The position numbers and the translations under genes were made by a program. Shown piece by piece: positions 1 through 64,000 of a stretch of 64,000 nucleotides of DNA. The notes under the pieces were generated by a model. That model saw only the letters and a program-made list of their open reading frames with translations, ran no database searches and was not told the origin of the DNA. Position 1 is the first letter of the stretch. Each line of letters starts with the position of its first letter. This DNA comes from Kytococcus aerolatus (GTDB taxonomy: Bacteria; Actinomycetota; Actinomycetes; Actinomycetales; Dermatophilaceae): the NCBI RefSeq assembly GCF_900187395.1, contig NZ_FYEZ01000001.1, positions 124,001-188,000 on the forward strand, written 5' to 3'.

Positions 1-345
1 GCCCAACGCCCGGAGGAGCTCGTCCTCGAGATCGGAGGAGCAGACGAAGAAGCCGTACATCGGCAGATCGGTGGCGTCCTGGACCGGGAGGCCGTCGGCG
101 GTGAGGGCCTTCACCGCAGCGTGCGCCTCGTTCTGGTCCACCAGGCCGACCACGTCCACGTCGCCCCGCAGGAGCCGGATCTCCTGGAGCACCCGTCCGA
201 CGTTCGTCGCGCCGTCGAGGCTCACGAGCTGGACGGGGGAGGGGTCGATGCCCTGGGAGTCCATGAGGGTCCGGACGGCGGCGACGTCGCTCACCCCCTC
301 GAGCAGGCAGACGGTACGGGCGTCGGAGGCGGTGAGGTCGACCAT
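1..345 (-). CDS. TOPRIM-domain protein, partial (N-terminal part)
   Basis: Only the first 115 codons are inside the window; the C-terminal part lies off the left edge. The start of the protein carries a TOPRIM-like signature, LLEGVSD around residues 14-20 with the acidic E16, followed by a hydrophobic strand ending in VDQN near residue 70. A canonical TOPRIM has DxD at that point, so the second acidic motif looks relaxed. TOPRIM domains occur in topoisomerases, primases, RecR and OLD-type nucleases; a small stand-alone or OLD-like protein is the best guess. The ATG is preceded by a TAGGCT box (353-358 on the minus strand) with a 7-nt spacer and no ribosome binding site, which fits a leaderless mRNA. 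Confidence 0.55.
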   Translation of the reverse strand, partial: MVDLTASDARTVCLLEGVSDVAAVRTLMDSQGIDPSPVQLVSLDGATNVGRVLQEIRLLRGDVDVVGLVDQNEAHAAVKALTADGLPVQDATDLPMYGFFVCSSDLEDELLRALG

Positions 346-577
346 GGGACGCAGCCTAGGCAGGCCGGGCACCCGCAGCACCAGGGGCAACCGGTGGCTC
401 CCGGTACACCCCTTGCAGATGAGATGCGGACCGGCGCGCAACTCGGTGGTTGGCGGCGTGGGCCACCCGTAGACTGAGGTGCTGCCGACCCCGGGTGCCC
501 AGAGCGGTGCCCACGGTCGGCCCTCCGCTCCAGCACACCGTTCCTGCGGAGCGCCCCCGAACCCAGGAGTACCCCAC

Positions 578-2176
<1,599 letters not shown>

Positions 2177-2179
2177 GGC

Positions 2180-2965
2180 TCAGCCGTCCTCCTCGTCCCA
2201 GATCCGGACCTTCTTGGGCTTCGGGGCGACCCGCCCGTCGGCCTGAGCGGCCCTGCGGCGCGCGTTGCGCAGGGCGAAGATCCACAGGCCGGGCGGGAAG
2301 AGCATGGCCAGCCACCACTGGACCGCGTAGGCCTGGTGGGGCCCAAGGTCGGTGTCCGGCGGGTCCAGCGGGGTGGGGCGCTCCTGGGCGCCGTCCTCCT
2401 GGAGCAGCAGCAGCGGCTCGGCGAGCTCCAGGCCGGTCTCGTCCTCCATCTCGGCCGTGCTCACCATCGCGATCTGCCCCTTCGGCAGGTCACGGTCGCG
2501 GGAGGGCTCGCTGGGGCGCAACCAAGCGGTCAGCTCCACGGTGCCGGCCGGGGCAGCGGGCACCTCGGGGAGGGTCTCGGCGTCGTTGGCATTGGCCACC
2601 CAGCCCCGGTTCACGACGATCGTCGGCCCCTGCTCGGGCTCGAAGGGCACGAGCACCTCGTAGCCGTAGGCGGACTTCGAGGCCCCGCCGAAATGGGGGC
2701 GGTTGCGCACGAGCACCTGGTCCTCCACCAGGTAGCGTCCGGTCAGCCGCGTCGGGGTCCACTCGTCCTCGTAGGTCCAGCTGCCGTCGGGGCGCACCAG
2801 CTCGGTGTAGGGCACGGGGTCGGAGTCGCGGTGGGTCTCGATCCGCTCGACCGCCGCGGACTTGGCCTCGTGCCGGTGCCACTGCCACAGGCCCAGCCGC
2901 CAGCAGGCGGCCATGACCAGCAGGGCGAGCAGCAGCCCGCCCACCCACTTCCACACCGGCCGCAT
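2180..2965 (-). CDS. SURF1 family cytochrome c oxidase assembly protein
   Basis: The 261-residue protein has the SURF1 layout: an N-terminal membrane helix at about residues 8-25, a long extracytoplasmic domain, and a second helix near residues 215-232. The family helps insert haem into cytochrome aa3 oxidase. Conserved family features such as LGLWQWHR after the first helix and VVNRGWV in the central domain are visible. Its ATG shares one base with the stop codon of the upstream small gene (TGATG), so the three genes 3574-2180 form one translationally coupled operon. It converges on the ABC-F gene with three bases between stop codons. Confidence 0.9.
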   Translation of the reverse strand: MRPVWKWVGGLLLALLVMAACWRLGLWQWHRHEAKSAAVERIETHRDSDPVPYTELVRPDGSWTYEDEWTPTRLTGRYLVEDQVLVRNRPHFGGASKSAYGYEVLVPFEPEQGPTIVVNRGWVANANDAETLPEVPAAPAGTVELTAWLRPSEPSRDRDLPKGQIAMVSTAEMEDETGLELAEPLLLLQEDGAQERPTPLDPPDTDLGPHQAYAVQWWLAMLFPPGLWIFALRNARRRAAQADGRVAPKPKKVRIWDEEDG

Positions 2966-3207
2966 CAGCCGTCCTCCTCGGTCAGGTCGTCACAGGGGAT
3001 GGCCTCGCGCAGGAAGCCCCGCAGGTCCAGGAAGCTGGTGAGCCGCTCCCGGTGCTCGTCGCACGCCAGCCAGACCTTGCGACGCTCGGGGGCGTGGACG
3101 CGCGGGTTGTTCCAGACCAGGGCGTGCGGGGGCGTGGCACGGCACCCGGTGGCGCTGCACACGAGATGCCGGGTGGGGCGTCCGGGCGTGGGGGAGTCAC
3201 CCAGCAC
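2965..3207 (-). CDS. small conserved actinobacterial protein (SURF1-operon family)
   Basis: An 80-residue protein with cysteines near residues 17 and 22 and another in LACDEH near residue 47, a pattern compatible with a small metal-binding domain. Related actinobacterial proteins are often labelled 'acetone carboxylase' in databases; nothing here supports that activity. The proposed GTG start at 3207 overlaps the end of the DUF3099 gene by 11 nt, and the stop overlaps the SURF1 start, so it is the middle gene of a coupled three-gene operon. Function is unknown; the position suggests a link to respiratory-chain assembly. Confidence 0.7.
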   Translation of the reverse strand: MLGDSPTPGRPTRHLVCSATGCRATPPHALVWNNPRVHAPERRKVWLACDEHRERLTSFLDLRGFLREAIPCDDLTEEDG

Positions 3208-3574
3208 GGTCGTCCTCCGCGAGCTCCCCGACCAGCACCACGGGCTCGTCCTCGTCCCCGCCTGCCGTGGGGGCCAGCAGCTCCTCCCGGCCGGCCACGA
3301 ACTGACCACCCTGCCCGGCGGGCGGGGCCTGCCGGGCGTTGGCCAGCACCACGGCGATGTAGGGGATGAAGGCCGCGAAGAGCAGGAGGGCCACCCCGAA
3401 CCAGACCCAGGTGCCCTTGTAGACCAGCCAGGCGCCGACGGGGAAGGCGAGGATCCGGATACCCATCTGCCACAGGTAGACCCGCAGGCGCCGGTCCCGG
3501 TCGACGGAGGCCGAGGGGGCGGCCGAGGTGACGGAGGCGACCGGCTGGTCCGGGGTCCTGCGGGTGTGTGCCAT
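3197..3574 (-). CDS. DUF3099 family membrane protein
   Basis: The 125-residue protein has two predicted membrane helices at about residues 36-52 and 56-75, flanked by basic residues, and an acidic C-terminal tail. This is the usual size and topology of actinobacterial DUF3099 proteins, which are commonly found next to SURF1. It is the first gene of the operon that continues with the 80-residue protein and SURF1. No catalytic motif is visible and the molecular role is unknown. Confidence 0.75.
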   Translation of the reverse strand: MAHTRRTPDQPVASVTSAAPSASVDRDRRLRVYLWQMGIRILAFPVGAWLVYKGTWVWFGVALLLFAAFIPYIAVVLANARQAPPAGQGGQFVAGREELLAPTAGGDEDEPVVLVGELAEDDRAG

Positions 3575-3661
3575 GAGGGCCCCGAGTCTACGCCCGGCGG
3601 TCGTAGACGAGCCCGCCCCGGGTGCGTGTGACGTAGCGCACCGAGCAAGAGGACAGGGTAG

Positions 3662-4399
<738 letters not shown>

Positions 4400-4469
4400 C
4401 AGACTCGTCCCGGCAGCCGCAGCACCCCACCAGCAGAGTTCCCCGCACACCACCCACCAGGAGGACCCG

Positions 4470-5291
4470 ATGACCGAGAACGCCCCCACTCGTCAGAGCA
4501 CCGGCGCGATGGAGCAGCCCCCCACCGGCGCCGGCCTGCTCGAGGGCAAGACCATCCTGGTCACCGGTGTCCTCATGGAGTCCTCCATCGCCTTCCACGT
4601 GGCGCGCCTGTGCCAGCAGCAGGGTGCGAGCGTGATCCTCACCGGGTTCGGCCGCGGGATGAAGCTCACCCAGGCCATGGCCCGCCGCCTCCCGGTGGAG
4701 CCGGTCGTGGTCGAGCTCGACGTCACCGATCAGGAGCAGCTGGACAGCCTCGCGGACCGTCTCCGAGAGCACACCGACCGCCTCGACGGCGTGATGCACT
4801 CCATCGGCTTCGCCCCCGAGGGAGCCTTCAACTTCCTCGAGGCCACCTGGGAGGAGGTCTCCACCGCCATCCAGATCTCCAGCTACTCGCTGAAGTCCCT
4901 GGCCGTGGCCGCCAAGCCGCTGATGGGCGAGGGCTCGGCCGTGGTCGGCATGACCTTCGACGCGCGCTACGCTTGGCCGGTCTACGACTGGATGGGCGTG
5001 GCCAAGGCGGCCTTCGAGTCGGTGAACCGCTACCTCGCCCGCGACCTGGGCCCGGAGGGCATCCGCTGCAACCTGGTGGCCGCCGGCCCGATCCGCACCA
5101 CCGCCGCCAAGTCCATCCCGGGCTTCCAAGCCTTCGAGGACAACTGGGACACCCGCGCCCCGCTGGGCTGGTCGGTTTCGCTCTCCGAGCCGGCCGCCCG
5201 TGCCTGCGTCGCCCTGTTCTCCGACTGGTTCCCGGCGACCACCGGTGAGATCGTCCACGTCGACGGTGGAGTGCACTCCACCGGTCAGTGA
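4470..5291 (+). CDS. fabI: enoyl-ACP reductase FabI/InhA
   Basis: The 273-residue protein is an extended-type SDR with the InhA/FabI active site: Tyr172 and Lys179 in YDWMGVAK, matching Tyr158/Lys165 of mycobacterial InhA, plus the family motif LVTGVLMESSIA near residues 30-41. It catalyses the last reductive step of fatty-acid elongation and is the target class of isoniazid and triclosan. A strong ribosome binding site (GGAGGA) lies just before the ATG. The first ~20 residues are a low-complexity extension not normally present. It follows fabG and is probably co-transcribed with it. Confidence 0.93.
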   Translation: MTENAPTRQSTGAMEQPPTGAGLLEGKTILVTGVLMESSIAFHVARLCQQQGASVILTGFGRGMKLTQAMARRLPVEPVVVELDVTDQEQLDSLADRLREHTDRLDGVMHSIGFAPEGAFNFLEATWEEVSTAIQISSYSLKSLAVAAKPLMGEGSAVVGMTFDARYAWPVYDWMGVAKAAFESVNRYLARDLGPEGIRCNLVAAGPIRTTAAKSIPGFQAFEDNWDTRAPLGWSVSLSEPAARACVALFSDWFPATTGEIVHVDGGVHSTGQ

Positions 5292-5343
5292 TTCGTCCGG
5301 CACCTGCACGCAGCACGTGCCCCGCGGCCCTAGGCTGCGGGGC

Positions 5344-7506
5344 ATGACTGCACCCACCGTGGCCGTGTCGGAGGTCCGCCTCCTGGAGGGGCCGAACCTG
5401 TACTACACGCGCCCGGCGGTGAAGGTGATGCTCCGGGTGGAGGGCATGGCCGAAGCCGAGCGCGCCGAGTGCCTGCGGGTGGCCGAGCTCCTCGGCCTCC
5501 CGCGCACCGTCCCGGGGCGCCCCGGGACGCAGCAGCGATCCCGCTTCCTCGTCCGTCTGGCGCGCCGGGTCATCCGGGCCCTCGGCCGGGAGGTGGGACT
5601 GGGGGAGATCACCGCCCGGGGACGCACCGGGGACGACCCGGCCGACATCACCGTCGCCTTCCGGTGGTGGCGGCGGGGGACCGGGGAGGCCATGGGGCGG
5701 GCGATCGGACCGCTGCTGGAGGCGATGTGGGCCGACCCGGAGCGCTTCGAGGAGCAGCTGGAGCAGGCGGCGCGCCAGGTGCTCGCCGCCGACCCGGGCG
5801 CGGAGCCGGTGGCCTTCCGGCCGAAGGTCCCGGTGGTCTCGGTGACCGGGACCAACGGGAAGACCACCACCACCCGTCTCCTGGCGCACATCGCGATGGA
5901 GGCCGGACGCACCGCCGCCTGGTCGTCCACCGACGGGGTGCTGCGACAGGGCGAGTGGCTGGTGAGGGGCGACTACTCCGGACCCTCCGGCGCCCGGCTG
6001 GCGCTGGAGGGTCCGGAGGTGGAGGTCGGCATCCTGGAGACCGCACGGGGCGGGCTGCTCCAGAAGGGGATGGGGGTGCGCTCCAATGACGTCTCGGTGG
6101 TCACGAACGTCTCCGCCGACCACCTGGGGAGCCACGGGATCAACACCCTCGACCAGCTCGCCGAGGTCAAGGGGATCATCACCCGGGTGACCCGTCCCAG
6201 CGGCTGGGTGGTCCTCAACGCCGACGACCCCCGGGTGTGGGACATGCGCCACCGGGCCACCGGCCAGGTCTGGGCCTTCAGCCTTGACCCCGCGAACCCC
6301 GCCCTGCGGGCCGCGGTGGAGGGCGGAGGGCGGGCCATGACCGTGCTCGACGAGTCGGTGGCGATGATCACCGGGGTGGGGGACCCGCGCCACGTCGTGC
6401 CGCTGGCCGAGGTCCCCATGACCCTGGGCGGTCTCTCCCGGCCGAACGTGGCCAACGTGCTCGCCGCCGCCGCGGCGGCGATCGGTCTCGGCCTCAGCCG
6501 CGAGGAGGTCGCCGCCGGGCTGCGCACCTTCCAACCGGACCGGCACCACAACCCGGCCCGCATGAACACCTTCCGGTGGCGCGTCCCGGACGGTGAGGCC
6601 ACGATCGTCTGCGACCTCGCGCACAACGAAGCCGGCGTCGAGACACTGCTGGAGGTGGCGCGGGGGCTCGTCCTGCCCGGGTCGGAGGTGCACCTGACCC
6701 TGGGTGGGCTGGGGGACCGGACCGACGAGATCCTCGAGGCGATGGGGGTCGTCGCGGGACGCGGCGCCGACCGGACCCACCTGGTGTCCAAGGACCACTA
6801 TCTGCGGGGCCGCGAGGTGGAGGAGGTCTTCGACCACCTGCGCACCGGGCTGGCCAGCGTCGGCCAGGTGCCCACCGCCACCTGGCCGGACGAGGTGGCC
6901 GCGCTGGCCGGGGTCACGGAGATGCTGCGGGACGGTGACGTCCTGGCCTTCACCGTGCACGACCGCCGCGACGAGGACCTGGCCTGGCTCGACGAGCACG
7001 GGGCCGAGGAGCTCTCGGCCGAGGAGGTCGCTCGGCTCGTGAAGCGCTCCCGGGGTCAGCACGAGCTCGACGCCTGCTTCACGGCCCTGGCGGAGGGACC
7101 CACCCCCGAGCGGGTGTCCGGCCTGCGGGAGCTCGTCGCGTCCCGCCCCGGGGACGCCCGGGTCCGCTTCGAGCTCGCCCGGGCCCTGGACGCCGCCGGG
7201 GAGGCGGACCAGGCGATCGCGACGCACGAGGAGGCCCTGGGCCTGGGGCTGCGGGAGCCGCAGCGCTTCGTGGCCCTCATGGAACGGGCGATGGCGGCCC
7301 GGGCCGGGGGCCGCGTCGCGGAGGCGTCGACCTGGGCACGGGAGCTCACCGAGCGTTACGACGACTCGGCCGCCGCGGCAGCGTTGGCCGCCCTGACGGC
7401 CTTGGATGCCGGCCGACCCGAGCGTGCGGCGACCGACGCGGTGGAGTGGCTGCTGCACCACTCCACCCACCCGGCGGACTGGGAGTTCACCGGCCGGCTG
7501 GTCTGA
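5344..7506 (+). CDS. CphA-like Mur ligase domain protein with C-terminal TPR-like domain
   Basis: The 720-residue protein has three parts. Residues 1-160 include LLEGPNLYYTRPAV, reminiscent of the RVYRGPNLW start of cyanophycin synthetase. Residues 165-560 are a Mur-ligase domain with the ATP-binding motif TGTNGKTTT (about 170-178), the LETARGGLL and TNVSADHLG motifs seen in the ligase half of CphA, and a C-terminal ligase segment. Residues 570-720 are helical, with repeats like a tetratricopeptide domain. The ATP-grasp domain of CphA is missing. The gene ends 7 bp from the convergent cphA stop. I infer a role linked to cyanophycin or a related branched peptide, but the substrate is unknown. 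TAGGCT (5331-5336) with a 7-nt spacer marks a leaderless start. Confidence 0.8.
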   Translation: MTAPTVAVSEVRLLEGPNLYYTRPAVKVMLRVEGMAEAERAECLRVAELLGLPRTVPGRPGTQQRSRFLVRLARRVIRALGREVGLGEITARGRTGDDPADITVAFRWWRRGTGEAMGRAIGPLLEAMWADPERFEEQLEQAARQVLAADPGAEPVAFRPKVPVVSVTGTNGKTTTTRLLAHIAMEAGRTAAWSSTDGVLRQGEWLVRGDYSGPSGARLALEGPEVEVGILETARGGLLQKGMGVRSNDVSVVTNVSADHLGSHGINTLDQLAEVKGIITRVTRPSGWVVLNADDPRVWDMRHRATGQVWAFSLDPANPALRAAVEGGGRAMTVLDESVAMITGVGDPRHVVPLAEVPMTLGGLSRPNVANVLAAAAAAIGLGLSREEVAAGLRTFQPDRHHNPARMNTFRWRVPDGEATIVCDLAHNEAGVETLLEVARGLVLPGSEVHLTLGGLGDRTDEILEAMGVVAGRGADRTHLVSKDHYLRGREVEEVFDHLRTGLASVGQVPTATWPDEVAALAGVTEMLRDGDVLAFTVHDRRDEDLAWLDEHGAEELSAEEVARLVKRSRGQHELDACFTALAEGPTPERVSGLRELVASRPGDARVRFELARALDAAGEADQAIATHEEALGLGLREPQRFVALMERAMAARAGGRVAEASTWARELTERYDDSAAAAALAALTALDAGRPERAATDAVEWLLHHSTHPADWEFTGRLV

Positions 7507-7513
7507 GGAGGGC

Positions 7514-10291
7514 TCAAGCCAGGTCGGGGTCCGGCACCATGAGCACCCCGGCGCGGGGGCTCGGCTGGGCGCGGTGGGTGTAGTCCTCCAGCAGCTGCAT
7601 GACCTCGGCGGCCTGGTCCACCGCCATCGCGACGACGTCGCCGGGCTCGGCCAGGTCGAGCGCCCGCCGGCAGGCCTCCTCCTCGTCCGGCACCACGAGC
7701 ACCTCCGTGCCGTGGCCGCCCGTGGTGGCCGCCTCGCGCAGGGCCTCGGCCACCAGCTGGGCGGACTCACCGGCGGGTCGCCCGCGCAGGTTGTCGTCCT
7801 CCCGCACCACGACCACGTCGAACCAGGGCGCCACCACGGTGCCGAGCTCCCGGATGTCCTCGTCGCGTCGGTCCCCGGTCGCGCCGAGCACGCCGATGCG
7901 CCGCACCTGCTGCCCCTCGGCGGCCGCCTGCTCGGCCCGGGCCGACACGAACTGCCCCAGGCTCTCCACCCCGGCCGGGTTGTGGGCGTAGTCGACGAAG
8001 ACCTCGGCGCCGCGCACCTCCACGCGGTTGAGGCGTCCCGGGGAGAGATAGCTGTCCGGGACGAAGGAGCGCAGCCCCGCCCGGATGTCGTGCAGGGGTG
8101 CCCCGGCGGCCCAGGCCGCGCCGGCGGCGGCCATGGCGTTGGCCACGTTGAACCGGGCCGCACCGTTGTAGGTGGCCGGGATGGTGTGCGTCCACGCCAG
8201 CGGCATCCGCCGCTTGCCCTCGCAGAGCACGATCCGCTCACCCCGGGGGGTGGCCTCCAGGAGCACCGCCCGGCCCCCGCGGCCGAGGCGCTTCTCCACG
8301 AAGAGGTGCTCGGGACTGCCCGGCTCGGCCAGCGAGAAGTACATGACCTGCCCGCGGCACCGGTGCCTCATCTCGCGGACCAGCGGGTCGTCGGCGTTGA
8401 GCACCGCCGTGCCGGACCGGGGCACGGCCGAGACGACGACGCTCTTGACCTGTGCCAGCTGCTCCACGGTGTCGATCCCGGCCAGGCCGAGGTGGTCGGC
8501 GGTCACGTTGGTCACCACGGCCACGTCGTTCTTGTCGTAGCCCAGGCCCTCGCGCAGGATGCCGCCGCGCGCCACCTCGAGGACGGCGAAGTCGACGCGC
8601 GGGTTCTGCAGCACGGTGCGGGCCGACTTCGGCCCCGAGGCGTCCCGCTTGATGACGAGCCGTTCGTCGATGGCGACCCCGTCGGTGCTCGTGAGCCCGA
8701 CGTGCTTGCCGGCGCCGCGCATGATGTGGCCGATCATCCGGCCGGTCGTCGTCTTCCCGTTGGTGCCGGTCACCGCGACGATCGGCACCCGCGCCGGGGA
8801 GCCGGGCGGGAAGAGCAGGTCGAGGACCGGCTTGGCGATGAACTGCGGCTCGCCCTCGGTGGGGTGGGTGTGCATCCGGAACCCGGGAGCGGCGTTGACC
8901 TCCACGATCGCCCCACCGACCTCGGAGACCGACTGCGTGATGTCCGGGCTCATGAAGTCGATGCCGGCGATGTCCAGCCCGACGATGCGGGCGGCCTCCT
9001 CGGCGATGTCGACATTGTCGGGGTGCACCTCCCAGGTGCGGTCGATCGAGATGCCACCGGTGGACATGTTGCCGGTGCGCACCAGCGGCACGTCCAGTCC
9101 CTCCTCGGGGACCGACTCCGGGGTGTACCCCTGCTCGGAGAGGTAGGCCAGGGCCGCCTCGTCGAGGGCGATGCGGGTCAGCACCTTCTCGTGACCGACC
9201 CCGCGTCGCGGGTCCTCGTTCTCCCGGGCCACGAGCTCGGCGATCGTGGAGCGACCGTCCCCGACCACCTGGGCCGGGACGCGCTCGGCGACGGCGACGA
9301 CCTGCCCGCCCACGACCAGGAAGCGGTAGTCCTTCCCCCGGACGTAGGACTCCACCACGACGACCCCGCGGCGGGACTGCGCGACGGCGCGCGGGAAGGC
9401 GTCCCGGACCGCGGCGGCGTCGGCGAGGTCGAGCTGGACCCCCCGCCCGTGGTTGCCGTCGAGCGGCTTGACGACCACCGGGTACCCGATGCGCTCGGCG
9501 ACAGCCACCGCCTCCGCGGCGTCACGCGTCGTCCCCGAGCGGGGAACCGGCAGGCCCGCCCCGGCCAGCAGCGTGGTGGTCATCGACTTGTCGCCGGCCA
9601 CGTCCACGGCCAGGGCGGAGGTGCGGGAGGTCATCGTGGCGCGGATGCGCTGGGCGTGGACGCCCTGCCCGAGCTGCACGAAGGAGGCGCTGTTGAGCCG
9701 GAGCCAGGGGATGTCGCGGGACTCGGCCTCGTCGATGATCGCCTGGGTGGAGGGGCCGAAGGCGACGCGCTGGGCCAGTCGGAGGAAGTCGTCCAGCTCG
9801 GCCTCGAAGTCGAGGGGGGCCGCCACGGGGTCCACGCAGTGGTTGACGATGCGGACGGCGAGCTCCCCGGCCGCCCGCCCCAGGCGCTCCTCGGAGTAGG
9901 CATAGATCATGTTGTAGCGGCCCGGGTGGCCGGGCACGGACCGGGTCTTGCCCCGGGTCACCCGGTGCCCGGCCAGGTTCTGCAGCTCGAGGGCGACGTG
10001 CTCGGCGATGTGCCCCATCCAGGTGCCCTCGTGGAGGCGCTCGACGAACCCGCCCTCGCGCCCGGTGGAGCAGGTGTGCTTGTCCAGCGTGGGCAGCAGA
10101 CCGGTCAGCCGCTCGGTGAAGCCGTCGATCGCCGAGGACGGGTACTCCTCGAGGATCCCGAGGTCCACCACGAGGTGCATGGCCTGGTCGTAGGACCACA
10201 GGTTCGGGCCGCGGTACACGCGGGTGGAGACGATCGTGAGCTCCGGGACGGGCCCCTGCGGATCACGGGTGGTGCTGCGGGGGTCGTTCAC
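7514..10291 (-). CDS. cphA: cyanophycin synthetase CphA
   Basis: The protein is 925 residues, the usual length of CphA1. It has the N-terminal domain (RVYRGPNLWSYDQAMH near residue 24), a central ATP-grasp domain (VVKPLDGNHGRGV about residues 270-282), and a C-terminal Mur-ligase domain with TGTNGKTTTGR near residue 505. The enzyme polymerises aspartate and arginine into the nitrogen-storage polymer cyanophycin, the ATP-grasp domain adding aspartate and the Mur domain arginine. The start is the GTG at 10291, which overlaps the cphB stop (GTGA); coding further upstream in this frame is antisense to cphB and not protein-like. cphB-cphA is therefore a coupled operon. Confidence 0.95.
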   Translation of the reverse strand: MNDPRSTTRDPQGPVPELTIVSTRVYRGPNLWSYDQAMHLVVDLGILEEYPSSAIDGFTERLTGLLPTLDKHTCSTGREGGFVERLHEGTWMGHIAEHVALELQNLAGHRVTRGKTRSVPGHPGRYNMIYAYSEERLGRAAGELAVRIVNHCVDPVAAPLDFEAELDDFLRLAQRVAFGPSTQAIIDEAESRDIPWLRLNSASFVQLGQGVHAQRIRATMTSRTSALAVDVAGDKSMTTTLLAGAGLPVPRSGTTRDAAEAVAVAERIGYPVVVKPLDGNHGRGVQLDLADAAAVRDAFPRAVAQSRRGVVVVESYVRGKDYRFLVVGGQVVAVAERVPAQVVGDGRSTIAELVARENEDPRRGVGHEKVLTRIALDEAALAYLSEQGYTPESVPEEGLDVPLVRTGNMSTGGISIDRTWEVHPDNVDIAEEAARIVGLDIAGIDFMSPDITQSVSEVGGAIVEVNAAPGFRMHTHPTEGEPQFIAKPVLDLLFPPGSPARVPIVAVTGTNGKTTTGRMIGHIMRGAGKHVGLTSTDGVAIDERLVIKRDASGPKSARTVLQNPRVDFAVLEVARGGILREGLGYDKNDVAVVTNVTADHLGLAGIDTVEQLAQVKSVVVSAVPRSGTAVLNADDPLVREMRHRCRGQVMYFSLAEPGSPEHLFVEKRLGRGGRAVLLEATPRGERIVLCEGKRRMPLAWTHTIPATYNGAARFNVANAMAAAGAAWAAGAPLHDIRAGLRSFVPDSYLSPGRLNRVEVRGAEVFVDYAHNPAGVESLGQFVSARAEQAAAEGQQVRRIGVLGATGDRRDEDIRELGTVVAPWFDVVVVREDDNLRGRPAGESAQLVAEALREAATTGGHGTEVLVVPDEEEACRRALDLAEPGDVVAMAVDQAAEVMQLLEDYTHRAQPSPRAGVLMVPDPDLA

Positions 10292-11271
10292 GGGGTGTCT
10301 CCCTCGTCGGGCGTGGCAGCGCGCTCCATGGCCCGCTCGAGCCGGGCGATGTCGGAGGCCTGCTGGCGGATGGTGAAGATCATGTCGTCCTGCGCGTGCT
10401 GCTCGACGAAGTGCGCGAGGCGGTGGGCGTCCAGGTCGAAGACGGCCCCGGCAGGCAGGGTGTGCACCACGGCCCCCGAGAGCAGCAGGGGCGCGCCGTC
10501 GGCCGCCTCGTGGGCGTCGGTGTAGGCGCGGCCCGCGTCGACGAGGAAGACGGCGCCGGCACCGTGGACGCTGAAGCGGCGGATCCGTTCCCCGGTGGCC
10601 GAGCGTCCCTCGACGAGCTCGATGGCCGTGTCCTCGTCGATCCCCAGTCCCCACAGGGCGGGGGAGACGGCGACCACCGACATGAGGCGTCCGTAGCGGC
10701 CGCGCTGGTCGAAGTGCTGGTCGAGGACGACGTCCTCCACCAGTCCGAGGCCCTGGGAGACCTGGGCGGTGCGTTGACGCGGGGTGAGCCCCTCCTCCCC
10801 GAGCGAGATCATGTGCCGGCTGAGGATGGACGCCCCGGCCGACGTACCTCCCACGACCGCTCCGCGGGCGTGGGCCCGGAGGATCGCCTCCCCGGTGGGG
10901 GTCCCCACGAGGTACTGGCTGAGCTTGAGCTGGTTCCCGCCGGTGAGGAAGACGCCGGTGGCCCGGTCGAGGGCCTCCACCCAGCGCGCGTCGTGCGCAT
11001 CCTCCCGGGAGGAGGGTGCGACGACGACGGTGCTCGCGGCCCCCAGACGCTCGAAGAGGGTCGTGTAGGTCCCGCCCGCCTCGGACTCGAAGGCCGAGGC
11101 GGTGGGGATCACCACGACGTGGCCGTCCTCGGCGCCGGCCAGGGAGGCGAAGCGACGGAGCACCTTCATCATGTCCCGCCGGTCCTCGGCGCCACCGATG
11201 ATCATGAGCCGGCGGACCTCGCCGATGGCCTGCTCTCCGGGGTCGGGGACGGTGCCGGGGCGCGGAGACAT
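10288..11271 (-). CDS. cphB: cyanophycinase CphB
   Basis: The 327-residue protein is a peptidase S51 family member with the nucleophile motif GGTSAGAS and the early RLMIIGGAEDR motif. CphB cleaves cyanophycin to beta-Asp-Arg dipeptides. Length and motif order agree with bacterial cyanophycinases. The ATG at 11271 has TACAGT (11279-11284 on the minus strand) 7 nt upstream, giving a leaderless start; a GTG nine bases earlier overlaps that box and was rejected. It is the first gene of the cphB-cphA operon, so synthesis and breakdown are encoded on one transcript. Confidence 0.94.
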   Translation of the reverse strand: MSPRPGTVPDPGEQAIGEVRRLMIIGGAEDRRDMMKVLRRFASLAGAEDGHVVVIPTASAFESEAGGTYTTLFERLGAASTVVVAPSSREDAHDARWVEALDRATGVFLTGGNQLKLSQYLVGTPTGEAILRAHARGAVVGGTSAGASILSRHMISLGEEGLTPRQRTAQVSQGLGLVEDVVLDQHFDQRGRYGRLMSVVAVSPALWGLGIDEDTAIELVEGRSATGERIRRFSVHGAGAVFLVDAGRAYTDAHEAADGAPLLLSGAVVHTLPAGAVFDLDAHRLAHFVEQHAQDDMIFTIRQQASDIARLERAMERAATPDEGDTP

Positions 11272-11292
11272 GCCCTCCACTGTAGGTGGGGC

Positions 11293-12066
11293 TCAGCGCA
11301 GGCTGCGTCCGGCGGCCATGGTGGCCCCCTCCAGGGCGTCGAGGGCGGCGTCGCGGAGGCGGTTCAGGGACCGGGCACGGCCGGTCGTGCTGGCGAGGCT
11401 GGCGCTCGCCGTGGCGAGCCCGGCGGTGGTGGCCGCGGCGACGGCCGCCGCACGCTCCAGCAGGTCGACCATCTCGCCGGGCACGCCGGCGGGGAGCTCG
11501 GGGGCGCTCGACGGGGACAGGCCACCGGCGCCCGCCCCGGTCCACACCGGCGGTGCGGCGATGCTCTCCAGGTGCTCGGTACCGGCGCGCAGGGCCTCGG
11601 TGAGGGTGCGCTGGACCGAGCGCCGGTCGTGCATCTCCACCCGGGCGGCCGGGACCGGCGGGCAGTCCACCCGGACGGCGTCCAGGAGCACCCCACCGTC
11701 CTGCGACGTGCCGAACTCCGAGGCGAGCAGCACGAGCCCGTCGCCGAGGGAGGGGGCGACCAGCACCCCGACGGCCGCGCTGGAGCCGGCCTCGATCAGG
11801 GCGCGACCCAGCGGGACCAGACCCGGGCGGCCGGGGCTCGGCAGGGCGGCGATCACCTGGTGCTCGCCGAGATCCCGCCAGGCGGCCAGCAGCTCGGGAC
11901 TCCGTGCCGCCAGCTCCGGGGTCACCGCGTCGAGGGTCTCGGGCAGGCGGTCGGGCCACTCCTCCGGTGGGGTCCGTCCGGCGAGCACGTCGGTCGCCCA
12001 GAGGGCCGCGCAGCTTGCCACGGGGAGGCCCGGCGGGCCGAGGTGGGGCAGGAGGGAGGTGGGCAT
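11293..12066 (-). CDS. hypothetical protein upstream of cphBA
   Basis: A 257-residue protein I do not recognise. The first ~190 residues are a mixed alpha/beta sequence with a GVLVAPSLGDGLVLLASEFG strand region and a VEMHDRRSVQRTL segment. The last ~70 residues are alanine-rich and helical. No signal peptide or clear membrane segment is visible. It ends 21 bp before the cphB start on the same strand and may be co-transcribed with cphBA, although cphB has its own -10 box. Function is unknown. Confidence 0.55.
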   Translation of the reverse strand: MPTSLLPHLGPPGLPVASCAALWATDVLAGRTPPEEWPDRLPETLDAVTPELAARSPELLAAWRDLGEHQVIAALPSPGRPGLVPLGRALIEAGSSAAVGVLVAPSLGDGLVLLASEFGTSQDGGVLLDAVRVDCPPVPAARVEMHDRRSVQRTLTEALRAGTEHLESIAAPPVWTGAGAGGLSPSSAPELPAGVPGEMVDLLERAAAVAAATTAGLATASASLASTTGRARSLNRLRDAALDALEGATMAAGRSLR

Positions 12067-12125
12067 CGCGGCACAGTGTGCCTGCCGGCCGGGAGGGTGC
12101 GCAGCCACGCCTAGACTCTTGACCC

Positions 12126-12932
12126 ATGAGCGACGTGCTGGCCCTGGCCGATGTGGGCGTCCGCCGTGGCGGACGCGACCTGCTCTCCGGCATCGACTGG
12201 GAGGTCGAAGAGGGGGAGCGCTGGGTGGTGCTCGGCCCCAACGGTGCCGGCAAGACCACACTGCTCCAGCTCGCGGCCGCCCGCATGCACCCGACCGCCG
12301 GCTCGGTGTCCATCCTCGGGGAGGTCCTCGGGGCCACGGACGTCTTCGAGCTCCGTCCCCGGATCGGGCTGGCCTCGGCGGCGCTGGCCGACCGGGTCCC
12401 GGCCCGGGAGACCGTCCGGGACGTGGTGGTCACGGCCTCGTGGGCGGTCGTGGGCCGCTGGCGCGAGGAGTACGAGTCCGCCGACGAGGAACGGGCCGAC
12501 GCCCTGCTGGAGGCCCTGGGCGTGCAGCACCTGGCCGGCCGCCGTTTCGGGACCCTCTCGGAGGGGGAGCGCAAGCGGGTGCAGATCGCGCGGGCGCTCA
12601 TGACCGATCCGGAGCTCATGCTCCTCGACGAGCCGGCGGCCGGGCTGGACCTCGGGGGGCGCGAGGACCTCGTGGCACGCCTCGGCACCCTGGCGCAGGA
12701 CCTGGCCGCGCCGGCCATGGTGCTGGTCACCCACCACGTGGAGGAGATCCCCCCGGGCTTCACCGACGTGCTCATGATCCGGGAGGGCCGCGTGGTGGCC
12801 GGTGGCCCCCTGGAGACCACCCTCACGGCGGAGAACCTCTCGGCCACCTTCGGTCTCGAGGTGGTGCTGGAGCGTCACGGCCCGCGCTGGACCGCCCGCG
12901 CGGCGTACCCGGCCGGCATCGACATCCCGTGA
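12126..12932 (+). CDS. ABC transporter ATP-binding protein
   Basis: The 268-residue protein is a single ABC domain with Walker A GPNGAGKTTL (about 38-47), a degenerate signature LSEGERKRVQIA, and Walker B LMLLDEPAAGLD. Its nearest look-alikes are stand-alone ModF/YlmA-type ATPases; no permease or binding-protein gene is adjacent. TAGACT (12112-12117) lies 8 nt before the ATG with no ribosome binding site. It is followed after 7 bp by a TSUP permease gene, probably in the same transcript. Confidence 0.88.
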   Translation: MSDVLALADVGVRRGGRDLLSGIDWEVEEGERWVVLGPNGAGKTTLLQLAAARMHPTAGSVSILGEVLGATDVFELRPRIGLASAALADRVPARETVRDVVVTASWAVVGRWREEYESADEERADALLEALGVQHLAGRRFGTLSEGERKRVQIARALMTDPELMLLDEPAAGLDLGGREDLVARLGTLAQDLAAPAMVLVTHHVEEIPPGFTDVLMIREGRVVAGGPLETTLTAENLSATFGLEVVLERHGPRWTARAAYPAGIDIP

Positions 12933-12939
12933 GTTGGGC

Positions 12940-13746
12940 ATGAGTGCCGCCGAGCTGGGTCTGGTCCTGCTGGCCGGGCTCTTCGCCGGGACGATCAACA
13001 CGATCGTGGGGTCCGGCTCCCTGGTGACCTTCCCGCTCCTGGTGTGGCTGGGGCTGCCCCCGGTGCAGGCGAACATCACGAGCAAGCTGGGCATCGTCCC
13101 TGGGGGACTGACGGGGACCTGGGGCTACCGGCGGGAGCTGGCCGGGACACGGCACCTCCTGCCGGGGTTGCTGGTCGCCAGCGCGGTGGGCGGGCTCGCC
13201 GGGGCGCTCCTGCTGCTCGTCCTGCCGGCGGAGGCCTTCGACGCGGTGGTCCCGGTGCTCATCGCCGTGGCCGGCGTGCTGGTGGCCACGCAGCCGATGG
13301 TCAAGCGACGGCTGGCGGCGCGGGCCCGGTCCGTGGGGACGAGATCGAGCACGGACGCCTCCGTCGAGACGCGGGTCGGGGAACGCGTGCGGGCCACCGG
13401 ATGGCTGGTTCCCGGGGCGGGCGCGGTGGGGGTGTACTCCGGGTACTTCGGGGCGGCCCAAGGCGTGCTGTACATGGCCGTGATGGGGCTGACCACCTCG
13501 GCCGGGCTGCAGCAGCAGAACGCGCTGAAGAATCTCACGGCGCTGGTGTCCAACGCGGTCAGCGCCGTCGTGTTCGTGGTGGTCTCCCGGGGGAGCATCG
13601 ACTGGGCCGTGGCCGGCGTGCTCGCCGTGGGCGCGCTCCTCGGCGGTCTCGTGGGGGCCCGCATCGGTCGGACCCTGCCTCCCGCGGTGCTCCGCGGCGT
13701 CGTGCTGGTCATCTGCGTCGTAGCCCTCTGGGACCTCCTGCGCTGA
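12940..13746 (+). CDS. TSUP family (TauE/SafE) membrane permease
   Basis: The 268-residue protein has about eight hydrophobic helices in the two-fold arrangement of TSUP permeases. It has the family-typical N-terminal GTINTIVGSGSLVTFP motif and a second-half counterpart GVYSGYFGAAQGV. Family members export or import sulfite, sulfonates or other small anions; the substrate is not evident here. It lies directly downstream of the ABC ATPase gene. Confidence 0.88.
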   Translation: MSAAELGLVLLAGLFAGTINTIVGSGSLVTFPLLVWLGLPPVQANITSKLGIVPGGLTGTWGYRRELAGTRHLLPGLLVASAVGGLAGALLLLVLPAEAFDAVVPVLIAVAGVLVATQPMVKRRLAARARSVGTRSSTDASVETRVGERVRATGWLVPGAGAVGVYSGYFGAAQGVLYMAVMGLTTSAGLQQQNALKNLTALVSNAVSAVVFVVVSRGSIDWAVAGVLAVGALLGGLVGARIGRTLPPAVLRGVVLVICVVALWDLLR

Positions 13747-13781
13747 GCGGGCTCCTCCCCACCCGGTGGGAGAATGGGCGG

Positions 13782-14591
13782 ATGCCGATCCCGCTCACCG
13801 ACCCCACCGACCCGCGCGTCGAGGACTACTTCGGCCTCACGGACGTGAACCTGCGGCGCAGGCTGGAGCCCGAGCGGGGCCTGTACATGGCCGAGTCGGA
13901 GAAGGTCATCCGCCGGGCGCTGGCCGTGGGACACCGGCCCCGGTCGATGCTCCTCACGCCCCGCTGGGTGGAGGACATGGCCGAGCTCGTCGCGGACGTC
14001 GAGGCCGCCGGTGCTCCGGTGTACGTCGCCGAGCCGCAGGTGGCCGAGTCGATGACGGGGTTCCACCTCCACCGGGGGGCGTTGGCCGCCATGCACCGCC
14101 CGGAGCTGCCCGAGGTCACCGAGCTCGTCCGGGACGCCCAGCGGGTGGTCGTCGTGGAGGACGTCGTCGACCACACCAACGTGGGCGCCATCTTCCGCTC
14201 CGCCGCCGCCCTGGGCGCCGATGCCGTGCTGGTCACCCCGCGCTGCGCCGACCCGCTGTACCGCCGCAGCGTCCGCGTCTCGATGGGGACGGTCTTCCAG
14301 GTGCCGTGGACCCGGATCGACCCCTGGCCGGCCGGTGTCGCCACTCTTCAGGGGGCCGGGTTCACCGTGGCGGCCCTGGCCCTCACGGACGACGCGATCA
14401 GCCTGCGCGAGCTGCAGGCCGACCCGCCGGAGCGGCTGGCCATCGTGCTCGGGACCGAGGGCGACGGGCTGGCCCGCAGCACGGTGGATGCCGCCGACCT
14501 GGCCGTGCAGATCCCGATGAGCGGGGGAGTGGACTCCCTCAACGTGGCGGCTGCCAGCGCCGTGGCGATGTACGCCATTCAGCCGCAGTAG
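13782..14591 (+). CDS. TrmH/SpoU family RNA 2'-O-methyltransferase
   Basis: The 269-residue protein has the SPOUT knot motifs of the TrmH family: a VVVEDVVDHTNVGAIFRSAAA block around residue 126, GTEGDGL near residue 228, and a C-terminal PMSGGVDSLNVAAASAV block. These bind S-adenosylmethionine and form the active site for ribose methylation of tRNA or rRNA. The target nucleotide cannot be assigned. The gene ends in a 13-bp tail-to-tail overlap with the DUF3037 gene. Confidence 0.9.
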   Translation: MPIPLTDPTDPRVEDYFGLTDVNLRRRLEPERGLYMAESEKVIRRALAVGHRPRSMLLTPRWVEDMAELVADVEAAGAPVYVAEPQVAESMTGFHLHRGALAAMHRPELPEVTELVRDAQRVVVVEDVVDHTNVGAIFRSAAALGADAVLVTPRCADPLYRRSVRVSMGTVFQVPWTRIDPWPAGVATLQGAGFTVAALALTDDAISLRELQADPPERLAIVLGTEGDGLARSTVDAADLAVQIPMSGGVDSLNVAAASAVAMYAIQPQ

Positions 14592-15043
14592 CGCTCCAGC
14601 AGCCGGGCCGACTCCCGGGCGGGGTCCCGGGAGAGCCCGGAGTGCACCGGGGAGGTCTGCACCACGGTCGAGCGGGGGGCCACCAGCCACCCGAAGCGCT
14701 TGGCCAGGGTGTGGAGCTCCTCTGCCGGGGGCCCTCCGACCACCGGCTCGCTGCGCGCGATCCGGTCCATGGTCACGAGGAAGCGCTGCACAGCTGCGGC
14801 ATCGAGCGCCGGGTCCAGCGCAGTGGCGATGCCGGGGCGCCAGCGCACCGCGACGTCGAGCACCGCGGCGGAGCGCGAGTGCACCACGACGCCCACGTTG
14901 AAGAACTCCGCCCGCTCGGGGCGGGGTACGCACCGGATCACCGCGTACTGGTACTCGTGCAGCTCCGGGGCCCCCTCGACACGGGTGGGGCGTCGCAGCG
15001 CCCGGCGCCCCCCACCGGCCAGACCGACGGTCGGTCCGCTCAT
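14579..15043 (-). CDS. DUF3037 family protein
   Basis: The 154-residue protein contains the DUF3037 core (EYQYAVIRCVPRPERAEFFN near residues 30-49). Function is unknown. Its ATG overlaps the stop of the upstream HipA-like kinase gene by four bases (ATGA), so the two are translated together. HipA-like kinase/DUF3037 pairs are a recurring arrangement in actinobacteria, which suggests the two products work together. Confidence 0.8.
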   Translation of the reverse strand: MSGPTVGLAGGGRRALRRPTRVEGAPELHEYQYAVIRCVPRPERAEFFNVGVVVHSRSAAVLDVAVRWRPGIATALDPALDAAAVQRFLVTMDRIARSEPVVGGPPAEELHTLAKRFGWLVAPRSTVVQTSPVHSGLSRDPARESARLLERYCG

Positions 15044-15963
15044 CGGGGCTCCTCCCCGTGCCGGTGGATGGCGCGCCGCTGCTGCATCTCGAGCGAGCGG
15101 CGGGCCTCGGCGAGGCCCTCCCGGGCACCGCGCCGGGCCCTCTCGAGGGAGTCGTCGTCGGGCAACCAGTGCTCGGCGGCGGCGAGGCGGGCGGTGAGGG
15201 CGGCGAGATAGGCCTCGCGCACGGCGTCGGTGGTGGGCATGCCCCCGGTGGTCTCCAGCCACTCGGTAGGCACGGCGGCGACCGCCCGCTGGAGGGCCTC
15301 CTCGAGGCCGGGTGCGAGCTCGTCGTGCACCCGCGCCATGGATCCGGTCTCCGCGGGCACCACGGCCGCCAGGACGTGACTGGTCGCGTCGAAGGCCTGG
15401 TGGGCGAAGCGGGCCGGCTCGGGGGCGTGCTCCGCGGCCGAGGAGGGCCAGGTGTGGTGGAAGTAGAGGGCGGCCCCGTGGTCGATGAGCCACGGCTCGC
15501 CGTGCCAGAGCACGAGGTTCGGGTTGCTCCAGGTGCGGTCGATGTTCGCGGTGAACGCGTCCAGCCAGAGCACCCGGGCGGCGGTCTCGGGGGTCGGGGG
15601 AGCGGTGCCGTCGTACCCGTGGGCCCCGGGCAGGAAGTCGGTGCCCAGGTTGAGCCCGATGGAGGCCCGGAGCAGGTCCTGCACCTCCTCGTCGGGCTCG
15701 TAGCGGGCCAGTGCCTCGGGCAGCTCCAGGGCGACCATCTCCGGCACCGGCAGGCCCAGGGCCCGGGCGATCTCCCCGACGATCACCTCCGCCACCAGCA
15801 CCTTCACGCCCTGCCCCGCCGACCGGAACTTCATGACATAGGTGCCCAGATCGTCGGCCTCGACCACGCCCGGCATGGAACCGCCCTCGCGCAGCGGGGT
15901 GACGTAGCGGACGGCGGTCCGGCGGGGGAGCTGCGCGTCGGGGCGCCAGCGGGGCTCGCTCAT
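15040..15963 (-). CDS. HipA-like kinase-fold protein, partner of DUF3037
   Basis: The 307-residue protein resembles the C-terminal half of HipA kinases. An N-terminal nucleotide-contacting segment (YVMKFRSAGQG) is followed by a catalytic block with ANIDRTWSNPNL and a metal-binding LIDHG about 20 residues later. It lacks the N-terminal HipA domain and has no HipB-type DNA-binding gene beside it, so a classical HipBA toxin-antitoxin system is not supported. TACCGT (15971-15976 on the minus strand) lies 7 nt before the ATG at 15963, marking a leaderless start. It is the first gene of a coupled pair with DUF3037. Confidence 0.75.
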   Translation of the reverse strand: MSEPRWRPDAQLPRRTAVRYVTPLREGGSMPGVVEADDLGTYVMKFRSAGQGVKVLVAEVIVGEIARALGLPVPEMVALELPEALARYEPDEEVQDLLRASIGLNLGTDFLPGAHGYDGTAPPTPETAARVLWLDAFTANIDRTWSNPNLVLWHGEPWLIDHGAALYFHHTWPSSAAEHAPEPARFAHQAFDATSHVLAAVVPAETGSMARVHDELAPGLEEALQRAVAAVPTEWLETTGGMPTTDAVREAYLAALTARLAAAEHWLPDDDSLERARRGAREGLAEARRSLEMQQRRAIHRHGEEPR

Positions 15964-16011
15964 GGCGGACACGGTACGCACCCGTGGCGGGACCCCGACC
16001 CGCTCGCCCGA

Positions 16012-16095
16012 GACCCACCGCCCTCGCCGCAGAATCACCGTTCTGCAGCACTCCCACCGTGAGTGGACGGTGATCCTGGACGAGGGCGGTGGGTC
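16012..16095. repeat. 84-bp imperfect palindrome in a divergent intergenic region
   Basis: Perfect 15-bp outer arms (16012-16026 and 16081-16095) and 8-bp inner arms (16034-16041 and 16067-16074) flank a loop that itself contains CACTC/GAGTG. The structure lies between two divergent genes rather than after a stop codon, so it is not an obvious terminator. It could be an operator, a REP/MITE-like element, or an RNA hairpin in one of the leaders. Confidence 0.75.
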
Positions 16096-16172
16096 CGGCC
16101 CGAAGCGTGGCTCTGGGCGACGCGGCGGTGCTGCCCCGCGCGCGAGGGGCCCCGCGGGCCTACCCTTCCCCC

Positions 16173-16952
16173 ATGAGCCTGGTCTACTCCGCTGTCATCC
16201 CCCTGGCCCGCACACTGCTCGCCGCCCAGGGCGCCCGTATCACCGTCACCGGGCAGGAGCACGTCCCCGTCGAGGGCCCCGCGGTCATCACGGCCAACCA
16301 CATCAGCTATCTCGACTACGTCTACGCCGGCCTGGCGGTGCGCCACCGACGTCGGCTGGTGCGCTTCATGGCGAAGAAGGAGCTCTTCGACCAGCCCGTC
16401 CTCGGTGCCGCCCTGCGCGACATGGGGCACATCCGCGTGGACCGGGAGGCCGGGGCCGCCGCGTACCAGGAGGCCGTCAAGGCCCTGCGCGAGGGGGAGC
16501 TCGTCGGGGTCTACCCGGAGGCCACGATCTCCCGCAGCTGGGAGCTGAAGACGTTCAAGACCGGTGCGGCCCGCATGGCGGCCGCGAGCGGCGCCCCCCT
16601 GCTGCCGATCGTCACCTGGGGGCCGCACACCCAGTGGACCAAGGGCCTCCCGAAGCGGATGGGCCGCACCAACCCGCGCGTGGCGATCCACGTCGGGGCG
16701 CCCATCCCGGTGGCCCCGGATGCCGACGCCCAGGCCACGACCGATGTCCTGCACGCGCGGATGACCGAGCTGCTCCACGCCGCCCAGGCCGAGCACGGCC
16801 CGATGCCCCCCGAGCTGAGCGCGTGGGAGCCGGCTCGCCTCGGCGGCACCGCCCCCACGCTCGAGGAGGCCGACGCGCTGGATGCCGCCGAGCGCCGCGA
16901 GCGCCGCCGGCGTCACCTCGAGAAGCTCAAGCAGCAGCGCGAGCGCGGCTGA
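16173..16952 (+). CDS. 1-acyl-sn-glycerol-3-phosphate acyltransferase (PlsC family)
   Basis: The 259-residue protein has the acyltransferase motifs NHISYLD (NHx4D, about residues 46-52) and YPEATIS in place of the common EGTRS, as in many actinobacterial homologues. The family transfers an acyl chain to lysophosphatidate or related acceptors at the inner membrane face. The C-terminal tail is very rich in Arg, Lys and Glu and likely forms a helix. TACCCT (16161-16166) sits 6 nt before the ATG. It converges on the sigma-factor gene with one base between the stop codons. Confidence 0.9.
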   Translation: MSLVYSAVIPLARTLLAAQGARITVTGQEHVPVEGPAVITANHISYLDYVYAGLAVRHRRRLVRFMAKKELFDQPVLGAALRDMGHIRVDREAGAAAYQEAVKALREGELVGVYPEATISRSWELKTFKTGAARMAAASGAPLLPIVTWGPHTQWTKGLPKRMGRTNPRVAIHVGAPIPVAPDADAQATTDVLHARMTELLHAAQAEHGPMPPELSAWEPARLGGTAPTLEEADALDAAERRERRRRHLEKLKQQRERG

Positions 16953-16953
16953 C

Positions 16954-17631
16954 TCAGCCGGACACCTGCCCACGGAGGGTCTCCAGGACCCGCCGGATCC
17001 GGCGGCTGACCTGCGGCTGGGAGATGCCGAGTCGCTGTGCGATGGACTCCTGGCTCTCTCCCTCCAGGTAGCGCAGGTGGAGCATCTCCCGGTCCTCCTG
17101 CTCCAGCGCGCTGATGAAGGGGTGCACGGTGACCCAGTCGTCGACGTGGGTCAGGGCCTCCTCGGCCTCGGAAGCGGGGTGGTGGTGCGTCTCCTCCTCG
17201 GGCGCCGCCACCATGCCGCGGGCGGCTGACCGGGCCTCCCGGAGCTCGGAGGGGGTCACCCCGAGGGCCGCGACGAGATCGTCCTCACCGGGCTCGCGGC
17301 CCAGCTCCTGGCGGAGCTGCTCCTCGGCGGCACGCACCTGCAGCGCCAGCTCCTGGAGACGACGCGGTGGCCGCACCCACCACCCGGTGTCGCGGAGATA
17401 GCGCTTGAGCTCGCCGAGCATCGTGGGGCGGGCGAACGCGCCGAAGGGAACGCCCCGAGCCGGGTCGTAGCGGCGGGCGGCCAGGACGAGGCCGAGGCAG
17501 GCCACCTGCTCGCAGTCGTCCGCCAGGGCCGGGGTGGGGGCGAAGGCGCGGCCCACGCTGCGTGCCAGGGGGAGGTGCTCCACGATGAGTCGTTCCACAC
17601 CGTGGTGCACCATCGGGTCGCGATCCAGCAC
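16954..17631 (-). CDS. RNA polymerase sigma factor, SigB/SigF/SigG subfamily
   Basis: The 225-residue protein has sigma-70 region 2 (DDCEQVACLGLVLAARRYD and FGAFARPTMLGELKRY, about 39-80), region 3, and a region 4 helix-turn-helix ending in ESIAQRLGISQPQVSRRIRR near the C-terminus. The layout fits the general-stress/sporulation-type subfamily. I chose the GTG at 17631 because GGAGG lies six bases upstream. No anti-sigma or anti-anti-sigma gene is adjacent, so its control is not visible. It is divergent from dinB. Confidence 0.9.
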   Translation of the reverse strand: MLDRDPMVHHGVERLIVEHLPLARSVGRAFAPTPALADDCEQVACLGLVLAARRYDPARGVPFGAFARPTMLGELKRYLRDTGWWVRPPRRLQELALQVRAAEEQLRQELGREPGEDDLVAALGVTPSELREARSAARGMVAAPEEETHHHPASEAEEALTHVDDWVTVHPFISALEQEDREMLHLRYLEGESQESIAQRLGISQPQVSRRIRRVLETLRGQVSG

Positions 17632-17765
17632 AGAGCCTCCAGGTACGTCGAAGTAGACGTGGCGCTCTGCTGGACCACGGTCGTCATCCTGACATGTGCC
17701 GCACCGTGTACCGGCCGACGGCCCCGGGGAGGGGGCCGGGCGGGTCCGTGCCCTACGGTCTTCCC

Positions 17766-19145
17766 ATGCGTGCCACGGCCTCGGTCCTCCACGTGGACCT
17801 GGACGCCTTCTTCGCCGCCGTGGAGCAACGGGACAAGCCCTCCCTCCGGGGGCGCCCCGTGGTGGTCGGTGGGACCGGGAGACGCGGGGTGGTCTCCACC
17901 GCCAGCTACGAGGCCCGGCACTACGGGGTGCGGTCGGCCATGCCGGCGTGGCAGGCGCGGGCGCAGCTCCCGGGTGGCGCAGCCTTCCTGTCCGGCCGGT
18001 TCGACGCCTACCGCCGGTCCTCCCGCGCCGCGTTGGGTGTGCTCCGGGAGCTCTCCTCGGTGGTGGAGCAGGTGAGCATCGACGAGGCCTATGCCGACCT
18101 GGCGCCGGACTGGCCGGTGGATGGATGGTCCCGGGCGGACGCGGAGGCCCTGGCCGAGCGCCTGCGGGCGGGTGTCCGCGGCGCCACGGGTGGCCTGACC
18201 GCGAGCGTGGGCGTCGGGTCGAGCAAGATGATGGCCAAGATGGCCTCCGAGGCGTCCAAGCCGGACGGTCTGCGGGTGATCTGGCCCGGGGAGGAGGCCG
18301 CCTTCCTGGCCGATCTCCCGATGCGTGCCCTGCCCGGCGTCGGTCCGGCCACCACGGAGAAGCTCCGGACCTTCGGGGCGGTGACGGTCGCGGACCTGCG
18401 CCGCATGGCCCTGCCGGACCTCGTCTCGATCCTCGGGGAGGCGAGCGGCCACGGGGTGCACGATCTCGCCCGGGGGATCGATCGCCGGGAGGTCACCACG
18501 CACCGGGAGGCCAAGAGCGTCTCGGCCGAGGAGACCTTCCACCAGGACCTGACGGACGTCCGGGAGGTCACCGCGGAGCTGGGGCTGCTGGCACGCCGGG
18601 TGGCCGCCCGGCTGGAGAAGGCCGGGCTGTTCGGTCGGACCGTGGGCGTCAAGCTACGGCGCCACGACTTCTCCACCCACCTGCGCTCCACCACCCTGGC
18701 CCATGGGACGGACCGGGCGGAGCTCATCACCGAGCAGGCGGTCCGGCTCGCGCTGGGCATCGGGGTGGGGGACGGGGTACGTCTCCTGGGAGTGAGTGTC
18801 TCCGGCTTCGTCGAGCACAGCCAGGAGCTCATGCCGCTCGACCTCGGGCCGGGAGTCACCTCGGGGAGCCAGGAGAGCCACACGGCGGACGTGTCGTCCG
18901 AGACCGACGCGGCCGTCGGGTGGGACGACGAGGAGTCCCACGCCGCCCGTCTGGGCCGGGTGGCCTGGCCGACGGGCGCGGACGTCGTGCACGCCGAGCA
19001 CGGCGCCGGCTGGGTGTGGGGCAGCGGGCTGGGGAGGGTGACGGTGCGCTTCGAGGGGCCGACCACGGGACCGGGGCCGATCCGCACCTTCGAGGCTGAC
19101 GATCCCGCCCTGCGGCGCAGCGACCCGCCGGCCTGGGCGCCGTGA
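17766..19145 (+). CDS. dinB: DNA polymerase IV (Y family)
   Basis: The 459-residue protein has the Y-family catalytic motifs HVDLDAFFAAVEQ (about residues 9-21) and SIDEAY (about 104-109), followed by the thumb and little-finger domains. The C-terminal ~70 residues form an extra domain found in many actinobacterial DinB proteins. The enzyme performs error-prone translesion synthesis. TACGGT (17754-17759) lies 6 nt before the ATG, so the start is probably leaderless. No clear LexA box was seen upstream. Confidence 0.93.
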   Translation: MRATASVLHVDLDAFFAAVEQRDKPSLRGRPVVVGGTGRRGVVSTASYEARHYGVRSAMPAWQARAQLPGGAAFLSGRFDAYRRSSRAALGVLRELSSVVEQVSIDEAYADLAPDWPVDGWSRADAEALAERLRAGVRGATGGLTASVGVGSSKMMAKMASEASKPDGLRVIWPGEEAAFLADLPMRALPGVGPATTEKLRTFGAVTVADLRRMALPDLVSILGEASGHGVHDLARGIDRREVTTHREAKSVSAEETFHQDLTDVREVTAELGLLARRVAARLEKAGLFGRTVGVKLRRHDFSTHLRSTTLAHGTDRAELITEQAVRLALGIGVGDGVRLLGVSVSGFVEHSQELMPLDLGPGVTSGSQESHTADVSSETDAAVGWDDEESHAARLGRVAWPTGADVVHAEHGAGWVWGSGLGRVTVRFEGPTTGPGPIRTFEADDPALRRSDPPAWAP

Positions 19146-19154
19146 CAGCGAGGG

Positions 19155-19934
19155 TCAGCTGAAGGTCCAGCTCCGCTTGCTCAGCCCGTACCAGAACCCG
19201 TCGATGGCGGTCTGACCCGCCGGGGATCCCTTGACCGAGGCGGCGCCCAGCGCGACGTAGAGCGGGGCCCAGTGCTCGGCCCGGGGGTGGGCGATACCGG
19301 GCGCCGGGGCGCGGTGCTCCCAGTCGAGCAGGGCGTCCACGTTGCCGGCGGAGACGTGCTCGGCGGCCCAGGCGTCGAACTCGGCCGATTCGGTGGGGGC
19401 GGCGTAGTCGGGACCCTGGGAGGGGTTGAACCAGCGGAGGTTGTGGGTGGTGAAGCCCGAGCCCACGATGAGCGTGCCCTCGTCGCGCAGCGGAGCAAGT
19501 CGCTGGCCCATCGCGAAGAGCTGCTGCGGGTCCAGGGTGGGCATCGACACCTGGAGGACGGGGATGTCGGCCGCGGGGAACATCTCGACGAGCGGGACGT
19601 AGGCGCCGTGGTCCAGGCCGCGGTGCGGGTCCTGCATGACGGGCCCGCCCTGACCGGAGAGGACGCCGGCCACCGAGGCGGCGAGCTCCGGGGCAGCCGG
19701 GGCGTCGTAGGTCACCTCGTAGTACTTCCGCGGGAAGCCCCAGAAATCGTAGGTGAGCGGGGCGCCGCTGGTGGAGGAGACCGTCACCGGGGCGTTTTCC
19801 CAGTGGGCCGAGATCATGAGGATGTTGCGGGGGCGCTCCAGGGTGGAGGACCACTCGGCGAGCTGGCGGGTCCAGGTGGCGTCGTCGGCCAGCGGGGGAG
19901 CGCCGTGGGAGAGGTAGAGGACGGGAGCTGTCAT
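19155..19934 (-). CDS. LigB-type extradiol ring-cleavage dioxygenase (DODA family)
   Basis: The 259-residue protein matches class III extradiol dioxygenases of the DOPA-dioxygenase subgroup: SHGAPP near residue 9, SAHWE near 43, and conserved histidines in LDHGAYVPL and GSGFTTHNLR. Members are non-haem Fe(II) or zinc enzymes; the natural substrate in bacteria is usually not known. AGCCTA at 19941-19946 (TAGGCT on the minus strand) lies 6 nt before the ATG. Confidence 0.88.
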   Translation of the reverse strand: MTAPVLYLSHGAPPLADDATWTRQLAEWSSTLERPRNILMISAHWENAPVTVSSTSGAPLTYDFWGFPRKYYEVTYDAPAAPELAASVAGVLSGQGGPVMQDPHRGLDHGAYVPLVEMFPAADIPVLQVSMPTLDPQQLFAMGQRLAPLRDEGTLIVGSGFTTHNLRWFNPSQGPDYAAPTESAEFDAWAAEHVSAGNVDALLDWEHRAPAPGIAHPRAEHWAPLYVALGAASVKGSPAGQTAIDGFWYGLSKRSWTFS

Positions 19935-19991
19935 GGGGCCAGCCTAGCCACAGATAGGTGACATGTCACGCGGGGGCGTTGTGCCATCGCT

Positions 19992-20019
19992 TTGACGAAC
20001 CGTCATCGCCTGCTACAGT
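19992..20019 (+). promoter_or_regulatory. sigma-70-type promoter of tRNA-Leu
   Basis: TTGACG (19992-19997) and TACAGT (20014-20019) are separated by 16 bp, a near-consensus housekeeping promoter 36 bp upstream of the tRNA. Confidence 0.8.
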
Positions 20020-20055
20020 TGCCCGTCGTTGCGCACGAGAGTGCGGACACCACCT

Positions 20056-20139
20056 GTCCGGGTGGCGGAATGGCAGACGCGCTAGCTTGAGGTGCTAGTG
20101 CCCTTAACGGGCGTGGGGGTTCAAGTCCCCCTCCGGACA
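20056..20139 (+). tRNA. tRNA-Leu (anticodon GAG)
   Basis: The sequence folds as a class II tRNA: a 7-bp acceptor stem (GTCCGGG with TCCGGAC, one G-T pair), an anticodon stem CTAGC/GCTAG closing the loop TTGAGGT, a long variable arm, and a T arm with GTTCAAGTC. The anticodon GAG reads CUC and CUU leucine codons. CCA is not encoded. A strong promoter precedes it and an intrinsic terminator follows. Confidence 0.95.
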
Positions 20140-20145
20140 CCGATA

Positions 20146-20180
20146 AAGAGCCCGGTCCCACCACGTGGGGCCGGGCTCTT
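20146..20180 (+). terminator. intrinsic terminator of tRNA-Leu
   Basis: A GC-rich hairpin (GAGCCCGGTCCCAC paired with GTGGGGCCGGGCTC, one wobble pair) begins seven bases after the tRNA and ends in CTTCGT. Confidence 0.85.
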
Positions 20181-20266
20181 CGTCATGCAGGTCGCCACAG
20201 ACCAGATTCGTCAGTGGATGGGACGCCGATCCACAATCACTGGCCTCCAGCAACCCTCCGACCACG

Positions 20267-20298
20267 GCGGAGGCCCAGCCCGCAGGACGGGCCTCCGC
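20267..20298 (-). terminator. terminator of the secreted nuclease/phosphatase-fold gene
   Basis: 10-bp arms GCGGAGGCCC and GGGCCTCCGC pair across a 12-nt loop, 21 bp past the stop codon of the minus-strand gene. Confidence 0.7.
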
Positions 20299-20318
20299 GT
20301 GCTGCACGGGGTGCCGTC

Positions 20319-21188
20319 TCACCGGCCGCGGTGCACCTCGCGCGGGTGCGGCAACTGCAGTTCCGCCACCACGGGGTAGTGGTCGGAGGAGTACACCAGC
20401 GGCACCGTTGCACGCAGCGGGGTGATCTCCTTGGAGGCCAGAACGTAGTCAATGCGGCGCAGCGGGTTGCCCGGCGCGTAGGTGAGGCCGTCACCCTCGC
20501 CAACCAGCGGCCACACGTCCGTGAGAATCCGCGTGTACTCCTCGTGCTCCGTGGACCCCGGGGCCGCGTTCAGGTCGCCGAGCACCACCGTCGGGTTGCT
20601 CTGAGCAGCGACCAAATCGTTGACCACCGCAAACTGCTTCGTGCGGTACTCCGCGTCAACGTGGGTGAGGTGGGTGTTCATGACCGTCACCGGCACGCCA
20701 CGGACCTTCACAGTTGCCTCGGCCACACCACGCTGTTCCCCACCCTGGTGGTTGGGCAGCATGTGGTTCTCGCAGTCGGACAACTTGTACCGCGAGAGAA
20801 TGGCGGTGCCGTACTGGCGGCGCTCGGTCCGACCCCCAGCAGGGTCCTCGTCGAGGTTCGCGGCGTAGCAGTAGTGCAGGCCGAGGCGGTTGGCCAGCCA
20901 GGCACTCTGGTCGACGAACTCGGAACGCTCGCCCCAGTGGTTGTCGACCTCCTGCAGGGCGATGACGTCGGCGTCGAAGGAATCGATGTCGCGCGCGATG
21001 CGCTCCAAGTCGAGCACATCGAAGCGGTCGGCACCGTGGTGAATGTTGAAGCTCACCACGGTGAGCTTGCGCTCTGGGTCACCCGCCTTGCCCATGTGCT
21101 GGGTCGGTGCGGCAGTCACGGGGGCGGACAAAGCGGTGGCGGCAACGGCGGCCACCAGAGTGGTCAGGGTGCGTCGAGAAAACGCCAT
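20319..21188 (-). CDS. secreted endonuclease/exonuclease/phosphatase family protein
   Basis: The 289-residue protein starts with a twin-arginine-like signal peptide (FSRRTLTTLVAAVAATALSA). The EEP-fold motifs follow: SFNIHH, ALQEVDNHWG, an NTHLTHVD strand, VVLGDLNA, and the terminal SSDHYPVVAE. These place the metal-binding and catalytic Glu, Asp and His of the DNase I/exonuclease III/sphingomyelinase superfamily. Substrate could be DNA, a phospholipid or a sugar phosphate. The ATG at 21188 is supported by TGGAG eight bases upstream; an upstream in-frame extension would disrupt the signal peptide. Confidence 0.88.
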   Translation of the reverse strand: MAFSRRTLTTLVAAVAATALSAPVTAAPTQHMGKAGDPERKLTVVSFNIHHGADRFDVLDLERIARDIDSFDADVIALQEVDNHWGERSEFVDQSAWLANRLGLHYCYAANLDEDPAGGRTERRQYGTAILSRYKLSDCENHMLPNHQGGEQRGVAEATVKVRGVPVTVMNTHLTHVDAEYRTKQFAVVNDLVAAQSNPTVVLGDLNAAPGSTEHEEYTRILTDVWPLVGEGDGLTYAPGNPLRRIDYVLASKEITPLRATVPLVYSSDHYPVVAELQLPHPREVHRGR

Positions 21189-21489
21189 GAGGGTCTCCAG
21201 TTGGTACAGGGGGCATGGTGCCAACCGGACGTTAAGCAGACCCTGTGACGTGGACATGAACCCGACGTAAAGGGCATTTCACCGGGCGTTCAACAGCGAA
21301 TCACCCAGCGCGCCGTAGTCAGGGGTGTTCCCCACGATCCCTCAACCTCGGAGACGGCCCAAGACCTGGGGCCACCGAATGCGGTCGGACGACGCTCTCG
21401 TGCCGCGAGGACAGTCCTGCGGACACGTTCTCTTCGTACCCCAGTACCTGTTGAAGCTGGGGACTGCGACGCAGAGTTGCGACACCACG
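21189..21489. other. intergenic region, no gene recognised
   Basis: About 300 bp separate the EEP-family gene from the thioesterase terminator. I see no coding pattern, RNA gene or clear repeat. The promoter of the minus-strand EEP-family gene must lie in its left part. Confidence 0.5.
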
Positions 21490-21535
21490 GCGACTGCTGG
21501 CCCGGCCCCTGAAAAGGGACCGGGCCAGCAGTCGC
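21490..21535 (-). terminator. terminator of the acyl-CoA thioesterase gene
   Basis: 16-bp perfect arms (21490-21505 and 21520-21535) enclose a 14-nt loop, 20 bp past the thioesterase stop codon. Confidence 0.85.
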
Positions 21536-21554
21536 CTGACCTGTGGACCCGGCC

Positions 21555-21992
21555 TCAGCCCTCCGTCGGGAGCTCGCGCGGCCGGCCGTCGCCGTCGGTC
21601 GCCACGAAGGTGAACTCCGCCCGGGTGATGAGGCGCTCGTCCTCCGCGTGTCGGTCCCGCGCCCAGGCCTGGACGGAGACCCGCATCGAGGTGCGGCGGG
21701 ACCCGGTCAGGTGGGCGTAGACGCTCAGCTCCGAGCCGACGACCACCGGCCGGTGGAAGGACATGGAGTCGACGGCGACGGTGACCGCGCGCCCGCGGGC
21801 CCGACGGGACGCCACCGACGAGGCGGCCAGATCCATCTGGGCCATCAGCCACCCACCGAAGATGTCGCCGTACATGTTGGCGTCACCGGGCATGGCGGTC
21901 ACCCGGATGGTGGGCTCGAGGTGCTCCGGTGGCGTGGCCGGCTCCGCCGGGTCGTCCGCGGGCGCAGGTGCGTGCAGAGTGTTGCTGGACAT
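21555..21992 (-). CDS. acyl-CoA thioesterase, hotdog fold (YciA/BFIT type)
   Basis: The 145-residue protein has the hotdog thioesterase signature: MPGDANMYGDIFGGWLMAQM near residues 34-53 with the catalytic Asp, then VDSMSFHRPVVVGSEL and a late ITRAEFTFVA strand. Such enzymes hydrolyse acyl-CoA to free acid and CoA. AAGGGG lies upstream of the ATG. The gene stands alone between a cobalamin riboswitch and a terminator, so the B12-responsive leader appears to control only this gene, which is not a usual target. Confidence 0.9.
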   Translation of the reverse strand: MSSNTLHAPAPADDPAEPATPPEHLEPTIRVTAMPGDANMYGDIFGGWLMAQMDLAASSVASRRARGRAVTVAVDSMSFHRPVVVGSELSVYAHLTGSRRTSMRVSVQAWARDRHAEDERLITRAEFTFVATDGDGRPRELPTEG

Positions 21993-22044
21993 GGGTGTCC
22001 CCTTCGTTCTGGCCCGGGTCTCCCCGCCGGGCGAATCGGCGTCG

Positions 22045-22220
22045 ACCGAGGCAGGTCTCCTGGCTCGCGGGTCGGCACCGCCCCCTCGGCCTTCCCGCCC
22101 GTCGGGGCAGTGGCCGTCCTGCAGGGGGCGACTCTCCGCTCACAGTTGCGGGGTCAGCGCCGGCTTCGGCAGTCACCTGCCGTCCCGGCTTCCCTCTTCG
22201 CCACCCCGGCTGGGGTGGAC
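22045..22220 (-). promoter_or_regulatory. cobalamin riboswitch upstream of acyl-CoA thioesterase
   Basis: Read on the minus strand, the segment holds the ordered conserved blocks of the cobalamin aptamer: GGGAAGCCGG (22194-22185), CCGGCGCTGACCCCGCAACT (around 22163-22144), the B12 box GCCACTG (22114-22108), and GAGCCAGGAGACCTGCC (around 22065-22049). A 5' hairpin (CACCCC/GGGGTG) lies at about 22203-22218. The aptamer ends about 55 nt before the thioesterase start codon, close enough to sequester its ribosome binding site. Confidence 0.93.
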
Positions 22221-22232
22221 CTCGGCGCGAAC

Positions 22233-22238
22233 AGCATA
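22233..22238 (-). promoter_or_regulatory. -10 element of the riboswitch transcript
   Basis: TATGCT on the minus strand lies just upstream of the aptamer, so transcription would start near 22226, at the 5' edge of the riboswitch. Confidence 0.55.
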
Positions 22239-22384
22239 GGGGGCCTGGCCCACGGTTCACCGGAGGACTGAGGCGAACCTGCGCGGCGAGGAGACGGGCC
22301 TGTCGGGCTGTGAGCGCCAGGGGCAGCCGAACGACAGCAGCCAACCCGCCGGCCACACGCTGATCACCTGCTCAAGGGACTGCT

Positions 22385-22480
22385 GAGGGTTTGGTTGATA
22401 CCTGATCTGGGTGGGGATGTCGAAGCAGTAGGTGTCTTCGTCGATCATCCGGTGGATGCCGCGGGCGTGGTGGTCGTCAT
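22385..22480 (-). pseudogene. csoR: csoR remnant (copper-sensing repressor), broken
   Basis: From the ATG at 22480 the first codons read MTTTTPAASTG, a CsoR-like N-terminus, then stop. In another frame the same DNA continues as GIHRMIDEDTYCFDIPTQI, which matches the region around the first copper-ligand cysteine of CsoR. The connecting helix and the second half with the His-Cys ligands are missing, so about 30 residues are deleted and the frame is lost. It lies 17 bp after the copB stop, the usual place for csoR in such operons. A functional repressor cannot be made from this copy. Confidence 0.75.
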
Positions 22481-22497
22481 GATCTGTCTCTCACGGT

Positions 22498-24654
22498 TCA
22501 GGAGCGGTCGAGGATGCGGTTGGTGCTGGATTCGGGTGTGAGGTCGAGGCGGCGCAGCAGTTGCGCGTTGAGGGCCACCACGACGGTGGAAGCCGACATG
22601 AGGATCGCCCCGACGCTCATCGGCAGCACGAATCCGATCGGTGCGAGAATGCCCGCCGCGAGAGGCACAGAGATGAGGTTGTAGCCAGCGGCCCACCACA
22701 GGTTCTGCTTCATCTTGCGGTAGCTCGCACGCGACAGCTCGAAGACCGACAGCACCGAGCGTGGGTCCGAGCTCGCGAGGATGACCCCTGCCGAGCCGAT
22801 TGCGACATCGGTGCCGGCGCCGATGGCGATGCCCACATCGGCCTGTGCGAGGGCGGGGGCGTCGTTGACGCCGTCCCCGACCATCGCGACCTTGCGGCCC
22901 TCGTCTTGGAGCTCCTTGACCTTGGCGGCCTTGTCTTCCGGTCGCACACCGGCGAACACGCGGTCGATGCCGAGATCCTTTGCCACTGTGTCGGCGACCG
23001 CTTGGGCGTCACCGGTGATCATCACGACCTGCGCGCCGCGGGCATGCAACGCGTCAACAGCGTCACGAGACTCGGTTCGTATCTCATCGGCCAACCGCAA
23101 CGCCCCGATGACCTCGCCGTCGGCGAGGATGTGGAGGATGATCGCTCCTTCTTCGCGCCACTGGTCAGCTATCGGCAGTTCGCTGGCCGAGTGCTGCTGG
23201 AGTAGATACGGGCCGCCGACTTCGATGACCGTCCCGTCAACGGTGGCCTTGACCCCGATTGCAGGGGAGGAGGAGAAGTCCGAGGCCCTCGGTATCTGGA
23301 CCTCTTGGGTGCTGGCGGCTCCGGTGATCGCTCGGGCCAGGGGGTGCTCGCTGTCGGCCTCGGCGGCCGCGGCCAGGGCGAGCACCCGCTGCTCGTCGTG
23401 ATCGTTCGCGGTGTCGATGGCGGTGACGGTGGGCTCGCCCTTGGTGAGAGTGCCGGTCTTGTCGAAGAGCACGGCGTCGACGGTGCGCATGGACTCCAGC
23501 GCGAGCCGGTCCTTGATGAGCACGCCGCCGCGGGCGGCGCGCTCGGTCGCGATCGAGACCACCAGCGGGATCGCGAGGCCCAGGGCGTGGGGGCAGGCGA
23601 TGACGAGCACGGTGATGGTGCGGACCACCGCGTCGTCGGGAAGACCAATGAGGGACCATACGAGCGCGGTGATGACGGCCGCGCCGAGGGCGAACCAAAA
23701 AAGCCAGGCCGCGGCGGTGTCGGCGATGCGCTGGGCGCGGGAAGAGGAGGCCTGGGCGTCGGAGACAAGTTTCTGGATGCCCGCCAGGGCGGTGTCCTCG
23801 CCGGTGGCGGTGACCTCGACCCGCAGTCCGGAGTCGGTGGCGATGGTGCCGGCGACGACCTGCTCGCCGGTCTCTCGGCGCACGGTCTTGGACTCCCCGG
23901 TGACCATCGACTCATCCATGCTGGCGCTGCCATCGACGATGCGCCCGTCCGCGGGCACCGAGGCGCCGGGCCGGACCACCACCACATCGCCGACAGCGAG
24001 GTCTGCTGGGGCGACTCTCACGATGTTCTCGCCGTCGACCTTCTCGGCCTCATCGGGCAGTAGGGCGGCCAGGGAGTCCAGGGCGGAGGTGGTCTGGGCC
24101 AGGGAGCGCATCTCGATCCAGTGGCCCAGCAGCATGATGACCACCAGCAGAGCCAGCTCCCACCAGAAGTTGAGCTCGTCGCTGAGCAGGTGCAGGCTCG
24201 CGCCCCAGGAGGCGATGAAGGCGACCGTGATCGCCAGCGCGATCAGCAACATCATGCCGGGCTTGCGGGATCGGATCTCGCCCAGTCCACCGGTGAGGAA
24301 GGGCCGGCCGCCCCACACGTACATGATCGTGCCCAGGGCCGGGGAGACCCAGCGCACCCAATCGGCGTTCGGGAGGGGGTAGCCGGTGAGGTGGGCGAAC
24401 ATGTCGTTGAAGCCCACGACCGGGATCGCGATGACGAGCATTATCCAGAACAGCCGCCGGAACTGGCCGACATGATCACCATGCCCGCCATGACCACTAT
24501 GACCTGCGTGGTCGTGGCCGCCGTGATCCTCATGGTCGGCTTGGTCGTGGCCGCCATGAGACTGGTGTGCCGAGTGGTCGTCGTGCGAGTGGTGGCCGGC
24601 GTGCTCGTGCGCTTCAGCCTCGGCGGCCCCGTGGTGGGTCTGCTGGTCGTTCAT
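22498..24654 (-). CDS. copB: CopB-type heavy-metal P1B ATPase
   Basis: The 718-residue protein has a histidine-rich cytoplasmic N-terminus (about residues 7-62, many HGGH/HDH clusters) instead of HMA domains. Membrane helices, TGES near 252, the ion-path motif ACPHALG near 350, DKTGTLT near 398 and the GDGVNDAPAL hinge follow. CPH rather than CPC is the mark of the CopB subgroup, associated with Cu(II)/Cu(I) or silver export. It lies in a copper-resistance cluster below a DUF1541 lipoprotein gene and above a broken csoR. Confidence 0.93.
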   Translation of the reverse strand: MNDQQTHHGAAEAEAHEHAGHHSHDDHSAHQSHGGHDQADHEDHGGHDHAGHSGHGGHGDHVGQFRRLFWIMLVIAIPVVGFNDMFAHLTGYPLPNADWVRWVSPALGTIMYVWGGRPFLTGGLGEIRSRKPGMMLLIALAITVAFIASWGASLHLLSDELNFWWELALLVVIMLLGHWIEMRSLAQTTSALDSLAALLPDEAEKVDGENIVRVAPADLAVGDVVVVRPGASVPADGRIVDGSASMDESMVTGESKTVRRETGEQVVAGTIATDSGLRVEVTATGEDTALAGIQKLVSDAQASSSRAQRIADTAAAWLFWFALGAAVITALVWSLIGLPDDAVVRTITVLVIACPHALGLAIPLVVSIATERAARGGVLIKDRLALESMRTVDAVLFDKTGTLTKGEPTVTAIDTANDHDEQRVLALAAAAEADSEHPLARAITGAASTQEVQIPRASDFSSSPAIGVKATVDGTVIEVGGPYLLQQHSASELPIADQWREEGAIILHILADGEVIGALRLADEIRTESRDAVDALHARGAQVVMITGDAQAVADTVAKDLGIDRVFAGVRPEDKAAKVKELQDEGRKVAMVGDGVNDAPALAQADVGIAIGAGTDVAIGSAGVILASSDPRSVLSVFELSRASYRKMKQNLWWAAGYNLISVPLAAGILAPIGFVLPMSVGAILMSASTVVVALNAQLLRRLDLTPESSTNRILDRS

Positions 24655-24689
24655 GCTCTGTCCGTTCCTTCATGCCCGGTTCGTGTCAG

Positions 24690-25268
24690 TTAGGAAGCGG
24701 GCTGGATCTCGCTGTCGACGACCCACTTATGGTTGGTCATCTTCATCCCGTCGGCCTCGTAGTCGACGACATAGACGGTCTCCTCAGTCGAGGACGCGAT
24801 CGTCGCCGTCGCGCCGTCCATGCCTTCCATGTGGTCGGCGGTCACCGTCACCTCGGTGCCGTCGTCGAGACGGGCGTCACCGGCGCCGTCGAGCTCTTCC
24901 TGAACGACCCACTTGTGATCGGTCACGGGATCTCCGCCGTCGACCGGGGTGTAGTCGATCGCGTAGGTGTAGGTGTCGTAGGCGCCGACGATGGTGGCGC
25001 TGGCACCGTTCATGCCCTCCATGTGGTCAGCCGTCAGAGTGACTTCGGTGCCGACCGGGTATTCGGGGTCGGTGGCCTCTTTCATGCCCTCGGGGACCGG
25101 GCCGCCGTCGGCGGGATGCTCCATGCCGTCGTGGCCCCCATGCCCGCCTTGTGCGTCCTCGCTCTGCGATGGAGTTCCTGCCTCGTCGTTCGCGGTGGAG
25201 CAGCCTGCCAGGGCAAGGCTTCCGCCGAGGATCCCGACGGCGACGAGGATGCTGATGCGTCTGTTCAT
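24690..25268 (-). CDS. DUF1541 (YdhK family) lipoprotein
   Basis: The 192-residue protein has a lipoprotein signal peptide with lipobox LAGC (Cys23), a His/Gly-rich linker, and two tandem DUF1541 units. Each unit carries a TADHMEGM block and a HKWVV block. The family is commonly found next to copper exporters and is thought to bind metal outside the membrane. It ends 36 bp before copB on the same strand, suggesting co-transcription. Confidence 0.9.
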   Translation of the reverse strand: MNRRISILVAVGILGGSLALAGCSTANDEAGTPSQSEDAQGGHGGHDGMEHPADGGPVPEGMKEATDPEYPVGTEVTLTADHMEGMNGASATIVGAYDTYTYAIDYTPVDGGDPVTDHKWVVQEELDGAGDARLDDGTEVTVTADHMEGMDGATATIASSTEETVYVVDYEADGMKMTNHKWVVDSEIQPAS

Positions 25269-25324
25269 CTCGATACTCTCCTATTGGTGTGAACCGACCG
25301 GCGCTGGTGCGCCGGATAGGGGGT

Positions 25325-25358
25325 GGTTCCGCGCCTCCCGGTCGAGAGGCGCGGAACC
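25325..25358 (-). terminator. hairpin between HMA gene and DUF1541 gene (terminator or attenuator)
   Basis: 13-bp perfect arms (25325-25337 and 25346-25358) lie 15 bp past the HMA stop codon. It may reduce read-through into the DUF1541-copB part of the operon. A second, smaller hairpin (CCGGCGC/GCGCCGG) follows before the next gene. Confidence 0.7.
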
Positions 25359-25372
25359 ATGTCCACGGGCGG

Positions 25373-25522
25373 TCAGGCCGCGTTGGCGTAGCGGTCGGGG
25401 CGGGCGCTGACCTCGATGCCGGTCCCGCCGGCGATCTCGGAGACCTCGGAGCGGATCGCGGTCTCGCAGTGCCCGCAGGTCACGTCGGTCACCCGGTACT
25501 CGTTCGTGGTCGTCGCGCTCAT
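25373..25522 (-). CDS. truncated CopZ-like heavy-metal-associated protein
   Basis: The 49-residue reading frame starts like a CopZ chaperone, with the copper site TCGHC at residues 16-20, but ends after EVSARPDRYANAA. HMA domains normally run about 65-70 residues. The last two beta strands and one helix are missing, so the protein is probably unstable or a frameshifted remnant. The ATG at 25522 lies just downstream of a CsoR-type operator. It heads the copper operon. Confidence 0.6.
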   Translation of the reverse strand: MSATTTNEYRVTDVTCGHCETAIRSEVSEIAGGTGIEVSARPDRYANAA

Positions 25523-25560
25523 AATCCAAACGCCCTTGTTTGTGTACGAGATCTTCAGGC

Positions 25561-25580
25561 TATACCCCAAGGGGGTATGG
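25561..25580 (-). promoter_or_regulatory. CsoR-type operator
   Basis: A near-perfect palindrome, TATACCCCAAGGGGGTATGG, has the TACCCC/GGGGTA halves typical of CsoR operators. It is centred about 48 bp upstream of the truncated HMA gene start, where it would overlap the promoter. The local csoR is broken, so repression would need a CsoR encoded elsewhere. Confidence 0.75.
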
Positions 25581-25581
25581 G

Positions 25582-26000
25582 TCAACGGGTAGATGCGTCC
25601 TCGGGGGTCTCCTGGGCCTGCCCGGTGGGGCGGACGTGACGCAGTCGGGTTGCGGCGATGAGTGCCGCCATAGCGGCGACAACGGCCGAGACGATCGCGC
25701 CGTGTTCAGTCCGCCGGTGAACGCTGCCTGTGCCGCGCCGACCAGCTGCTCGCCGAGTGCTCCTGGCAGCTCGCCTGCGGAGACGAGTGCGCCGTCGATG
25801 CTGTCCGAGGCCGCGGCTGCAGCCTCTGGCGGCAGACCGTCGGGCAGAGTGGACTCGATGTTGCCGCGGTAGGCGGCGATCCCCACGCTGCCGATGACCG
25901 CGACGCCGAGGGAGATGCCCAAGTCGTTCGCGGTGGTCGCGAGCCCGGATGCGCCGCCGGCCTTCACCGGAACGCCGAGAATGCTCCTCATGACTCAGTG
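25582..26000 (-). pseudogene. MFS drug-efflux transporter remnant (EmrB/QacA type, C-terminal part)
   Basis: The frame preserves the end of a 14-helix MFS exporter: SGLATTANDLGISLGVAVIG and the YRGNIESTLPDGLPPEA loop. After FTGGLNTA the frame shifts and the last helix continues in another frame as AIVSAVVAAMAALIAATRLR. The N-terminal two thirds are absent. A truncated, frameshifted pseudogene. Confidence 0.7.
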
Positions 26001-26222
26001 GGCGCCCATGAGCGGAGCGGTACACCTGATGATCCCGACGGTGCGTGCACAGAGTGCGGCACTGGCGACCATCTGGGCACGGTGATGGCGTGCGTGCTCG
26101 CGCTCCTGATCATCCTCATGGTTCTGGTGCCGCCACGGCCGCTGCCCGGATGGATGCACGTAGCCTTCAGATCTATCCTGCGCGTCACTCAAGCGACCCT
26201 CGACACAAAAGAAAACTCATAA
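25998..26222 (+). pseudogene. fragment of a small Cys-rich membrane protein (possibly DUF6153-like)
   Basis: An open segment encodes GACTECGTGDHLGTVMACVLALLI, a CxxC near a His followed by one membrane helix. This resembles the C-terminal part of small actinobacterial membrane proteins found beside copper genes. The upstream part appears to be in a different frame and the C-terminus runs into unrelated sequence. I treat it as a remnant and am unsure of the family. Confidence 0.35.
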
Positions 26223-26234
26223 TTTCCGTACCGC

Positions 26235-27650
26235 GGCAACTGGGCTCATCCCAATCCAGGGTGGGTTCGGAAGCCGCCTGTCTCGAGCAGGCTGCGGGCG
26301 GTGTAGTTGGTGAGGTTGCGGAAGCCGAGGGCGGAGCCGCGTAGGTGTTCGAGGCGGCCGTTGAGGGCTTCGGTGGGTCCGTTGGAGGTACCGGGCCGCT
26401 CGAAGTAGGCCAGGACGTCGGCGGCGCGCTGGTTCAGGGTCCGGCCGAGGCGACGGAGCTCGACGAGGGCCGCGGGCACGCCGTCGCGGAGGGCGTCGAT
26501 GACGGCGGTCATCGCCGCGCGGGCGGTTGCCCGGTCGGGATTGGTGAACAGGACGATGAGTCGTTCTCGTTGGCGGTCGGTGAGCAGGTCCTCTCCGGTG
26601 TGTAGGGTACGCCGGGCCCGGTAGAGCGGGTCGTTCTTGAGGCCGCGGTGGCCGTGGAGGTCTTGCTGGACCCGGCGGCGGCAGGAGTCCAGGGCGTCCC
26701 CGGCGAGGCGCACGACGTGGAAGGGGTCCATCACCGCGACCGCGCACGGGAGCTCTTCGGCGGCTGCGGTCTTGAAGCCGGTGGGGGCACCGCCCGCTGC
26801 GATACTCCGCGTCAGCGGCGCAGCTGGGGGAAACCCATCCATCGCGACCACCTCCACGGCGTCACGCCACGCCTGTGGCCGCTCGGCGAGCCAGGTCTTG
26901 AACGCGGCCTTGGACCGGCCTTCGACCATGTCCAGCAACCGGGCGGGGCCGGTGTCGTCTCGGATCGGGGTGAGGTCGATGATCACGGTGACGTACTTCT
27001 CGCCCTTGTGCGTGTGCCGCCACACGTGCTCGTCGACCCCGACCACCTTCACCCCCTCGAACCGGGCCGGGTCACCGATCAGGACGCGCCGGCCCTCGGC
27101 CAGGACGGCGTCGTTGGCGGTGTCCCACGCCACCGCCAACGCCTCGGCGACCCGAGCGATGGTCAGGTGCTGCACGACCAGCGCGAGCAACGCCCAGCGC
27201 AGCCCACCGCGGGAGATCTTGGCCCTCGGCTCCGCCGCCGCAGTGGTGTCCTGCCGCCACATCCGCGCGCAGCCGGTGCACCGGTACCGGCGGACCGCGA
27301 CCAGCAACGTCGTGGGTCGCCACCCGAACGGCTCGTGTGCCAGGCGTCGCGTGACCACGTCGTGCACGGTCCCCTCACAGCCACACCGCCGGCACCACCG
27401 GTCATCATCGACGACCCGGCAGGCCAGCACCGCCCGGTCCGGCTCGAGGCGTTGCCCGGTCACCTCCAACCCGAGGCCGTCGAGGCGGCAGAACGTCGTC
27501 AGATCAGGCGTGGTGCAGGTACCGTCAGGCATGTCGAGGTCTTCCAGGTGGGGAGTGTGAGAACTCCCATCATGTGGAGACCTCGACGCCTACCCCAGGA
27601 CCGACGCGCCGCCCCGCGACCCACCCTGGATCGGGAAGAGCCGGCAACTG
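26235..27650 (-). mobile_element. ISL3-family insertion sequence (copy 1) with 8-bp target duplication
   Basis: The element spans 26243-27642 (1400 bp). Imperfect terminal inverted repeats of about 27 bp begin GGCTCATCCC at the left and GGCTCTTCCC at the right when read inward. It is flanked by the 8-bp direct repeat GGCAACTG (26235-26242 and 27643-27650), the target size of ISL3. It inserted into a DUF305-like gene. Confidence 0.9.
26246..27532 (-). CDS. ISL3-family transposase (copy 1)
   Basis: The 428-residue transposase has an N-terminal zinc-binding region (CRRCGCEGTVHD and CTGCARMW), a helix-turn-helix, and the ISL3 catalytic core with GVDEH, VVAMDGF, a D in MDPFHVV and the NGPTEALNGRLEHLRG motif. 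Compared with copy 2 it has an 18-residue insertion after MDGF and lacks about 22 residues before the last third. Both changes keep the frame; the insertion sits beside a catalytic block, so activity is doubtful. The stop codon lies inside the left inverted repeat. Confidence 0.9.
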   Translation of the reverse strand: MPDGTCTTPDLTTFCRLDGLGLEVTGQRLEPDRAVLACRVVDDDRWCRRCGCEGTVHDVVTRRLAHEPFGWRPTTLLVAVRRYRCTGCARMWRQDTTAAAEPRAKISRGGLRWALLALVVQHLTIARVAEALAVAWDTANDAVLAEGRRVLIGDPARFEGVKVVGVDEHVWRHTHKGEKYVTVIIDLTPIRDDTGPARLLDMVEGRSKAAFKTWLAERPQAWRDAVEVVAMDGFPPAAPLTRSIAAGGAPTGFKTAAAEELPCAVAVMDPFHVVRLAGDALDSCRRRVQQDLHGHRGLKNDPLYRARRTLHTGEDLLTDRQRERLIVLFTNPDRATARAAMTAVIDALRDGVPAALVELRRLGRTLNQRAADVLAYFERPGTSNGPTEALNGRLEHLRGSALGFRNLTNYTARSLLETGGFRTHPGLG

Positions 27651-27940
27651 CGCTGGAGGATTGGGGCGTCGATCCCGCCGAGCAGCAGACGGGCGACATG
27701 GATCACGGCGACGGCATGATAAACGAGGATGACCTGTCCACCCTCGAAGCATCCAGCGGGACCGAAGCGTCACGACTATTCCTATAGCAGATGATCCTCC
27801 ACCGTGAGGGAGCCGTCGAGATGGCCCAGACCCACGTCGATGGCGCTAGCAACACTGATGCTGTCGAGCTCGCGCAGACAATCATCGATGCGCAAACGAC
27901 CGAGATCCAGGAGATGGAAGACCTCAGGGCCAATCTCTAG
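27651..27940 (+). pseudogene. DUF305 protein remnant, interrupted by ISL3 and an amber codon
   Basis: Right of the ISL3 copy the DNA reads LEDWGVDPAEQQ, then DMDHGDGM, then EASRLFL, a TAG at 27785-27787, and QMILHREGAVEMAQTHVDG to a final stop at 27938-27940. This is the C-terminal half of a DUF305 protein (FLxQMIxHHxGAVxMA core). The start half is not visible on the other side of the IS. DUF305 proteins are often linked to copper genes. Confidence 0.75.
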
Positions 27941-28026
27941 CGAGTCACCAGGGTGGGTGCCGGACGCGCTGGATTCGGCACCCACCGGACCCGACCGACC
28001 CTCGCATGACTCGAAGGAAAAACGTT

Positions 28027-28644
28027 ATGCCCTGTCTCCGTTTATCGCGCCGCCGCAACGCCCTTGCAGCCGTCTTCGTTGCCATTCTGGCTCTCGTTCT
28101 TGCTGGATGTGCGGTCACGCCGTCCGGCCCCGCACCGTCATCGGTCAGCAGCCAGACGAGCGAGCGCGAGTTCCTGGCAGATCACGGCCTATCCGGGCTG
28201 GATGTCAGGCAGGTCATCGAACGACTGGACACGATGCCCGTCGCTGACCGGCCGACTGATCTGCTCGCGTCGGTGCAGCCAGAGGCGCTCGTGCTCACCG
28301 ACGATCAAGAGCGTGAGACGCGCCTGCCGTTGCCAGAGGATGAGGTCTACATCTCGATCGCCCCCTACCGGGACCAGACCCACGACTGCTACTTCCACAG
28401 CCTGACTACCTGCCTCGGTGAACTCGCGAGCGAAGAAGTTCAGGTCACGCTCACCGGTGCAGACGGTGAAGTGATCATCGATGAAGCGCGCCAGACGTAC
28501 GACAACGGCTTTATCGGTCTCTGGGTGCCGCGCGACACCGAGGTGACCCTCACTATCGAGCACGAGGGTCAGGAGGCAAACGCAAGAATCTCAACGATGA
28601 ACGACGACGATGCCACTTGCATCACAACCATGCGGTTGCAGTGA
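28027..28644 (+). CDS. cueP: CueP-family copper-binding lipoprotein
   Basis: The 205-residue protein has a lipoprotein signal (lipobox LAGC, Cys28) and the CueP domain: EFLADHGLSGLD, PTDLLASVQP, and the metal-site segment CYFHSLTTCLGE near residues 121-132. CueP binds copper outside the cytoplasmic membrane in metal-resistant bacteria. The ATG at 28027 is favoured over one 21 bp upstream because AAGGA lies at the right distance. Codon use is more AT-tolerant than that of the core genes, in keeping with transfer. Confidence 0.85.
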   Translation: MPCLRLSRRRNALAAVFVAILALVLAGCAVTPSGPAPSSVSSQTSEREFLADHGLSGLDVRQVIERLDTMPVADRPTDLLASVQPEALVLTDDQERETRLPLPEDEVYISIAPYRDQTHDCYFHSLTTCLGELASEEVQVTLTGADGEVIIDEARQTYDNGFIGLWVPRDTEVTLTIEHEGQEANARISTMNDDDATCITTMRLQ

Positions 28645-28869
28645 GTTCGCCGGCACGCCGAGATTGTCTCGCTAGGCTGAACGCCGGGAATCGGAGGACA
28701 CTCGGTGAGGGTCCGAAAGTAGCGGCGCTCTGAATGTCCTGATTTTTGTCGCTCTAGGTGTGATGTCCAGGGACGTTGTTGCGGGACTCGCTGATAGGTG
28801 AAGGCCTCCTGTTGTGAGAGTGGAGCTGTCTAGGAACCGCTTCACGCCCAGGAGGCCTTCGTGTCCCAC

Positions 28870-30311
28870 GCTAACGCTGCTCTTCACGAACGAGGGTGTA
28901 GTCGGTTGAGCGCGTCGGTGGCCGGGTAGGGGTCGAGGTCTCCCGGATGATGGAAGTTCTTCACGCTCGCCATCCCGAAAGACCTCGACGTGCTCCACCC
29001 TACTTTCGCGACCCCTGACCTGACCACGTTCTGCCGCCTCGACGAGCTCGGCCTCGTCGCCGTCGGCCAGCTGATCGAGCCGGATCGGGCCACGATCGAA
29101 TGCCGCGTCGTCGAGGACGACCCGTGGTGTCGGAAGTGCGGTGCCGAGGGCGTGCCGCGGGACACGGTCACGCGTCGACTGGCGCACGAGCCGTTCGGGC
29201 ACCGGCCGACGACCCTGCTGGTGCGGGTGCGCCGGTACCGGTGCGGACACTGCCGGCGCACGTGGCGGCAGGACATGACGCGGGCAGCGGCGCCGCGTGC
29301 GAAGATCTCCCGCGGCGGCCTGGAGTGGGCGCTGCGGGGCATCGTCATCGACCACCTCACCGTCACCCGCGTCGCCGCAGGTCTCGGGGTGTCCTGGAGT
29401 GCCGCGAACGCCGCCGTCCTCGCGGAAGGCATGCGGCGCCTGATCGACGACCCCGCCCGGTTCGACGGGGTCACCACGATCGGTGTCGACGAGCACGTCT
29501 GGCGACACACGAGGCTGGGCGACAAGTACGTCACCGTGATCATCGACCTCACGCCCGCAAGGAACAAGACCGGGCCGGCGAGGCTGCTGGACATGGTCGA
29601 GGGCCGCTCCAAGGCGGTGTTCAAGCAGTGGCTCGCCGCCCGCCCTGCGGACTGGGCGAAGCGGATCGAGGTGGTCGCGATGGACGGCTTCGCCGGGTTC
29701 AAGACCGCTGCCGCCGAGGAACTCCCCGACGCCGTCCCCGTCATGGACCCGTTCCACGTGGTCCGCCTCGCCGGCGACGCGCTGGATGTCTGCCGGCGTC
29801 GGGTCCAGCAAGACACCACCGGTCACCGCGGGCTCAAGGGCGACCCGCTCTACAAAGCCCGCCGCACCCTGCACACCGGGGCGAGCCTGCTCACCGACCG
29901 GCAGCGGGCACGCCTGGACGCAGTGTTCGCGAGCGAGGAGCACGTCGAGGTCGAGGCGACCTGGGGCATCTACCAGCGCATCGTCGCGGCCTACCGGGAG
30001 CCCGACAAGAAGAAAGCGAAGGCGATGATGCAGGAGGTGATCGCTGCGATCAGCAGCGGCGTTCCCGCGGCGCTCGTCGAGGTCCGCAAGCTCGGCCGGA
30101 CCATGAAGCAGCGGGCGGGCGACATCCTCGCGTTCTTCGACCGCCCCGGCACCAGCAACGGCCCGACCGAGGCCATCAACGGGCGACTCGAACACCTCCG
30201 CGGCTCCGCCCTCGGCTTCCGCAACCTCACCCACTACATCGCTCGGTCGCTGCTCGAAGCCGGAGGGTTCAGGCCCGCGCTACACCCTCGTTCGTGAAGA
30301 GCCGCTAACGC
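28870..30311 (+). mobile_element. ISL3-family insertion sequence (copy 2), nested in IS481
   Basis: The element spans 28878-30303 (1426 bp), with 23-bp perfect terminal inverted repeats starting one base in from the left end. It is flanked by the 8-bp duplication GCTAACGC (28870-28877 and 30304-30311). The duplication is part of the split IS481 transposase codons, so this insertion came after the IS481 insertion. Confidence 0.93.
28990..30297 (+). CDS. ISL3-family transposase (copy 2, apparently intact)
   Basis: The 435-residue transposase has the full ISL3 layout: N-terminal cysteine pairs (CRKCGAEG, CGHCRRTW), helix-turn-helix, GVDEHVWRH, VVAMDGFAGFKTAAAEELP, MDPFHVVRLAGDALD, and NGPTEAINGRLEHLRGSAL. 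It keeps the segment around VEATWGIYQRIVAAYRE that copy 1 lacks. The stop codon lies inside the right inverted repeat. Of the transposases here it looks most likely to be functional. Confidence 0.92.
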   Translation: MLHPTFATPDLTTFCRLDELGLVAVGQLIEPDRATIECRVVEDDPWCRKCGAEGVPRDTVTRRLAHEPFGHRPTTLLVRVRRYRCGHCRRTWRQDMTRAAAPRAKISRGGLEWALRGIVIDHLTVTRVAAGLGVSWSAANAAVLAEGMRRLIDDPARFDGVTTIGVDEHVWRHTRLGDKYVTVIIDLTPARNKTGPARLLDMVEGRSKAVFKQWLAARPADWAKRIEVVAMDGFAGFKTAAAEELPDAVPVMDPFHVVRLAGDALDVCRRRVQQDTTGHRGLKGDPLYKARRTLHTGASLLTDRQRARLDAVFASEEHVEVEATWGIYQRIVAAYREPDKKKAKAMMQEVIAAISSGVPAALVEVRKLGRTMKQRAGDILAFFDRPGTSNGPTEAINGRLEHLRGSALGFRNLTHYIARSLLEAGGFRPALHPRS

Positions 30312-31381
30312 TGCTCTGACCCCTCGCGCTCGGTTGCGCCTGGCCAAGCTCATCGTCGAGGAGGGGTGGCCGGTGGCCGTGGCAGCCAAGATGTTCCTGG
30401 TCTCACCACCCACGGCCCGCAAGTGGGCTGCCCGGTACCGGGCCGAAGGACCGGCCGGAATGACAGATCGCACCAGCCGGCCCCATGTGATGCCGACCAA
30501 GACACCACCATCGGTAGTGAAGAAGATCGTGAAGGCCAGGTGGCCACGCCGGCTCGGCCCGGTGCAGATCGCCGGCGAGCTGGGCATGCCGGCCTCCACG
30601 GTCCATGCCGTGCTCGTGCGCTGCCGACCGAACCGGCTGGCCCGCATCGACCGGGTCACCGGTGAACCAGTCCGCCGGTACGAGCACCCTCACCCCGGGT
30701 CGCTGATCCACGTCGATGTCACGAAGTTCGGGCGGATCCCTGACGGGGGTGGGCACCGCTTCGTGGGGCGGCAGCAGGGCCTGAAGCACCGTGCGGCGAC
30801 GTCGGACCGAGAAGGCACCCGCGACCACCGGTACCAGCCCAGGCTCGGGGTGGGACACCTGCACACCGTGATCGATGACCACTCCCGGGTCGTCTACGTC
30901 GAGAGGCACGCCGATGAACGCAAGGAAACCGCGATCGGTGTACTACGCCGGGCCGTCGCGTGGTTCGCCGACCATGGCGTCACGGTGGAACGGGTGCTGT
31001 CGGACAACGGCTCGGCATACAGATCCGCCGCGTGGAGCCAGGCCTGCACCGAGCTGGGCATCACTGCCAAACGGACCCGACCGTATCGACCGCAGACCAA
31101 CGGGAAGATCGAACGTTTCCACCGCACCCTGGCCGACGGATGGGCCTACGCCCGGTTCTACACCAGTGAGACCGAACGCCGAGACGCCCTTCCCGGCTGG
31201 ATCCACTTCTACAATCACCACCGGGTCCACTCCGCGATCGGAGCCCCACCCATCACCAGGCTCAACAACCTGGCTGGACATCACACCTAGATGTTGCTGG
31301 CCATGACGTTGCTGACACAGTTTTTGACCTACGGGACTAGGGCGTGTCTGACAAAGGGCGGTGGCCCGATAGCGTTGGCGA

Positions 31382-31801
31382 ATGAGTCCTAGTGCTCCGC
31401 GTGTCATCGCCGTCCGTAGTGGTCAAGTGCAGCCCAGCGGATCCTGGCTGTACGTCTGGATCGACGTCGACACAGGGGCCATCGCATACGTGGGTGGCAC
31501 AGGCTTCGCCCCGGAGCTCCGCGCCTATTTGCATGTCGAGAGCGACGATCCCCAGCTGGGCCGCGTGCGAGCAACGGTCCCTCACTACGACGAGCGAGAC
31601 TTCGACGTGCTCGCGTTCGAGTTGCCCGATGGCATCGACCGGCAGGCCGCGAAGCAGGCGCTGATCGCGCGTCTCGTTGAGGCTGGCGAGGACGCAGGTG
31701 GAAGCGGATCAGCAACCGATCTGCACGAGGTCACCGACCCGATCTTGCAGGAGATAGACCGTCACCGCGGGCGAGCGTCGCAGGAATCTGCCTCTTTGTG
31801 A
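31382..31801 (+). CDS. passenger protein of the IS5 element, GIY-YIG-like
   Basis: The 139-residue protein contains WLYVWIDVDTGAIAYVGGTG (residues 22-41) and ELRAYLH a few residues later. The spacing resembles the LYV...YVG...R core of GIY-YIG nucleases. The usual catalytic Glu downstream is not obvious, so nuclease activity is uncertain. TAGCGT (31370-31375) with a 6-nt spacer gives a leaderless start. The gene lies fully between the IS inverted repeats and overlaps the transposase tail-to-tail by 71 bp, so it moves with the element. It could be an accessory transposition factor or captured cargo. Confidence 0.55.
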   Translation: MSPSAPRVIAVRSGQVQPSGSWLYVWIDVDTGAIAYVGGTGFAPELRAYLHVESDDPQLGRVRATVPHYDERDFDVLAFELPDGIDRQAAKQALIARLVEAGEDAGGSGSATDLHEVTDPILQEIDRHRGRASQESASL

Positions 31802-32679
31802 GTTCTCGGCTCCACGCGATCACGGCGTTGAGGACGACCGCGGCGCGGTAGACGATGGCGTGCTTGTCATAGCGGGTGGCGAGACCGCGCCACTGCTTGA
31901 TGTGGCAGTACCGGCGTTCGATCACATTGCGGTTCTTGTAGTCGGCAGTGTCGAGTGCGACCGGTCTGCCGCCGCGTGCTCCGCGACGTCGGCGATGGCC
32001 CTTCTGGTCGTCGGGTTCCGGGATGACCGCCTTGATCCCGCGGGAACGCAGGTGACCGCGGATCGCTCGGGACGAATACGCCTTGTCGCCCCGCACCGCA
32101 TCCGGGCGGGTTCGCGGTCGACCTCTGTCGCGGCCAACGCGCAGGTGCGCCATGAGTGGCAGGAACATCGGCGAGTCGCCCGCTTGGCCCGCGGTGAGGA
32201 GAGTCACCAGCGGCAGCCCGTTGCCGTCGACGAGCTGGTGGATCTTCGTCGATAGGCCGCCGCGCGAGCGGCCGATGCCGTGATCAGGCGGCTCTTCCCG
32301 CAGATTCTTGTAGTTCGATCCAGCCCCCTGTGAGCCGGGTCGTGTTCGTCGCGTGCTGATGCGCGCGAGCGATCGTGGAGTCCACCGACAGCGACCAGTC
32401 CATCAGTCCCGCCGCGTCCGCCGCCGCGGTCAGCTGCGCGAGCACCCGATCCCAGGTGCCGTCCTTCGCCATCCGGTAATGCCACGTCCATACCGTCTGC
32501 CACGGGCCGAACGCCTCCGGCAGGTCACGCCACGCGATGCCCGTCCGGTACCGGTACACGATGCCCTCCACCATCGTCCGGGCGTCGGAGAACTTCCGGC
32601 CCGGCCGGCCCGTCGGGCGCGGCAGCATTCCCTCGATCAACGACCACTGCGCATCCGAGAGCACCTGAAACCGCGACAC
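31731..32679 (-). CDS. IS5-family transposase in two frames (orfA/orfB frameshift)
   Basis: OrfA runs from GTG 32679 to a stop at 32284 (131 residues) and contains FQVLSDAQWSLIEGMLP and the first catalytic Asp in WSLSVDSTIARAH. OrfB continues in another frame from about 32300 to 31731, with PPDHGIGRSRGGLSTKIHQL, GDKAYSS and the ERRYCHIKQWR motif carrying the catalytic Glu. The change of frame falls near a run of five G. This is typical of IS427-group IS5 elements that fuse the frames by ribosomal slippage; a one-base indel cannot be excluded. Confidence 0.8.
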
Positions 32680-32748
32680 CCATCGAGCGTCCCAGCCGGA
32701 GCGCTCAACCTTTGTCAGACACGCCCTAGTAGTGGGTAGTCTCGCGGT

Positions 32749-33324
32749 ATGGGACGCCCGAGGAGCTTCGACGACGACATGGTGTTGTCGCGCGCGATGG
32801 AGGAGTTCTGGACCCACGGCTACGCCGGCACCTCGCCGGCCCGGCTGGCCGAGGCTACGGGCATCGCGAAGGGAAGCCTGTACAACGCTTTCTCCAACAA
32901 ACGCGCACTCTTCGACCAATGCCTGGACCTCTATCACCGACAGGTGATCGAGACGGCCGAATATTGGATGGCGCAGCCTGGTACCGCGCGCGAGTGCATC
33001 TCGGCCGCATTGAAGGCTGTGGTCGATGGGGATCTTGCGCAACCGCAGCGTCGTGGGTGCCTCATCGGCAACACCGCGGTCGAGCTCGCGGGCGAGGATA
33101 CGGAGATGTCCGAGAAGCTGCGACGGATGCAGGACGAGTCCACGGCCTGGTTCGCCGAGCGCATTCGACGCGGCCAGGTCGAAGGCGATGTCCCCCGTGA
33201 TCGCGATGCTCAGGCGCTGGCCGAGCATGTGGCGAACACGCTGGCAGGTCTACGCGTGCTGGCGATGACTCACGAGGCCCCGGCGCTGCATCGGATCATC
33301 GACACGGCGCTGGCGGTGCTCTAA
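32749..33324 (+). CDS. TetR/AcrR family transcriptional regulator
   Basis: The 191-residue protein has a TetR helix-turn-helix at residues 20-50 (YAGTSPARLAEATGIAKGSLYNAF) and a C-terminal ligand domain with the CLIGNTAVEL block seen in the YcdC/AcrR-like subgroup. It precedes SDR and NTF2-like genes on the same strand and may control them. TAGTCT (32737-32742) lies 6 nt before the ATG. The IS5 right end at 32725 is 12 bp upstream of that -10 box, so the -35 region is now inside the IS. Confidence 0.88.
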   Translation: MGRPRSFDDDMVLSRAMEEFWTHGYAGTSPARLAEATGIAKGSLYNAFSNKRALFDQCLDLYHRQVIETAEYWMAQPGTARECISAALKAVVDGDLAQPQRRGCLIGNTAVELAGEDTEMSEKLRRMQDESTAWFAERIRRGQVEGDVPRDRDAQALAEHVANTLAGLRVLAMTHEAPALHRIIDTALAVL

Positions 33325-33400
33325 GGCTTCGCCCCGGAAGATCGAGCCGGGCTTCTTCATGTCCATGTTTTAGACCAAGAGTTCAAGAAAGGTGATGAGG

Positions 33401-34189
33401 ATGGAACTCGTACTCAATGGCAAGACGGCTCTCGTGACGGGAGCAAGTCGGGGAATCGGGCTCGCTACGGTTCGGGCCCTCGCAGCAGAGGGTGTGCGCG
33501 TGGTCGGTGTAGCGCGCACGATCACGCCCGAACTCGAAGCGGTAGCTTCGCTTTGCATTGCGGCGGACCTCTCCAAACCGGAGGCTGCCCGACGGGTTGT
33601 CGATGAAGTGCTCATGGAGATGGACGGCCTGGACATCCTGGTAAACAACGTGGGAGCCGGCGATGCCGACCAGCTGAAGCTCGGCGGGTTCCTGGACGCC
33701 GACGACACGCAGTGGCGAAACCTGCTCGATCTAAACTTGTTCAGCGCGGTATGGACATCTCGTGCGGCGCTGCCGTCGCTGATCGAGCGGCGTGGCGCGA
33801 TCGTCAACGTGTCGTCGATCAACGCGCGCGTCCCGGCGACCGGCCCGGTCGGCTACAGCGAAGCGAAGGCTGCACTCACAGCCTTCGGGAAACGGCTGGC
33901 GGAAGAGTTCGGCCCGCAGGGCGTGCGCGTGAACACCGTCTCGCCCGGCCCGGTCGGCACGGGCCTCTGGCGAGACCCGGACGGATTCGGCGGGAAGGTC
34001 GCCGAGACGTTCGGAGTGACGCATGCCGACTTCCTCGCCGCGCTTCCGGCGACTTTCGGCGTCACTGGCGGCCGACTGGTGGAACCGGACGAAGTCGCAG
34101 CGCTCATCACCCTGCTCACCTCGCCCGCGACCGCGAGCATCCTCGGCGCTGACCTCGTCATCGACGGCGGCACCGTCAAGACCGCCTAA
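33401..34189 (+). CDS. SDR family oxidoreductase
   Basis: The 262-residue protein has the classical SDR motifs TGASRGIG (about 12-19), NNVG, the catalytic Ser in VNVSSINAR, YSEAK (Tyr and Lys), and a C-terminal GADLVIDGG. It is close in size to FabG-type and xenobiotic-reducing SDRs; substrate unknown. I chose the third of three clustered start codons because AGGTGATGAGG lies just before it. It lies between a TetR gene and an NTF2-like gene as a likely regulated unit. Confidence 0.88.
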   Translation: MELVLNGKTALVTGASRGIGLATVRALAAEGVRVVGVARTITPELEAVASLCIAADLSKPEAARRVVDEVLMEMDGLDILVNNVGAGDADQLKLGGFLDADDTQWRNLLDLNLFSAVWTSRAALPSLIERRGAIVNVSSINARVPATGPVGYSEAKAALTAFGKRLAEEFGPQGVRVNTVSPGPVGTGLWRDPDGFGGKVAETFGVTHADFLAALPATFGVTGGRLVEPDEVAALITLLTSPATASILGADLVIDGGTVKTA

Positions 34190-34224
34190 GAGCCTTTCAC
34201 CCACCGATCCACTGAGGAGAACCC

Positions 34225-34599
34225 ATGAACGCCAACGCCCCCGTCGACTTCCAGCAGCACTACTTGTCGACCTGGACCGAGCCCAATCCCGACCAGCGAC
34301 GTCACATCATCGAGCAGTTGTGGGCTCCCGAGGGCAAGCTCGTGATCTCATCCCTCGGAATCACCCTCCGCGGGACGGCAGAGATCGCGGCGCACATCGC
34401 ACGCGTTCACGACGACATGATCATGTCCAAGGGACTCGTGTTCAGCTACGACCAGCAGCTCCCCGCCGATGACGCGCTTCTGCTGCGTTGGTCGATGGCA
34501 GCCCCCTCGGGCGACGTCGTCGGTCGCGGCGTCGACGTCGTGTTCCGCAACGCCGACGGCCAAGTGACAACCGTGTACATGTTCATGGGCGTGAACTGA
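34225..34599 (+). CDS. NTF2-like/SnoaL-like protein
   Basis: The 124-residue protein has the length and strand pattern of SnoaL-like (NTF2-fold) proteins: an N-terminal helix with YLSTWTEPNPDQRR, LWAPEGKLV, then HIARVHDDM and a final VYMFMGVN strand. The fold hosts small isomerases and hydrolases or binding proteins. GAGGAG precedes the ATG and the gene follows the SDR gene by 35 bp, so they are probably co-transcribed. Confidence 0.75.
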   Translation: MNANAPVDFQQHYLSTWTEPNPDQRRHIIEQLWAPEGKLVISSLGITLRGTAEIAAHIARVHDDMIMSKGLVFSYDQQLPADDALLLRWSMAAPSGDVVGRGVDVVFRNADGQVTTVYMFMGVN

Positions 34600-34605
34600 G
34601 CGGCC

Positions 34606-35610
34606 ATGAAAGTGCATGCGAACGCGCCTCTCACCGTTGAAGGGAGAAATCGACTGATCCAGCGATGTCGCACCCGCCCGATCGCACACGTGGCCGCCGA
34701 GATGGGGATCTCCCGCGCGACAGCGTCCAAGTGGGTGAACCGCTACAGGCAACACGGCAAGCTCGGGCTGATCGATCACACTTCCGCCCCCGCGCGCCAG
34801 CCCACCGCCACGCCAGGCCGATTGGTGAAGCGGATCGAAGAGATGCGACGGGAACACAAATGGTCGGCCTCGCGGATCGCGTTCGAGCTTCACCAAGACG
34901 GCACCCCAGTAAGTCGCCGAACGATCACCCGGCTGCTCGCACAGCTCGGACTGAACCGGCGGAAGTTCATCGATCCGAACGGCGACTATAACCGGGAACC
35001 GCAGAAGATCGTCGCCAAACGCCCCGGCCATATGGTTCACATCGATGTCAAGAAGACCGGCCGCATCCCCGACGGCGGCGGCTGGCGCGTGCACGGGAAG
35101 AACAGCCCCGAAGCCAAGGCCGTCGCGAGAACCAAGAAACGGGGCGCAAAGACCGGCTACGTCTACCTGCACTCAGCGATTGACGGGCACTCGAGACTTG
35201 CCTACACAGAGGCGCTGCCTGATGAGAAGGCCGCGACCGCCGTCGCATTCCTCGATCGCGCGCGGGCATGGTTCGCAACCCACGGCATCACACGACTCGA
35301 ACGGATCGTGACGGACAACGGCTCCTGCTATCGTGCCGCTGCGTTTGCTGACGCGATGGGCGCAAGCCGGCACCAACGGATCACCCCGTACACACCGCGG
35401 CACAACGGGAAAATCGAGCGCTACAACCGGATCCTCGCCGAGGAGTTTCTCTATGCCCGAACCTGGTACTCAGAGAAAGAGAGGGCTACTGCGCTCGAGG
35501 TCTGGAACCTCCACTACAACTACCACCGACCGCACAGTGCCCACGGCGGACAGCCGCCAGCCTCCGCGACACCGTCACGCGTCAACAACGTCCTGACCTC
35601 CTACACCTAG
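34606..35610 (+). CDS. IS481-type transposase (second copy)
   Basis: The 334-residue transposase has an N-terminal helix-turn-helix (VAAEMGISRATASKWVNRY) and an rve core: HIDVKKTGRIPDGGG, AIDGHSRLAY, VTDNGSCYRA, and NGKIERYNRILAEEF. It ends in ACCTAG like the other IS481 copy, consistent with a right terminal repeat overlapping the stop. No matching left inverted repeat was seen before 34606; the ATG follows the NTF2-like stop by six bases. The left end therefore seems lost or strongly diverged. Confidence 0.88.
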   Translation: MKVHANAPLTVEGRNRLIQRCRTRPIAHVAAEMGISRATASKWVNRYRQHGKLGLIDHTSAPARQPTATPGRLVKRIEEMRREHKWSASRIAFELHQDGTPVSRRTITRLLAQLGLNRRKFIDPNGDYNREPQKIVAKRPGHMVHIDVKKTGRIPDGGGWRVHGKNSPEAKAVARTKKRGAKTGYVYLHSAIDGHSRLAYTEALPDEKAATAVAFLDRARAWFATHGITRLERIVTDNGSCYRAAAFADAMGASRHQRITPYTPRHNGKIERYNRILAEEFLYARTWYSEKERATALEVWNLHYNYHRPHSAHGGQPPASATPSRVNNVLTSYT

Positions 35611-35654
35611 ATCGAGCACATGCTCAACTCGTGGGCGGACAGATGGGGGAGAAG

Positions 35655-36086
35655 ATGTCCGACAGGCCGACGGCCCACGCAGACCGGCGCGAGCCCAGAG
35701 CGCGCCGCGCTGACGGAGAGGAACGGCGTCAGGCCTTCCTCCGCGCCGGCCTCGAGGAGTTCATCGAGCGCCGGTACCACGGCGCCTCGACGCGCCGGAT
35801 CTGCACGGCCGCCGGCAGCAGCCCGGGCCGGCTCTTCCACTACTTCCCCTCCAAGGCAGCGCTCTACGAGGAGCTCTTGAGCATCGGGGGCCGGCACCTG
35901 GAGCTCGACCTCGAGGCCGGCCAGATCCGCCCCGGCGAACCCCTGACGCTGTCCGTGAGCTTCTTCGGCGCCATCCAGGGCATCGCCGAGGCGCTGGACC
36001 AGCGACCCGAGCAGATCCCCGACCCCAGACGGACTGGATCATGGCGATCCTCACCGGCCCGCAGCCCACCGGAGGGCGAGCCTGAC
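35655..36086 (+). pseudogene. TetR-family regulator, frameshifted
   Basis: From ATG 35655 (GGGGGAGA upstream) the frame encodes a TetR DNA-binding domain, YHGASTRRICTAAGSSPGRL, and the start of a ligand domain up to DQRPEQIPD. The expected end, DWIMAILTGPQPTGGRA followed by TGA at 36086, is in another frame, so a one- or two-base indel near 36026 broke the gene. It is also short for the family. Confidence 0.7.
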
Positions 36087-36087
36087 C

Positions 36088-36660
36088 CTGCGCAAGGACC
36101 TGGTGCTCTTCGCCGGCGTCTCCCTCCTGTCCGGCTGGGCCGGAGTCCTGCTCAACGAGCTGCGCGGGCACGAGCACGCCATGGAGAGTCCCGGCACGCT
36201 CGTGTGGATCGCCATACCGCCCCTGCTGGGGCTCGGTCTGCGCAGGCTGAACAGCGGGCGCTTCCTGCCCCGCCGCTCCCAGCACCCCGACTCCCCGACG
36301 CGCCGGGTGGCTTGGGCCGCCGCGCTGCTGACCTGTCCGATCGTCACGTCGGGAGTGGTGGGCCTGGCGGTGGTGACCGGGCTGGCCGACACGAGCCAGG
36401 TCGCCCTGGCCGGGGTCGGAACGCTCATGGCCCGGGCCCTCGTCCCGGCCCTCATGAAGAACCTGGCCGAGGAGACCGCCTGGCGCGGTGACCTCACCGA
36501 AGAGCTCCTGACCGAGGGGGTCGGTCGGCTGCGGCTCAACCAGACGGTGGGCACCGTCTGGGGGCTGTAGCGCGTGCCCTACTACCTGTTCTTCCTGCCG
36601 GAGGAGCAGATGCGGCAGGGGCTGGACGTCGACCGCCCCGTCTTGGCCGCCGGGGCCGCC
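36088..36660 (+). pseudogene. CPBP-family intramembrane protease, interrupted and truncated
   Basis: The frame has four hydrophobic helices and the CPBP motif EETAWRG near 36469-36489. At 36568-36570 an in-frame TAG replaces what is a Trp codon in the family motif LWHxPYY, after which VPYYLFFLPEEQM continues in the same frame. The last helices are gone by about 36660. It starts right after the TetR remnant with no clear start codon of its own. Confidence 0.7.
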
Positions 36661-36801
36661 GGCAGGGGGCGCGAACCCCGTTCCCTGCCGGCGGGAATCG
36701 ACCAGCGCACCACCGACACCGACACCGGCCAGGATTCCGTGTGGCGTCATATAGCCTCGCCCCCGGGGACCGTGCGGGTTCCCAGTCGATGAGGGGATCG
36801 C

Positions 36802-38682
36802 ATGACGCAGGAGCGCCAGCTCGGGAGCCACTACACCTTGGGCGAGATGATCGGCCGCGGAGCCACTGGCCACGTGTACGCGGGGACCGACCGGGAGGGC
36901 AACGAGCTCGCCTTCAAGGTGCTGCGCGAGGAGCTCAGCGAGCAGGACCAGGTGGTCGACGCGTTCGTCACCGAGCGGCGACGTCTCCAGTCGATCCACT
37001 CCCCGCACGTGGTGCAGGTCCACGACCTCGTGGCCGAGCGCGACACCCTGGCCGTGGTCATGGAGCGCGTGCACGGGGGAGACCTGCGCCAGGCGTTGGC
37101 CCAGCGGGGCACCTACACCCCGCAGGAGGTCGCCACCCTGGGCGCCCAGATCGCCACCGGCCTGGACGCCGCCCACGCGGCCGGCATCGTCCACCGTGAC
37201 GTGAAGCCGGAGAACGTGCTGCTGGCGCGCACCCCCGAGGGCACCGTGGCGAAGATCACCGACTTCGGCATCGCCCAGATGGTCGAGAGCGCCCAGGCCA
37301 CCCGCACCACGATGATGAAGGGAACGGTCAACTACGCCGCGCCCGAGGTCATCAACGGCAGCCGGGGGACGGCGAAGACCGACGTCTACTCCCTGGGGAT
37401 CGCGCTGTACGAGATGACCTGCGGGGTGACGCCCTTCCAGGGCGCCACCACCACGGCCACCCTGCACGGCCACGCCGCGCTGCTCCCGGGCCGTCCCGAC
37501 GGTGTCCCGGACCAGCTCTGGACGGTCCTGTCGGCGATGATGGCCAAGGATCCCGACCATCGTCCCACGGCGGCGGAGGCCGCGGACCAGCTGCGGCAGC
37601 TCGCTCCCCAGCTGGCCGGGGTGATGGCGCTCACCCCGCTGACGACGCCTGTTCCCGGAACGCCCGTGCACGCGCCCGCGGCGAGCACCGTCCCGCTGCA
37701 GGAGACCCAGGTCATGCCACCGGTTCACCCGGCGCCGGCGCACACCGTGCCCCTCGCTGCTGGGGCGGTGGGTGCCGGAACCCTGGGCGCACCCTCCGCC
37801 GCCCACGCCGCATCCCCTGAGCAGCCCCGCAAGCGCGGCAGGGGCGGCTGCTTCCTGCTCGGAGCGGTGGGCGTGCTCCTGCTGGGCGCTGCGGCTGTCG
37901 GGGTGGGCATGGCCCTCAACGGTGACGACGAGGAGGCGCCGGAACCGGCCGCACCCGCACCCGCAGCCACCAGCGGCGCCACGGCCGGAGAGGCCCAGCC
38001 GTCGCAGGACCCGGAAGCCCAGACCCCCACGGATGAGGAGCCCACCGTCGAGAGCCCTGCCCCTGAGTCCACGGACCCGCAGGACCAGGCACCGACCGGG
38101 GCAGCCTCGGTGAGCGACACCCCGCAGACCGACACTCCGGAGGCCCCGAGTGCGGAGGCGCCGGCCACCCCGCAGGAGTCGGCGCCCGCGGCCACCGACT
38201 CTCCGGTGGAGAGCGCGGCCTCCACACCCGAGGAGTCCTCGCCGGCCGAGACCCGCGCGTCCACGAGCGGCGAGTCCGCGGACTGCGAGCCGATGAGCTC
38301 CGACGAGGCGATGTCCAGGCTCGCCGATGAGGTCGACACTGACAGCTGGTCAGCCGCCCGCGTCGACGACTCCTTGCTCGACCCCTGCACGACGCTTTCG
38401 GCGATCCACCTGGAGCGCCCGTCCGCCGGGGGACCCGACGACCCGGGGACCCACCAGGTCGCGCTGTTCAACGGTGAGAACGCCAAGGGGTGGACCTATT
38501 TCTTCGGCACCGACGCCGTCCCGCACATCTCCCGGACTTCCGACGACGAGCTGACCGTCCGCTACGTGCTGGAGGACGGCTCGACCGATGCCATCTCCAC
38601 CTTCCGGTGGGATTCCACGGCCAACGGCGGCCAGGGCAGGGTCGTCGCCGGCGGCGAGATCCCGACCGAGCTGAGGCAGTGA
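36802..38682 (+). CDS. membrane Ser/Thr protein kinase with LppP/LprE-like sensor domain
   Basis: The 626-residue protein has a Hanks-type kinase domain (GRGATGHVYAG about 18-28, Lys39, HRDVKPEN with Asp133, DFG 154-156). A proline-rich juxtamembrane segment, one membrane helix at about 349-372, a long Pro/Glu/Ser/Thr linker, and an extracellular ~100-residue domain with two cysteines follow. The extracellular part resembles LppP/LprE lipoproteins (ALFNGENAKGWTYFFGTD) rather than PASTA repeats. Its stop overlaps the start of an FHA-ABC exporter by one base, which suggests the exporter is its substrate, as for PknF and Rv1747 in mycobacteria. Confidence 0.9.
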   Translation: MTQERQLGSHYTLGEMIGRGATGHVYAGTDREGNELAFKVLREELSEQDQVVDAFVTERRRLQSIHSPHVVQVHDLVAERDTLAVVMERVHGGDLRQALAQRGTYTPQEVATLGAQIATGLDAAHAAGIVHRDVKPENVLLARTPEGTVAKITDFGIAQMVESAQATRTTMMKGTVNYAAPEVINGSRGTAKTDVYSLGIALYEMTCGVTPFQGATTTATLHGHAALLPGRPDGVPDQLWTVLSAMMAKDPDHRPTAAEAADQLRQLAPQLAGVMALTPLTTPVPGTPVHAPAASTVPLQETQVMPPVHPAPAHTVPLAAGAVGAGTLGAPSAAHAASPEQPRKRGRGGCFLLGAVGVLLLGAAAVGVGMALNGDDEEAPEPAAPAPAATSGATAGEAQPSQDPEAQTPTDEEPTVESPAPESTDPQDQAPTGAASVSDTPQTDTPEAPSAEAPATPQESAPAATDSPVESAASTPEESSPAETRASTSGESADCEPMSSDEAMSRLADEVDTDSWSAARVDDSLLDPCTTLSAIHLERPSAGGPDDPGTHQVALFNGENAKGWTYFFGTDAVPHISRTSDDELTVRYVLEDGSTDAISTFRWDSTANGGQGRVVAGGEIPTELRQ

Positions 38683-41027
38683 TGCACGACCCGGAGCACA
38701 CACATCCGATCGACCCCCAGCACACGGCGCCGACCGACTCGCAGCGCAGCGCGCAGCTTCCGCCGCTCGCGCTCGTCTCGCCCGCCGGTCGTTGGCACGT
38801 CGCCCCCACCCCCGAGGGCCTCGTCATGGGGCGCGGGGACGATGCCCGCATCCCCGTCACCGGCGACGGCATCTCCCGGCGGCACGCCCGCATCGGCCAC
38901 GACGGCGGGACCTGGTGGGTGGAGGACGCCGGGTCCTCCCAGGGCACCTTCGTGGACGGCGCCCGTGTCACGGCCCGCCGGCCGCTGCGCGATGGCGCCT
39001 CCCTGGCGCTGGGCCCCCACCGGCACCTGCGGGTCGCCATCGACACCCCGCAGGTGGCCCCGGAGCTGGCGCCCGGGCTGCGGCCCACGCACATCACCGG
39101 CAGCACGGTGGGGGCCGCGATCGGCGTGGTTCCCGGGCAGGTGCTGACCCTGGGGCGCAATGACGACAACGACGTGGTGGTCGACGACCTGCTGGCCAGC
39201 CGGCACCACGCCCGGGTGACCGCCACGGCGCACGGTCTGGAGCTCCACGACCTCGGGTCCCGCAACGGCACCTACGTGGACGGCCACCGCGTGGAGCACG
39301 CCCTCCTGCGGCCGGGGCAGCGCGTCAGCATCGGGCACGAGGAGTGGACGGTGCGGCCGGGCCAGCTCGTCCCGCGCGCCTCTGAGCAGCCGGTCACCTT
39401 CGCCGCCCGCTCGCTGCGGGTGCTGGACCGGAAGGGCAAGCCGCGCCTCAACGACGTCTCCTTCGAGCTGTCGCCGGGCTCCCTCGTGGCGGTCATCGGT
39501 CCTTCCGGGGCGGGGAAGTCCACCCTGCTCAACGCCCTGACCGGCGCCGTGCCCGCCACCAGCGGCACGGTGGAGTACGCGGGGCGGGATCTCTACGCCT
39601 CCTACGACGAGCTCAAGCAGCGCATCGGCATCGTGCCCCAGGACGACATCGTCCACCGGCAGCTCACGGTGCGCGCGGCCCTGGGCTATGCCGCCGAGCT
39701 GCGCTTCCCCGACGACTCCAGCGCCAGCGAGCGTCGTGCCGAGGTGGACCGGGTGATGGACGAGCTCGGCCTCCTCGACCACGCGACGAAGCGGATCGAC
39801 CAGCTGTCGGGCGGCCAGCGCAAGCGCGTGAGCGTCGCGATGGAGCTGCTCACCAAGCCCTCGCTGATCTTCCTGGACGAGCCCACCTCCGGCCTGGACC
39901 CGGGCATGGACCTGAGCCTGATGCAGAACCTGCGCAGGCTGGCCGACGAGGGCCGGACCGTCATGGTCATCACCCACTCCACGGAGAACCTGGCGCTGGC
40001 CGACCGTGTCTTCGCCCTGGCCCCCGGCGGGACGCTGGCCTACCAGGGGGCGCCGGAGGGGTTGAAGACCACGTTCGGTGCCACCACGATGCCCGAGGTC
40101 TTCCAGGCGCTCGCGGATCGGACCCGGGTGCACCAGCCGGCCTTCTCCGGGAGCGGCTTCTCCACCACGGTGTCCACCGACCCGGCCCACTCCGAGGCCC
40201 CGCGGCAGCAGTCGGCCTGGCGGCAGTTCAGCACCGTCGCCCGCCGCCAGCTGCGGGTGATGGCCTCGGACCCGGGTTTCCTGGCGCTCACGGCCCTCAT
40301 GCCGGTGGCGCTCGGGCTGCTCGCCTGGCTGGTGCCGGGGGAGCGGATCTTCGCCCCGCAGGGGCCGGGGGTGGAGCCCTCGTCCTCGCCCCTGCAGGTG
40401 CTCATGATCCTGACGCTGGGCGCGGCCTTCATGGGGGTCTCGGGCAGTGTCCGGGAGCTGGTGGGGGAGCGCCCGATCTTCGTCCGGGAGAACGCGGTGG
40501 GTCTGCGTCCCGGGGCCTACGTGACGGCCAAGCTGGTGCTCAACGCCGTGGTGGTGCTGCTGCAGTGCGCGGTGATGGTGCCGCTGGCCCTGTGGCGGAT
40601 CGGGACCCCGGACTTCCACCTGCTCGCCCCGAGCACGGTGGAGCTCACCCTGGCGATGTGGCTCTGCGCGGCGGCCTGCTCGGCCCTCGGGCTGGTCATC
40701 TCGGCCGTCACCCGCTCCAACGAGCAGGTCATGCCGGCGATGGTGGTCTCCATCATGCTGATGCTCGTGTTCAGCGGTGGGCTCTTCCCGCTGAACGGCC
40801 GCATCGGGCTGGAGCAGGTGGCCTGGTTGTCGCCCACCCGGTGGGGCTTCGCCATGGGGGCCAGCTCGGTGGACGTCCGGGGACTCACCGCCACCGCGGC
40901 CGCCGACCCCCTGTGGAAGCACGACCTGGCCGTGTACGTCGCCGGCGGCGTGGCGTGCCTGGCCCTGTACGTGGTGCTCGCCGGCCTGGCCTGGCTGGTC
41001 GTCGACCGCTCGGCTCGGCGGCGCTGA
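38682..41027 (+). CDS. FHA-domain ABC exporter (Rv1747-like)
   Basis: The 781-residue protein has two FHA domains (about 45-110 with GRGDDARIPV, ISRRHARIG and SSQGTFVDG; and about 150-215 with LGRNDDNDVVVDD, SRHHARV and SRNGTYVDG). An ABC domain (GPSGAGKST about 273-281, SGGQRKR, FLDEPTSGLD) and six C-terminal membrane helices follow. FHA domains bind phosphothreonine, so regulation by the upstream kinase is the natural inference. The mycobacterial counterpart exports lipid-linked products; the substrate here is unknown. TGATG couples it to the kinase gene. Confidence 0.93.
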   Translation: MHDPEHTHPIDPQHTAPTDSQRSAQLPPLALVSPAGRWHVAPTPEGLVMGRGDDARIPVTGDGISRRHARIGHDGGTWWVEDAGSSQGTFVDGARVTARRPLRDGASLALGPHRHLRVAIDTPQVAPELAPGLRPTHITGSTVGAAIGVVPGQVLTLGRNDDNDVVVDDLLASRHHARVTATAHGLELHDLGSRNGTYVDGHRVEHALLRPGQRVSIGHEEWTVRPGQLVPRASEQPVTFAARSLRVLDRKGKPRLNDVSFELSPGSLVAVIGPSGAGKSTLLNALTGAVPATSGTVEYAGRDLYASYDELKQRIGIVPQDDIVHRQLTVRAALGYAAELRFPDDSSASERRAEVDRVMDELGLLDHATKRIDQLSGGQRKRVSVAMELLTKPSLIFLDEPTSGLDPGMDLSLMQNLRRLADEGRTVMVITHSTENLALADRVFALAPGGTLAYQGAPEGLKTTFGATTMPEVFQALADRTRVHQPAFSGSGFSTTVSTDPAHSEAPRQQSAWRQFSTVARRQLRVMASDPGFLALTALMPVALGLLAWLVPGERIFAPQGPGVEPSSSPLQVLMILTLGAAFMGVSGSVRELVGERPIFVRENAVGLRPGAYVTAKLVLNAVVVLLQCAVMVPLALWRIGTPDFHLLAPSTVELTLAMWLCAAACSALGLVISAVTRSNEQVMPAMVVSIMLMLVFSGGLFPLNGRIGLEQVAWLSPTRWGFAMGASSVDVRGLTATAAADPLWKHDLAVYVAGGVACLALYVVLAGLAWLVVDRSARRR

Positions 41028-41033
41028 GCGGCC

Positions 41034-41348
41034 TCACTGCCGCGGGGCGTCGGCCACCTTGAAGTCCATGTTCACGTCGTCGCCGTCCACGGACTCGACG
41101 GTGACGGTGAGGTCGTAGGGGTCCATGGTCTCCGGCTTGAGCTCGCAGATGATCTGGGCACCTTCCTCGGCCTCGATGCCGCTGGGGCACTCGACCTCGA
41201 AGTCGTCGCGGTTGAGTTCCCCGCTCAGGCCTTCCTTGGCGGTCTTCTCCACGTCCTCCTGGCTCACCTCCTTGCCCCCGATGCTGCACCCGGCCAGCGG
41301 GAGCAGGGCGGCGGCGAGCAGGACGGACAGTGCGCGGCGTGCGGTCAT
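41034..41348 (-). CDS. DUF4333 lipoprotein
   Basis: The 104-residue protein has a lipoprotein signal peptide with lipobox LAGC (Cys21) and one DUF4333 domain, including the disulfide-capable cysteines in VECPSG and IICELKP. The family is common on the outer face of actinobacterial membranes; function unknown. It converges on the exporter gene with six bases between stop codons. Confidence 0.8.
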   Translation of the reverse strand: MTARRALSVLLAAALLPLAGCSIGGKEVSQEDVEKTAKEGLSGELNRDDFEVECPSGIEAEEGAQIICELKPETMDPYDLTVTVESVDGDDVNMDFKVADAPRQ

Positions 41349-41488
41349 GGTTTCCCCCAGGGTCACAAGATGTGGTTGGCCCCCACCGGTCCGGTGCGGA
41401 CGCGACCACCGTACGAGAGGGCACCCGGGTGAGGGAGCCCGTCCGCGGGTGGATTCTTCGGCCGTGGGCACCGGGGGGTGTCCTTCCC

Positions 41489-42193
41489 TCAGCCGCGGCC
41501 CAGGTCGGCCACGAGTCGCTCGGCCAGGGGAGTGGCCGAGGCCGGGTTCTGCCCGGAGTAGAGGGCACCGTCGACCACGACGTGCGGACGCATGGGCAGC
41601 AGCGCCTTGGAGTAGTCGACACCGGCCAGGCGCAGGCGGTCTTCCAGCAGCCAGCGGGCCTTCCACGCGAACGGGTTGGCGCGCTCCTCGAGGTTGGAGA
41701 AGCCGGTCATCCGGCGTCCGGCGAAGGGGTGGGTGCCGTCCTCCCGGCGGGCGGCCAGGACGGCGGCCGGGGCGTGGCAGATCAGCGCGAGCGGGCGCCC
41801 GGCCTCGAGGCGGCGGGTGAGCAGCGCCCCGGAGGTGGCGTCCACGGCCAGGTCCTCCATCGGGCCGTGCCCACCGGGGTAGAGCACCAGGTCGTACTCG
41901 GCCTCGTCCACCTCGCTGAGGGGACGGGGCGCGGCCAGGGCCGGGGCAATCCCGCCCAGGTAGGCGCGCACCTGCTCGCGTCTGGCCGGGAGGCCGCCCA
42001 TCAGGCCGAGGCTGAGCTCGTCCACGGTGGGGGCCACCCCGCCGGGAGTGGCCAGGGTGATGTCCCACCCGGCCTCGGTAAGCACCCGGTGGGGCTCGGT
42101 GAGCTCCTCGGCCCAGTAGCCGGTGGGGTGGACGGTCCCGTCCTTGAGCGTCCAGCCGTCGGCGGCGGAGAGGACGAACAGGGCGTGGCGCAT
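41489..42193 (-). CDS. DJ-1/PfpI family protein (Hsp31-like)
   Basis: The 234-residue protein has the glutamine-amidotransferase-like fold with nucleophile Cys139-His140 in ALICHAPAAVL, the acidic GYWAEEL at 25-31, and the long middle insertion typical of Hsp31/glyoxalase III types. Such proteins act as glyoxalases, deglycases or holdases. The context gives no further clue. Confidence 0.85.
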   Translation of the reverse strand: MRHALFVLSAADGWTLKDGTVHPTGYWAEELTEPHRVLTEAGWDITLATPGGVAPTVDELSLGLMGGLPARREQVRAYLGGIAPALAAPRPLSEVDEAEYDLVLYPGGHGPMEDLAVDATSGALLTRRLEAGRPLALICHAPAAVLAARREDGTHPFAGRRMTGFSNLEERANPFAWKARWLLEDRLRLAGVDYSKALLPMRPHVVVDGALYSGQNPASATPLAERLVADLGRG

Positions 42194-42385
42194 GGGTGCC
42201 TCCTGATGCGTGCGTGGGACCTTCGACGCTACGGGAAGAGGATGGGCGGCGCGTGGGCAAGGAGCACCATCGCGGCTCGCGGGGGAGGAGTTCTCTCTGT
42301 CCGTGACGGTCCGGGCGCATCCATCGACGCGGGATGGCGGAGGTCTACCGTGGAGGGAACGTCACCGATCCCCCGAGGAGGGCCC

Positions 42386-43495
42386 ATGAGCACCCAGATC
42401 CGCGCTCACGTCATCACCGAGCCGCAGGGCACGTTCCAGCTTCAGGAGGGTCTGGAGATCCAGGACCCGGCACCGGGTGAGGTGCTCGTGCGGTACACGT
42501 CGACGGGCCTGTGCCACACGGACCTGTTCGCGCGGGACGTCATGCACCAGCCGGACTCCGCGCCGGCGATCTACGGGCACGAGGGCACCGGCGTGGTCGA
42601 GCAGGTCGGTGAGGGTGTGCTGGAGTTCGCGCCGGGGGATCGTGTCTCGGCCTCGTACGCCTCGTGTGGCACCTGCCCGAACTGCCTGCGCGGCGCGCCG
42701 TTCCACTGCCTGTCGTTCAACGACGTGAACTTCGCCAGCACCCGACCGGACGGCACCCACAAGGTCTCGAAGGACGGTGAGCCGGTGGGGGCCAGCTTCT
42801 TCGGCCAGTCGTCCTTCGCCACCCACGGCCTGGTGAACGCACGTGACCTCGTGAAGGTCCCGGACTGGGTGACCCCGGAGGACGCGTATCTGCTCGGCCC
42901 GCTCGGCTGTGGCGTGCAGACCGGTGCCGGTGCGGTGCTCAACGTGCTCAAGCCGGCCCCGTCGGACTCGATCGTCGTCTCCGGCGTCGGGGCCGTCGGC
43001 ATCAGCGCGCTCATGGCGGCCGCGGCGTCGAACGTCGGCACGATCATCGCGGTGGACCTGCTGGACTCCCGCCTGGAGCTGGCCAAGGAGCTCGGCGCGA
43101 CCCACGTGATCAACGGTGGCTCCGGTGACGCGGCCGCGCAGGTGCAGGAGATCACCGGCGGGGGAGCGACGCACGCGTTTGACACCACAGGCGTGCCGCC
43201 GGTGCTGCAGGCCCTCGTGGAGGGTCTGGCCTGGGGCGGCAAGCTCGGCATCGTCGGTGCCCGCCCGGAGCAGATGCTGGACCTCATGCCGGTCATGCAG
43301 TTCGGCCGGTCGGTCATCGGGATCGTGGAGGGCCAGTCGGTGCCGCGCGTGTTCATCCCGCAGCTGCTCGAGCTGCGCCGCCAGGGCCTGTTCCCGCTGG
43401 AGCGGATCGTGACGACCTACCGCTTCGACGAGCTCGAGAAGGCGATCGAAGACACCGAATCCGGTGCGTCGCTGAAGGCTGTTCTCGTGCACTGA
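42386..43495 (+). CDS. zinc-dependent NAD(P) alcohol dehydrogenase (aryl/benzyl-alcohol type)
   Basis: The 369-residue medium-chain dehydrogenase has catalytic zinc ligands Cys43 and His65-Glu66, a structural zinc site with Cys94, 97, 100 and 108, and a Rossmann motif GVGAVG near 197-202. The layout fits benzyl/aryl-alcohol and related class III-like dehydrogenases. GAGGAGGG precedes the ATG and a TACCGT box lies about 40 bp upstream. A strong terminator follows, so it is a single-gene unit. Confidence 0.9.
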   Translation: MSTQIRAHVITEPQGTFQLQEGLEIQDPAPGEVLVRYTSTGLCHTDLFARDVMHQPDSAPAIYGHEGTGVVEQVGEGVLEFAPGDRVSASYASCGTCPNCLRGAPFHCLSFNDVNFASTRPDGTHKVSKDGEPVGASFFGQSSFATHGLVNARDLVKVPDWVTPEDAYLLGPLGCGVQTGAGAVLNVLKPAPSDSIVVSGVGAVGISALMAAAASNVGTIIAVDLLDSRLELAKELGATHVINGGSGDAAAQVQEITGGGATHAFDTTGVPPVLQALVEGLAWGGKLGIVGARPEQMLDLMPVMQFGRSVIGIVEGQSVPRVFIPQLLELRRQGLFPLERIVTTYRFDELEKAIEDTESGASLKAVLVH

Positions 43496-43498
43496 AAC

Positions 43499-43540
43499 GG
43501 CAGCCGGGGGGCGCCCCTTATGGCGGTCCCCCCGGCTGCC
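43499..43540 (+). terminator. intrinsic terminator of the alcohol dehydrogenase gene
   Basis: 13-bp perfect arms (43499-43511 and 43528-43540) begin three bases after the stop codon and enclose a 16-nt loop. Confidence 0.85.
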
Positions 43541-43616
43541 AGCCCCCCATCACCGAGGCCGACGTTCTGCACACCTCGCTTCCAGCACCTCCAAGATTGC
43601 CAGCCGTGGTGCACGC

Positions 43617-44426
43617 TCAAGTCCGGATGCCCCGGTGCCCCACGCTGCCCACCGGGCCGGTTCTCACCTGCGACACCTTGCGGACCCAGCGCATGGGGAC
43701 TGCATCGTGCGGGCGTCTGCGGGCAGACCCGAGTTTGGCAGCCTCCATCGGCCTCGCCGCTGCGAGCGAGGGCCGCCGTTTGGCCGCCTTCAGGTCATCG
43801 CGTCGTACCCAACCGGACCTGTTCCCAAGCTCCCGATGGCCACGAGGCACCCAAAGGCGGTCACCCACTAGCACTTCCTGCAGAAAGTTCAGGAGATCCA
43901 TCCGTCCTGCGGACTTCACTGCGCGCTCAGGCAGGAGCCACAGCACCTGAGCACCCAGTGCTTCACGTTTCTTCGTCCGCCTGTCGACGCCGGTCATCCA
44001 GCGCTGCACCTCGATCGACAAGGGGCGCTCGATACCCAGGTGAGTTTGCCGGGGAACCCAGACATCAGAATGTGAGGGATAGTGCTCACGCTCTGAGGTG
44101 ATGCCCACGGAGAGCAGTGCCTTGCGGATTCTCCGTTGCAACACCCGGTGCTCCTCGCTCATGGGGCCACCTCCAGCAGCGCCGCCAAATGCGTGTCCGC
44201 AGTTGCCTCCGGTGCCCCGCTTGTGACGCAAGAAGCGGGTGGCCCCTCGTTGAACCGGTCCCAAGGGCCGGCGACACCCCTCGTGCGGGCAGATCAGTCT
44301 GCCTCGATGCTCTCCGCACATGGAAGCCCAGTCGCGGTCGTTCTCCGTCCACAGGGCCCTCGGCAGCCATCGATCCCGCAGCTGGGCGTGGCGCTTGCCA
44401 CCACGGTCGTGCTCTGCGTGTCTCAT
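43617..44426 (-). CDS. CoiA-like protein with putative restriction-endonuclease fold
   Basis: The 269-residue protein resembles CoiA-family proteins: a Cys/His zinc-finger-like block (MCGEHRGRLICPHEGC, about 38-53), FLRHKRGTGGNCGHA, then EEHRVLQRRIRKAL and a possible PD-(D/E)xK core with SDVWV and IEVQRW. CoiA takes part in DNA uptake and recombination in some Firmicutes; in actinobacteria related proteins have no known role. I chose ATG 44426, but the frame is open upstream to a GTG at 44585, four bases after the crtEb stop. Runs of 10 G and 9 C lie 18-44 bp upstream of the ATG, within that open frame. Confidence 0.6.
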   Translation of the reverse strand: MRHAEHDRGGKRHAQLRDRWLPRALWTENDRDWASMCGEHRGRLICPHEGCRRPLGPVQRGATRFLRHKRGTGGNCGHAFGGAAGGGPMSEEHRVLQRRIRKALLSVGITSEREHYPSHSDVWVPRQTHLGIERPLSIEVQRWMTGVDRRTKKREALGAQVLWLLPERAVKSAGRMDLLNFLQEVLVGDRLWVPRGHRELGNRSGWVRRDDLKAAKRRPSLAAARPMEAAKLGSARRRPHDAVPMRWVRKVSQVRTGPVGSVGHRGIRT

Positions 44427-44443
44427 ACCCCAACCCCTACCTG

Positions 44444-44470
44444 CCCCCCCCCCGGCAACCTGGGGGGGGG
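44444..44470. repeat. paired C10/G9 homopolymer tracts upstream of the CoiA-like gene
   Basis: A run of 10 C (44444-44453) and a run of 9 G (44462-44470) are separated by 8 bases and can form a hairpin. Such runs are prone to slipped-strand length changes. They lie in the leader of the CoiA-like gene, or inside its frame if translation starts upstream. Confidence 0.9.
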
Positions 44471-44589
44471 ATACCCATCGGGCCGCCAGCAACTTGTGAA
44501 CAATCCGTAGAAGGAGAGCGATTCGCGCCACCTCAGTGCGCGGGAGGCCGGTCCCACGACGCCATCGAGAGTCTGCTCTGATCACCGGT

Positions 44590-45450
44590 TCAGGACGCCT
44601 GTGCGATCCCCGTTATTGTCACCGCCGCCCCAGCGGCGTAGTTCAGCCACAGGAAGCGGGTCCACCCGGCGTGGGCCTCCTCGCAGCGGTCGTCAGGAAG
44701 CCCAGCGAAAGGCGCGATGCTGGCCACGTAGACCAGCGGCACCACGGCCAACCAGGTCCAGGGCAGGGGAGTGGCGAGCATGAGCAGGGCCGCCAGCAGG
44801 TACAGGCCCACCGCCACACGCACCGTGCCCCGCGCCCCGAGCACCGTTCCGACCGACCCGATGCCCGCCTCCCGGTCGGCGCGGATGTCCTGCACCGAGC
44901 CGAAGGCGTGACTGGCCATCGACCAGGCGACGAAGGCCCCAAGTGCCGCCCAGCCCGCCGCCGGGACGGATTCCCCCAGCATGAGGGCACCCACCACGGC
45001 CGGTCCCACGAAGTGCGTGGCCGAGGTGATCGAGTCGAGGAAGGGCACCTCCTTGAACCGGAACGGGGGAGCGGAGTACGCCACCACGGCGAACATGCTC
45101 ACCACGAGAGCCAACCCGGACCACAGGCCTCCCGCCGCCAGGAGCATCCCGAGGAAGGGCAGACAGCTCAGGGCAGAGGCCCCGAGGGTGGGCCGATGGC
45201 TGCTGCGCTCAGCCAGCGCCCCCTCCACGCCGCCCTTGCGGGGGTTGAGCAGGTCCGACTCGTGGTCGAACACGTCGTTGATCCCATACATCGCCAGGTT
45301 GTAGGGCACCAAAAAGAAGACCACCCCGGCCCAGAACACCCAGTCCCGCCACGAGCCGCCGGAGAGCAGGTAGGCGAAGCCGTAGGGGTAGGCGGTGTTC
45401 ACCCAGCTGATCGGCCGGGAGGTCCAGAACAGCGTGCGCAGCAGGCTCAC
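44590..45450 (-). CDS. crtEb: lycopene elongase, UbiA-type prenyltransferase
   Basis: The 286-residue membrane protein has eight to nine helices and the two Asp-rich motifs of UbiA prenyltransferases, NDVFDHESD (about 58-66) and DIRADREAG (about 188-196). In C50 carotenoid pathways this enzyme adds C5 units to lycopene to give flavuxanthin. It is the last crt gene of the cluster and overlaps crtYf by four bases. Confidence 0.9.
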   Translation of the reverse strand: MSLLRTLFWTSRPISWVNTAYPYGFAYLLSGGSWRDWVFWAGVVFFLVPYNLAMYGINDVFDHESDLLNPRKGGVEGALAERSSHRPTLGASALSCLPFLGMLLAAGGLWSGLALVVSMFAVVAYSAPPFRFKEVPFLDSITSATHFVGPAVVGALMLGESVPAAGWAALGAFVAWSMASHAFGSVQDIRADREAGIGSVGTVLGARGTVRVAVGLYLLAALLMLATPLPWTWLAVVPLVYVASIAPFAGLPDDRCEEAHAGWTRFLWLNYAAGAAVTITGIAQAS

Positions 45451-45767
45451 GACTCATCGCCCCCGGACCGCCCCCAGCGCACCCAGAGCACCGGGAGCAG
45501 CACCGCCGCGGCCACCGTGTAGGCGAAGTCCTCCACCGGGGCCGTCCCGACGAACCACCCCGCCAGCGCCGCACCGTCGTAGCCCACGATGCCGGCGCGG
45601 ATGATCAGCGAGTCGAAGACCGCCGTGAAGACGCAGGAGATCGCCAGCGTGGCCGCGCCGAGCAGGAGGGTCCGCCGCCGGGCCGATGCGCCCAGCCCCC
45701 GCCACAGCACCGCGCTCACCGCGCCGACGAGGACGAGCACCGCGAAGTTCACCCACAGGTAAGTCAT
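45447..45767 (-). CDS. crtYf: C50 carotenoid epsilon-cyclase subunit CrtYf
   Basis: The 106-residue membrane protein has three helices and the lycopene-cyclase-domain motif APVEDFAYT near residues 76-84. Heterodimeric CrtYe/CrtYf cyclases close the rings of C50 carotenoids such as decaprenoxanthin and sarcinaxanthin. Its ATG overlaps the crtYe stop (ATGA). Confidence 0.88.
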   Translation of the reverse strand: MTYLWVNFAVLVLVGAVSAVLWRGLGASARRRTLLLGAATLAISCVFTAVFDSLIIRAGIVGYDGAALAGWFVGTAPVEDFAYTVAAAVLLPVLWVRWGRSGGDES

Positions 45768-46132
45768 CGGGCCACCTCCGGGGTGGGGGAGCGGTCCCCA
45801 GCTCGAGGGCCACCCTGGGAACCGCCGCCCAGCAGCCGCTCCAGCCCGGTGAAGAGCAGCATCGTGAAGTGGCACAGGAACCACAGGAAGAAGGGCTCCT
45901 CCAGGGTGAGCTCCGGCAGGAGGGTCACCCCGGTCTGCCACGGCCCGGGCCCGCGGAAGAAGATGCCCAGCTCGATGCAGAGCACATCCCAGGCCAGGAA
46001 CATCCCCACACCCACCGCCTGCACCGCGAGCGCCCGGGGCAGGTCGGCGAACAGGTACAGCCGCCAGCGCCGGTCGATGAGGAGCATGCAGCACTCCGTG
46101 GCGAGGATGGCCGCCAGGTAGAGCCCGGGCAT
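45764..46132 (-). CDS. crtYe: C50 carotenoid epsilon-cyclase subunit CrtYe
   Basis: The 122-residue membrane protein has three helices and the motif LTLEEPFFLWF near residues 76-86, the counterpart of the CrtYf PVEDF motif. It pairs with CrtYf. The ATG at 46132 shares one base with the crtI stop; a GTG three bases earlier is also possible. Confidence 0.88.
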   Translation of the reverse strand: MPGLYLAAILATECCMLLIDRRWRLYLFADLPRALAVQAVGVGMFLAWDVLCIELGIFFRGPGPWQTGVTLLPELTLEEPFFLWFLCHFTMLLFTGLERLLGGGSQGGPRAGDRSPTPEVAR

Positions 46133-47805
46133 CACGCACCACCGCCCGAGTCGTTGCGGCCGTCGGCGCCCTGCTCCGATCCGCCGGCGGCGAGCCAGGT
46201 GGTCGGGTCCAACGGGCCCGCGGAGTGGTCACCCCGCAGGCGCTTCACGACGTTCTCCGCGCTGATCAGGCACATCGGCAGCCCCACACCCGGCGCCGTC
46301 GTGGCCCCCGCATAGAGCAGCCCCTCCACGTGCCGGCTGACATTCCGCCCGCGCAGGAAGGCCGACTGCCACAGCGTGTGCGCCGGCCCCAGGGCGTTGC
46401 CCCGCCACGCGTGGTAGTCCGCGGTGAAGTCGGCCGGGCCGATACTGCGCCGGACCACCACCCGCTCGGCCAGGTCCGGCACGCCCGCCCACTGACTGAT
46501 CTGCGCGATCGCCCGGTCCACGGCCTCCTCGGCAGCCGGGTCACCCGCCCCGTCGACACCGCCAGCGCCCACCGAGGTTCCGCCCGCCGCGTCGGGGGAG
46601 ACGGGCACGAGCACGAAGAGGTTCTCGTGCCCCGCCGGCGCCACCGAGTCGTCCGTGGCCGAGGGCATGCACACATAGGTGCTCGCCGGGTCCGGCACCA
46701 CCGGCTGCTCGCCGAAGACGGCGTCGAAGTTGGCGTCCCAGTCCGCCGTGAAGAACAGGTTGTGGTGGGTCAGCTCGGGCAGCCGTCCCCGCACCCCGAG
46801 CAGGGCCAGGACCACGCCGGGCCCGGACTGCCGCCGAGCCCAGTACCGCTCACCGTAGGTCTGCAGGTGCTCCGGCAGCAGGCGCGTCTCGGTGTGGTGC
46901 AGATCCGCGCAGCTCACGACGACGTCCGCCGGGACCAGCTCCCCGGTGGCCGTCCGGACCCCGGTCACCCGTGCGCGCCCGCCAGGCCCCGACGCGGTCT
47001 CGATGCCGGTGACCTCCACCCCGGTCCGGATCTCCGCCCCGGCCTCCGCCGCGAGCCGGGCGATGACCTCGACGAGCGCAGCGAACCCACCCTGCGGGTA
47101 GCGCACCCCGTCGGCCAGGTCCAGGTGGCTCATGAGGTGGTACATGCTCGGCGCCGTCCGCGGGGTGGCGGCCAGAAAGACCGCCGGGTAGCCCAGCACC
47201 TGCCGCAGCCGCCGGTCACGCACCGTGCGCGCCACCCGGGAGTGCAGGGACTCGGTGAGGAGACGCACCAGCAGCGGCAGACGCGGCAGCACCGCCCGCA
47301 CCGTGGCGGCCGGGACGCGGCTGAAGGTCGTGCTCAGGAAGTGCTCCCGGGCCATCTCGTAGGTCTCGCGCGCCGAGTCCAGGTAGGCCACCAGCCGCCG
47401 CCCCGCGCCGGGTTCCACCGACTCGAAGAGGGCGGCCGACTCCTCCCGCCCGGAACGGACCTCCAGCGGGCCGTCGTAGCCCTCGGCGAAGACACGATAG
47501 GCCGGGTCGAGCGTCTCCAGCCGCAGGTGCTCGTGCAGGTCAGCGCCCATCAGCGCGGCGAAGTGCTCGAACACCTCGGGCATGAGGTACCAGGAGGGCC
47601 CGGTGTCGAAGCGCCAGGTGCCCGCCTCGGTGCTGGCCTCCCAGGACCCCGCCCGACCGCCGACCACGGCGTTCCGCTCCAGCACGGTCACCGCGTAGCC
47701 GTCCCGGGCCAGGAGTCCGGCGGTGGCCAGCCCGGCCACCCCGGCTCCGATGACGACCGCTCGCGGGGCGCCCTCGCCCCGCCGCGGCCCACCTGCCCCG
47801 CTCAT
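46132..47805 (-). CDS. crtI: phytoene desaturase
   Basis: The 557-residue protein has the N-terminal FAD-binding motif VVIGAGVAGLATAGLLARDG (17-36), the GGRAGSWE stretch, and the C-terminal carotenoid-desaturase signature YAGATTAPGVGLPMCL. CrtI converts phytoene to lycopene. It overlaps crtB by four bases, so the two are co-translated. Confidence 0.93.
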   Translation of the reverse strand: MSGAGGPRRGEGAPRAVVIGAGVAGLATAGLLARDGYAVTVLERNAVVGGRAGSWEASTEAGTWRFDTGPSWYLMPEVFEHFAALMGADLHEHLRLETLDPAYRVFAEGYDGPLEVRSGREESAALFESVEPGAGRRLVAYLDSARETYEMAREHFLSTTFSRVPAATVRAVLPRLPLLVRLLTESLHSRVARTVRDRRLRQVLGYPAVFLAATPRTAPSMYHLMSHLDLADGVRYPQGGFAALVEVIARLAAEAGAEIRTGVEVTGIETASGPGGRARVTGVRTATGELVPADVVVSCADLHHTETRLLPEHLQTYGERYWARRQSGPGVVLALLGVRGRLPELTHHNLFFTADWDANFDAVFGEQPVVPDPASTYVCMPSATDDSVAPAGHENLFVLVPVSPDAAGGTSVGAGGVDGAGDPAAEEAVDRAIAQISQWAGVPDLAERVVVRRSIGPADFTADYHAWRGNALGPAHTLWQSAFLRGRNVSRHVEGLLYAGATTAPGVGLPMCLISAENVVKRLRGDHSAGPLDPTTWLAAGGSEQGADGRNDSGGGA

Positions 47806-48692
47806 CGCGCCCTCTGGACGGCCCGGGCCACGACGAACGCCTTCTGCGCGTCGGGCACCCGCACCCGGGTGGTCCGCAGGGTCGACGCCGGGGTGCTCGC
47901 CAACCGGTCGGTGAGCGCGGCGAAGAGGTCGTGCGCCGCGAGCACCCCCGCCCGGGAGGAGCGGGGCAGCTCCTCGACCACCGCACGCGCCGCGGCCAGG
48001 TCGGCCCGGATCCCGGCGACCACCCGGTCCCGCGCGGCGTCGTCGAAGTCCTCCACGCCACCGTCCAGGTAGGAGCGGCCGCGTCCGTCGGCATCGGCCG
48101 CGAGATCGCGGAGGAAGTTCACCTGCTGGAAGGCCGCCCCGAGCCGCCGCGCCCCCTCCTCCAGGTGCGGGGGAGGGGCGACCGGCTCCGGGCAGCGGTC
48201 CGTCACGAAGATCCGGACGCACATGAAGCCGACCACCTCCGCGGACCCGTGCACGTACCGGGCGAGGCTCTCGGCGTCGTGGGTGGTCCGCTCCAGGTCC
48301 GAGCGCATCGAGGCGAAGAAGGGCTCCACCAACTCCGCACCGATCCCCGTGGCCCGGGCGGCGTGGGCGAAGGCGTGCAGCACAGGATCGGGGGAGTAAC
48401 CGGTGGCCATCGCCGCCCGGCAGTCCGCCTCGTAGCGGTCCAGGACCCGGCCGACGGCCTCGCTCCCCAGCCCCGCCCCGGCCGCGGCCCCGTCGACGAT
48501 CTCGTCGGCGACCCGCACCATGGCGTAGAGGGCCCGCACACGGCGCCGGACGGGCTGGCCCAGGAGGCCGGTGGCGGCACGAAAGCTCGTGGAGTACTCC
48601 CGGATCACGCACTCGGCGGCCCGCTGTGAGGCCGCCGTGTGCTGCGCCAGGGCAGCCTGCTCGGTGAGCTCGCGCGGGGAGGGGGCCGTCAT
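47802..48692 (-). CDS. crtB: phytoene synthase
   Basis: The 296-residue protein has the head-to-head prenyl synthase motifs DEIVD (about 63-67) and the second Asp-rich motif near NFLRDLAAD, plus YSTSFRAATGLL at the N-terminus. It joins two geranylgeranyl diphosphates. It is the first gene of the crt operon. No crtE (GGPP synthase) gene lies in the window. It is divergent from the ferritin gene. Confidence 0.93.
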   Translation of the reverse strand: MTAPSPRELTEQAALAQHTAASQRAAECVIREYSTSFRAATGLLGQPVRRRVRALYAMVRVADEIVDGAAAGAGLGSEAVGRVLDRYEADCRAAMATGYSPDPVLHAFAHAARATGIGAELVEPFFASMRSDLERTTHDAESLARYVHGSAEVVGFMCVRIFVTDRCPEPVAPPPHLEEGARRLGAAFQQVNFLRDLAADADGRGRSYLDGGVEDFDDAARDRVVAGIRADLAAARAVVEELPRSSRAGVLAAHDLFAALTDRLASTPASTLRTTRVRVPDAQKAFVVARAVQRAR

Positions 48693-48781
48693 GCGCGGCA
48701 GTCAATCACGTGGCCCTCTGCAGCGAAGGCAAGGCTGCGCAGCAGTGACAACACCGCAGCCGGCCCCTACCGTGCCGCCCC

Positions 48782-49282
48782 ATGAAGATCACCGACGACA
48801 TCGCCCAGGCCTTCGAGAACCAGATCACCCTCGAGCTCGAGGCCGCCATGACCTACCGCCAGCTCGCCATCGAGATGGACGCCCAGAGCCTGCCGGGGAT
48901 GGCCACCTGGTTCCGCACCCAGGCCGACGAGGAGGTCACCCACGCCCAGCGCTTCATCGACCACGTCGTCGACCGCGGCGGCCGCCCGGTGATCGGTGCC
49001 ATCCCGGCCTGCACCCCGCTGCAGAACTCGACCCCGCTGGCCGCCTTCCGGGCTGCCCTGGAGCACGAGGAGCGGGTCTCGGCGGCCATCCGTGAGCTGT
49101 ACAGCACCACCGAGTCCGCCGGTGACTGGGACGCCCGTCCGCTGCTCAACGAGTTCGTCGCCGAGCAGATCGAGGAGGAGGCCACCGTGTCCGAGATCCT
49201 CTCCAGCATCGAGCGCGTGGGGGATGACGGCCCCGGCCTCCTGCGTCTCGACGACAGCCTCGCCACACGCGCGGAAGCCTGA
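48782..49282 (+). CDS. ferritin
   Basis: The 166-residue protein has the four-helix ferritin fold with ferroxidase ligands: Glu in the first helix (LELEAAMTYRQ), EExxH (EEVTHAQRF) in the second, and Glu/Gln in helices three and four (EHEER, EFVAEQIEEE). It stores iron as ferric mineral and detoxifies Fe(II). TACCGT (48768-48773) lies 8 nt before the ATG. An intrinsic terminator follows directly after the stop. Confidence 0.92.
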   Translation: MKITDDIAQAFENQITLELEAAMTYRQLAIEMDAQSLPGMATWFRTQADEEVTHAQRFIDHVVDRGGRPVIGAIPACTPLQNSTPLAAFRAALEHEERVSAAIRELYSTTESAGDWDARPLLNEFVAEQIEEEATVSEILSSIERVGDDGPGLLRLDDSLATRAEA

Positions 49283-49315
49283 CCCCCCCGGCGGGGAGGC
49301 CGACCTCCGGGGGGG
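49283..49315 (+). terminator. intrinsic terminator of the ferritin gene
   Basis: 9-bp arms CCCCCCCGG and CCGGGGGGG begin right after the stop codon. Confidence 0.75.
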
Positions 49316-49365
49316 ACCCGTGTGGGGCTGGTGCCCGCCGCCTCCCCGGTGCGTACCGTGGGTCC

Positions 49366-50727
49366 ATGGACACCACCGCACAGCCCCAGTCCGTCCCCGC
49401 CCCGGCCGACGAGGTGGTCGAGCTCTGCCGCGAGCTCATCCGCATCGACACCACCAACTTCGGTGACGGCTCCGGCCCGGGTGAGGCCGAGGCCGCTGCC
49501 TGGGTGGTGGAGAGGCTGCGCGAGGTGGGGCTGGAGCCGCAGGTCTTCGAGTCCGATCCGGGCCGCACCAGCGTGGTGGTGCGTCTCGAGGGAGAGGATC
49601 GCGACCGCCCCGGGCTGGTCCTCCACGGCCACCTCGACGTCGTGCCCGCCGAGGCCGAGGACTGGTCGGTGGACCCCTTCGCCGCCGAGATCCGCGACGG
49701 GATGGTCTGGGGGCGCGGCGCGGTGGACATGAAGGACATGGACGCGATGATCCTGGCCGTCGTGCGCCACCTCGCCCGGACCGGGACCAAGCCCGCACGC
49801 GATCTGGTGGTGGCCTTCTTCGCCGACGAGGAGGCCGGCGGTGTCAAGGGTGCCGGGCACCTGGTCGACCACCACCCGGAGCTCTTCGACGGGTGCACCG
49901 AGGCCGTCAGCGAGGTGGGGGGCTTCTCCATCACCGTGCCCGGGCAGGACGTCCCGGAGGGGGAGGAGCCGCGCCGCACCTTCCTCGTGCAGACCGCCGA
50001 GAAGGGCAAGGTCTGGCTCACCCTCACCGCCCACGGCACCGCCGGCCACGGCTCGGTGCCCACCCAGGACAACGCGGTCGCCCACATGGCCCGGGCCCTG
50101 GCCGCGCTCCACGACCACGAGTGGCCGGCCGAGACCATCGAGTCGGTCCGCCTCCTCCTGGAGGGGGTCGGGGAGCAGGCCGGGGTCGACTGGTCGGTCG
50201 AGGACCCGGTGAGCCTGGCCGAGGTCGTCAACGCCACCGGCGGCGCGCGTGCCTTCGTGAGCGGCACCCTGCGCAACACCTTCAACCCGACGATGGTGAA
50301 CGGGGGCTACAAGCACAACGTGGTGCCCCAGACGGTCACCGCCGGCCTGGACTGCCGCTACCTGCCGGGCCAGGAGGAGCACCTCATGGAGACCGTCCGC
50401 GAGCTGTGCGGGCCCAAGGTCGAGGTGGCCGTCCACAACGCCGGGACCAGCCTCGAGGCGCCCTTCGACGCCCCGCTGGTGGAGCGGATGACGGCCGCCC
50501 TGCGGGCCGAGGACCCCGACTGCGAGGTGCTGCCCTACTGCCTCTCTGGCGGGACCGACAACAAGCACCTGAGCCGGCTGGGCATCACCGGGTACGGCTT
50601 CGTGCCCCTGGCGCTCCCGGCCGACCTGGACTTCGCCCCGCTCTTCCACGGCGTCGACGAGCGCGTGCCGCTCGACGCGCTGGAGTTCGGAGCGCGGGTG
50701 CTGCACCGCTTCGTCCTCGACTGCTGA
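49366..50727 (+). CDS. M20 family metallopeptidase
   Basis: The 453-residue protein has the zinc-site motifs of M20 peptidases: HGHLDVVPAE (about 87-96), GRGAVDMKD (about 118-126), ADEEAGG (about 152-158), and a late GGTDNKHLS. A dimerisation domain interrupts the catalytic domain. Members include dipeptidases, acetylornithine deacetylases and succinyl-diaminopimelate desuccinylases; the substrate is open. TACCGT (49354-49359) lies 6 nt before the ATG. Confidence 0.92.
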   Translation: MDTTAQPQSVPAPADEVVELCRELIRIDTTNFGDGSGPGEAEAAAWVVERLREVGLEPQVFESDPGRTSVVVRLEGEDRDRPGLVLHGHLDVVPAEAEDWSVDPFAAEIRDGMVWGRGAVDMKDMDAMILAVVRHLARTGTKPARDLVVAFFADEEAGGVKGAGHLVDHHPELFDGCTEAVSEVGGFSITVPGQDVPEGEEPRRTFLVQTAEKGKVWLTLTAHGTAGHGSVPTQDNAVAHMARALAALHDHEWPAETIESVRLLLEGVGEQAGVDWSVEDPVSLAEVVNATGGARAFVSGTLRNTFNPTMVNGGYKHNVVPQTVTAGLDCRYLPGQEEHLMETVRELCGPKVEVAVHNAGTSLEAPFDAPLVERMTAALRAEDPDCEVLPYCLSGGTDNKHLSRLGITGYGFVPLALPADLDFAPLFHGVDERVPLDALEFGARVLHRFVLDC

Positions 50728-50767
50728 GCGGCGCCGGGACGGTCGACGGTCCCGGCGCACCAGCCCC

Positions 50768-51001
50768 TCAGACGGTGCGCTGCACCTTGATCTTCTTGCG
50801 TCGCAGCGACACCCGACGCCCGCCGCCGTGGTAGAGCGCCACCCGGTGCAGCGTCCACCCCTCGTACTCGGCCATCTCGGCCAGGAGGCGGCGCAGGTCG
50901 GACCTGCTCATGTCCCGATCGGCGTGCACGGTGCGGTATTCCCACACCGCGGCGGCCCTCGCCTTGCGGTGCGCGCTGGGGATCTCGGGCGGGCGGATCA
51001 T
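50768..51001 (-). CDS. DUF5703 family small protein
   Basis: The 77-residue protein has the DUF5703 pattern: WEYRTVHADRDMSRSDLRRL in the first half, then EGWTLHRVALYHGGGRRVSL and a basic tail. It is conserved among actinobacteria near the M20 peptidase gene; function unknown. Confidence 0.75.
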   Translation of the reverse strand: MIRPPEIPSAHRKARAAAVWEYRTVHADRDMSRSDLRRLLAEMAEYEGWTLHRVALYHGGGRRVSLRRKKIKVQRTV

Positions 51002-51067
51002 GCCCGCATTCTGCCAACCACCGTCGAGCCCTGACCCGCAGCGCCCGGAGCGCGCTACGGTGGCCAC

Positions 51068-51436
51068 ATGGCTACTGACCCGCGCACCGCGCTGACCACC
51101 CTCGTGACTGCCCTGGAGCGTCACCTCGACGCCTGCGCCACCCGTGACGGTGAGGAGGACCCGCGCGTCATCGCGGCCTACAACGACCTCGCCGACGCCT
51201 TCGAGGACTACGACGAGGCCCTGCTCGAGGCGCACGGTGAGGTCACGCCCTTCGAGGTCTTCTCCGACGAGGAGGACGACGAGGACTACGACGACCTCGA
51301 GGACATGGACGACGACCTGGAGTCCTCCGGCGACGAGGTCGCCGCACCGGCCACGGGCCGCTCGACCCGGACCGACTACGACGACGAAGCGGACGAGGAC
51401 CTCGACGAGGACGACACCGACGACGACGAGGAGTGA
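51068..51436 (+). CDS. strongly acidic hypothetical protein
   Basis: The 122-residue protein has a helical N-terminal half (about residues 1-60) and a C-terminal half made almost wholly of Asp and Glu with short breaks. Such proteins are sometimes labelled 'primosomal protein', without support here. TACGGT (51056-51061) with a 6-nt spacer gives a leaderless start. Function unknown. Confidence 0.7.
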   Translation: MATDPRTALTTLVTALERHLDACATRDGEEDPRVIAAYNDLADAFEDYDEALLEAHGEVTPFEVFSDEEDDEDYDDLEDMDDDLESSGDEVAAPATGRSTRTDYDDEADEDLDEDDTDDDEE

Positions 51437-51440
51437 GCCC

Positions 51441-52487
51441 TCAGAGCCACCCGGACCGACGGAAGCGCCACCACAGGAAGGCGCAGATCGTGAAGATCAG
51501 CGTCAGGACCGCCGGGTAGCCCCATCGCTCGTCGAGCTCCGGCATGAACTCGAAGTTCATCCCGTAGATCCCCGCGATGAGCGTGGGGACGGCCGCCAGC
51601 GCCGCCCAGGCGGAGATCTTCCGGGTGTCATCGCCCTGCTGCACCGCCACCATCGCCAGGTGGGCCTGCAGGATGTCGGTGAGGGACTGGTCGTAGCTGC
51701 TGACGTGCTCCTCCGCCCGGAGCAGGTGGTCCTGGACGTCGGAGAAGTAGGCGTCCATGGAGCGCGGGACCACCCGTTCGTCGCCGAGCAGGTGGCGCAG
51801 CGGCTCGGCCAACGGTTGCACCGCCCCGCGGGCCTCGAGGATCTCCCGCTTCAGCCGGTAGATCTCCTCCACGTCGATCCGCGTACCGACGGCGAAGGTG
51901 GCCTCCTCGATCTCCGTGAGATCGCGCTGCAGCTCGGCGTCCACCTCCGTGTACCGGTCCACGATGTGGTCGGCCACCACGAAGAGCGCGGAGGCCGGCC
52001 CCTGGACCATGAGGTCCGGGCGGGACTCGAGCCGCTGCCGCACGCCCGTCAGGCGGGTGTGCGGGCCGTGCCGCACGGTGAGCACCCAGTCCGGACCGAT
52101 CCCGAGCATCACCTCGCCGGTCTCGACGTCGCTGTTCGCGTCGTAGTAACGCAGGGTGCGGAACACCACCAGGGCGCTGTCGTCGAAGACGTCCAGCTTG
52201 GGCCGCTGCCGGCCCGTGAGGAGGTCCTCCGTGGCCAGGGGGTGCAGGTCGAAGACCTGGGCCATGCGCTTCACCTCGGCCTCGGAGGGGTCGAAGAGCC
52301 CCACCCACACGAAGGCGCGCCCCCGAGGGGACTGCTCGGCCCCCGACGCCTCGGCCGGGGCCCCACCGTGACCGCCCTCGGGTCGGGCGTTGAAACGCTG
52401 GGCCATGGCCAGCCCCTCGGCGGGGGTGCTGCACGGGTGCCGTACCCCGTCGGCGTACACGGCCTGGTCCACGATCATGCGAGGCAT
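51441..52487 (-). CDS. corA: CorA-type magnesium/divalent cation transporter
   Basis: The 348-residue protein has the large N-terminal cytoplasmic domain, the long stalk helix, and two C-terminal membrane helices with the YGMNF signature (about 312-316) at the periplasmic loop. CorA proteins import Mg2+ and some Co2+/Ni2+. The gene is alone on its strand between the acidic-protein gene and mshC. Confidence 0.92.
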   Translation of the reverse strand: MPRMIVDQAVYADGVRHPCSTPAEGLAMAQRFNARPEGGHGGAPAEASGAEQSPRGRAFVWVGLFDPSEAEVKRMAQVFDLHPLATEDLLTGRQRPKLDVFDDSALVVFRTLRYYDANSDVETGEVMLGIGPDWVLTVRHGPHTRLTGVRQRLESRPDLMVQGPASALFVVADHIVDRYTEVDAELQRDLTEIEEATFAVGTRIDVEEIYRLKREILEARGAVQPLAEPLRHLLGDERVVPRSMDAYFSDVQDHLLRAEEHVSSYDQSLTDILQAHLAMVAVQQGDDTRKISAWAALAAVPTLIAGIYGMNFEFMPELDERWGYPAVLTLIFTICAFLWWRFRRSGWL

Positions 52488-52519
52488 TCTGACAGCCGGA
52501 CCTCACCTACGCTGTGCCC

Positions 52520-53833
52520 GTGGAATCCTGGACCCAGCCGACCGTGCCCGACCTGCCCTTCGTGGCGGCCCTGCCCCAGGTGTACGACACCGCCGCCGGG
52601 GAGCTGGTCACCCTCGAGCCGGGGGCCGAGGGCGCCGGCCTCTACGTCTGCGGGATCACCCCCTACGACGCCACGCACATGGGCCACGCGGCCACCTACC
52701 TGACCTTCGACACGCTGAACCGCGCGCTGCGTGCCGCCGGGCACACCGTGCGCTTCGTTCAGAACGTCACGGACGTGGACGAGCCGCTGCTGGAGCGCGC
52801 CGAGCGGGACGGCGTCCACTGGGAGGACCTCGCCGCGGGGGAGATCGACCTCTTCCGCCGCGACATGGTGGCGCTGCGGATGATCGCCCCGGACGCCTAC
52901 GTCGGCGCCGTGGAGGGCATCCCCTCCGACGTCGCCGCGGTTGAGCAGCTCCTGGCGAGCGGGCGGGCGTACACCGTGCCGGCCGACGGGGTCGCCGAGG
53001 GAGCCACCGACGTCTACCTCGACCTGGCGCAGGTGCCGACCTTCGGGGAGGTCTCGGGCTGGACGCGCGAGGAGATGCTGGGTGCCTTCGCCGAGCGGGG
53101 CGGTGACCCCGACCGGGAGGGCAAGCGCGACCCGCTGGACCCGCTGCTCTGGCGCGCCCACCGCGAGGGAGAGCCCCACTGGGAGGGCGGCACCCTGGGA
53201 GACGGTCGCCCCGGCTGGCACATCGAGTGCACCACCATCGCCCGGGACCACCTGGGCACCCCCTTCCTCGTGCAGGGCGGCGGCGACGACCTCGTCTTCC
53301 CCCACCACGAGATGAGCGCCGCCCAGAGCCGGGGACTCACCGACGACGCCTTCGCCCGGCACTACGTCCACCAGGCGATGGTCGGCCTGGACGGCGAGAA
53401 GATGAGCAAGTCCAAGGGGAATCTCGTCCTCGTCTCCCGGCTGCGGGAGACCGGGGAGGACCCGCGGGCGATCCGGCTGGCCATGCTCAGCCAGCACTAC
53501 CGCACCGCGTGGTCCTGGACCGACCAGCACCTCGCCGACGCGCAGCAGCGTCTGGGCCGCTGGCTGGAGGCCGCTGCCACCACCCGGGCCCGGGGGCCTG
53601 AGACCGCCACCACGGCAGGGGACGAGGAGTGCGGGGAGGGCGACTCCGTGGCCCGCGACCTGGCCTCGACCATCGCCCACGACCTCGACACCCCGGGGGC
53701 GCTGAGCCTGGTGGACCGGTGGACGGAGGCCGTCCTCGAGGGAACCGGCGCCCAGCAGGCCGGTGCGCTCGCCGAGGGACCGACCGTGCTGTGCGTCGTG
53801 GACGCCCTGCTCGGCGTGGACCTGGAGGCTTGA
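52520..53833 (+). CDS. mshC: cysteine:GlcN-Ins ligase, mycothiol biosynthesis
   Basis: The 437-residue protein is a class I aminoacyl-tRNA-synthetase-like ligase with the HIGH-like PYDATHMGHA (about 48-57) and KMSKSKGN (about 295-302) motifs and zinc ligands like those of CysS. MshC joins cysteine to glucosaminyl-inositol, the third step of mycothiol synthesis. It differs from CysS by length and the WHIECTTIA and LGTPFLVQGGG segments. TACGCT (52508-52513) lies 6 nt before the GTG at 52520, which favours this start over a GTG six bases earlier. Confidence 0.93.
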   Translation: MESWTQPTVPDLPFVAALPQVYDTAAGELVTLEPGAEGAGLYVCGITPYDATHMGHAATYLTFDTLNRALRAAGHTVRFVQNVTDVDEPLLERAERDGVHWEDLAAGEIDLFRRDMVALRMIAPDAYVGAVEGIPSDVAAVEQLLASGRAYTVPADGVAEGATDVYLDLAQVPTFGEVSGWTREEMLGAFAERGGDPDREGKRDPLDPLLWRAHREGEPHWEGGTLGDGRPGWHIECTTIARDHLGTPFLVQGGGDDLVFPHHEMSAAQSRGLTDDAFARHYVHQAMVGLDGEKMSKSKGNLVLVSRLRETGEDPRAIRLAMLSQHYRTAWSWTDQHLADAQQRLGRWLEAAATTRARGPETATTAGDEECGEGDSVARDLASTIAHDLDTPGALSLVDRWTEAVLEGTGAQQAGALAEGPTVLCVVDALLGVDLEA

Positions 53834-53836
53834 GCC

Positions 53837-54697
53837 TCAGACCGGCGGGGTGTTCCCGCCGTCGCTCTGCCGCCGGCGGAGGTACTGCTCGAACTCCTTG
53901 GCCAGGGCGTCGCCGGAGGCCTGGGGGGAGGCCAGCTCGTCGACCGCCTCCTCCAGCGCGCGGACGTAGTCGGCCACGCTGTCGTCGTCGCTCATGAGCT
54001 CGTCCACCCCACGGGTCCAGGCGTCGGCGAGCTCCTCCAGGTCCCCGAGGTCGATCACGCAGTCGAGCACCTCCTCCAGCGAGGTGAGCAGCGACCAGGT
54101 GGCTCGTGGCGAGGGCGACCCGGCGGCGTAGTGGGGGATCGACACCCACACCGAGACGCTCTCCAGTCCCGCCGCGTCGGCCATCTGGTCGACCACGCCG
54201 ACGATGCCCGTGGGGCCCTCGTAGTCGCTCGGGGTGGCGTCCAGCCGGCGCTGCGTGGCCCGTGCGGTGGCGCTCACCTGGACCGGCAGGGGCCGGGTGT
54301 GGGGGACGTCGGCCATGAGCGCGCCGAGGGTGACGATCTCGCGGGCACCGGCCTCGACCACCCAGTCGATGAGCTCCTGGGTGAAGCTGCCCCAGCGCAT
54401 GGAGGGCTCGATCCCACGCACCAGCAGCACGTCCCGGTCCAAGCCAGCCGGGCGGGCCACGAGCAGGCTGGTGGTCGGCCACTCGATGACGCGACGCCCA
54501 CCGCGGCGCACCACCGAGGGACGGTGGACCTGCATGTCGTAGTAGTCCTCCGGGTCGAAGCCGGCCACCACCTCGGCCTGCCAGATCTCGGCGAGGTGCT
54601 CGATCACGGAGGTGGCCGCCTCCCCGGCGTCGTTCCACCCTGCGAAGGCCGCCAGCACGATCGGGTCACGCAGCTCCTGGGGATCCTCGTCAACCAT
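53837..54697 (-). CDS. PAC2 family protein
   Basis: The 286-residue protein has the PAC2 core: VLAAFAGWNDAGEAAT near the N-terminus, then the GALMADVPHTRP block and an acidic C-terminal helix region. PAC2 proteins resemble proteasome assembly chaperones in fold; the bacterial role is unclear. TAGGGT (54704-54709, minus strand) lies 6 nt before the ATG. It is divergent from the HAD gene and converges on mshC. Confidence 0.9.
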   Translation of the reverse strand: MVDEDPQELRDPIVLAAFAGWNDAGEAATSVIEHLAEIWQAEVVAGFDPEDYYDMQVHRPSVVRRGGRRVIEWPTTSLLVARPAGLDRDVLLVRGIEPSMRWGSFTQELIDWVVEAGAREIVTLGALMADVPHTRPLPVQVSATARATQRRLDATPSDYEGPTGIVGVVDQMADAAGLESVSVWVSIPHYAAGSPSPRATWSLLTSLEEVLDCVIDLGDLEELADAWTRGVDELMSDDDSVADYVRALEEAVDELASPQASGDALAKEFEQYLRRRQSDGGNTPPV

Positions 54698-54735
54698 TGC
54701 CCCACCCTATGCGGCGGGGCTGCGAGACTGAGCTG

Positions 54736-55428
54736 GTGACGTCCCCGACCACGCCCCTGAACCGCATGCGCCCGTCCGACCTGCCCCAGGCCGTCCTGTT
54801 CGACATGGACGGCACCCTCATCGACACCGAACCGCTGTGGATGGCCGCCGAGACCCGGCTGGTCGAGGACCACGGCGGCGTGTGGACGCACGAGGACGCC
54901 CTGGCGATGGTGGGCAACCCGTTGGAGCGCTCGGCCGAGATCATCCGTGAGCGCACACCGGTGGACCTGCCGGCCGAGCAGATCATCGACCGTCTGCTGC
55001 GGGAGGTCACCGCCGGGCTGGGAGACCGGCTGCCCTGGCGTCCCGGCGCCCGGGAGCTGCTCGAGGAGTGCCGTGCCCTGGGCGTCCCGACCGCGCTGGT
55101 CACCATGTCCTGGACGATGCTCGCCGACGCCTTCACCAGCGCCCTGCCGGCCGGGGCCTTCGCGACCGTCGTGACCGGGGACGCGGTGCGCGCCGGCAAG
55201 CCCGACCCGGAGCCCTACCTGACCGCCGCCGAGCAGCTGGGGGTGGACCCCGCCGGCTGCCTGGCGGTGGAGGACTCGCCCTCCGGGGTGGGCTCGGCCT
55301 CGGCGGCCGGGACCTGCCTGGTGGCGATTCCCCACATGGTGGATCTGCCGCCCACCCCCAACACCGTCACCCTGCCGACGCTGGCCGGTGAGGACCTGGC
55401 CTCACTCTGGAGTCGCTTCGCCCGCTGA
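54736..55428 (+). CDS. HAD family phosphatase
   Basis: The 230-residue protein has HAD motifs DMDGTLID (about 16-23), a Thr/Ser in TALVTMS, and a late GKPDPEPYL lysine and EDSPSG acidic motif. A cap domain lies between motifs I and II, as in sugar-phosphate phosphatases. The neighbourhood with mshC has led related genes to be discussed as mycothiol phosphatase candidates, but the sequence does not prove this. GAGACT, 6 nt before the GTG at 54736, supports that start. Confidence 0.85.
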   Translation: MTSPTTPLNRMRPSDLPQAVLFDMDGTLIDTEPLWMAAETRLVEDHGGVWTHEDALAMVGNPLERSAEIIRERTPVDLPAEQIIDRLLREVTAGLGDRLPWRPGARELLEECRALGVPTALVTMSWTMLADAFTSALPAGAFATVVTGDAVRAGKPDPEPYLTAAEQLGVDPAGCLAVEDSPSGVGSASAAGTCLVAIPHMVDLPPTPNTVTLPTLAGEDLASLWSRFAR

Positions 55429-56307
55429 GTCGCCCTCGGCAGCCTCCAGCGGCGTGGCGCCACCGTCCCGCTCCGCGGACGCCTGCCCCACGCCCGGCAG
55501 GGGCGGGGGAGTGCCACCCCAGGCCGGGCAGATGTCCTTGAATGAACACCAGTCGCACAGCCTGCTCGGGCTGGGCTGCCAGTCGCCCCGGGCCCAGGCG
55601 GCCTCGATCGCGTCGTGGATGGCCAGCACCTTGCGCTCGGTCGCCCGCAGCTCATCCTCGGTGGGGGCGTGGCGCAGGATCGTCCCGTCCTTGAGGTAGA
55701 CCAGCTGCAGCAGCGCCGGGACCCGCCCCCGCAGCCGCCAGACGGCCGCCCCGTAGAACTTCATCTGGAACAGGGCCTTGGCCTCGAACCGGGGGGAGGG
55801 CGAACGGCCGGTCTTGTAGTCCACCACCCGCAGCGCGCCGTCAGCCGGGGCGATGTCCAACCGGTCGACATAGCCGCGCATCACGAGCTCGCCCTGCCCC
55901 TCGTCGCGCTCGATGGGCACCTCCACGTAGAGCTCCCGCTCGGCCGGCTCCAGCCGACTCGGGTCCTCCAGCGTGTACCAGGTGCGCACCAGCGCCTCGG
56001 CCTGGGCGTACCAGGCGGTCAGCTCGGCCTCGGTGGGCTCGTCGCCCTCCCCGACGACGGTCACCAGCTCCGGCTCCTCGACGGCCAGGTCCTCCCAGGT
56101 CCCCGGCAGGATCTCCAGCGCGTCCTCCACCGTGCGGCGATGGGCAGGCCGGTCGAAGAGCCGCTCCAGCACGGCGTGCACGAAGGTGCCTCGCACCGCC
56201 GCGGCGCTGGGCGGCTCGGGCAGCCGGTCCACCACCCGGAAGCGGTAGAGCAGCGGGCACTGCATGAAGTCCGCGGCGCGACTGGGCGAGAGGGCGGGAC
56301 TGGGCAT
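55402..56307 (-). CDS. RecB-type PD-(D/E)xK nuclease with Fe-S cysteines
   Basis: The 301-residue protein has a PD-(D/E)xK nuclease core (GYVDRLDIAP, RVVDYKTG, QMKFYG). Four cysteines, one in FMQCPLLYRF near the start and three in CDWCSFKDIC near the end, match the Fe-S cluster of AddB/Cas4-like nucleases. It is a stand-alone nuclease module without helicase. TAGGCT (56315-56320, minus strand) lies 7 nt before the ATG. It overlaps the HAD gene tail-to-tail by 27 bp. Confidence 0.88.
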   Translation of the reverse strand: MPSPALSPSRAADFMQCPLLYRFRVVDRLPEPPSAAAVRGTFVHAVLERLFDRPAHRRTVEDALEILPGTWEDLAVEEPELVTVVGEGDEPTEAELTAWYAQAEALVRTWYTLEDPSRLEPAERELYVEVPIERDEGQGELVMRGYVDRLDIAPADGALRVVDYKTGRSPSPRFEAKALFQMKFYGAAVWRLRGRVPALLQLVYLKDGTILRHAPTEDELRATERKVLAIHDAIEAAWARGDWQPSPSRLCDWCSFKDICPAWGGTPPPLPGVGQASAERDGGATPLEAAEGDSAGEATPE

Positions 56308-56314
56308 GGCCGAC

Positions 56315-56344
56315 AGCCTAGGCGCAGGCACCGACACGTACCCT
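56315..56344. promoter_or_regulatory. divergent leaderless promoter pair
   Basis: TAGGCT on the minus strand (56315-56320, for the RecB-type gene) and TACCCT on the plus strand (56339-56344, for the site-2 protease gene) are 18 bp apart, each 6-7 nt from its start codon. The two -35 regions must overlap. Confidence 0.6.
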
Positions 56345-56350
56345 GAGCCC

Positions 56351-57502
56351 ATGAACGACCGCAACGGCTGGCGCATCGGCACCGTCTTCGGCGCGCCGCT
56401 CTACCTCGGGCCCACCTGGCCGCTGCTGGTCGTCCTCATCGTCGTGCTCAACGGCTCCCAGCTCACCGACGCCCTCGGTGCCCCCCTGGCCTACGCCCTG
56501 GGTCTGGCCTACGCCGTCATGCTCGTCCTGTCGGTCCTCGTGCACGAGCTGGCCCACGCCGCGGCCGCCCGCTCGCGTGGGCACAGGGTCCACGGCATCC
56601 ACCTCACCCTGATCGGCGGGCACACCGTCCACGAGGGGGACAACAGCCCGTGGGGCAACGCCTGGGTGGCCATCGCCGGGCCGCTGGCGTCACTGGCGCT
56701 CGCCGCCCTCGGCCTCCTCGCGCTGCTCCTCCTGGACCCGACCGGCGTCCTGCACTACGTCCTGCTCGGCCTGGTCTGGGTCAACGGCCTGGTGGGTGTC
56801 TTCAACATGCTCCCCGGGCTGCCGCTCGACGGTGGGCACGCGCTGGCCTCCGCGGTCTGGGCGATGACCGGCGACCGGGGCACGGGCCTGCGCGTCGCCG
56901 GGTGGAGCGGCCGCGTGCTGGCGGTCCTGGTGCTGGTCCTCGTGGCCGTCATGGTGGGCACCGGCGGCGGGATCGTCTACGCCCTGTGGGGCGGGCTGCT
57001 GGCGTGGATCATGTGGCAGGGGGCCAGCCAGGCCCTCCAGCTGGGGGCCATCCGCCAGCGGTACAGCCGTCACAGCACGGCCTCCGTGGTGCACCCGGCC
57101 GTCGGGATCCCGCAGGAGGCCCCGGTGGCCGCCCTCGAGCAGGTGGACGGCTTCCCGGTCCCGGTGCGCGTCATCACCACGGACGAGCAGGGGGACGCCG
57201 TCGGGTTGGTGGACCCCTCCGCACTGGCCCTCGTGCCCGCCGGGGAGCGGGCGAGCACCCCGCTGCGGGCCGTGCACCGCGTCGTGGAGGGGGAGTGGAC
57301 CGTGGACCTGCCGCACGGCGCGGACCTCACCCAGCTGCTGGAGGCCCTCGGCGGGCGTCCGCTGGAGCAGGCAGCCGTCCGCGAGCCGGGCGGGTGGACC
57401 CCGGAGGGCCGGCCGCTCCCGCCGCGCATCACCGGCCTGGCCACGCACGGATCCCTCACCGAGGGCATGCGCCGCAACGACGCCACCCGCCACGGTGCCT
57501 GA
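56351..57502 (+). CDS. site-2 protease (M50) with C-terminal CBS-like region
   Basis: The 383-residue membrane protein has the zinc site HELAH (about 65-69) in the third helix and the second metal motif NMLPGLPLDGGHAL (about 152-165). Further helices and a cytoplasmic C-terminal region of about 150 residues resembling CBS domains follow. Rip3-like proteases of this layout cleave membrane regulators. It is divergent from the RecB-type gene. Confidence 0.9.
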   Translation: MNDRNGWRIGTVFGAPLYLGPTWPLLVVLIVVLNGSQLTDALGAPLAYALGLAYAVMLVLSVLVHELAHAAAARSRGHRVHGIHLTLIGGHTVHEGDNSPWGNAWVAIAGPLASLALAALGLLALLLLDPTGVLHYVLLGLVWVNGLVGVFNMLPGLPLDGGHALASAVWAMTGDRGTGLRVAGWSGRVLAVLVLVLVAVMVGTGGGIVYALWGGLLAWIMWQGASQALQLGAIRQRYSRHSTASVVHPAVGIPQEAPVAALEQVDGFPVPVRVITTDEQGDAVGLVDPSALALVPAGERASTPLRAVHRVVEGEWTVDLPHGADLTQLLEALGGRPLEQAAVREPGGWTPEGRPLPPRITGLATHGSLTEGMRRNDATRHGA

Positions 57503-57527
57503 GCACCCGGGCTCCCGACGCCCGTAG

Positions 57528-58664
<1,137 letters not shown>

Positions 58665-58676
58665 GCCCCCGCCGCG

Positions 58677-59075
58677 TCAGCGGCGCAGGAGGGCGGCCAG
58701 GGCGCGCCAGCCGAGCAGGAAGGCCGCCAGCACGAGCGTGGTGACGACCACGAAGGACCACGCCGTGCCCTGGTCGGTGAGCTGACGCAGCGCCATGCCC
58801 ACCACCACGGTCGAGAGCAGGACGACCAGACCGTCGCCGATCGTCCGCGGCGCGCGGCGGCGGGTCACGGCCGTGGCCACCCAGCCCAGCGCCGCACCGG
58901 CCCAGAACGGCCAGGCCGTCTCGAGCACGCCGGTGAGGGTGACGCCCTGCTCGTGAGAACGCCGACCGATGGCCGTGAACAGGCCGATCAGCCCGGCGTC
59001 GAACACGCCGGCGAGCCAGCCGGGCAGCAGCTTCCGGGCGGAGCGGGAGGACGGGGTGCGCGGGTCGGTGGCCAT
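58677..59075 (-). CDS. DUF3054 family membrane protein
   Basis: The 132-residue protein has four predicted membrane helices and the family pattern FDAGLIGLFTAIGRRSHEQG near residue 25. Function is unknown. TAGGCT (59083-59088, minus strand) lies 7 nt before the ATG. It lies in the place where Pup/proteasome genes are found in many other actinobacteria. Confidence 0.8.
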   Translation of the reverse strand: MATDPRTPSSRSARKLLPGWLAGVFDAGLIGLFTAIGRRSHEQGVTLTGVLETAWPFWAGAALGWVATAVTRRRAPRTIGDGLVVLLSTVVVGMALRQLTDQGTAWSFVVVTTLVLAAFLLGWRALAALLRR

Positions 59076-59220
59076 GCGCCGGAGCCTAGCCCCGCGCCGC
59101 ACCGAGGATGCTCCCAGCCAGTGCCCAGACTCCTGTGCCTACGATGCGGTGCGGTTCACCGCCGCGACCGACCGGACCGGCCGGACCAGGACCTGACACC
59201 GAATCGTGAGGATCAACACC

Positions 59221-60459
59221 GTGAAGCGAACCTCCGCCCGCCTGATCGCCCTCGCCGCCAGCGCCAGCCTCGCGCTCTCGGCCTGTGGTGGGGACGACGC
59301 CGAGGGTGAGTCCTCGGAGACCACCGCCGCCAGCTCCGAGGCCGCCGGCGATGCGGCGGGCTCCGAGGAGTCCGACAAGGCCTCGGACGAGAAGGCCTCC
59401 GATGACAAGGCCTCGGACGAGAAGGCCTCCGAGGGCGCCGGGGGCGACGAGTCCCCGGGCTCCGAGAGCAGCGGCTCCGCCGAGTCCGACGGCAAGGACC
59501 CGGACCCGAAGGCCGCCGGCAAGATCGAGGACGTGAAGTATGAGGACGGCAAGAAGCCGAAGCTGACCTTCGGCGACAAGCCCTTCACCGTCTCGAAGAC
59601 GCAGTCCACCGTGGTCGAGGAGGGCAAGGGCGACGGTGAGAAGATCGCGAAGGACACCGAGTTCTACGTGGAGTTCGCGGTCTACAACGGGACCACCGGC
59701 AAGGAGATCCAGAACGCCTTCGGCAAGGGACTCGCGCCGCTGATCCCCAACCAGTCCCAGCCTGACGCGCTCGGCCCGGAGTTCGAGGGCAAGAAGCCCG
59801 GCGACACCGTGGCGATCGCCATCCCGTACGAGGAGCACTTCCCCGAGGGTGGTGGCGAGCAGTTCGGCTTCGAGAAGGGCGACTCGGTGGTCTACCTCAT
59901 GAAGGTCGACGACTCTGAGCCGACCGACTCGTACACGGCTGATGACGTTCCGAAGGGCTTCCCCACGGTGGAGTTCTACGACAAGCGCCCTGATGTCATC
60001 ACCATGCCGAAGTCGGACGCGCCCAAGAAGCTTCAGGACACCCTCCTCGAGAAGGGTGACGGCAAGAAGGTCAAGAAGGGCGACACCATTTCCGTTCACT
60101 ACACCGGCGTGAAGTGGAAGAACGGGAAGCAGGGCGAGGTCTTTGACTCCTCCAAGATGGGGGGACAGCCGGTCTCCTTCCCCATCGGCACCGGGGCTGT
60201 CATCAAGGGCTGGGACGAGAGCCTGGTCGGCAAGAAGGTCGGCGACCGGGTGGAGATCGTCATCCCGCCGAAGAAGGGCTACGGCAAGGAGGGCATGCCG
60301 CAGGCCGGGATCAAGGGCGACGACACTCTGGTCTTCGTAGTCGACATCGTGGACACCAAGCCCACCCCCGAGCAGGAGCTCCCCCCGCAGCCGGAGCAGA
60401 AGGATCAGCCGAAGGAGCAGGAGCAGCCCGAGAAGAAGGAGAGCGACGAGGGCAAGTGA
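59221..60459 (+). CDS. FKBP-type peptidyl-prolyl isomerase lipoprotein
   Basis: The 412-residue protein has a lipoprotein signal (Cys22 in LSAC), a long acidic linker with internal repeats, a degenerate FKBP-like domain (about 140-240), a canonical FKBP domain (about 275-385: GDTISVHYTGV, VFDSS, VIKGWDE, GDRVEIVIPP), and a Lys/Glu-rich tail. It should assist folding of proteins outside the membrane. GTG 59221 is preferred because GAGGA lies eight bases upstream and it begins the signal peptide with KR. Confidence 0.9.
   Translation: MKRTSARLIALAASASLALSACGGDDAEGESSETTAASSEAAGDAAGSEESDKASDEKASDDKASDEKASEGAGGDESPGSESSGSAESDGKDPDPKAAGKIEDVKYEDGKKPKLTFGDKPFTVSKTQSTVVEEGKGDGEKIAKDTEFYVEFAVYNGTTGKEIQNAFGKGLAPLIPNQSQPDALGPEFEGKKPGDTVAIAIPYEEHFPEGGGEQFGFEKGDSVVYLMKVDDSEPTDSYTADDVPKGFPTVEFYDKRPDVITMPKSDAPKKLQDTLLEKGDGKKVKKGDTISVHYTGVKWKNGKQGEVFDSSKMGGQPVSFPIGTGAVIKGWDESLVGKKVGDRVEIVIPPKKGYGKEGMPQAGIKGDDTLVFVVDIVDTKPTPEQELPPQPEQKDQPKEQEQPEKKESDEGK
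59374..59432 (+). repeat. 30-bp tandem repeat in the FKBP lipoprotein linker
   Basis: Two near-identical 29-bp units (59374-59402 and 59404-59432) with a 30-bp period encode the DKASDEKASD repeat of the acidic linker. Copy number could vary without loss of frame. Confidence 0.8.
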
Positions 60460-60550
60460 CCCACTGAGGCGGCCAGCAGGGGGGAGGCAGGGCCCGGCAC
60501 TCCAGCCCCCCCATCCCTCCGTGCCTCCGCCTCCACCGCCCGCTTCCTCC

Positions 60551-60665
60551 CGCGCGAGACGCGCTTCCCCCTGCTGCAGCACGGGGAAGCGCGTCTCGCG
60601 CGACGGGGTGTCGCGGCAGGTGCACTCTGCCGGGCTGTAGCGCGGGCAGGCGCGTCTCGCGCGAC
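60551..60665. repeat. long perfect palindrome with a third half-copy
   Basis: 20-bp perfect arms (60551-60570 and 60583-60602) enclose a 12-nt loop. CGCGTCTCGCGCGAC from the right arm recurs at 60651-60665. The 330-bp gap between the two FKBP genes contains no gene. The hairpin could end transcription, but the extra copy suggests a REP-like repeat. Confidence 0.85.
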
Positions 60666-60789
60666 AGGGGAGGGGGCTGCCGGGGGCGGGGAAATCACCT
60701 CGGTGGCAGACTGTCTCTTCGGCCCACCGGGCCACCCGGCAGGGCCCCACGGCCCGGCCACCCCACCGTCCACCCCGAGAGGACCCACC

Positions 60790-61179
60790 ATGACCGACGC
60801 CCCGCGCAGCAAGCCCGAGATCGACTTCCCCGAGGGCGAGGTCCCCACCGAGCTGGTCGTCGAGGAGCTCATCGAGGGGGAGGGCACCGAGGCCGCGGCC
60901 GGCGACATGGTGGCCGCCCACTACGTCGGCGTCGCCTGGTCCACCGGCGAGCAGTTCGACGCCTCCTGGGACCGTGGCGCCCCGCTGCAGTTCCAGCTCG
61001 GCGTCGGCCAGGTGATCCCCGGCTGGGACCAGGGCATGCAGGGGATGAAGGTCGGCGGGCGGCGCAAGCTCGTCATCCCGGCCCACCTGGCCTACGGTGA
61101 CCGGGGCGCCGGCGGCGTCATCGCCCCGGGTGAGACGCTGATCTTCGTCGTCGACCTGCTCGGCGTCGCCCAGGACTGA
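60790..61179 (+). CDS. cytoplasmic FKBP-type peptidyl-prolyl isomerase
   Basis: The 129-residue protein is a single FKBP domain without signal peptide: VAAHYVGVAW, QFDASWDRG, VIPGWDQGMQGMKVGGRR, AYGDRGAGG and LIFVVDLL. Nearly all residues of the FK506-binding pocket are present. GAGAGGA lies before the ATG. It precedes pafB, as fkbP-like genes do in mycobacteria and many other actinobacteria. Confidence 0.92.
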   Translation: MTDAPRSKPEIDFPEGEVPTELVVEELIEGEGTEAAAGDMVAAHYVGVAWSTGEQFDASWDRGAPLQFQLGVGQVIPGWDQGMQGMKVGGRRKLVIPAHLAYGDRGAGGVIAPGETLIFVVDLLGVAQD

Positions 61180-61231
61180 GGCACCAGCGCAGCGGCAGCC
61201 CGCCGCGCACGCACCGAGGAGGGGAGTGGGC

Positions 61232-62248
61232 ATGGTCACCGGACGCGGGCACGACCCGAATCTCAAGACCGAGCGTCTGCTGAACCTCCTCATCGCCCTG
61301 CTGCACACGCGGCGCCCCCTCACCAAGGCCGAGATCCGGCGCGCGATGCCGGAGTACGCCGAGGGCTCGACCGAGGCCTTCGACCGCACCTTCGAGCGGG
61401 ACAAGGCCGACCTGCGGGCCCTCGGTGTCCCCATCACCACCGCCCCGGTGGACGCCGGCTTCGACGACGAGGAGGGCTACCGCGTCGACCCGGCCGAGTA
61501 CGCCCTGCCGGAGCTGGTCGTCGACGCCGACGAGCTCCGCCTCCTGGGCGTGGCGGCCCGGGTGTGGGGGCAGGCCAGCCTCGCCGGCGCCGCCCGGCGG
61601 GCCCTGCAGAAGGTCTCCGCCGACGCCCCGGAGGCGGTGGACGACGCCGATCCCGACGCCGCCGTCGAGGAGCCCGGGGTCGGCCTCCAGCCGGTCATCC
61701 GCACCCCCGAGCAGGCCTTCACCCCGCTGCGGGAGGCCATCACCGCCCGGCGCGCGGTCACCTTCCCCTACCGCCGCAGCGGCTCCGAGCCCACCCTGCG
61801 CCGGGTGGAGCCCTGGTCGCTGCTCCTCCGCCGCGGCCGCTGGTACGTCACCGGCCACGACACCGACCGCGACGCGCCCCGCATCTTCCGCCTCGACCGG
61901 ATCACCGGCCCGGTCCGCGCCCACGGCCGCGCCGGTGCCGTGCAGGTCCCCGCCGACCACGACCCCTCGGCCCTGCTCACCGCCCACGACGCCCCGCAGA
62001 CCGTGGAGCTGCGCCTCACCCTCCGGCCCGGGGGCGGGGGCAGCCTGCGTCGCCTGGCCGATGCCATCGAGCCGCTGCCGGACCCCGCGCAGGGCGAGGT
62101 GCTGCACCTGCGCGAGGCCGATCGCTCCCGCGTCGTGGGGCAGGTCGCCGAGATCGCGCCGGAGGTGCTGGCCATCGAGCCGGCCGAGATCCGCGAGCAG
62201 GTCGTCGACCGCTGGCGCGCCGCCGCCGGCACCCGGGAGGAGGACTGA
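61232..62248 (+). CDS. pafB: WYL-domain transcription factor PafB
   Basis: The 338-residue protein has an N-terminal winged helix-turn-helix (about 5-75), a WYL domain (PYRRSG, WSLLLRRGRWYVTGHD and RIFRLDRI) and a WCX C-terminal extension. PafB and PafC together activate the LexA-independent DNA-damage response in mycobacteria. The ATG at 61232 follows GGAGGGG. Its stop overlaps the pafC start by one base. Confidence 0.92.
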   Translation: MVTGRGHDPNLKTERLLNLLIALLHTRRPLTKAEIRRAMPEYAEGSTEAFDRTFERDKADLRALGVPITTAPVDAGFDDEEGYRVDPAEYALPELVVDADELRLLGVAARVWGQASLAGAARRALQKVSADAPEAVDDADPDAAVEEPGVGLQPVIRTPEQAFTPLREAITARRAVTFPYRRSGSEPTLRRVEPWSLLLRRGRWYVTGHDTDRDAPRIFRLDRITGPVRAHGRAGAVQVPADHDPSALLTAHDAPQTVELRLTLRPGGGGSLRRLADAIEPLPDPAQGEVLHLREADRSRVVGQVAEIAPEVLAIEPAEIREQVVDRWRAAAGTREED

Positions 62249-63270
62249 TGGCTGCCGAGTCGGCGACCGCCCGCCTGGAGCGGCTCCTGGCGATGGTGCC
62301 CTGGCTCCTGCGACGGCAGGGAGTGGACCTCGAGGAGGCGGCCCGCACCTTCGGCGTGAGCCCCACCACCCTGGAGCGCGACCTCTCCCTGGTCTTCATG
62401 TGCGGCCTGCCGGGGCGGATGCCGGACGACCTCATCGACGCCCAGTGGGACGACGGGCACGTGTACCTGCGGAACGCCGAGACCATCGGCCGCCCGCTGC
62501 GGCTGGCACCCGACGAGGCCCTGGCCCTGGTGGCCGGGCTGCGGGCGCTCCAGGCCACCCCCGGGCTGACGGAGGAGGACCGTGCACGGGTCGCCGGCCT
62601 GGTGGCGCGGATCGAGGGGGCGGCCGGGGACCTGCAGGCGCTGGCCAGCGCCGCGGTGGTGGCGGAGACGCCTGCCGCCCCGGACGAGCGGCTCGCCGCC
62701 GAGCTCCGCCGAGCCGTGGAGGACCAGCGGCAGCTGGCGCTCCGCCACCGGGCCAGCGGCCGTGCCGAGGTCACCCAGCGCACCGTCTCGCCGATGCGGG
62801 TGGTCACGGTGGACGGGAACACCTATCTGGAGGCGTGGTGCCACCGGGCGGAAGAGGTCCGGCTCTTCCGGCTCGACCGCATCGAGTCGGCCGTGGTGAC
62901 CCCCGAGGCCGCCGCCGTGCCCAGCAGGGCCGAGCCCCGGGACCTGTCGGCCGGGGTCTACGGCGGGGGACCGGACGACCGGGTGGTCGTGCTGGACCTC
63001 GCCCCGGAGGCCGCGTGGGTGGCCGAGTACTACGGCGGTGAGCCCGTGGAGGGCGGTCCGGAGGCCCCGGGGGCCCCCTGCACGACGGCACCGGGCTGGC
63101 AGCGCGTGACGGTCCGGGCGGCGGACCCGGCGTGGGTCGCACCGCTGGTGTGGAGCACCGGGGGAGCGGTCCGCGTCGTGTCCCCTGCGGATCTGGCGAG
63201 CCGGGTGTGCGAAGGTGCTTCCGAAGCGGTTCACCGGGTCCTGTCCGGCCCCGGGTTTACCGTAGAGTGA
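62248..63270 (+). CDS. pafC: WYL-domain transcription factor PafC
   Basis: The 340-residue protein repeats the PafB layout: winged helix (RLLAMVPWLLRRQGVDLEEAA), WYL domain (RTVSPMRVVTVDGNTYLEAW, HRAEEVRLFRLDRI) and WCX extension. It pairs with PafB as a single regulator. TGATG couples it to pafB. It ends 51 bp before tatA. Confidence 0.92.
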   Translation: MAAESATARLERLLAMVPWLLRRQGVDLEEAARTFGVSPTTLERDLSLVFMCGLPGRMPDDLIDAQWDDGHVYLRNAETIGRPLRLAPDEALALVAGLRALQATPGLTEEDRARVAGLVARIEGAAGDLQALASAAVVAETPAAPDERLAAELRRAVEDQRQLALRHRASGRAEVTQRTVSPMRVVTVDGNTYLEAWCHRAEEVRLFRLDRIESAVVTPEAAAVPSRAEPRDLSAGVYGGGPDDRVVVLDLAPEAAWVAEYYGGEPVEGGPEAPGAPCTTAPGWQRVTVRAADPAWVAPLVWSTGGAVRVVSPADLASRVCEGASEAVHRVLSGPGFTVE

Positions 63271-63321
63271 ATGTGATGGGGCCAGTCAGGCCCCTGGCCG
63301 AGTCCCAACCTAGGAGCCGTC

Positions 63322-63681
63322 ATGGGCGCACGCCTCTTCGACAACCCGTGGATGATCCTGATCCTCGTCATCGTCATCGTTCTCGTCTTCGCCTCCGCGA
63401 AGCTGCCGGACATGGCCCGCAACCTCGGCCGCTCGGCCCGCGTGCTGAAGTCCGAGGTCGGTGAGATGAAGAACGAGAAGAAGGACGACACCGTGACCGG
63501 TGACGCCACCGAGGTGCGCCGTGAGCGCGCCGCCGGTGAGGACGCCGAGGGCAACTGGAGCCCGGACGCGCACGCCCGTGACTACGAGGCCCAGCGCCCC
63601 GACTCCCGTCTGGCCGACCCGACCCGCTCCCGTGAGCAGGGCATCTCGGACGAGCCCAGCGACGGCACCCGTCTCAACTGA
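63322..63681 (+). CDS. tatA: Sec-independent translocase subunit TatA
   Basis: The 119-residue protein has one N-terminal membrane helix (about 10-26), the hinge FASAKLPDMARNLG, an amphipathic helix, and a long charged tail. TatA forms the pore of the twin-arginine export system. It is followed after 14 bp by tatC. Confidence 0.93.
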   Translation: MGARLFDNPWMILILVIVIVLVFASAKLPDMARNLGRSARVLKSEVGEMKNEKKDDTVTGDATEVRRERAAGEDAEGNWSPDAHARDYEAQRPDSRLADPTRSREQGISDEPSDGTRLN

Positions 63682-63695
63682 CCGGGCGCACGCAC

Positions 63696-64000
63696 GTGCC
63701 CAAGGTTCCCTTCTCCGACAAGGCCAAGAATCCGGAGGGCCGCATGGCCCTCATGGACCACGTCCGGGAGTTCCGCACCCGTCTGCTGATCTCCGCGGCC
63801 GCGGTCTTCATCGGGCTCTGCGTGGGCTGGTACTACTACACCCCGGTGGCGGAGTACCTCATGGCGCCGGTCGTCGAGGTGGCCAAGCAGCGTAACCAGG
63901 ATCTGAGCGTCAACTACGGCGCCACCGGCGTGACGCAGCCCTTCACCATCAAGATGAAGGTCGCCTTCTTCGTCGGCATCATCATCTCGAGCCCCATCTG
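63696..64000 (+). CDS. tatC: Sec-independent translocase subunit TatC, partial
   Basis: The first ~101 codons of tatC are visible: GRMALMDHVREFRTRLLISA with the conserved MDHxxEFRxRL signature, a first membrane helix, and a periplasmic loop. TatC binds twin-arginine signals. The GTG at 63696 is the only plausible start; no strong ribosome binding site is seen. The rest lies beyond the right edge. Confidence 0.93.
   Translation, partial: MPKVPFSDKAKNPEGRMALMDHVREFRTRLLISAAAVFIGLCVGWYYYTPVAEYLMAPVVEVAKQRNQDLSVNYGATGVTQPFTIKMKVAFFVGIIISSPI

Follow-up and report, generated by a model that had tools for sequence, protein, structure and literature searches.

Next to the cyanophycin genes of Kytococcus aerolatus lies a gene, here named MUR, whose product belongs to a distinct subfamily of CphA relatives: its members have an N domain and a Mur ligase (M) domain, lack the ATP-grasp (G) domain, carry the signature GD[YFW][ST]GxxG and co-occur with CphA. 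We propose, at a probability just short of one half (about 0.46), that MUR works beside CphA in cyanophycin metabolism as a functional ATP-dependent ligase of amino acids, acting on the polymer or its Asp ends and capping, decorating or diversifying cyanophycin ends, on balance with an amino acid other than arginine. Three observations go beyond a preliminary description of this DNA: the altered substrate motifs, the loss of the N-domain zinc site and the presence of the subfamily in three bacterial groups, namely Actinomycetota, Chloroflexota and some Alphaproteobacteria.

The MUR gene and its neighbors

In the window (the whole 64,000-nucleotide stretch that was analyzed), MUR is a 720-residue open reading frame on the forward strand (5344..7506), open throughout. 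Its ATG at 5344 follows, after 52 nt, the stop at 5291 of a fabI-like gene (4470..5291, forward strand; placed by position, with the family taken from neighbor groups, PF13561), a frequent upstream neighbor of MUR. Convergent with MUR on the reverse strand is cphA (7514..10291), which encodes a full N-G-M cyanophycin synthetase (TIGR02068, 1139.6 bits) with the N-domain motif Cx19HxxEH; 7 bp separate the end of the MUR stop at 7506 from the beginning of the cphA stop at 7514. cphA starts with a GTG that overlaps the stop of cphB (10288..11280, reverse strand), identified as cyanophycinase by TIGR02069 (213.5 bits, above the cut-off). These coordinates agree with the preliminary description, which had placed MUR 7 bp from cphA with cphB beyond, and the motifs it had named in MUR (EGPNLYYTRP, TGTNGKTTT, ARGGLL and SADHLG) are all found in the translation. 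Homologues with 43 to 70% identity over the aligned part occur in dozens of genomes, so the gene is not a chance feature. The MurE of the same genome is encoded elsewhere, away from MUR.

FabG-like (51), FabI-like (46) and SerB-like (50) genes recur as neighbors at 92 MUR loci, and the usual neighbors are mostly of housekeeping types (FabG, FabI, SerB-like, MoaA and SURF1). At 45 of the 92 loci there is also a group of ABC-transporter genes some 5.8 kb away.

Domain architecture and predicted fold

All features of MUR described here are on the forward strand. Residues 1 to 155 (5344..5808) form an Arg-rich, CphA-type N domain lacking the zinc-protease motif, as assigned by hhalign and by structural alignment to CphA1. 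The Mur ligase core follows at residues 160 to 395 (5821..6528; PF08245 and catalytic residues) and includes the P-loop TGTNGKTT (residues 168 to 175, 5845..5868) and the signature GDYSGPSGA (residues 209 to 217, 5968..5994), where CphA has Dx[ST]GPxS[AG] according to motif counts. The C-terminal lobe (Mlid; residues 396 to 555, 6529..7008; PF02875 and structure) contains KDHYLRGR (residues 483 to 490, 6790..6813), the counterpart of CphA EDxxLRGR in alignments. A TPR tail occupies residues 570 to 720 (7051..7503; PF12688 and the AlphaFold model).

Pfam matched Mur_ligase_M at residues 167 to 379 (E = 6.9e-20), Mur_ligase_C at 413 to 535 (7.5e-9) and TPR_5 at 607 to 706 (1.5e-7), all above cut-off. 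No ATP-grasp model matched MUR at E <= 1, which bears out the earlier reading that this domain is absent; the adjoining CphA matches several. The top NCBIfam model for MUR is CphA TIGR02068 (E = 4.8e-104), aligned over columns 478 to 849 alone and, at 349.1 bits, under the cut-off of 850. PF18921 gave no match to the N domain, and hhalign aligned this domain with CphA N domains over 130 columns (E = 2e-7, 18% identity).

The AlphaFold model of MUR (pLDDT 93.8, pTM 0.88), in which the helices of the TPR part run from 576 to 719, aligns with CphA1 (7wae_A) at Z = 53.4 and an rmsd of 2.8 (522 aligned, residues 6 to 553); against MurC and MurE structures, Z is about 33. Similarly, a model of an alphaproteobacterial MUR (pLDDT 82.2), folded with actinobacterial relatives included in the alignment, matches CphA1 at Z = 37.7 and an rmsd of 6.1 (23..581 to chain 1..872), its N part likewise aligning with CphA1.

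Members of the subfamily typically consist of N and M, mostly 540 to 620 residues in length. TPR matches were found at 38 of 76 MUR loci, each of them in family f1 or f5, and at none of the other 38. The TPR-like addition of the preliminary description is therefore present in the window's gene but does not belong to the core; it is a lineage-specific add-on, for which the docking of a partner, as suggested there, would be one possible role.

Relationship to CphA and other ligases

In a tree of M domains, a single branch (99/96) splits 41 MUR from 42 CphA sequences, so MUR did not arise recently from the adjoining cphA by losing the ATP-grasp domain. The earlier term "CphA-derived" is supported in that MUR is a relative of CphA with one ligase and a link to cyanophycin, but it is not a recent offshoot of its neighbor. 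With the genome's own Mur ligases as outgroup, end branches measured 4.5 to 5.7 and the tree did not root, so MUR may have come about by loss of ATP-grasp or may descend from an older N-M form.

MurE or FolC identity is ruled out by scores far under the cut-offs: 80.8 bits against 257.3 for murE, 54.9 against 212 for murD, 54.2 against 288.6 for murF, 48.8 against 335.1 for murC and 38.9 against 162.7 for folC. MUR scores with CphA, and the grouping with MurT/MurE or FPGS that the preliminary description had held against its own reading was not seen. MurE shares the Mur ligase fold but lacks the CphA-type N domain of MUR; the EDxxLRGR loop aligns with a DDPx loop of the genome's MurE, the loop that binds the incoming amino acid.

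Compared with CphA1 (TIGR02068; 7lg5, 7lgq and 7wae), MUR agrees in the way the N domain is folded and placed, in the core and lid of the Mur domain, in the ATP/Mg residues and the P-loop, and in ADHLG, the conserved Lys and the LRxR arginines. It differs in lacking ATP-grasp and HxxEH, in its altered GDxSGPxS and EDxxLRGR motifs and in its position across the 99/96 branch. CphA2, compared by description, is likewise a CphA relative with one working ligase; according to the accessible text of PMC9427784, its substrates are dipeptides, which it joins, and its Mur domain no longer has the P-loop or the lid, whereas MUR keeps P-loop and lid and has no ATP-grasp, the reverse arrangement. In other Pseudomonadota, too, a shorter second CphA copy stands in tandem with cphA, but it has N and ATP-grasp and misses the Mur lid, a different architecture; such copies occur in 12 of 19 CphA-containing genomes there and match the profile from its first columns up to roughly column 720, in one case up to 625.

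Plasmid proteins of Shinella, Ruegeria and Roseateles annotated as "Mur ligase family protein" have GDYSGPxG and YLRGR motifs and group with MUR in the tree; no ATP-grasp was found in the two that were scanned (Shinella and Ruegeria THAF33). They differ from MUR of the window in the same-strand order cphB-cphA-MUR, where the window's locus is convergent, in an N domain without a Pfam match and in partly kept acids near LRxR. A Legionella adelaidensis plasmid protein (WP_058462805.1) also consists of N and M without an ATP-grasp match and adjoins a cyanophycinase, but it retains HxxEH as well as motifs of the CphA type and falls among CphA sequences in the tree, apparently the result of a separate ATP-grasp loss.

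MUR was found almost exclusively with CphA

CphA is present in all 39 MUR genomes (7 to 11 candidates scored per genome). In a class-wide set with two candidates per genome, MUR was among the matches listed for 30 of 37 genomes with CphA and for none of the 357 without it, a first-pass count. Within one family (f45), MUR occurs in 14 of 14 genomes with CphA and is absent from the matches listed for the other 22. In Chloroflexota, 18 of 22 CphA genomes have MUR (four candidates per genome), rising to 21 of 22 on deeper search, and none was among the matches listed in the first pass for 179 genomes without CphA. For those CphA genomes in which MUR had not been seen, a deeper second search scored 12 to 33 candidates each. 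The genome sets overlap and the species are related, so these co-occurrence counts are not independent. A related-locus search with the MUR protein alone as query gave two distant ligases.

MUR and cphA are convergent in all 69 actinobacterial loci that carry both, and the linkage that the preliminary description had proposed to check is thus conserved. In Chloroflexota the co-occurrence extends to genomes in which the two are unlinked: they lie on separate contigs in seven genomes, some of which contig breaks may account for, and in genome G1419 a distance of about 3.8 Mb separates them on the same contig. The near confinement of MUR to CphA genomes suggests an unassigned step of cyanophycin chemistry. 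MUR is missing from 7 of 37 CphA genomes of the class and from 17 of 19 CphA-containing Pseudomonadota (three candidates per genome there), and it is therefore not needed for cyanophycin as such.

The catalytic residues examined are kept and the zinc-site motif is absent

Nine residues (N171, K173, T174, T196, E232, H260, K276, R406 and H427) are invariant in all 74 actinobacterial MUR sequences, and seven of them correspond to TeCphA1 residues N497, K499, T500, T522, E558, R731 and H748, given for CphA in the accessible text of PMC9427784. In the wider set, Ser replaces T174 in 8 of 98 sequences and T196 in 8 of 98. The P-loop, Mg Thr/Glu, His of ADH, Lys and C-lobe of the Mur superfamily are all present (74/74; PF08245, PF02875). 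With an open frame and invariant catalytic residues, a pseudogene or dead enzyme is disfavored.

HxxEH occurs in none of the 74 MUR sequences, and the full Cx19HxxEH in 80 of 81 CphA; the available portion of PMC9262961 gives this N-domain zinc site for about 80% of CphA1. MUR has lost the zinc endo-cyanophycinase motif. The net charge of the N domain is about +7.6 in MUR versus -5.5 in CphA.

Likely substrate positions are altered

The actinobacterial rows (74 MUR, 74 CphA) were labeled by the ATP-grasp domain, independently of the signature motif; a further 24 open reading frames were sorted by DxSGPxS, which is circular for that motif, and this sorting matches HxxEH presence in 24 of 24. 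Across Actinomycetota, Chloroflexota and plasmid/alphaproteobacterial rows, GD[YFW][ST]GxxG[AG] is found in 97/98 MUR versus 0/95 CphA (within Actinomycetota, the signature stands at 73/74 versus 0/74), and [YFWH]LRxR in 96/98 versus 2/95. CphA S554 is Gly in all 98 MUR sequences, and the motif residue before it turns aromatic. R807 (94/95 CphA) becomes T or S, and the E of Su607 (88/95 CphA) becomes R or K, each in 83/98 MUR. D210, R235 and both LRxR arginines are common to nearly all rows of the two families. The changed positions likely sit at substrate sites; the residues that would select arginine are assigned by position. According to the available portion of PMC9262961, Su607 touches cyanophycin at the N-domain zinc site, so the charge reversal there may merely follow loss of that site.

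Some changed positions are consistent across the three groups and others are changed in Actinomycetota alone. Position D810 holds D or E in six plasmid/alphaproteobacterial MUR sequences; E482, beside LRxR, is kept in the same six sequences and in 12 of 18 Chloroflexota-set rows, and D at 483 in 5 of the 18. The loss of the acid run accordingly does not extend throughout MUR, as acids are partly kept outside Actinomycetota. A one-residue gap beside LRxR is placed differently in different alignments, so that K483 faces E829 in one and D830 in another. The divergent MUR proteins of two genomes (G1022 and G1437) have A or M ahead of LRGR; that of G1022 retains GDRRDED, and the CphA of the same genome is without the Ser of DxSGPxS. 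Overall, the M domain is more acidic in MUR than in CphA (mean net charge, -10.6 versus -1.4), which argues against a basic groove for an acidic ligand in its simple form. No single candidate emerged for the amino acid that is added.

Possible functions of MUR

In the mechanism we propose, the N-M groove would hold a chain ending in Asp, which could be cyanophycin or a short beta-Asp precursor. A carboxylate would be phosphorylated by the M domain, which would then join an alpha-amino acid to it, leaving cyanophycin ends capped, decorated or diversified. Because positions on both substrate sides are changed, the added amino acid is more probably not arginine; the motif changes argue against arginine addition, though not uniformly across groups. 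Extension of cyanophycin, which the preliminary description had also allowed, is unlikely, since backbone extension in CphA is the job of the ATP-grasp domain (accessible text of PMC9427784), which MUR lacks. Extra amino acids need no second ligase, since in engineered cells CphA alone can use Lys, ornithine, citrulline or Glu, as described in the available part of PMC8050183.

The alternative that survives best, though we consider it doubtful, is a helper arginine ligase that carries out the CphA M-domain reaction on Asp left bare by CphA or makes beta-Asp-Arg. The CphA M domain is the nearest relative of MUR, D210, R235 and the LRxR arginines are shared, Chloroflexota and Alphaproteobacteria retain some of the acids around the motif, and MUR occurs in cyanophycin genomes; the uniform Gly at S554 with its aromatic neighbor and the T or S at R807 (83/98) argue the other way. 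Less likely is a regulator or scaffold, catalysis being secondary or absent, whose N domain and groove, joined in the window's family by the TPR tail, would attach it to cyanophycin or CphA. Retention of the N domain and of the N-M arrangement, the Arg-rich character of that domain and the tail in the window's family are consistent with such a role, but a dead enzyme would not keep its catalytic residues invariant over 74 sequences, and half of the 76 loci have no TPR match.

MUR might also leave cyanophycin itself unmodified and make an isopeptide of its own, built for instance from Asp or Glu, to be stored or consumed alongside cyanophycin. This would fit the Arg-rich N domain and the changes on both substrate sides; it is improbable, as no dedicated ATP-grasp partner was seen, the M domain is more acidic than that of CphA and the common neighbors are mostly housekeeping types, the ABC-transporter group being an exception. 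Finally, the recurring FabG-, FabI- and SerB-like neighbors mean that adjacency to cphA could be inherited gene order around an unrelated cell-wall or folate Mur-type ligase, but this is very hard to credit given co-occurrence where the genes are unlinked and within family f45, MurE and FolC scores far under cut-offs and a MurE encoded elsewhere.

Implications for cyanophycin biology

Searches for cyanophycin with Mur ligases, ATP-grasp or paralogs, in literature mostly available without subscription, gave no function assigned to MUR, and the word "ligase" is absent from the main text, as accessible, of a cyanophycin gene-cluster survey (PMC10206079). PMC3646047, in its accessible part, cites the ten groups of Fuser and Steinbuchel 2007, arrives at 19 itself and has an entry for "cyanophycin ligase-like proteins" in its supplements; the 2007 groups may include MUR-type sequences. 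Wastewater Tetrasphaera are discussed as cyanophycin producers (available portions of PMC10687191 and PMC9123174), and we infer that published work on Tetrasphaera probably counted the MUR gene as a "shorter cphA copy".

A broader and quite tentative proposal, which we consider clearly less likely than not, is that cyanophycin in Actinomycetota, Chloroflexota and some Alphaproteobacteria is not pure Asp-Arg: a second ligase dedicated to this step, hitherto taken for a short cphA, would add a different amino acid to Asp ends or side chains and so set granule length, solubility or anchoring. This ligase may, in addition, still have the N-M layout that became CphA when an ATP-grasp domain was inserted. 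Bacteria store nitrogen in cyanophycin, and the polymer is being considered for nitrogen recovery. If a second ligase does modify the polymer in whole bacterial groups, cyanophycin composition there would need fresh measurement, the "two cphA copies" of expression work would be two enzymes to be separated, and MUR would be a new biocatalyst for isopeptide chemistry. MUR is, moreover, a natural case on which to test how CphA came by its three domains.

A CphA-like ligase next to cphA

The 720-residue open reading frame at 5344-7506 (+ strand), which with its subfamily we call MUR, matches the middle and C-terminal domains of Mur ligases in Pfam. No ATP-grasp model matches it at E<=1 in a Pfam scan in which the adjoining CphA (cyanophycin synthetase) gives several. 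Among NCBIfam models the one for cyanophycin synthetase matches best, but it covers only columns 478 to 849 of 862 and reaches 349 bits, below its cut-off of 850; the TPR tail scores above its Pfam cut-off. Between the end of the gene and the stop of cphA (7514-10291, - strand) lie 7 bp, and the GTG start codon of cphA overlaps the cphB stop codon (cyanophycinase; 10288-11280, - strand). These results bear out the preliminary description, which had read here a CphA-like Mur ligase without ATP-grasp, fused to TPR-like repeats and ending just short of cphA, with cphB next.

Among the papers listed by searches of the cyanophycin literature, none assigns this gene a function. Fuser and Steinbuchel (cited in PMC3646047) reportedly defined groups of cyanophycin ligases in 2007, and these may include MUR-type sequences. 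The word "ligase" is absent from the main text of a cyanophycin gene-cluster survey (PMC10206079). For the Tetrasphaera group, the accessible portion of PMC9123174 counts 48 of 69 genomes with cphA and cphB, and its relevant text does not mention the MUR gene; the "shorter cphA copy" of published Tetrasphaera work is probably MUR, supposing that the window's family is theirs.

Elsewhere in the window, positions 20056-36000 comprise tRNA-Leu(gag) (20056-20141) and, after it, a stretch with a lower GC content (66-68% versus about 73%). Genes here encode an E1-E2 type ATPase (22498-24654), an ISL3 transposase (26246-27532), two IS481-like integrases (30334-31290 and 34606-35610), and an IS4/5-type transposase (32284-33228), and the stretch is probably an IS-rich island.

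Predicted fold and N domain

Pfam gives no match to the MUR N terminus. Profile-profile comparison of the MUR and CphA N regions (74 versus 81 sequences) yields an alignment of 130 columns (18% identity, E value 2e-7), and the AlphaFold model of MUR (pLDDT 93.8, pTM 0.88) aligns with TeCphA1 (7wae_A) over 522 residues (Z 53.4, rmsd 2.8), showing that the N terminus is a CphA N domain. The alignment covers model residues 6 to 553 and bridges the absent ATP-grasp domain, so the N and M (Mur ligase) domains are placed as in CphA, with ATP-grasp left out. MurC and MurE score a Z of about 33 against the same model; the structural comparison proposed in the preliminary description thus puts CphA1 nearer.

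CphA N domains commonly bear Cx19HxxEH, a slow zinc endo-cyanophycinase that produces primers (available text of PMC9262961). The motif occurs in 80 of 81 collected CphA, including the window's own, and HxxEH in none of 74 MUR, in which Arg aligns with the first His; the zinc site has been lost. R65, R71, R78, R92, and R94 are conserved in 70 to 74 of 74 MUR, and the N region carries on average a net charge of about +7.6 (minimum 0) in MUR versus -5.5 in CphA. The M domain shows the opposite trend (-10.6 versus -1.4).

Catalytic and substrate sites

All 74 MUR share ten residues without exception (N171, K173, T174, T196, E232, R235, H260, K276, R406, and H427), and seven of them correspond to TeCphA1 residues touching ATP, its phosphates, or Mg (contacts from the available text of PMC9427784). 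In the wider set, T174 is Ser in 8 of 98 MUR, as is T196 in 8 of 98. The ligase site is intact, and MUR is very probably catalytic.

The M-domain motifs at the likely substrate sites differ between 98 MUR and 95 CphA; in the Actinomycetota subset (74 of each), labels were set by the ATP-grasp domain and not by motif. GD[YFW][ST]GxxG[AG] occurs in 97 of 98 MUR and 0 of 95 CphA (73/74 versus 0/74 in Actinomycetota alone), Dx[ST]GPxS[AG] in 0 of 98 and 94 of 95 (0/74 versus 74/74), and [YFWH]LRxR in 96 of 98 and 2 of 95 (73/74 versus 2/74). R807 (CphA numbering), kept in 94 of 95 CphA, is replaced by T or S in 83 of 98 MUR, spanning Actinomycetota, Chloroflexota, and Alphaproteobacteria. E607 of SuCphA1, which touches cyanophycin at the N-domain site (available text of PMC9262961), aligns with E in 88 of 95 CphA; 83 of 98 MUR carry R or K at this position.

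Other changes are mainly actinobacterial. At the position of CphA D810, 63 of 74 actinobacterial MUR have I or L and the six plasmid/alphaproteobacterial rows have D or E; the E-D pair preceding LRGR is mostly H-K in actinobacterial MUR, its E being retained in these same six rows and in 12 of 18 Chloroflexota-set rows. A one-residue gap adjoining LRGR varies in position between two alignments. The LRGR loop of MUR and CphA aligns with the DDPx loop of the genome's MurE, which we take to bind the incoming amino acid. In two divergent MUR, those of G1022 and G1437, LRGR is preceded by A or M; G1022 retains GDRRDED, and its CphA has A in place of S in DxTGPxS. On the changed sites overall we lean toward MUR not being an arginine ligase.

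Co-occurrence with CphA

Among 97 relatives, all 39 genomes with a complete MUR gene also have CphA; G029 (58% complete) has a contig-edge MUR fragment without CphA. In the class-wide survey, scoring two candidates per genome, CphA exceeded the cut-off in 37 of 394 genomes and MUR was present in 30 of these, with no MUR-type match among the matches listed for the remaining 357. Within family f45, MUR occurs in 14 of 14 CphA-positive genomes and, among the matches listed, in none of 22 others. Seven CphA-positive genomes still lacked MUR on a repeat search of up to 33 candidates: three have two CphA each (G105, G128, and G145) and four have divergent CphA (G230, G381, G364, and G457). In a phylum sample of 198, CphA exceeded the cut-off in 15 genomes, 13 with MUR; G601 has MUR and a CphA in pieces, and G650 and G611 have MUR in broken or contig-edge pieces.

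The three genomes with two CphA are related (family f29; loci L102-L107) and carry two cphA-cphB pairs on separate contigs; in the tree, their second CphA falls on a branch apart. Two MUR-cphA loci (L037 and L071) lie on different contigs of G030, a genome that may be a mixed bin (84% complete, 4% contamination).

Among 201 Chloroflexota, CphA occurs in 22 and MUR in 18 of these, and none of the matches listed for the other 179 is MUR. A deeper search added MUR in G1412 (contig edge), G1504, and G1437 (divergent), leaving G1370 as the sole CphA-positive genome without it. MUR is present in 2 of 19 CphA-positive genomes among 299 Pseudomonadota and in 2 of 5 among 385 Alphaproteobacteria, G1022 being a later third. 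Alphaproteobacterial plasmids (and one labelled Roseateles) carry same-strand cphB-cphA-MUR, with MUR annotated as "Mur ligase family protein."

Other CphA relatives were also seen. Tandem second copies in 12 of 19 CphA-positive Pseudomonadota (e.g., G858, G948, and G881) match the CphA profile to about column 720 (one to column 625 only), with N and ATP-grasp present and the Mur lid missing. On Legionella adelaidensis plasmid NZ_LR134428.1 (locus L182, 3326-5194), a relative with no ATP-grasp match keeps HxxEH, clusters with CphA and not MUR, and adjoins cyanophycinase and isoaspartyl peptidase genes; the stretch shown contains no complete cphA. Deinococcus plasmid loci L180 and L181 encode CphA-like "Mur ligase family" proteins that match ATP-grasp and the N domain weakly; that of L180 is annotated as two pieces and adjoins a complete cphA.

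Gene order and descent

All 69 actinobacterial loci with both genes are convergent. Adjacency alone could be inherited, since FabI-like (46), FabG-like (51), and SerB-like (50) neighbours also recur among 92 loci. Better evidence of a functional tie comes from the unlinked cases in Chloroflexota: of 18 genomes with both genes, ten have them neighbouring and convergent, seven have them on different contigs, and in G1419 they share a contig at a distance of about 3.8 Mb. A gene group about 5.8 kb upstream of MUR, best exemplified by an ABC transporter (PF00664, PF00005), recurs in 45 of the 92 actinobacterial loci.

One branch (99/96) divides 41 MUR from 42 CphA in the tree built from 83 M domains; an earlier tree including the genome's own Mur ligases was unrooted. 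MUR may have lost an ATP-grasp domain or may never have had one. The TPR tail is an add-on, matched in 38 of 76 MUR loci, exclusively in families f1 or f5 (f1 members L066, L068, and L069 give no match); outside these families, MUR trimmed at both ends (n=33) span 529 to 620 residues. These genomes and their relatives also encode small standalone TPR proteins, mostly of 157 to 219 residues, that resemble the tail, so a fusion probably gave rise to it.

Proposed function

The N-M arrangement, the full catalytic set, the lack of a backbone-extending domain, and the co-occurrence together point to an active ligase working in cyanophycin metabolism, and the tie to cyanophycin is highly probable. 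CphA itself accepts other amino acids in engineered cells (available text of PMC8050183), so an unusual polymer composition would not by itself establish this role for MUR. The shared D210 and R235, taken with the changed sites, suggest that MUR may act on an Asp-ended chain and add something other than arginine. We place the whole reading at slightly under even odds (about 0.46): MUR would be an active ligase in cyanophycin metabolism that acts on Asp-ended chains and adds something other than arginine.
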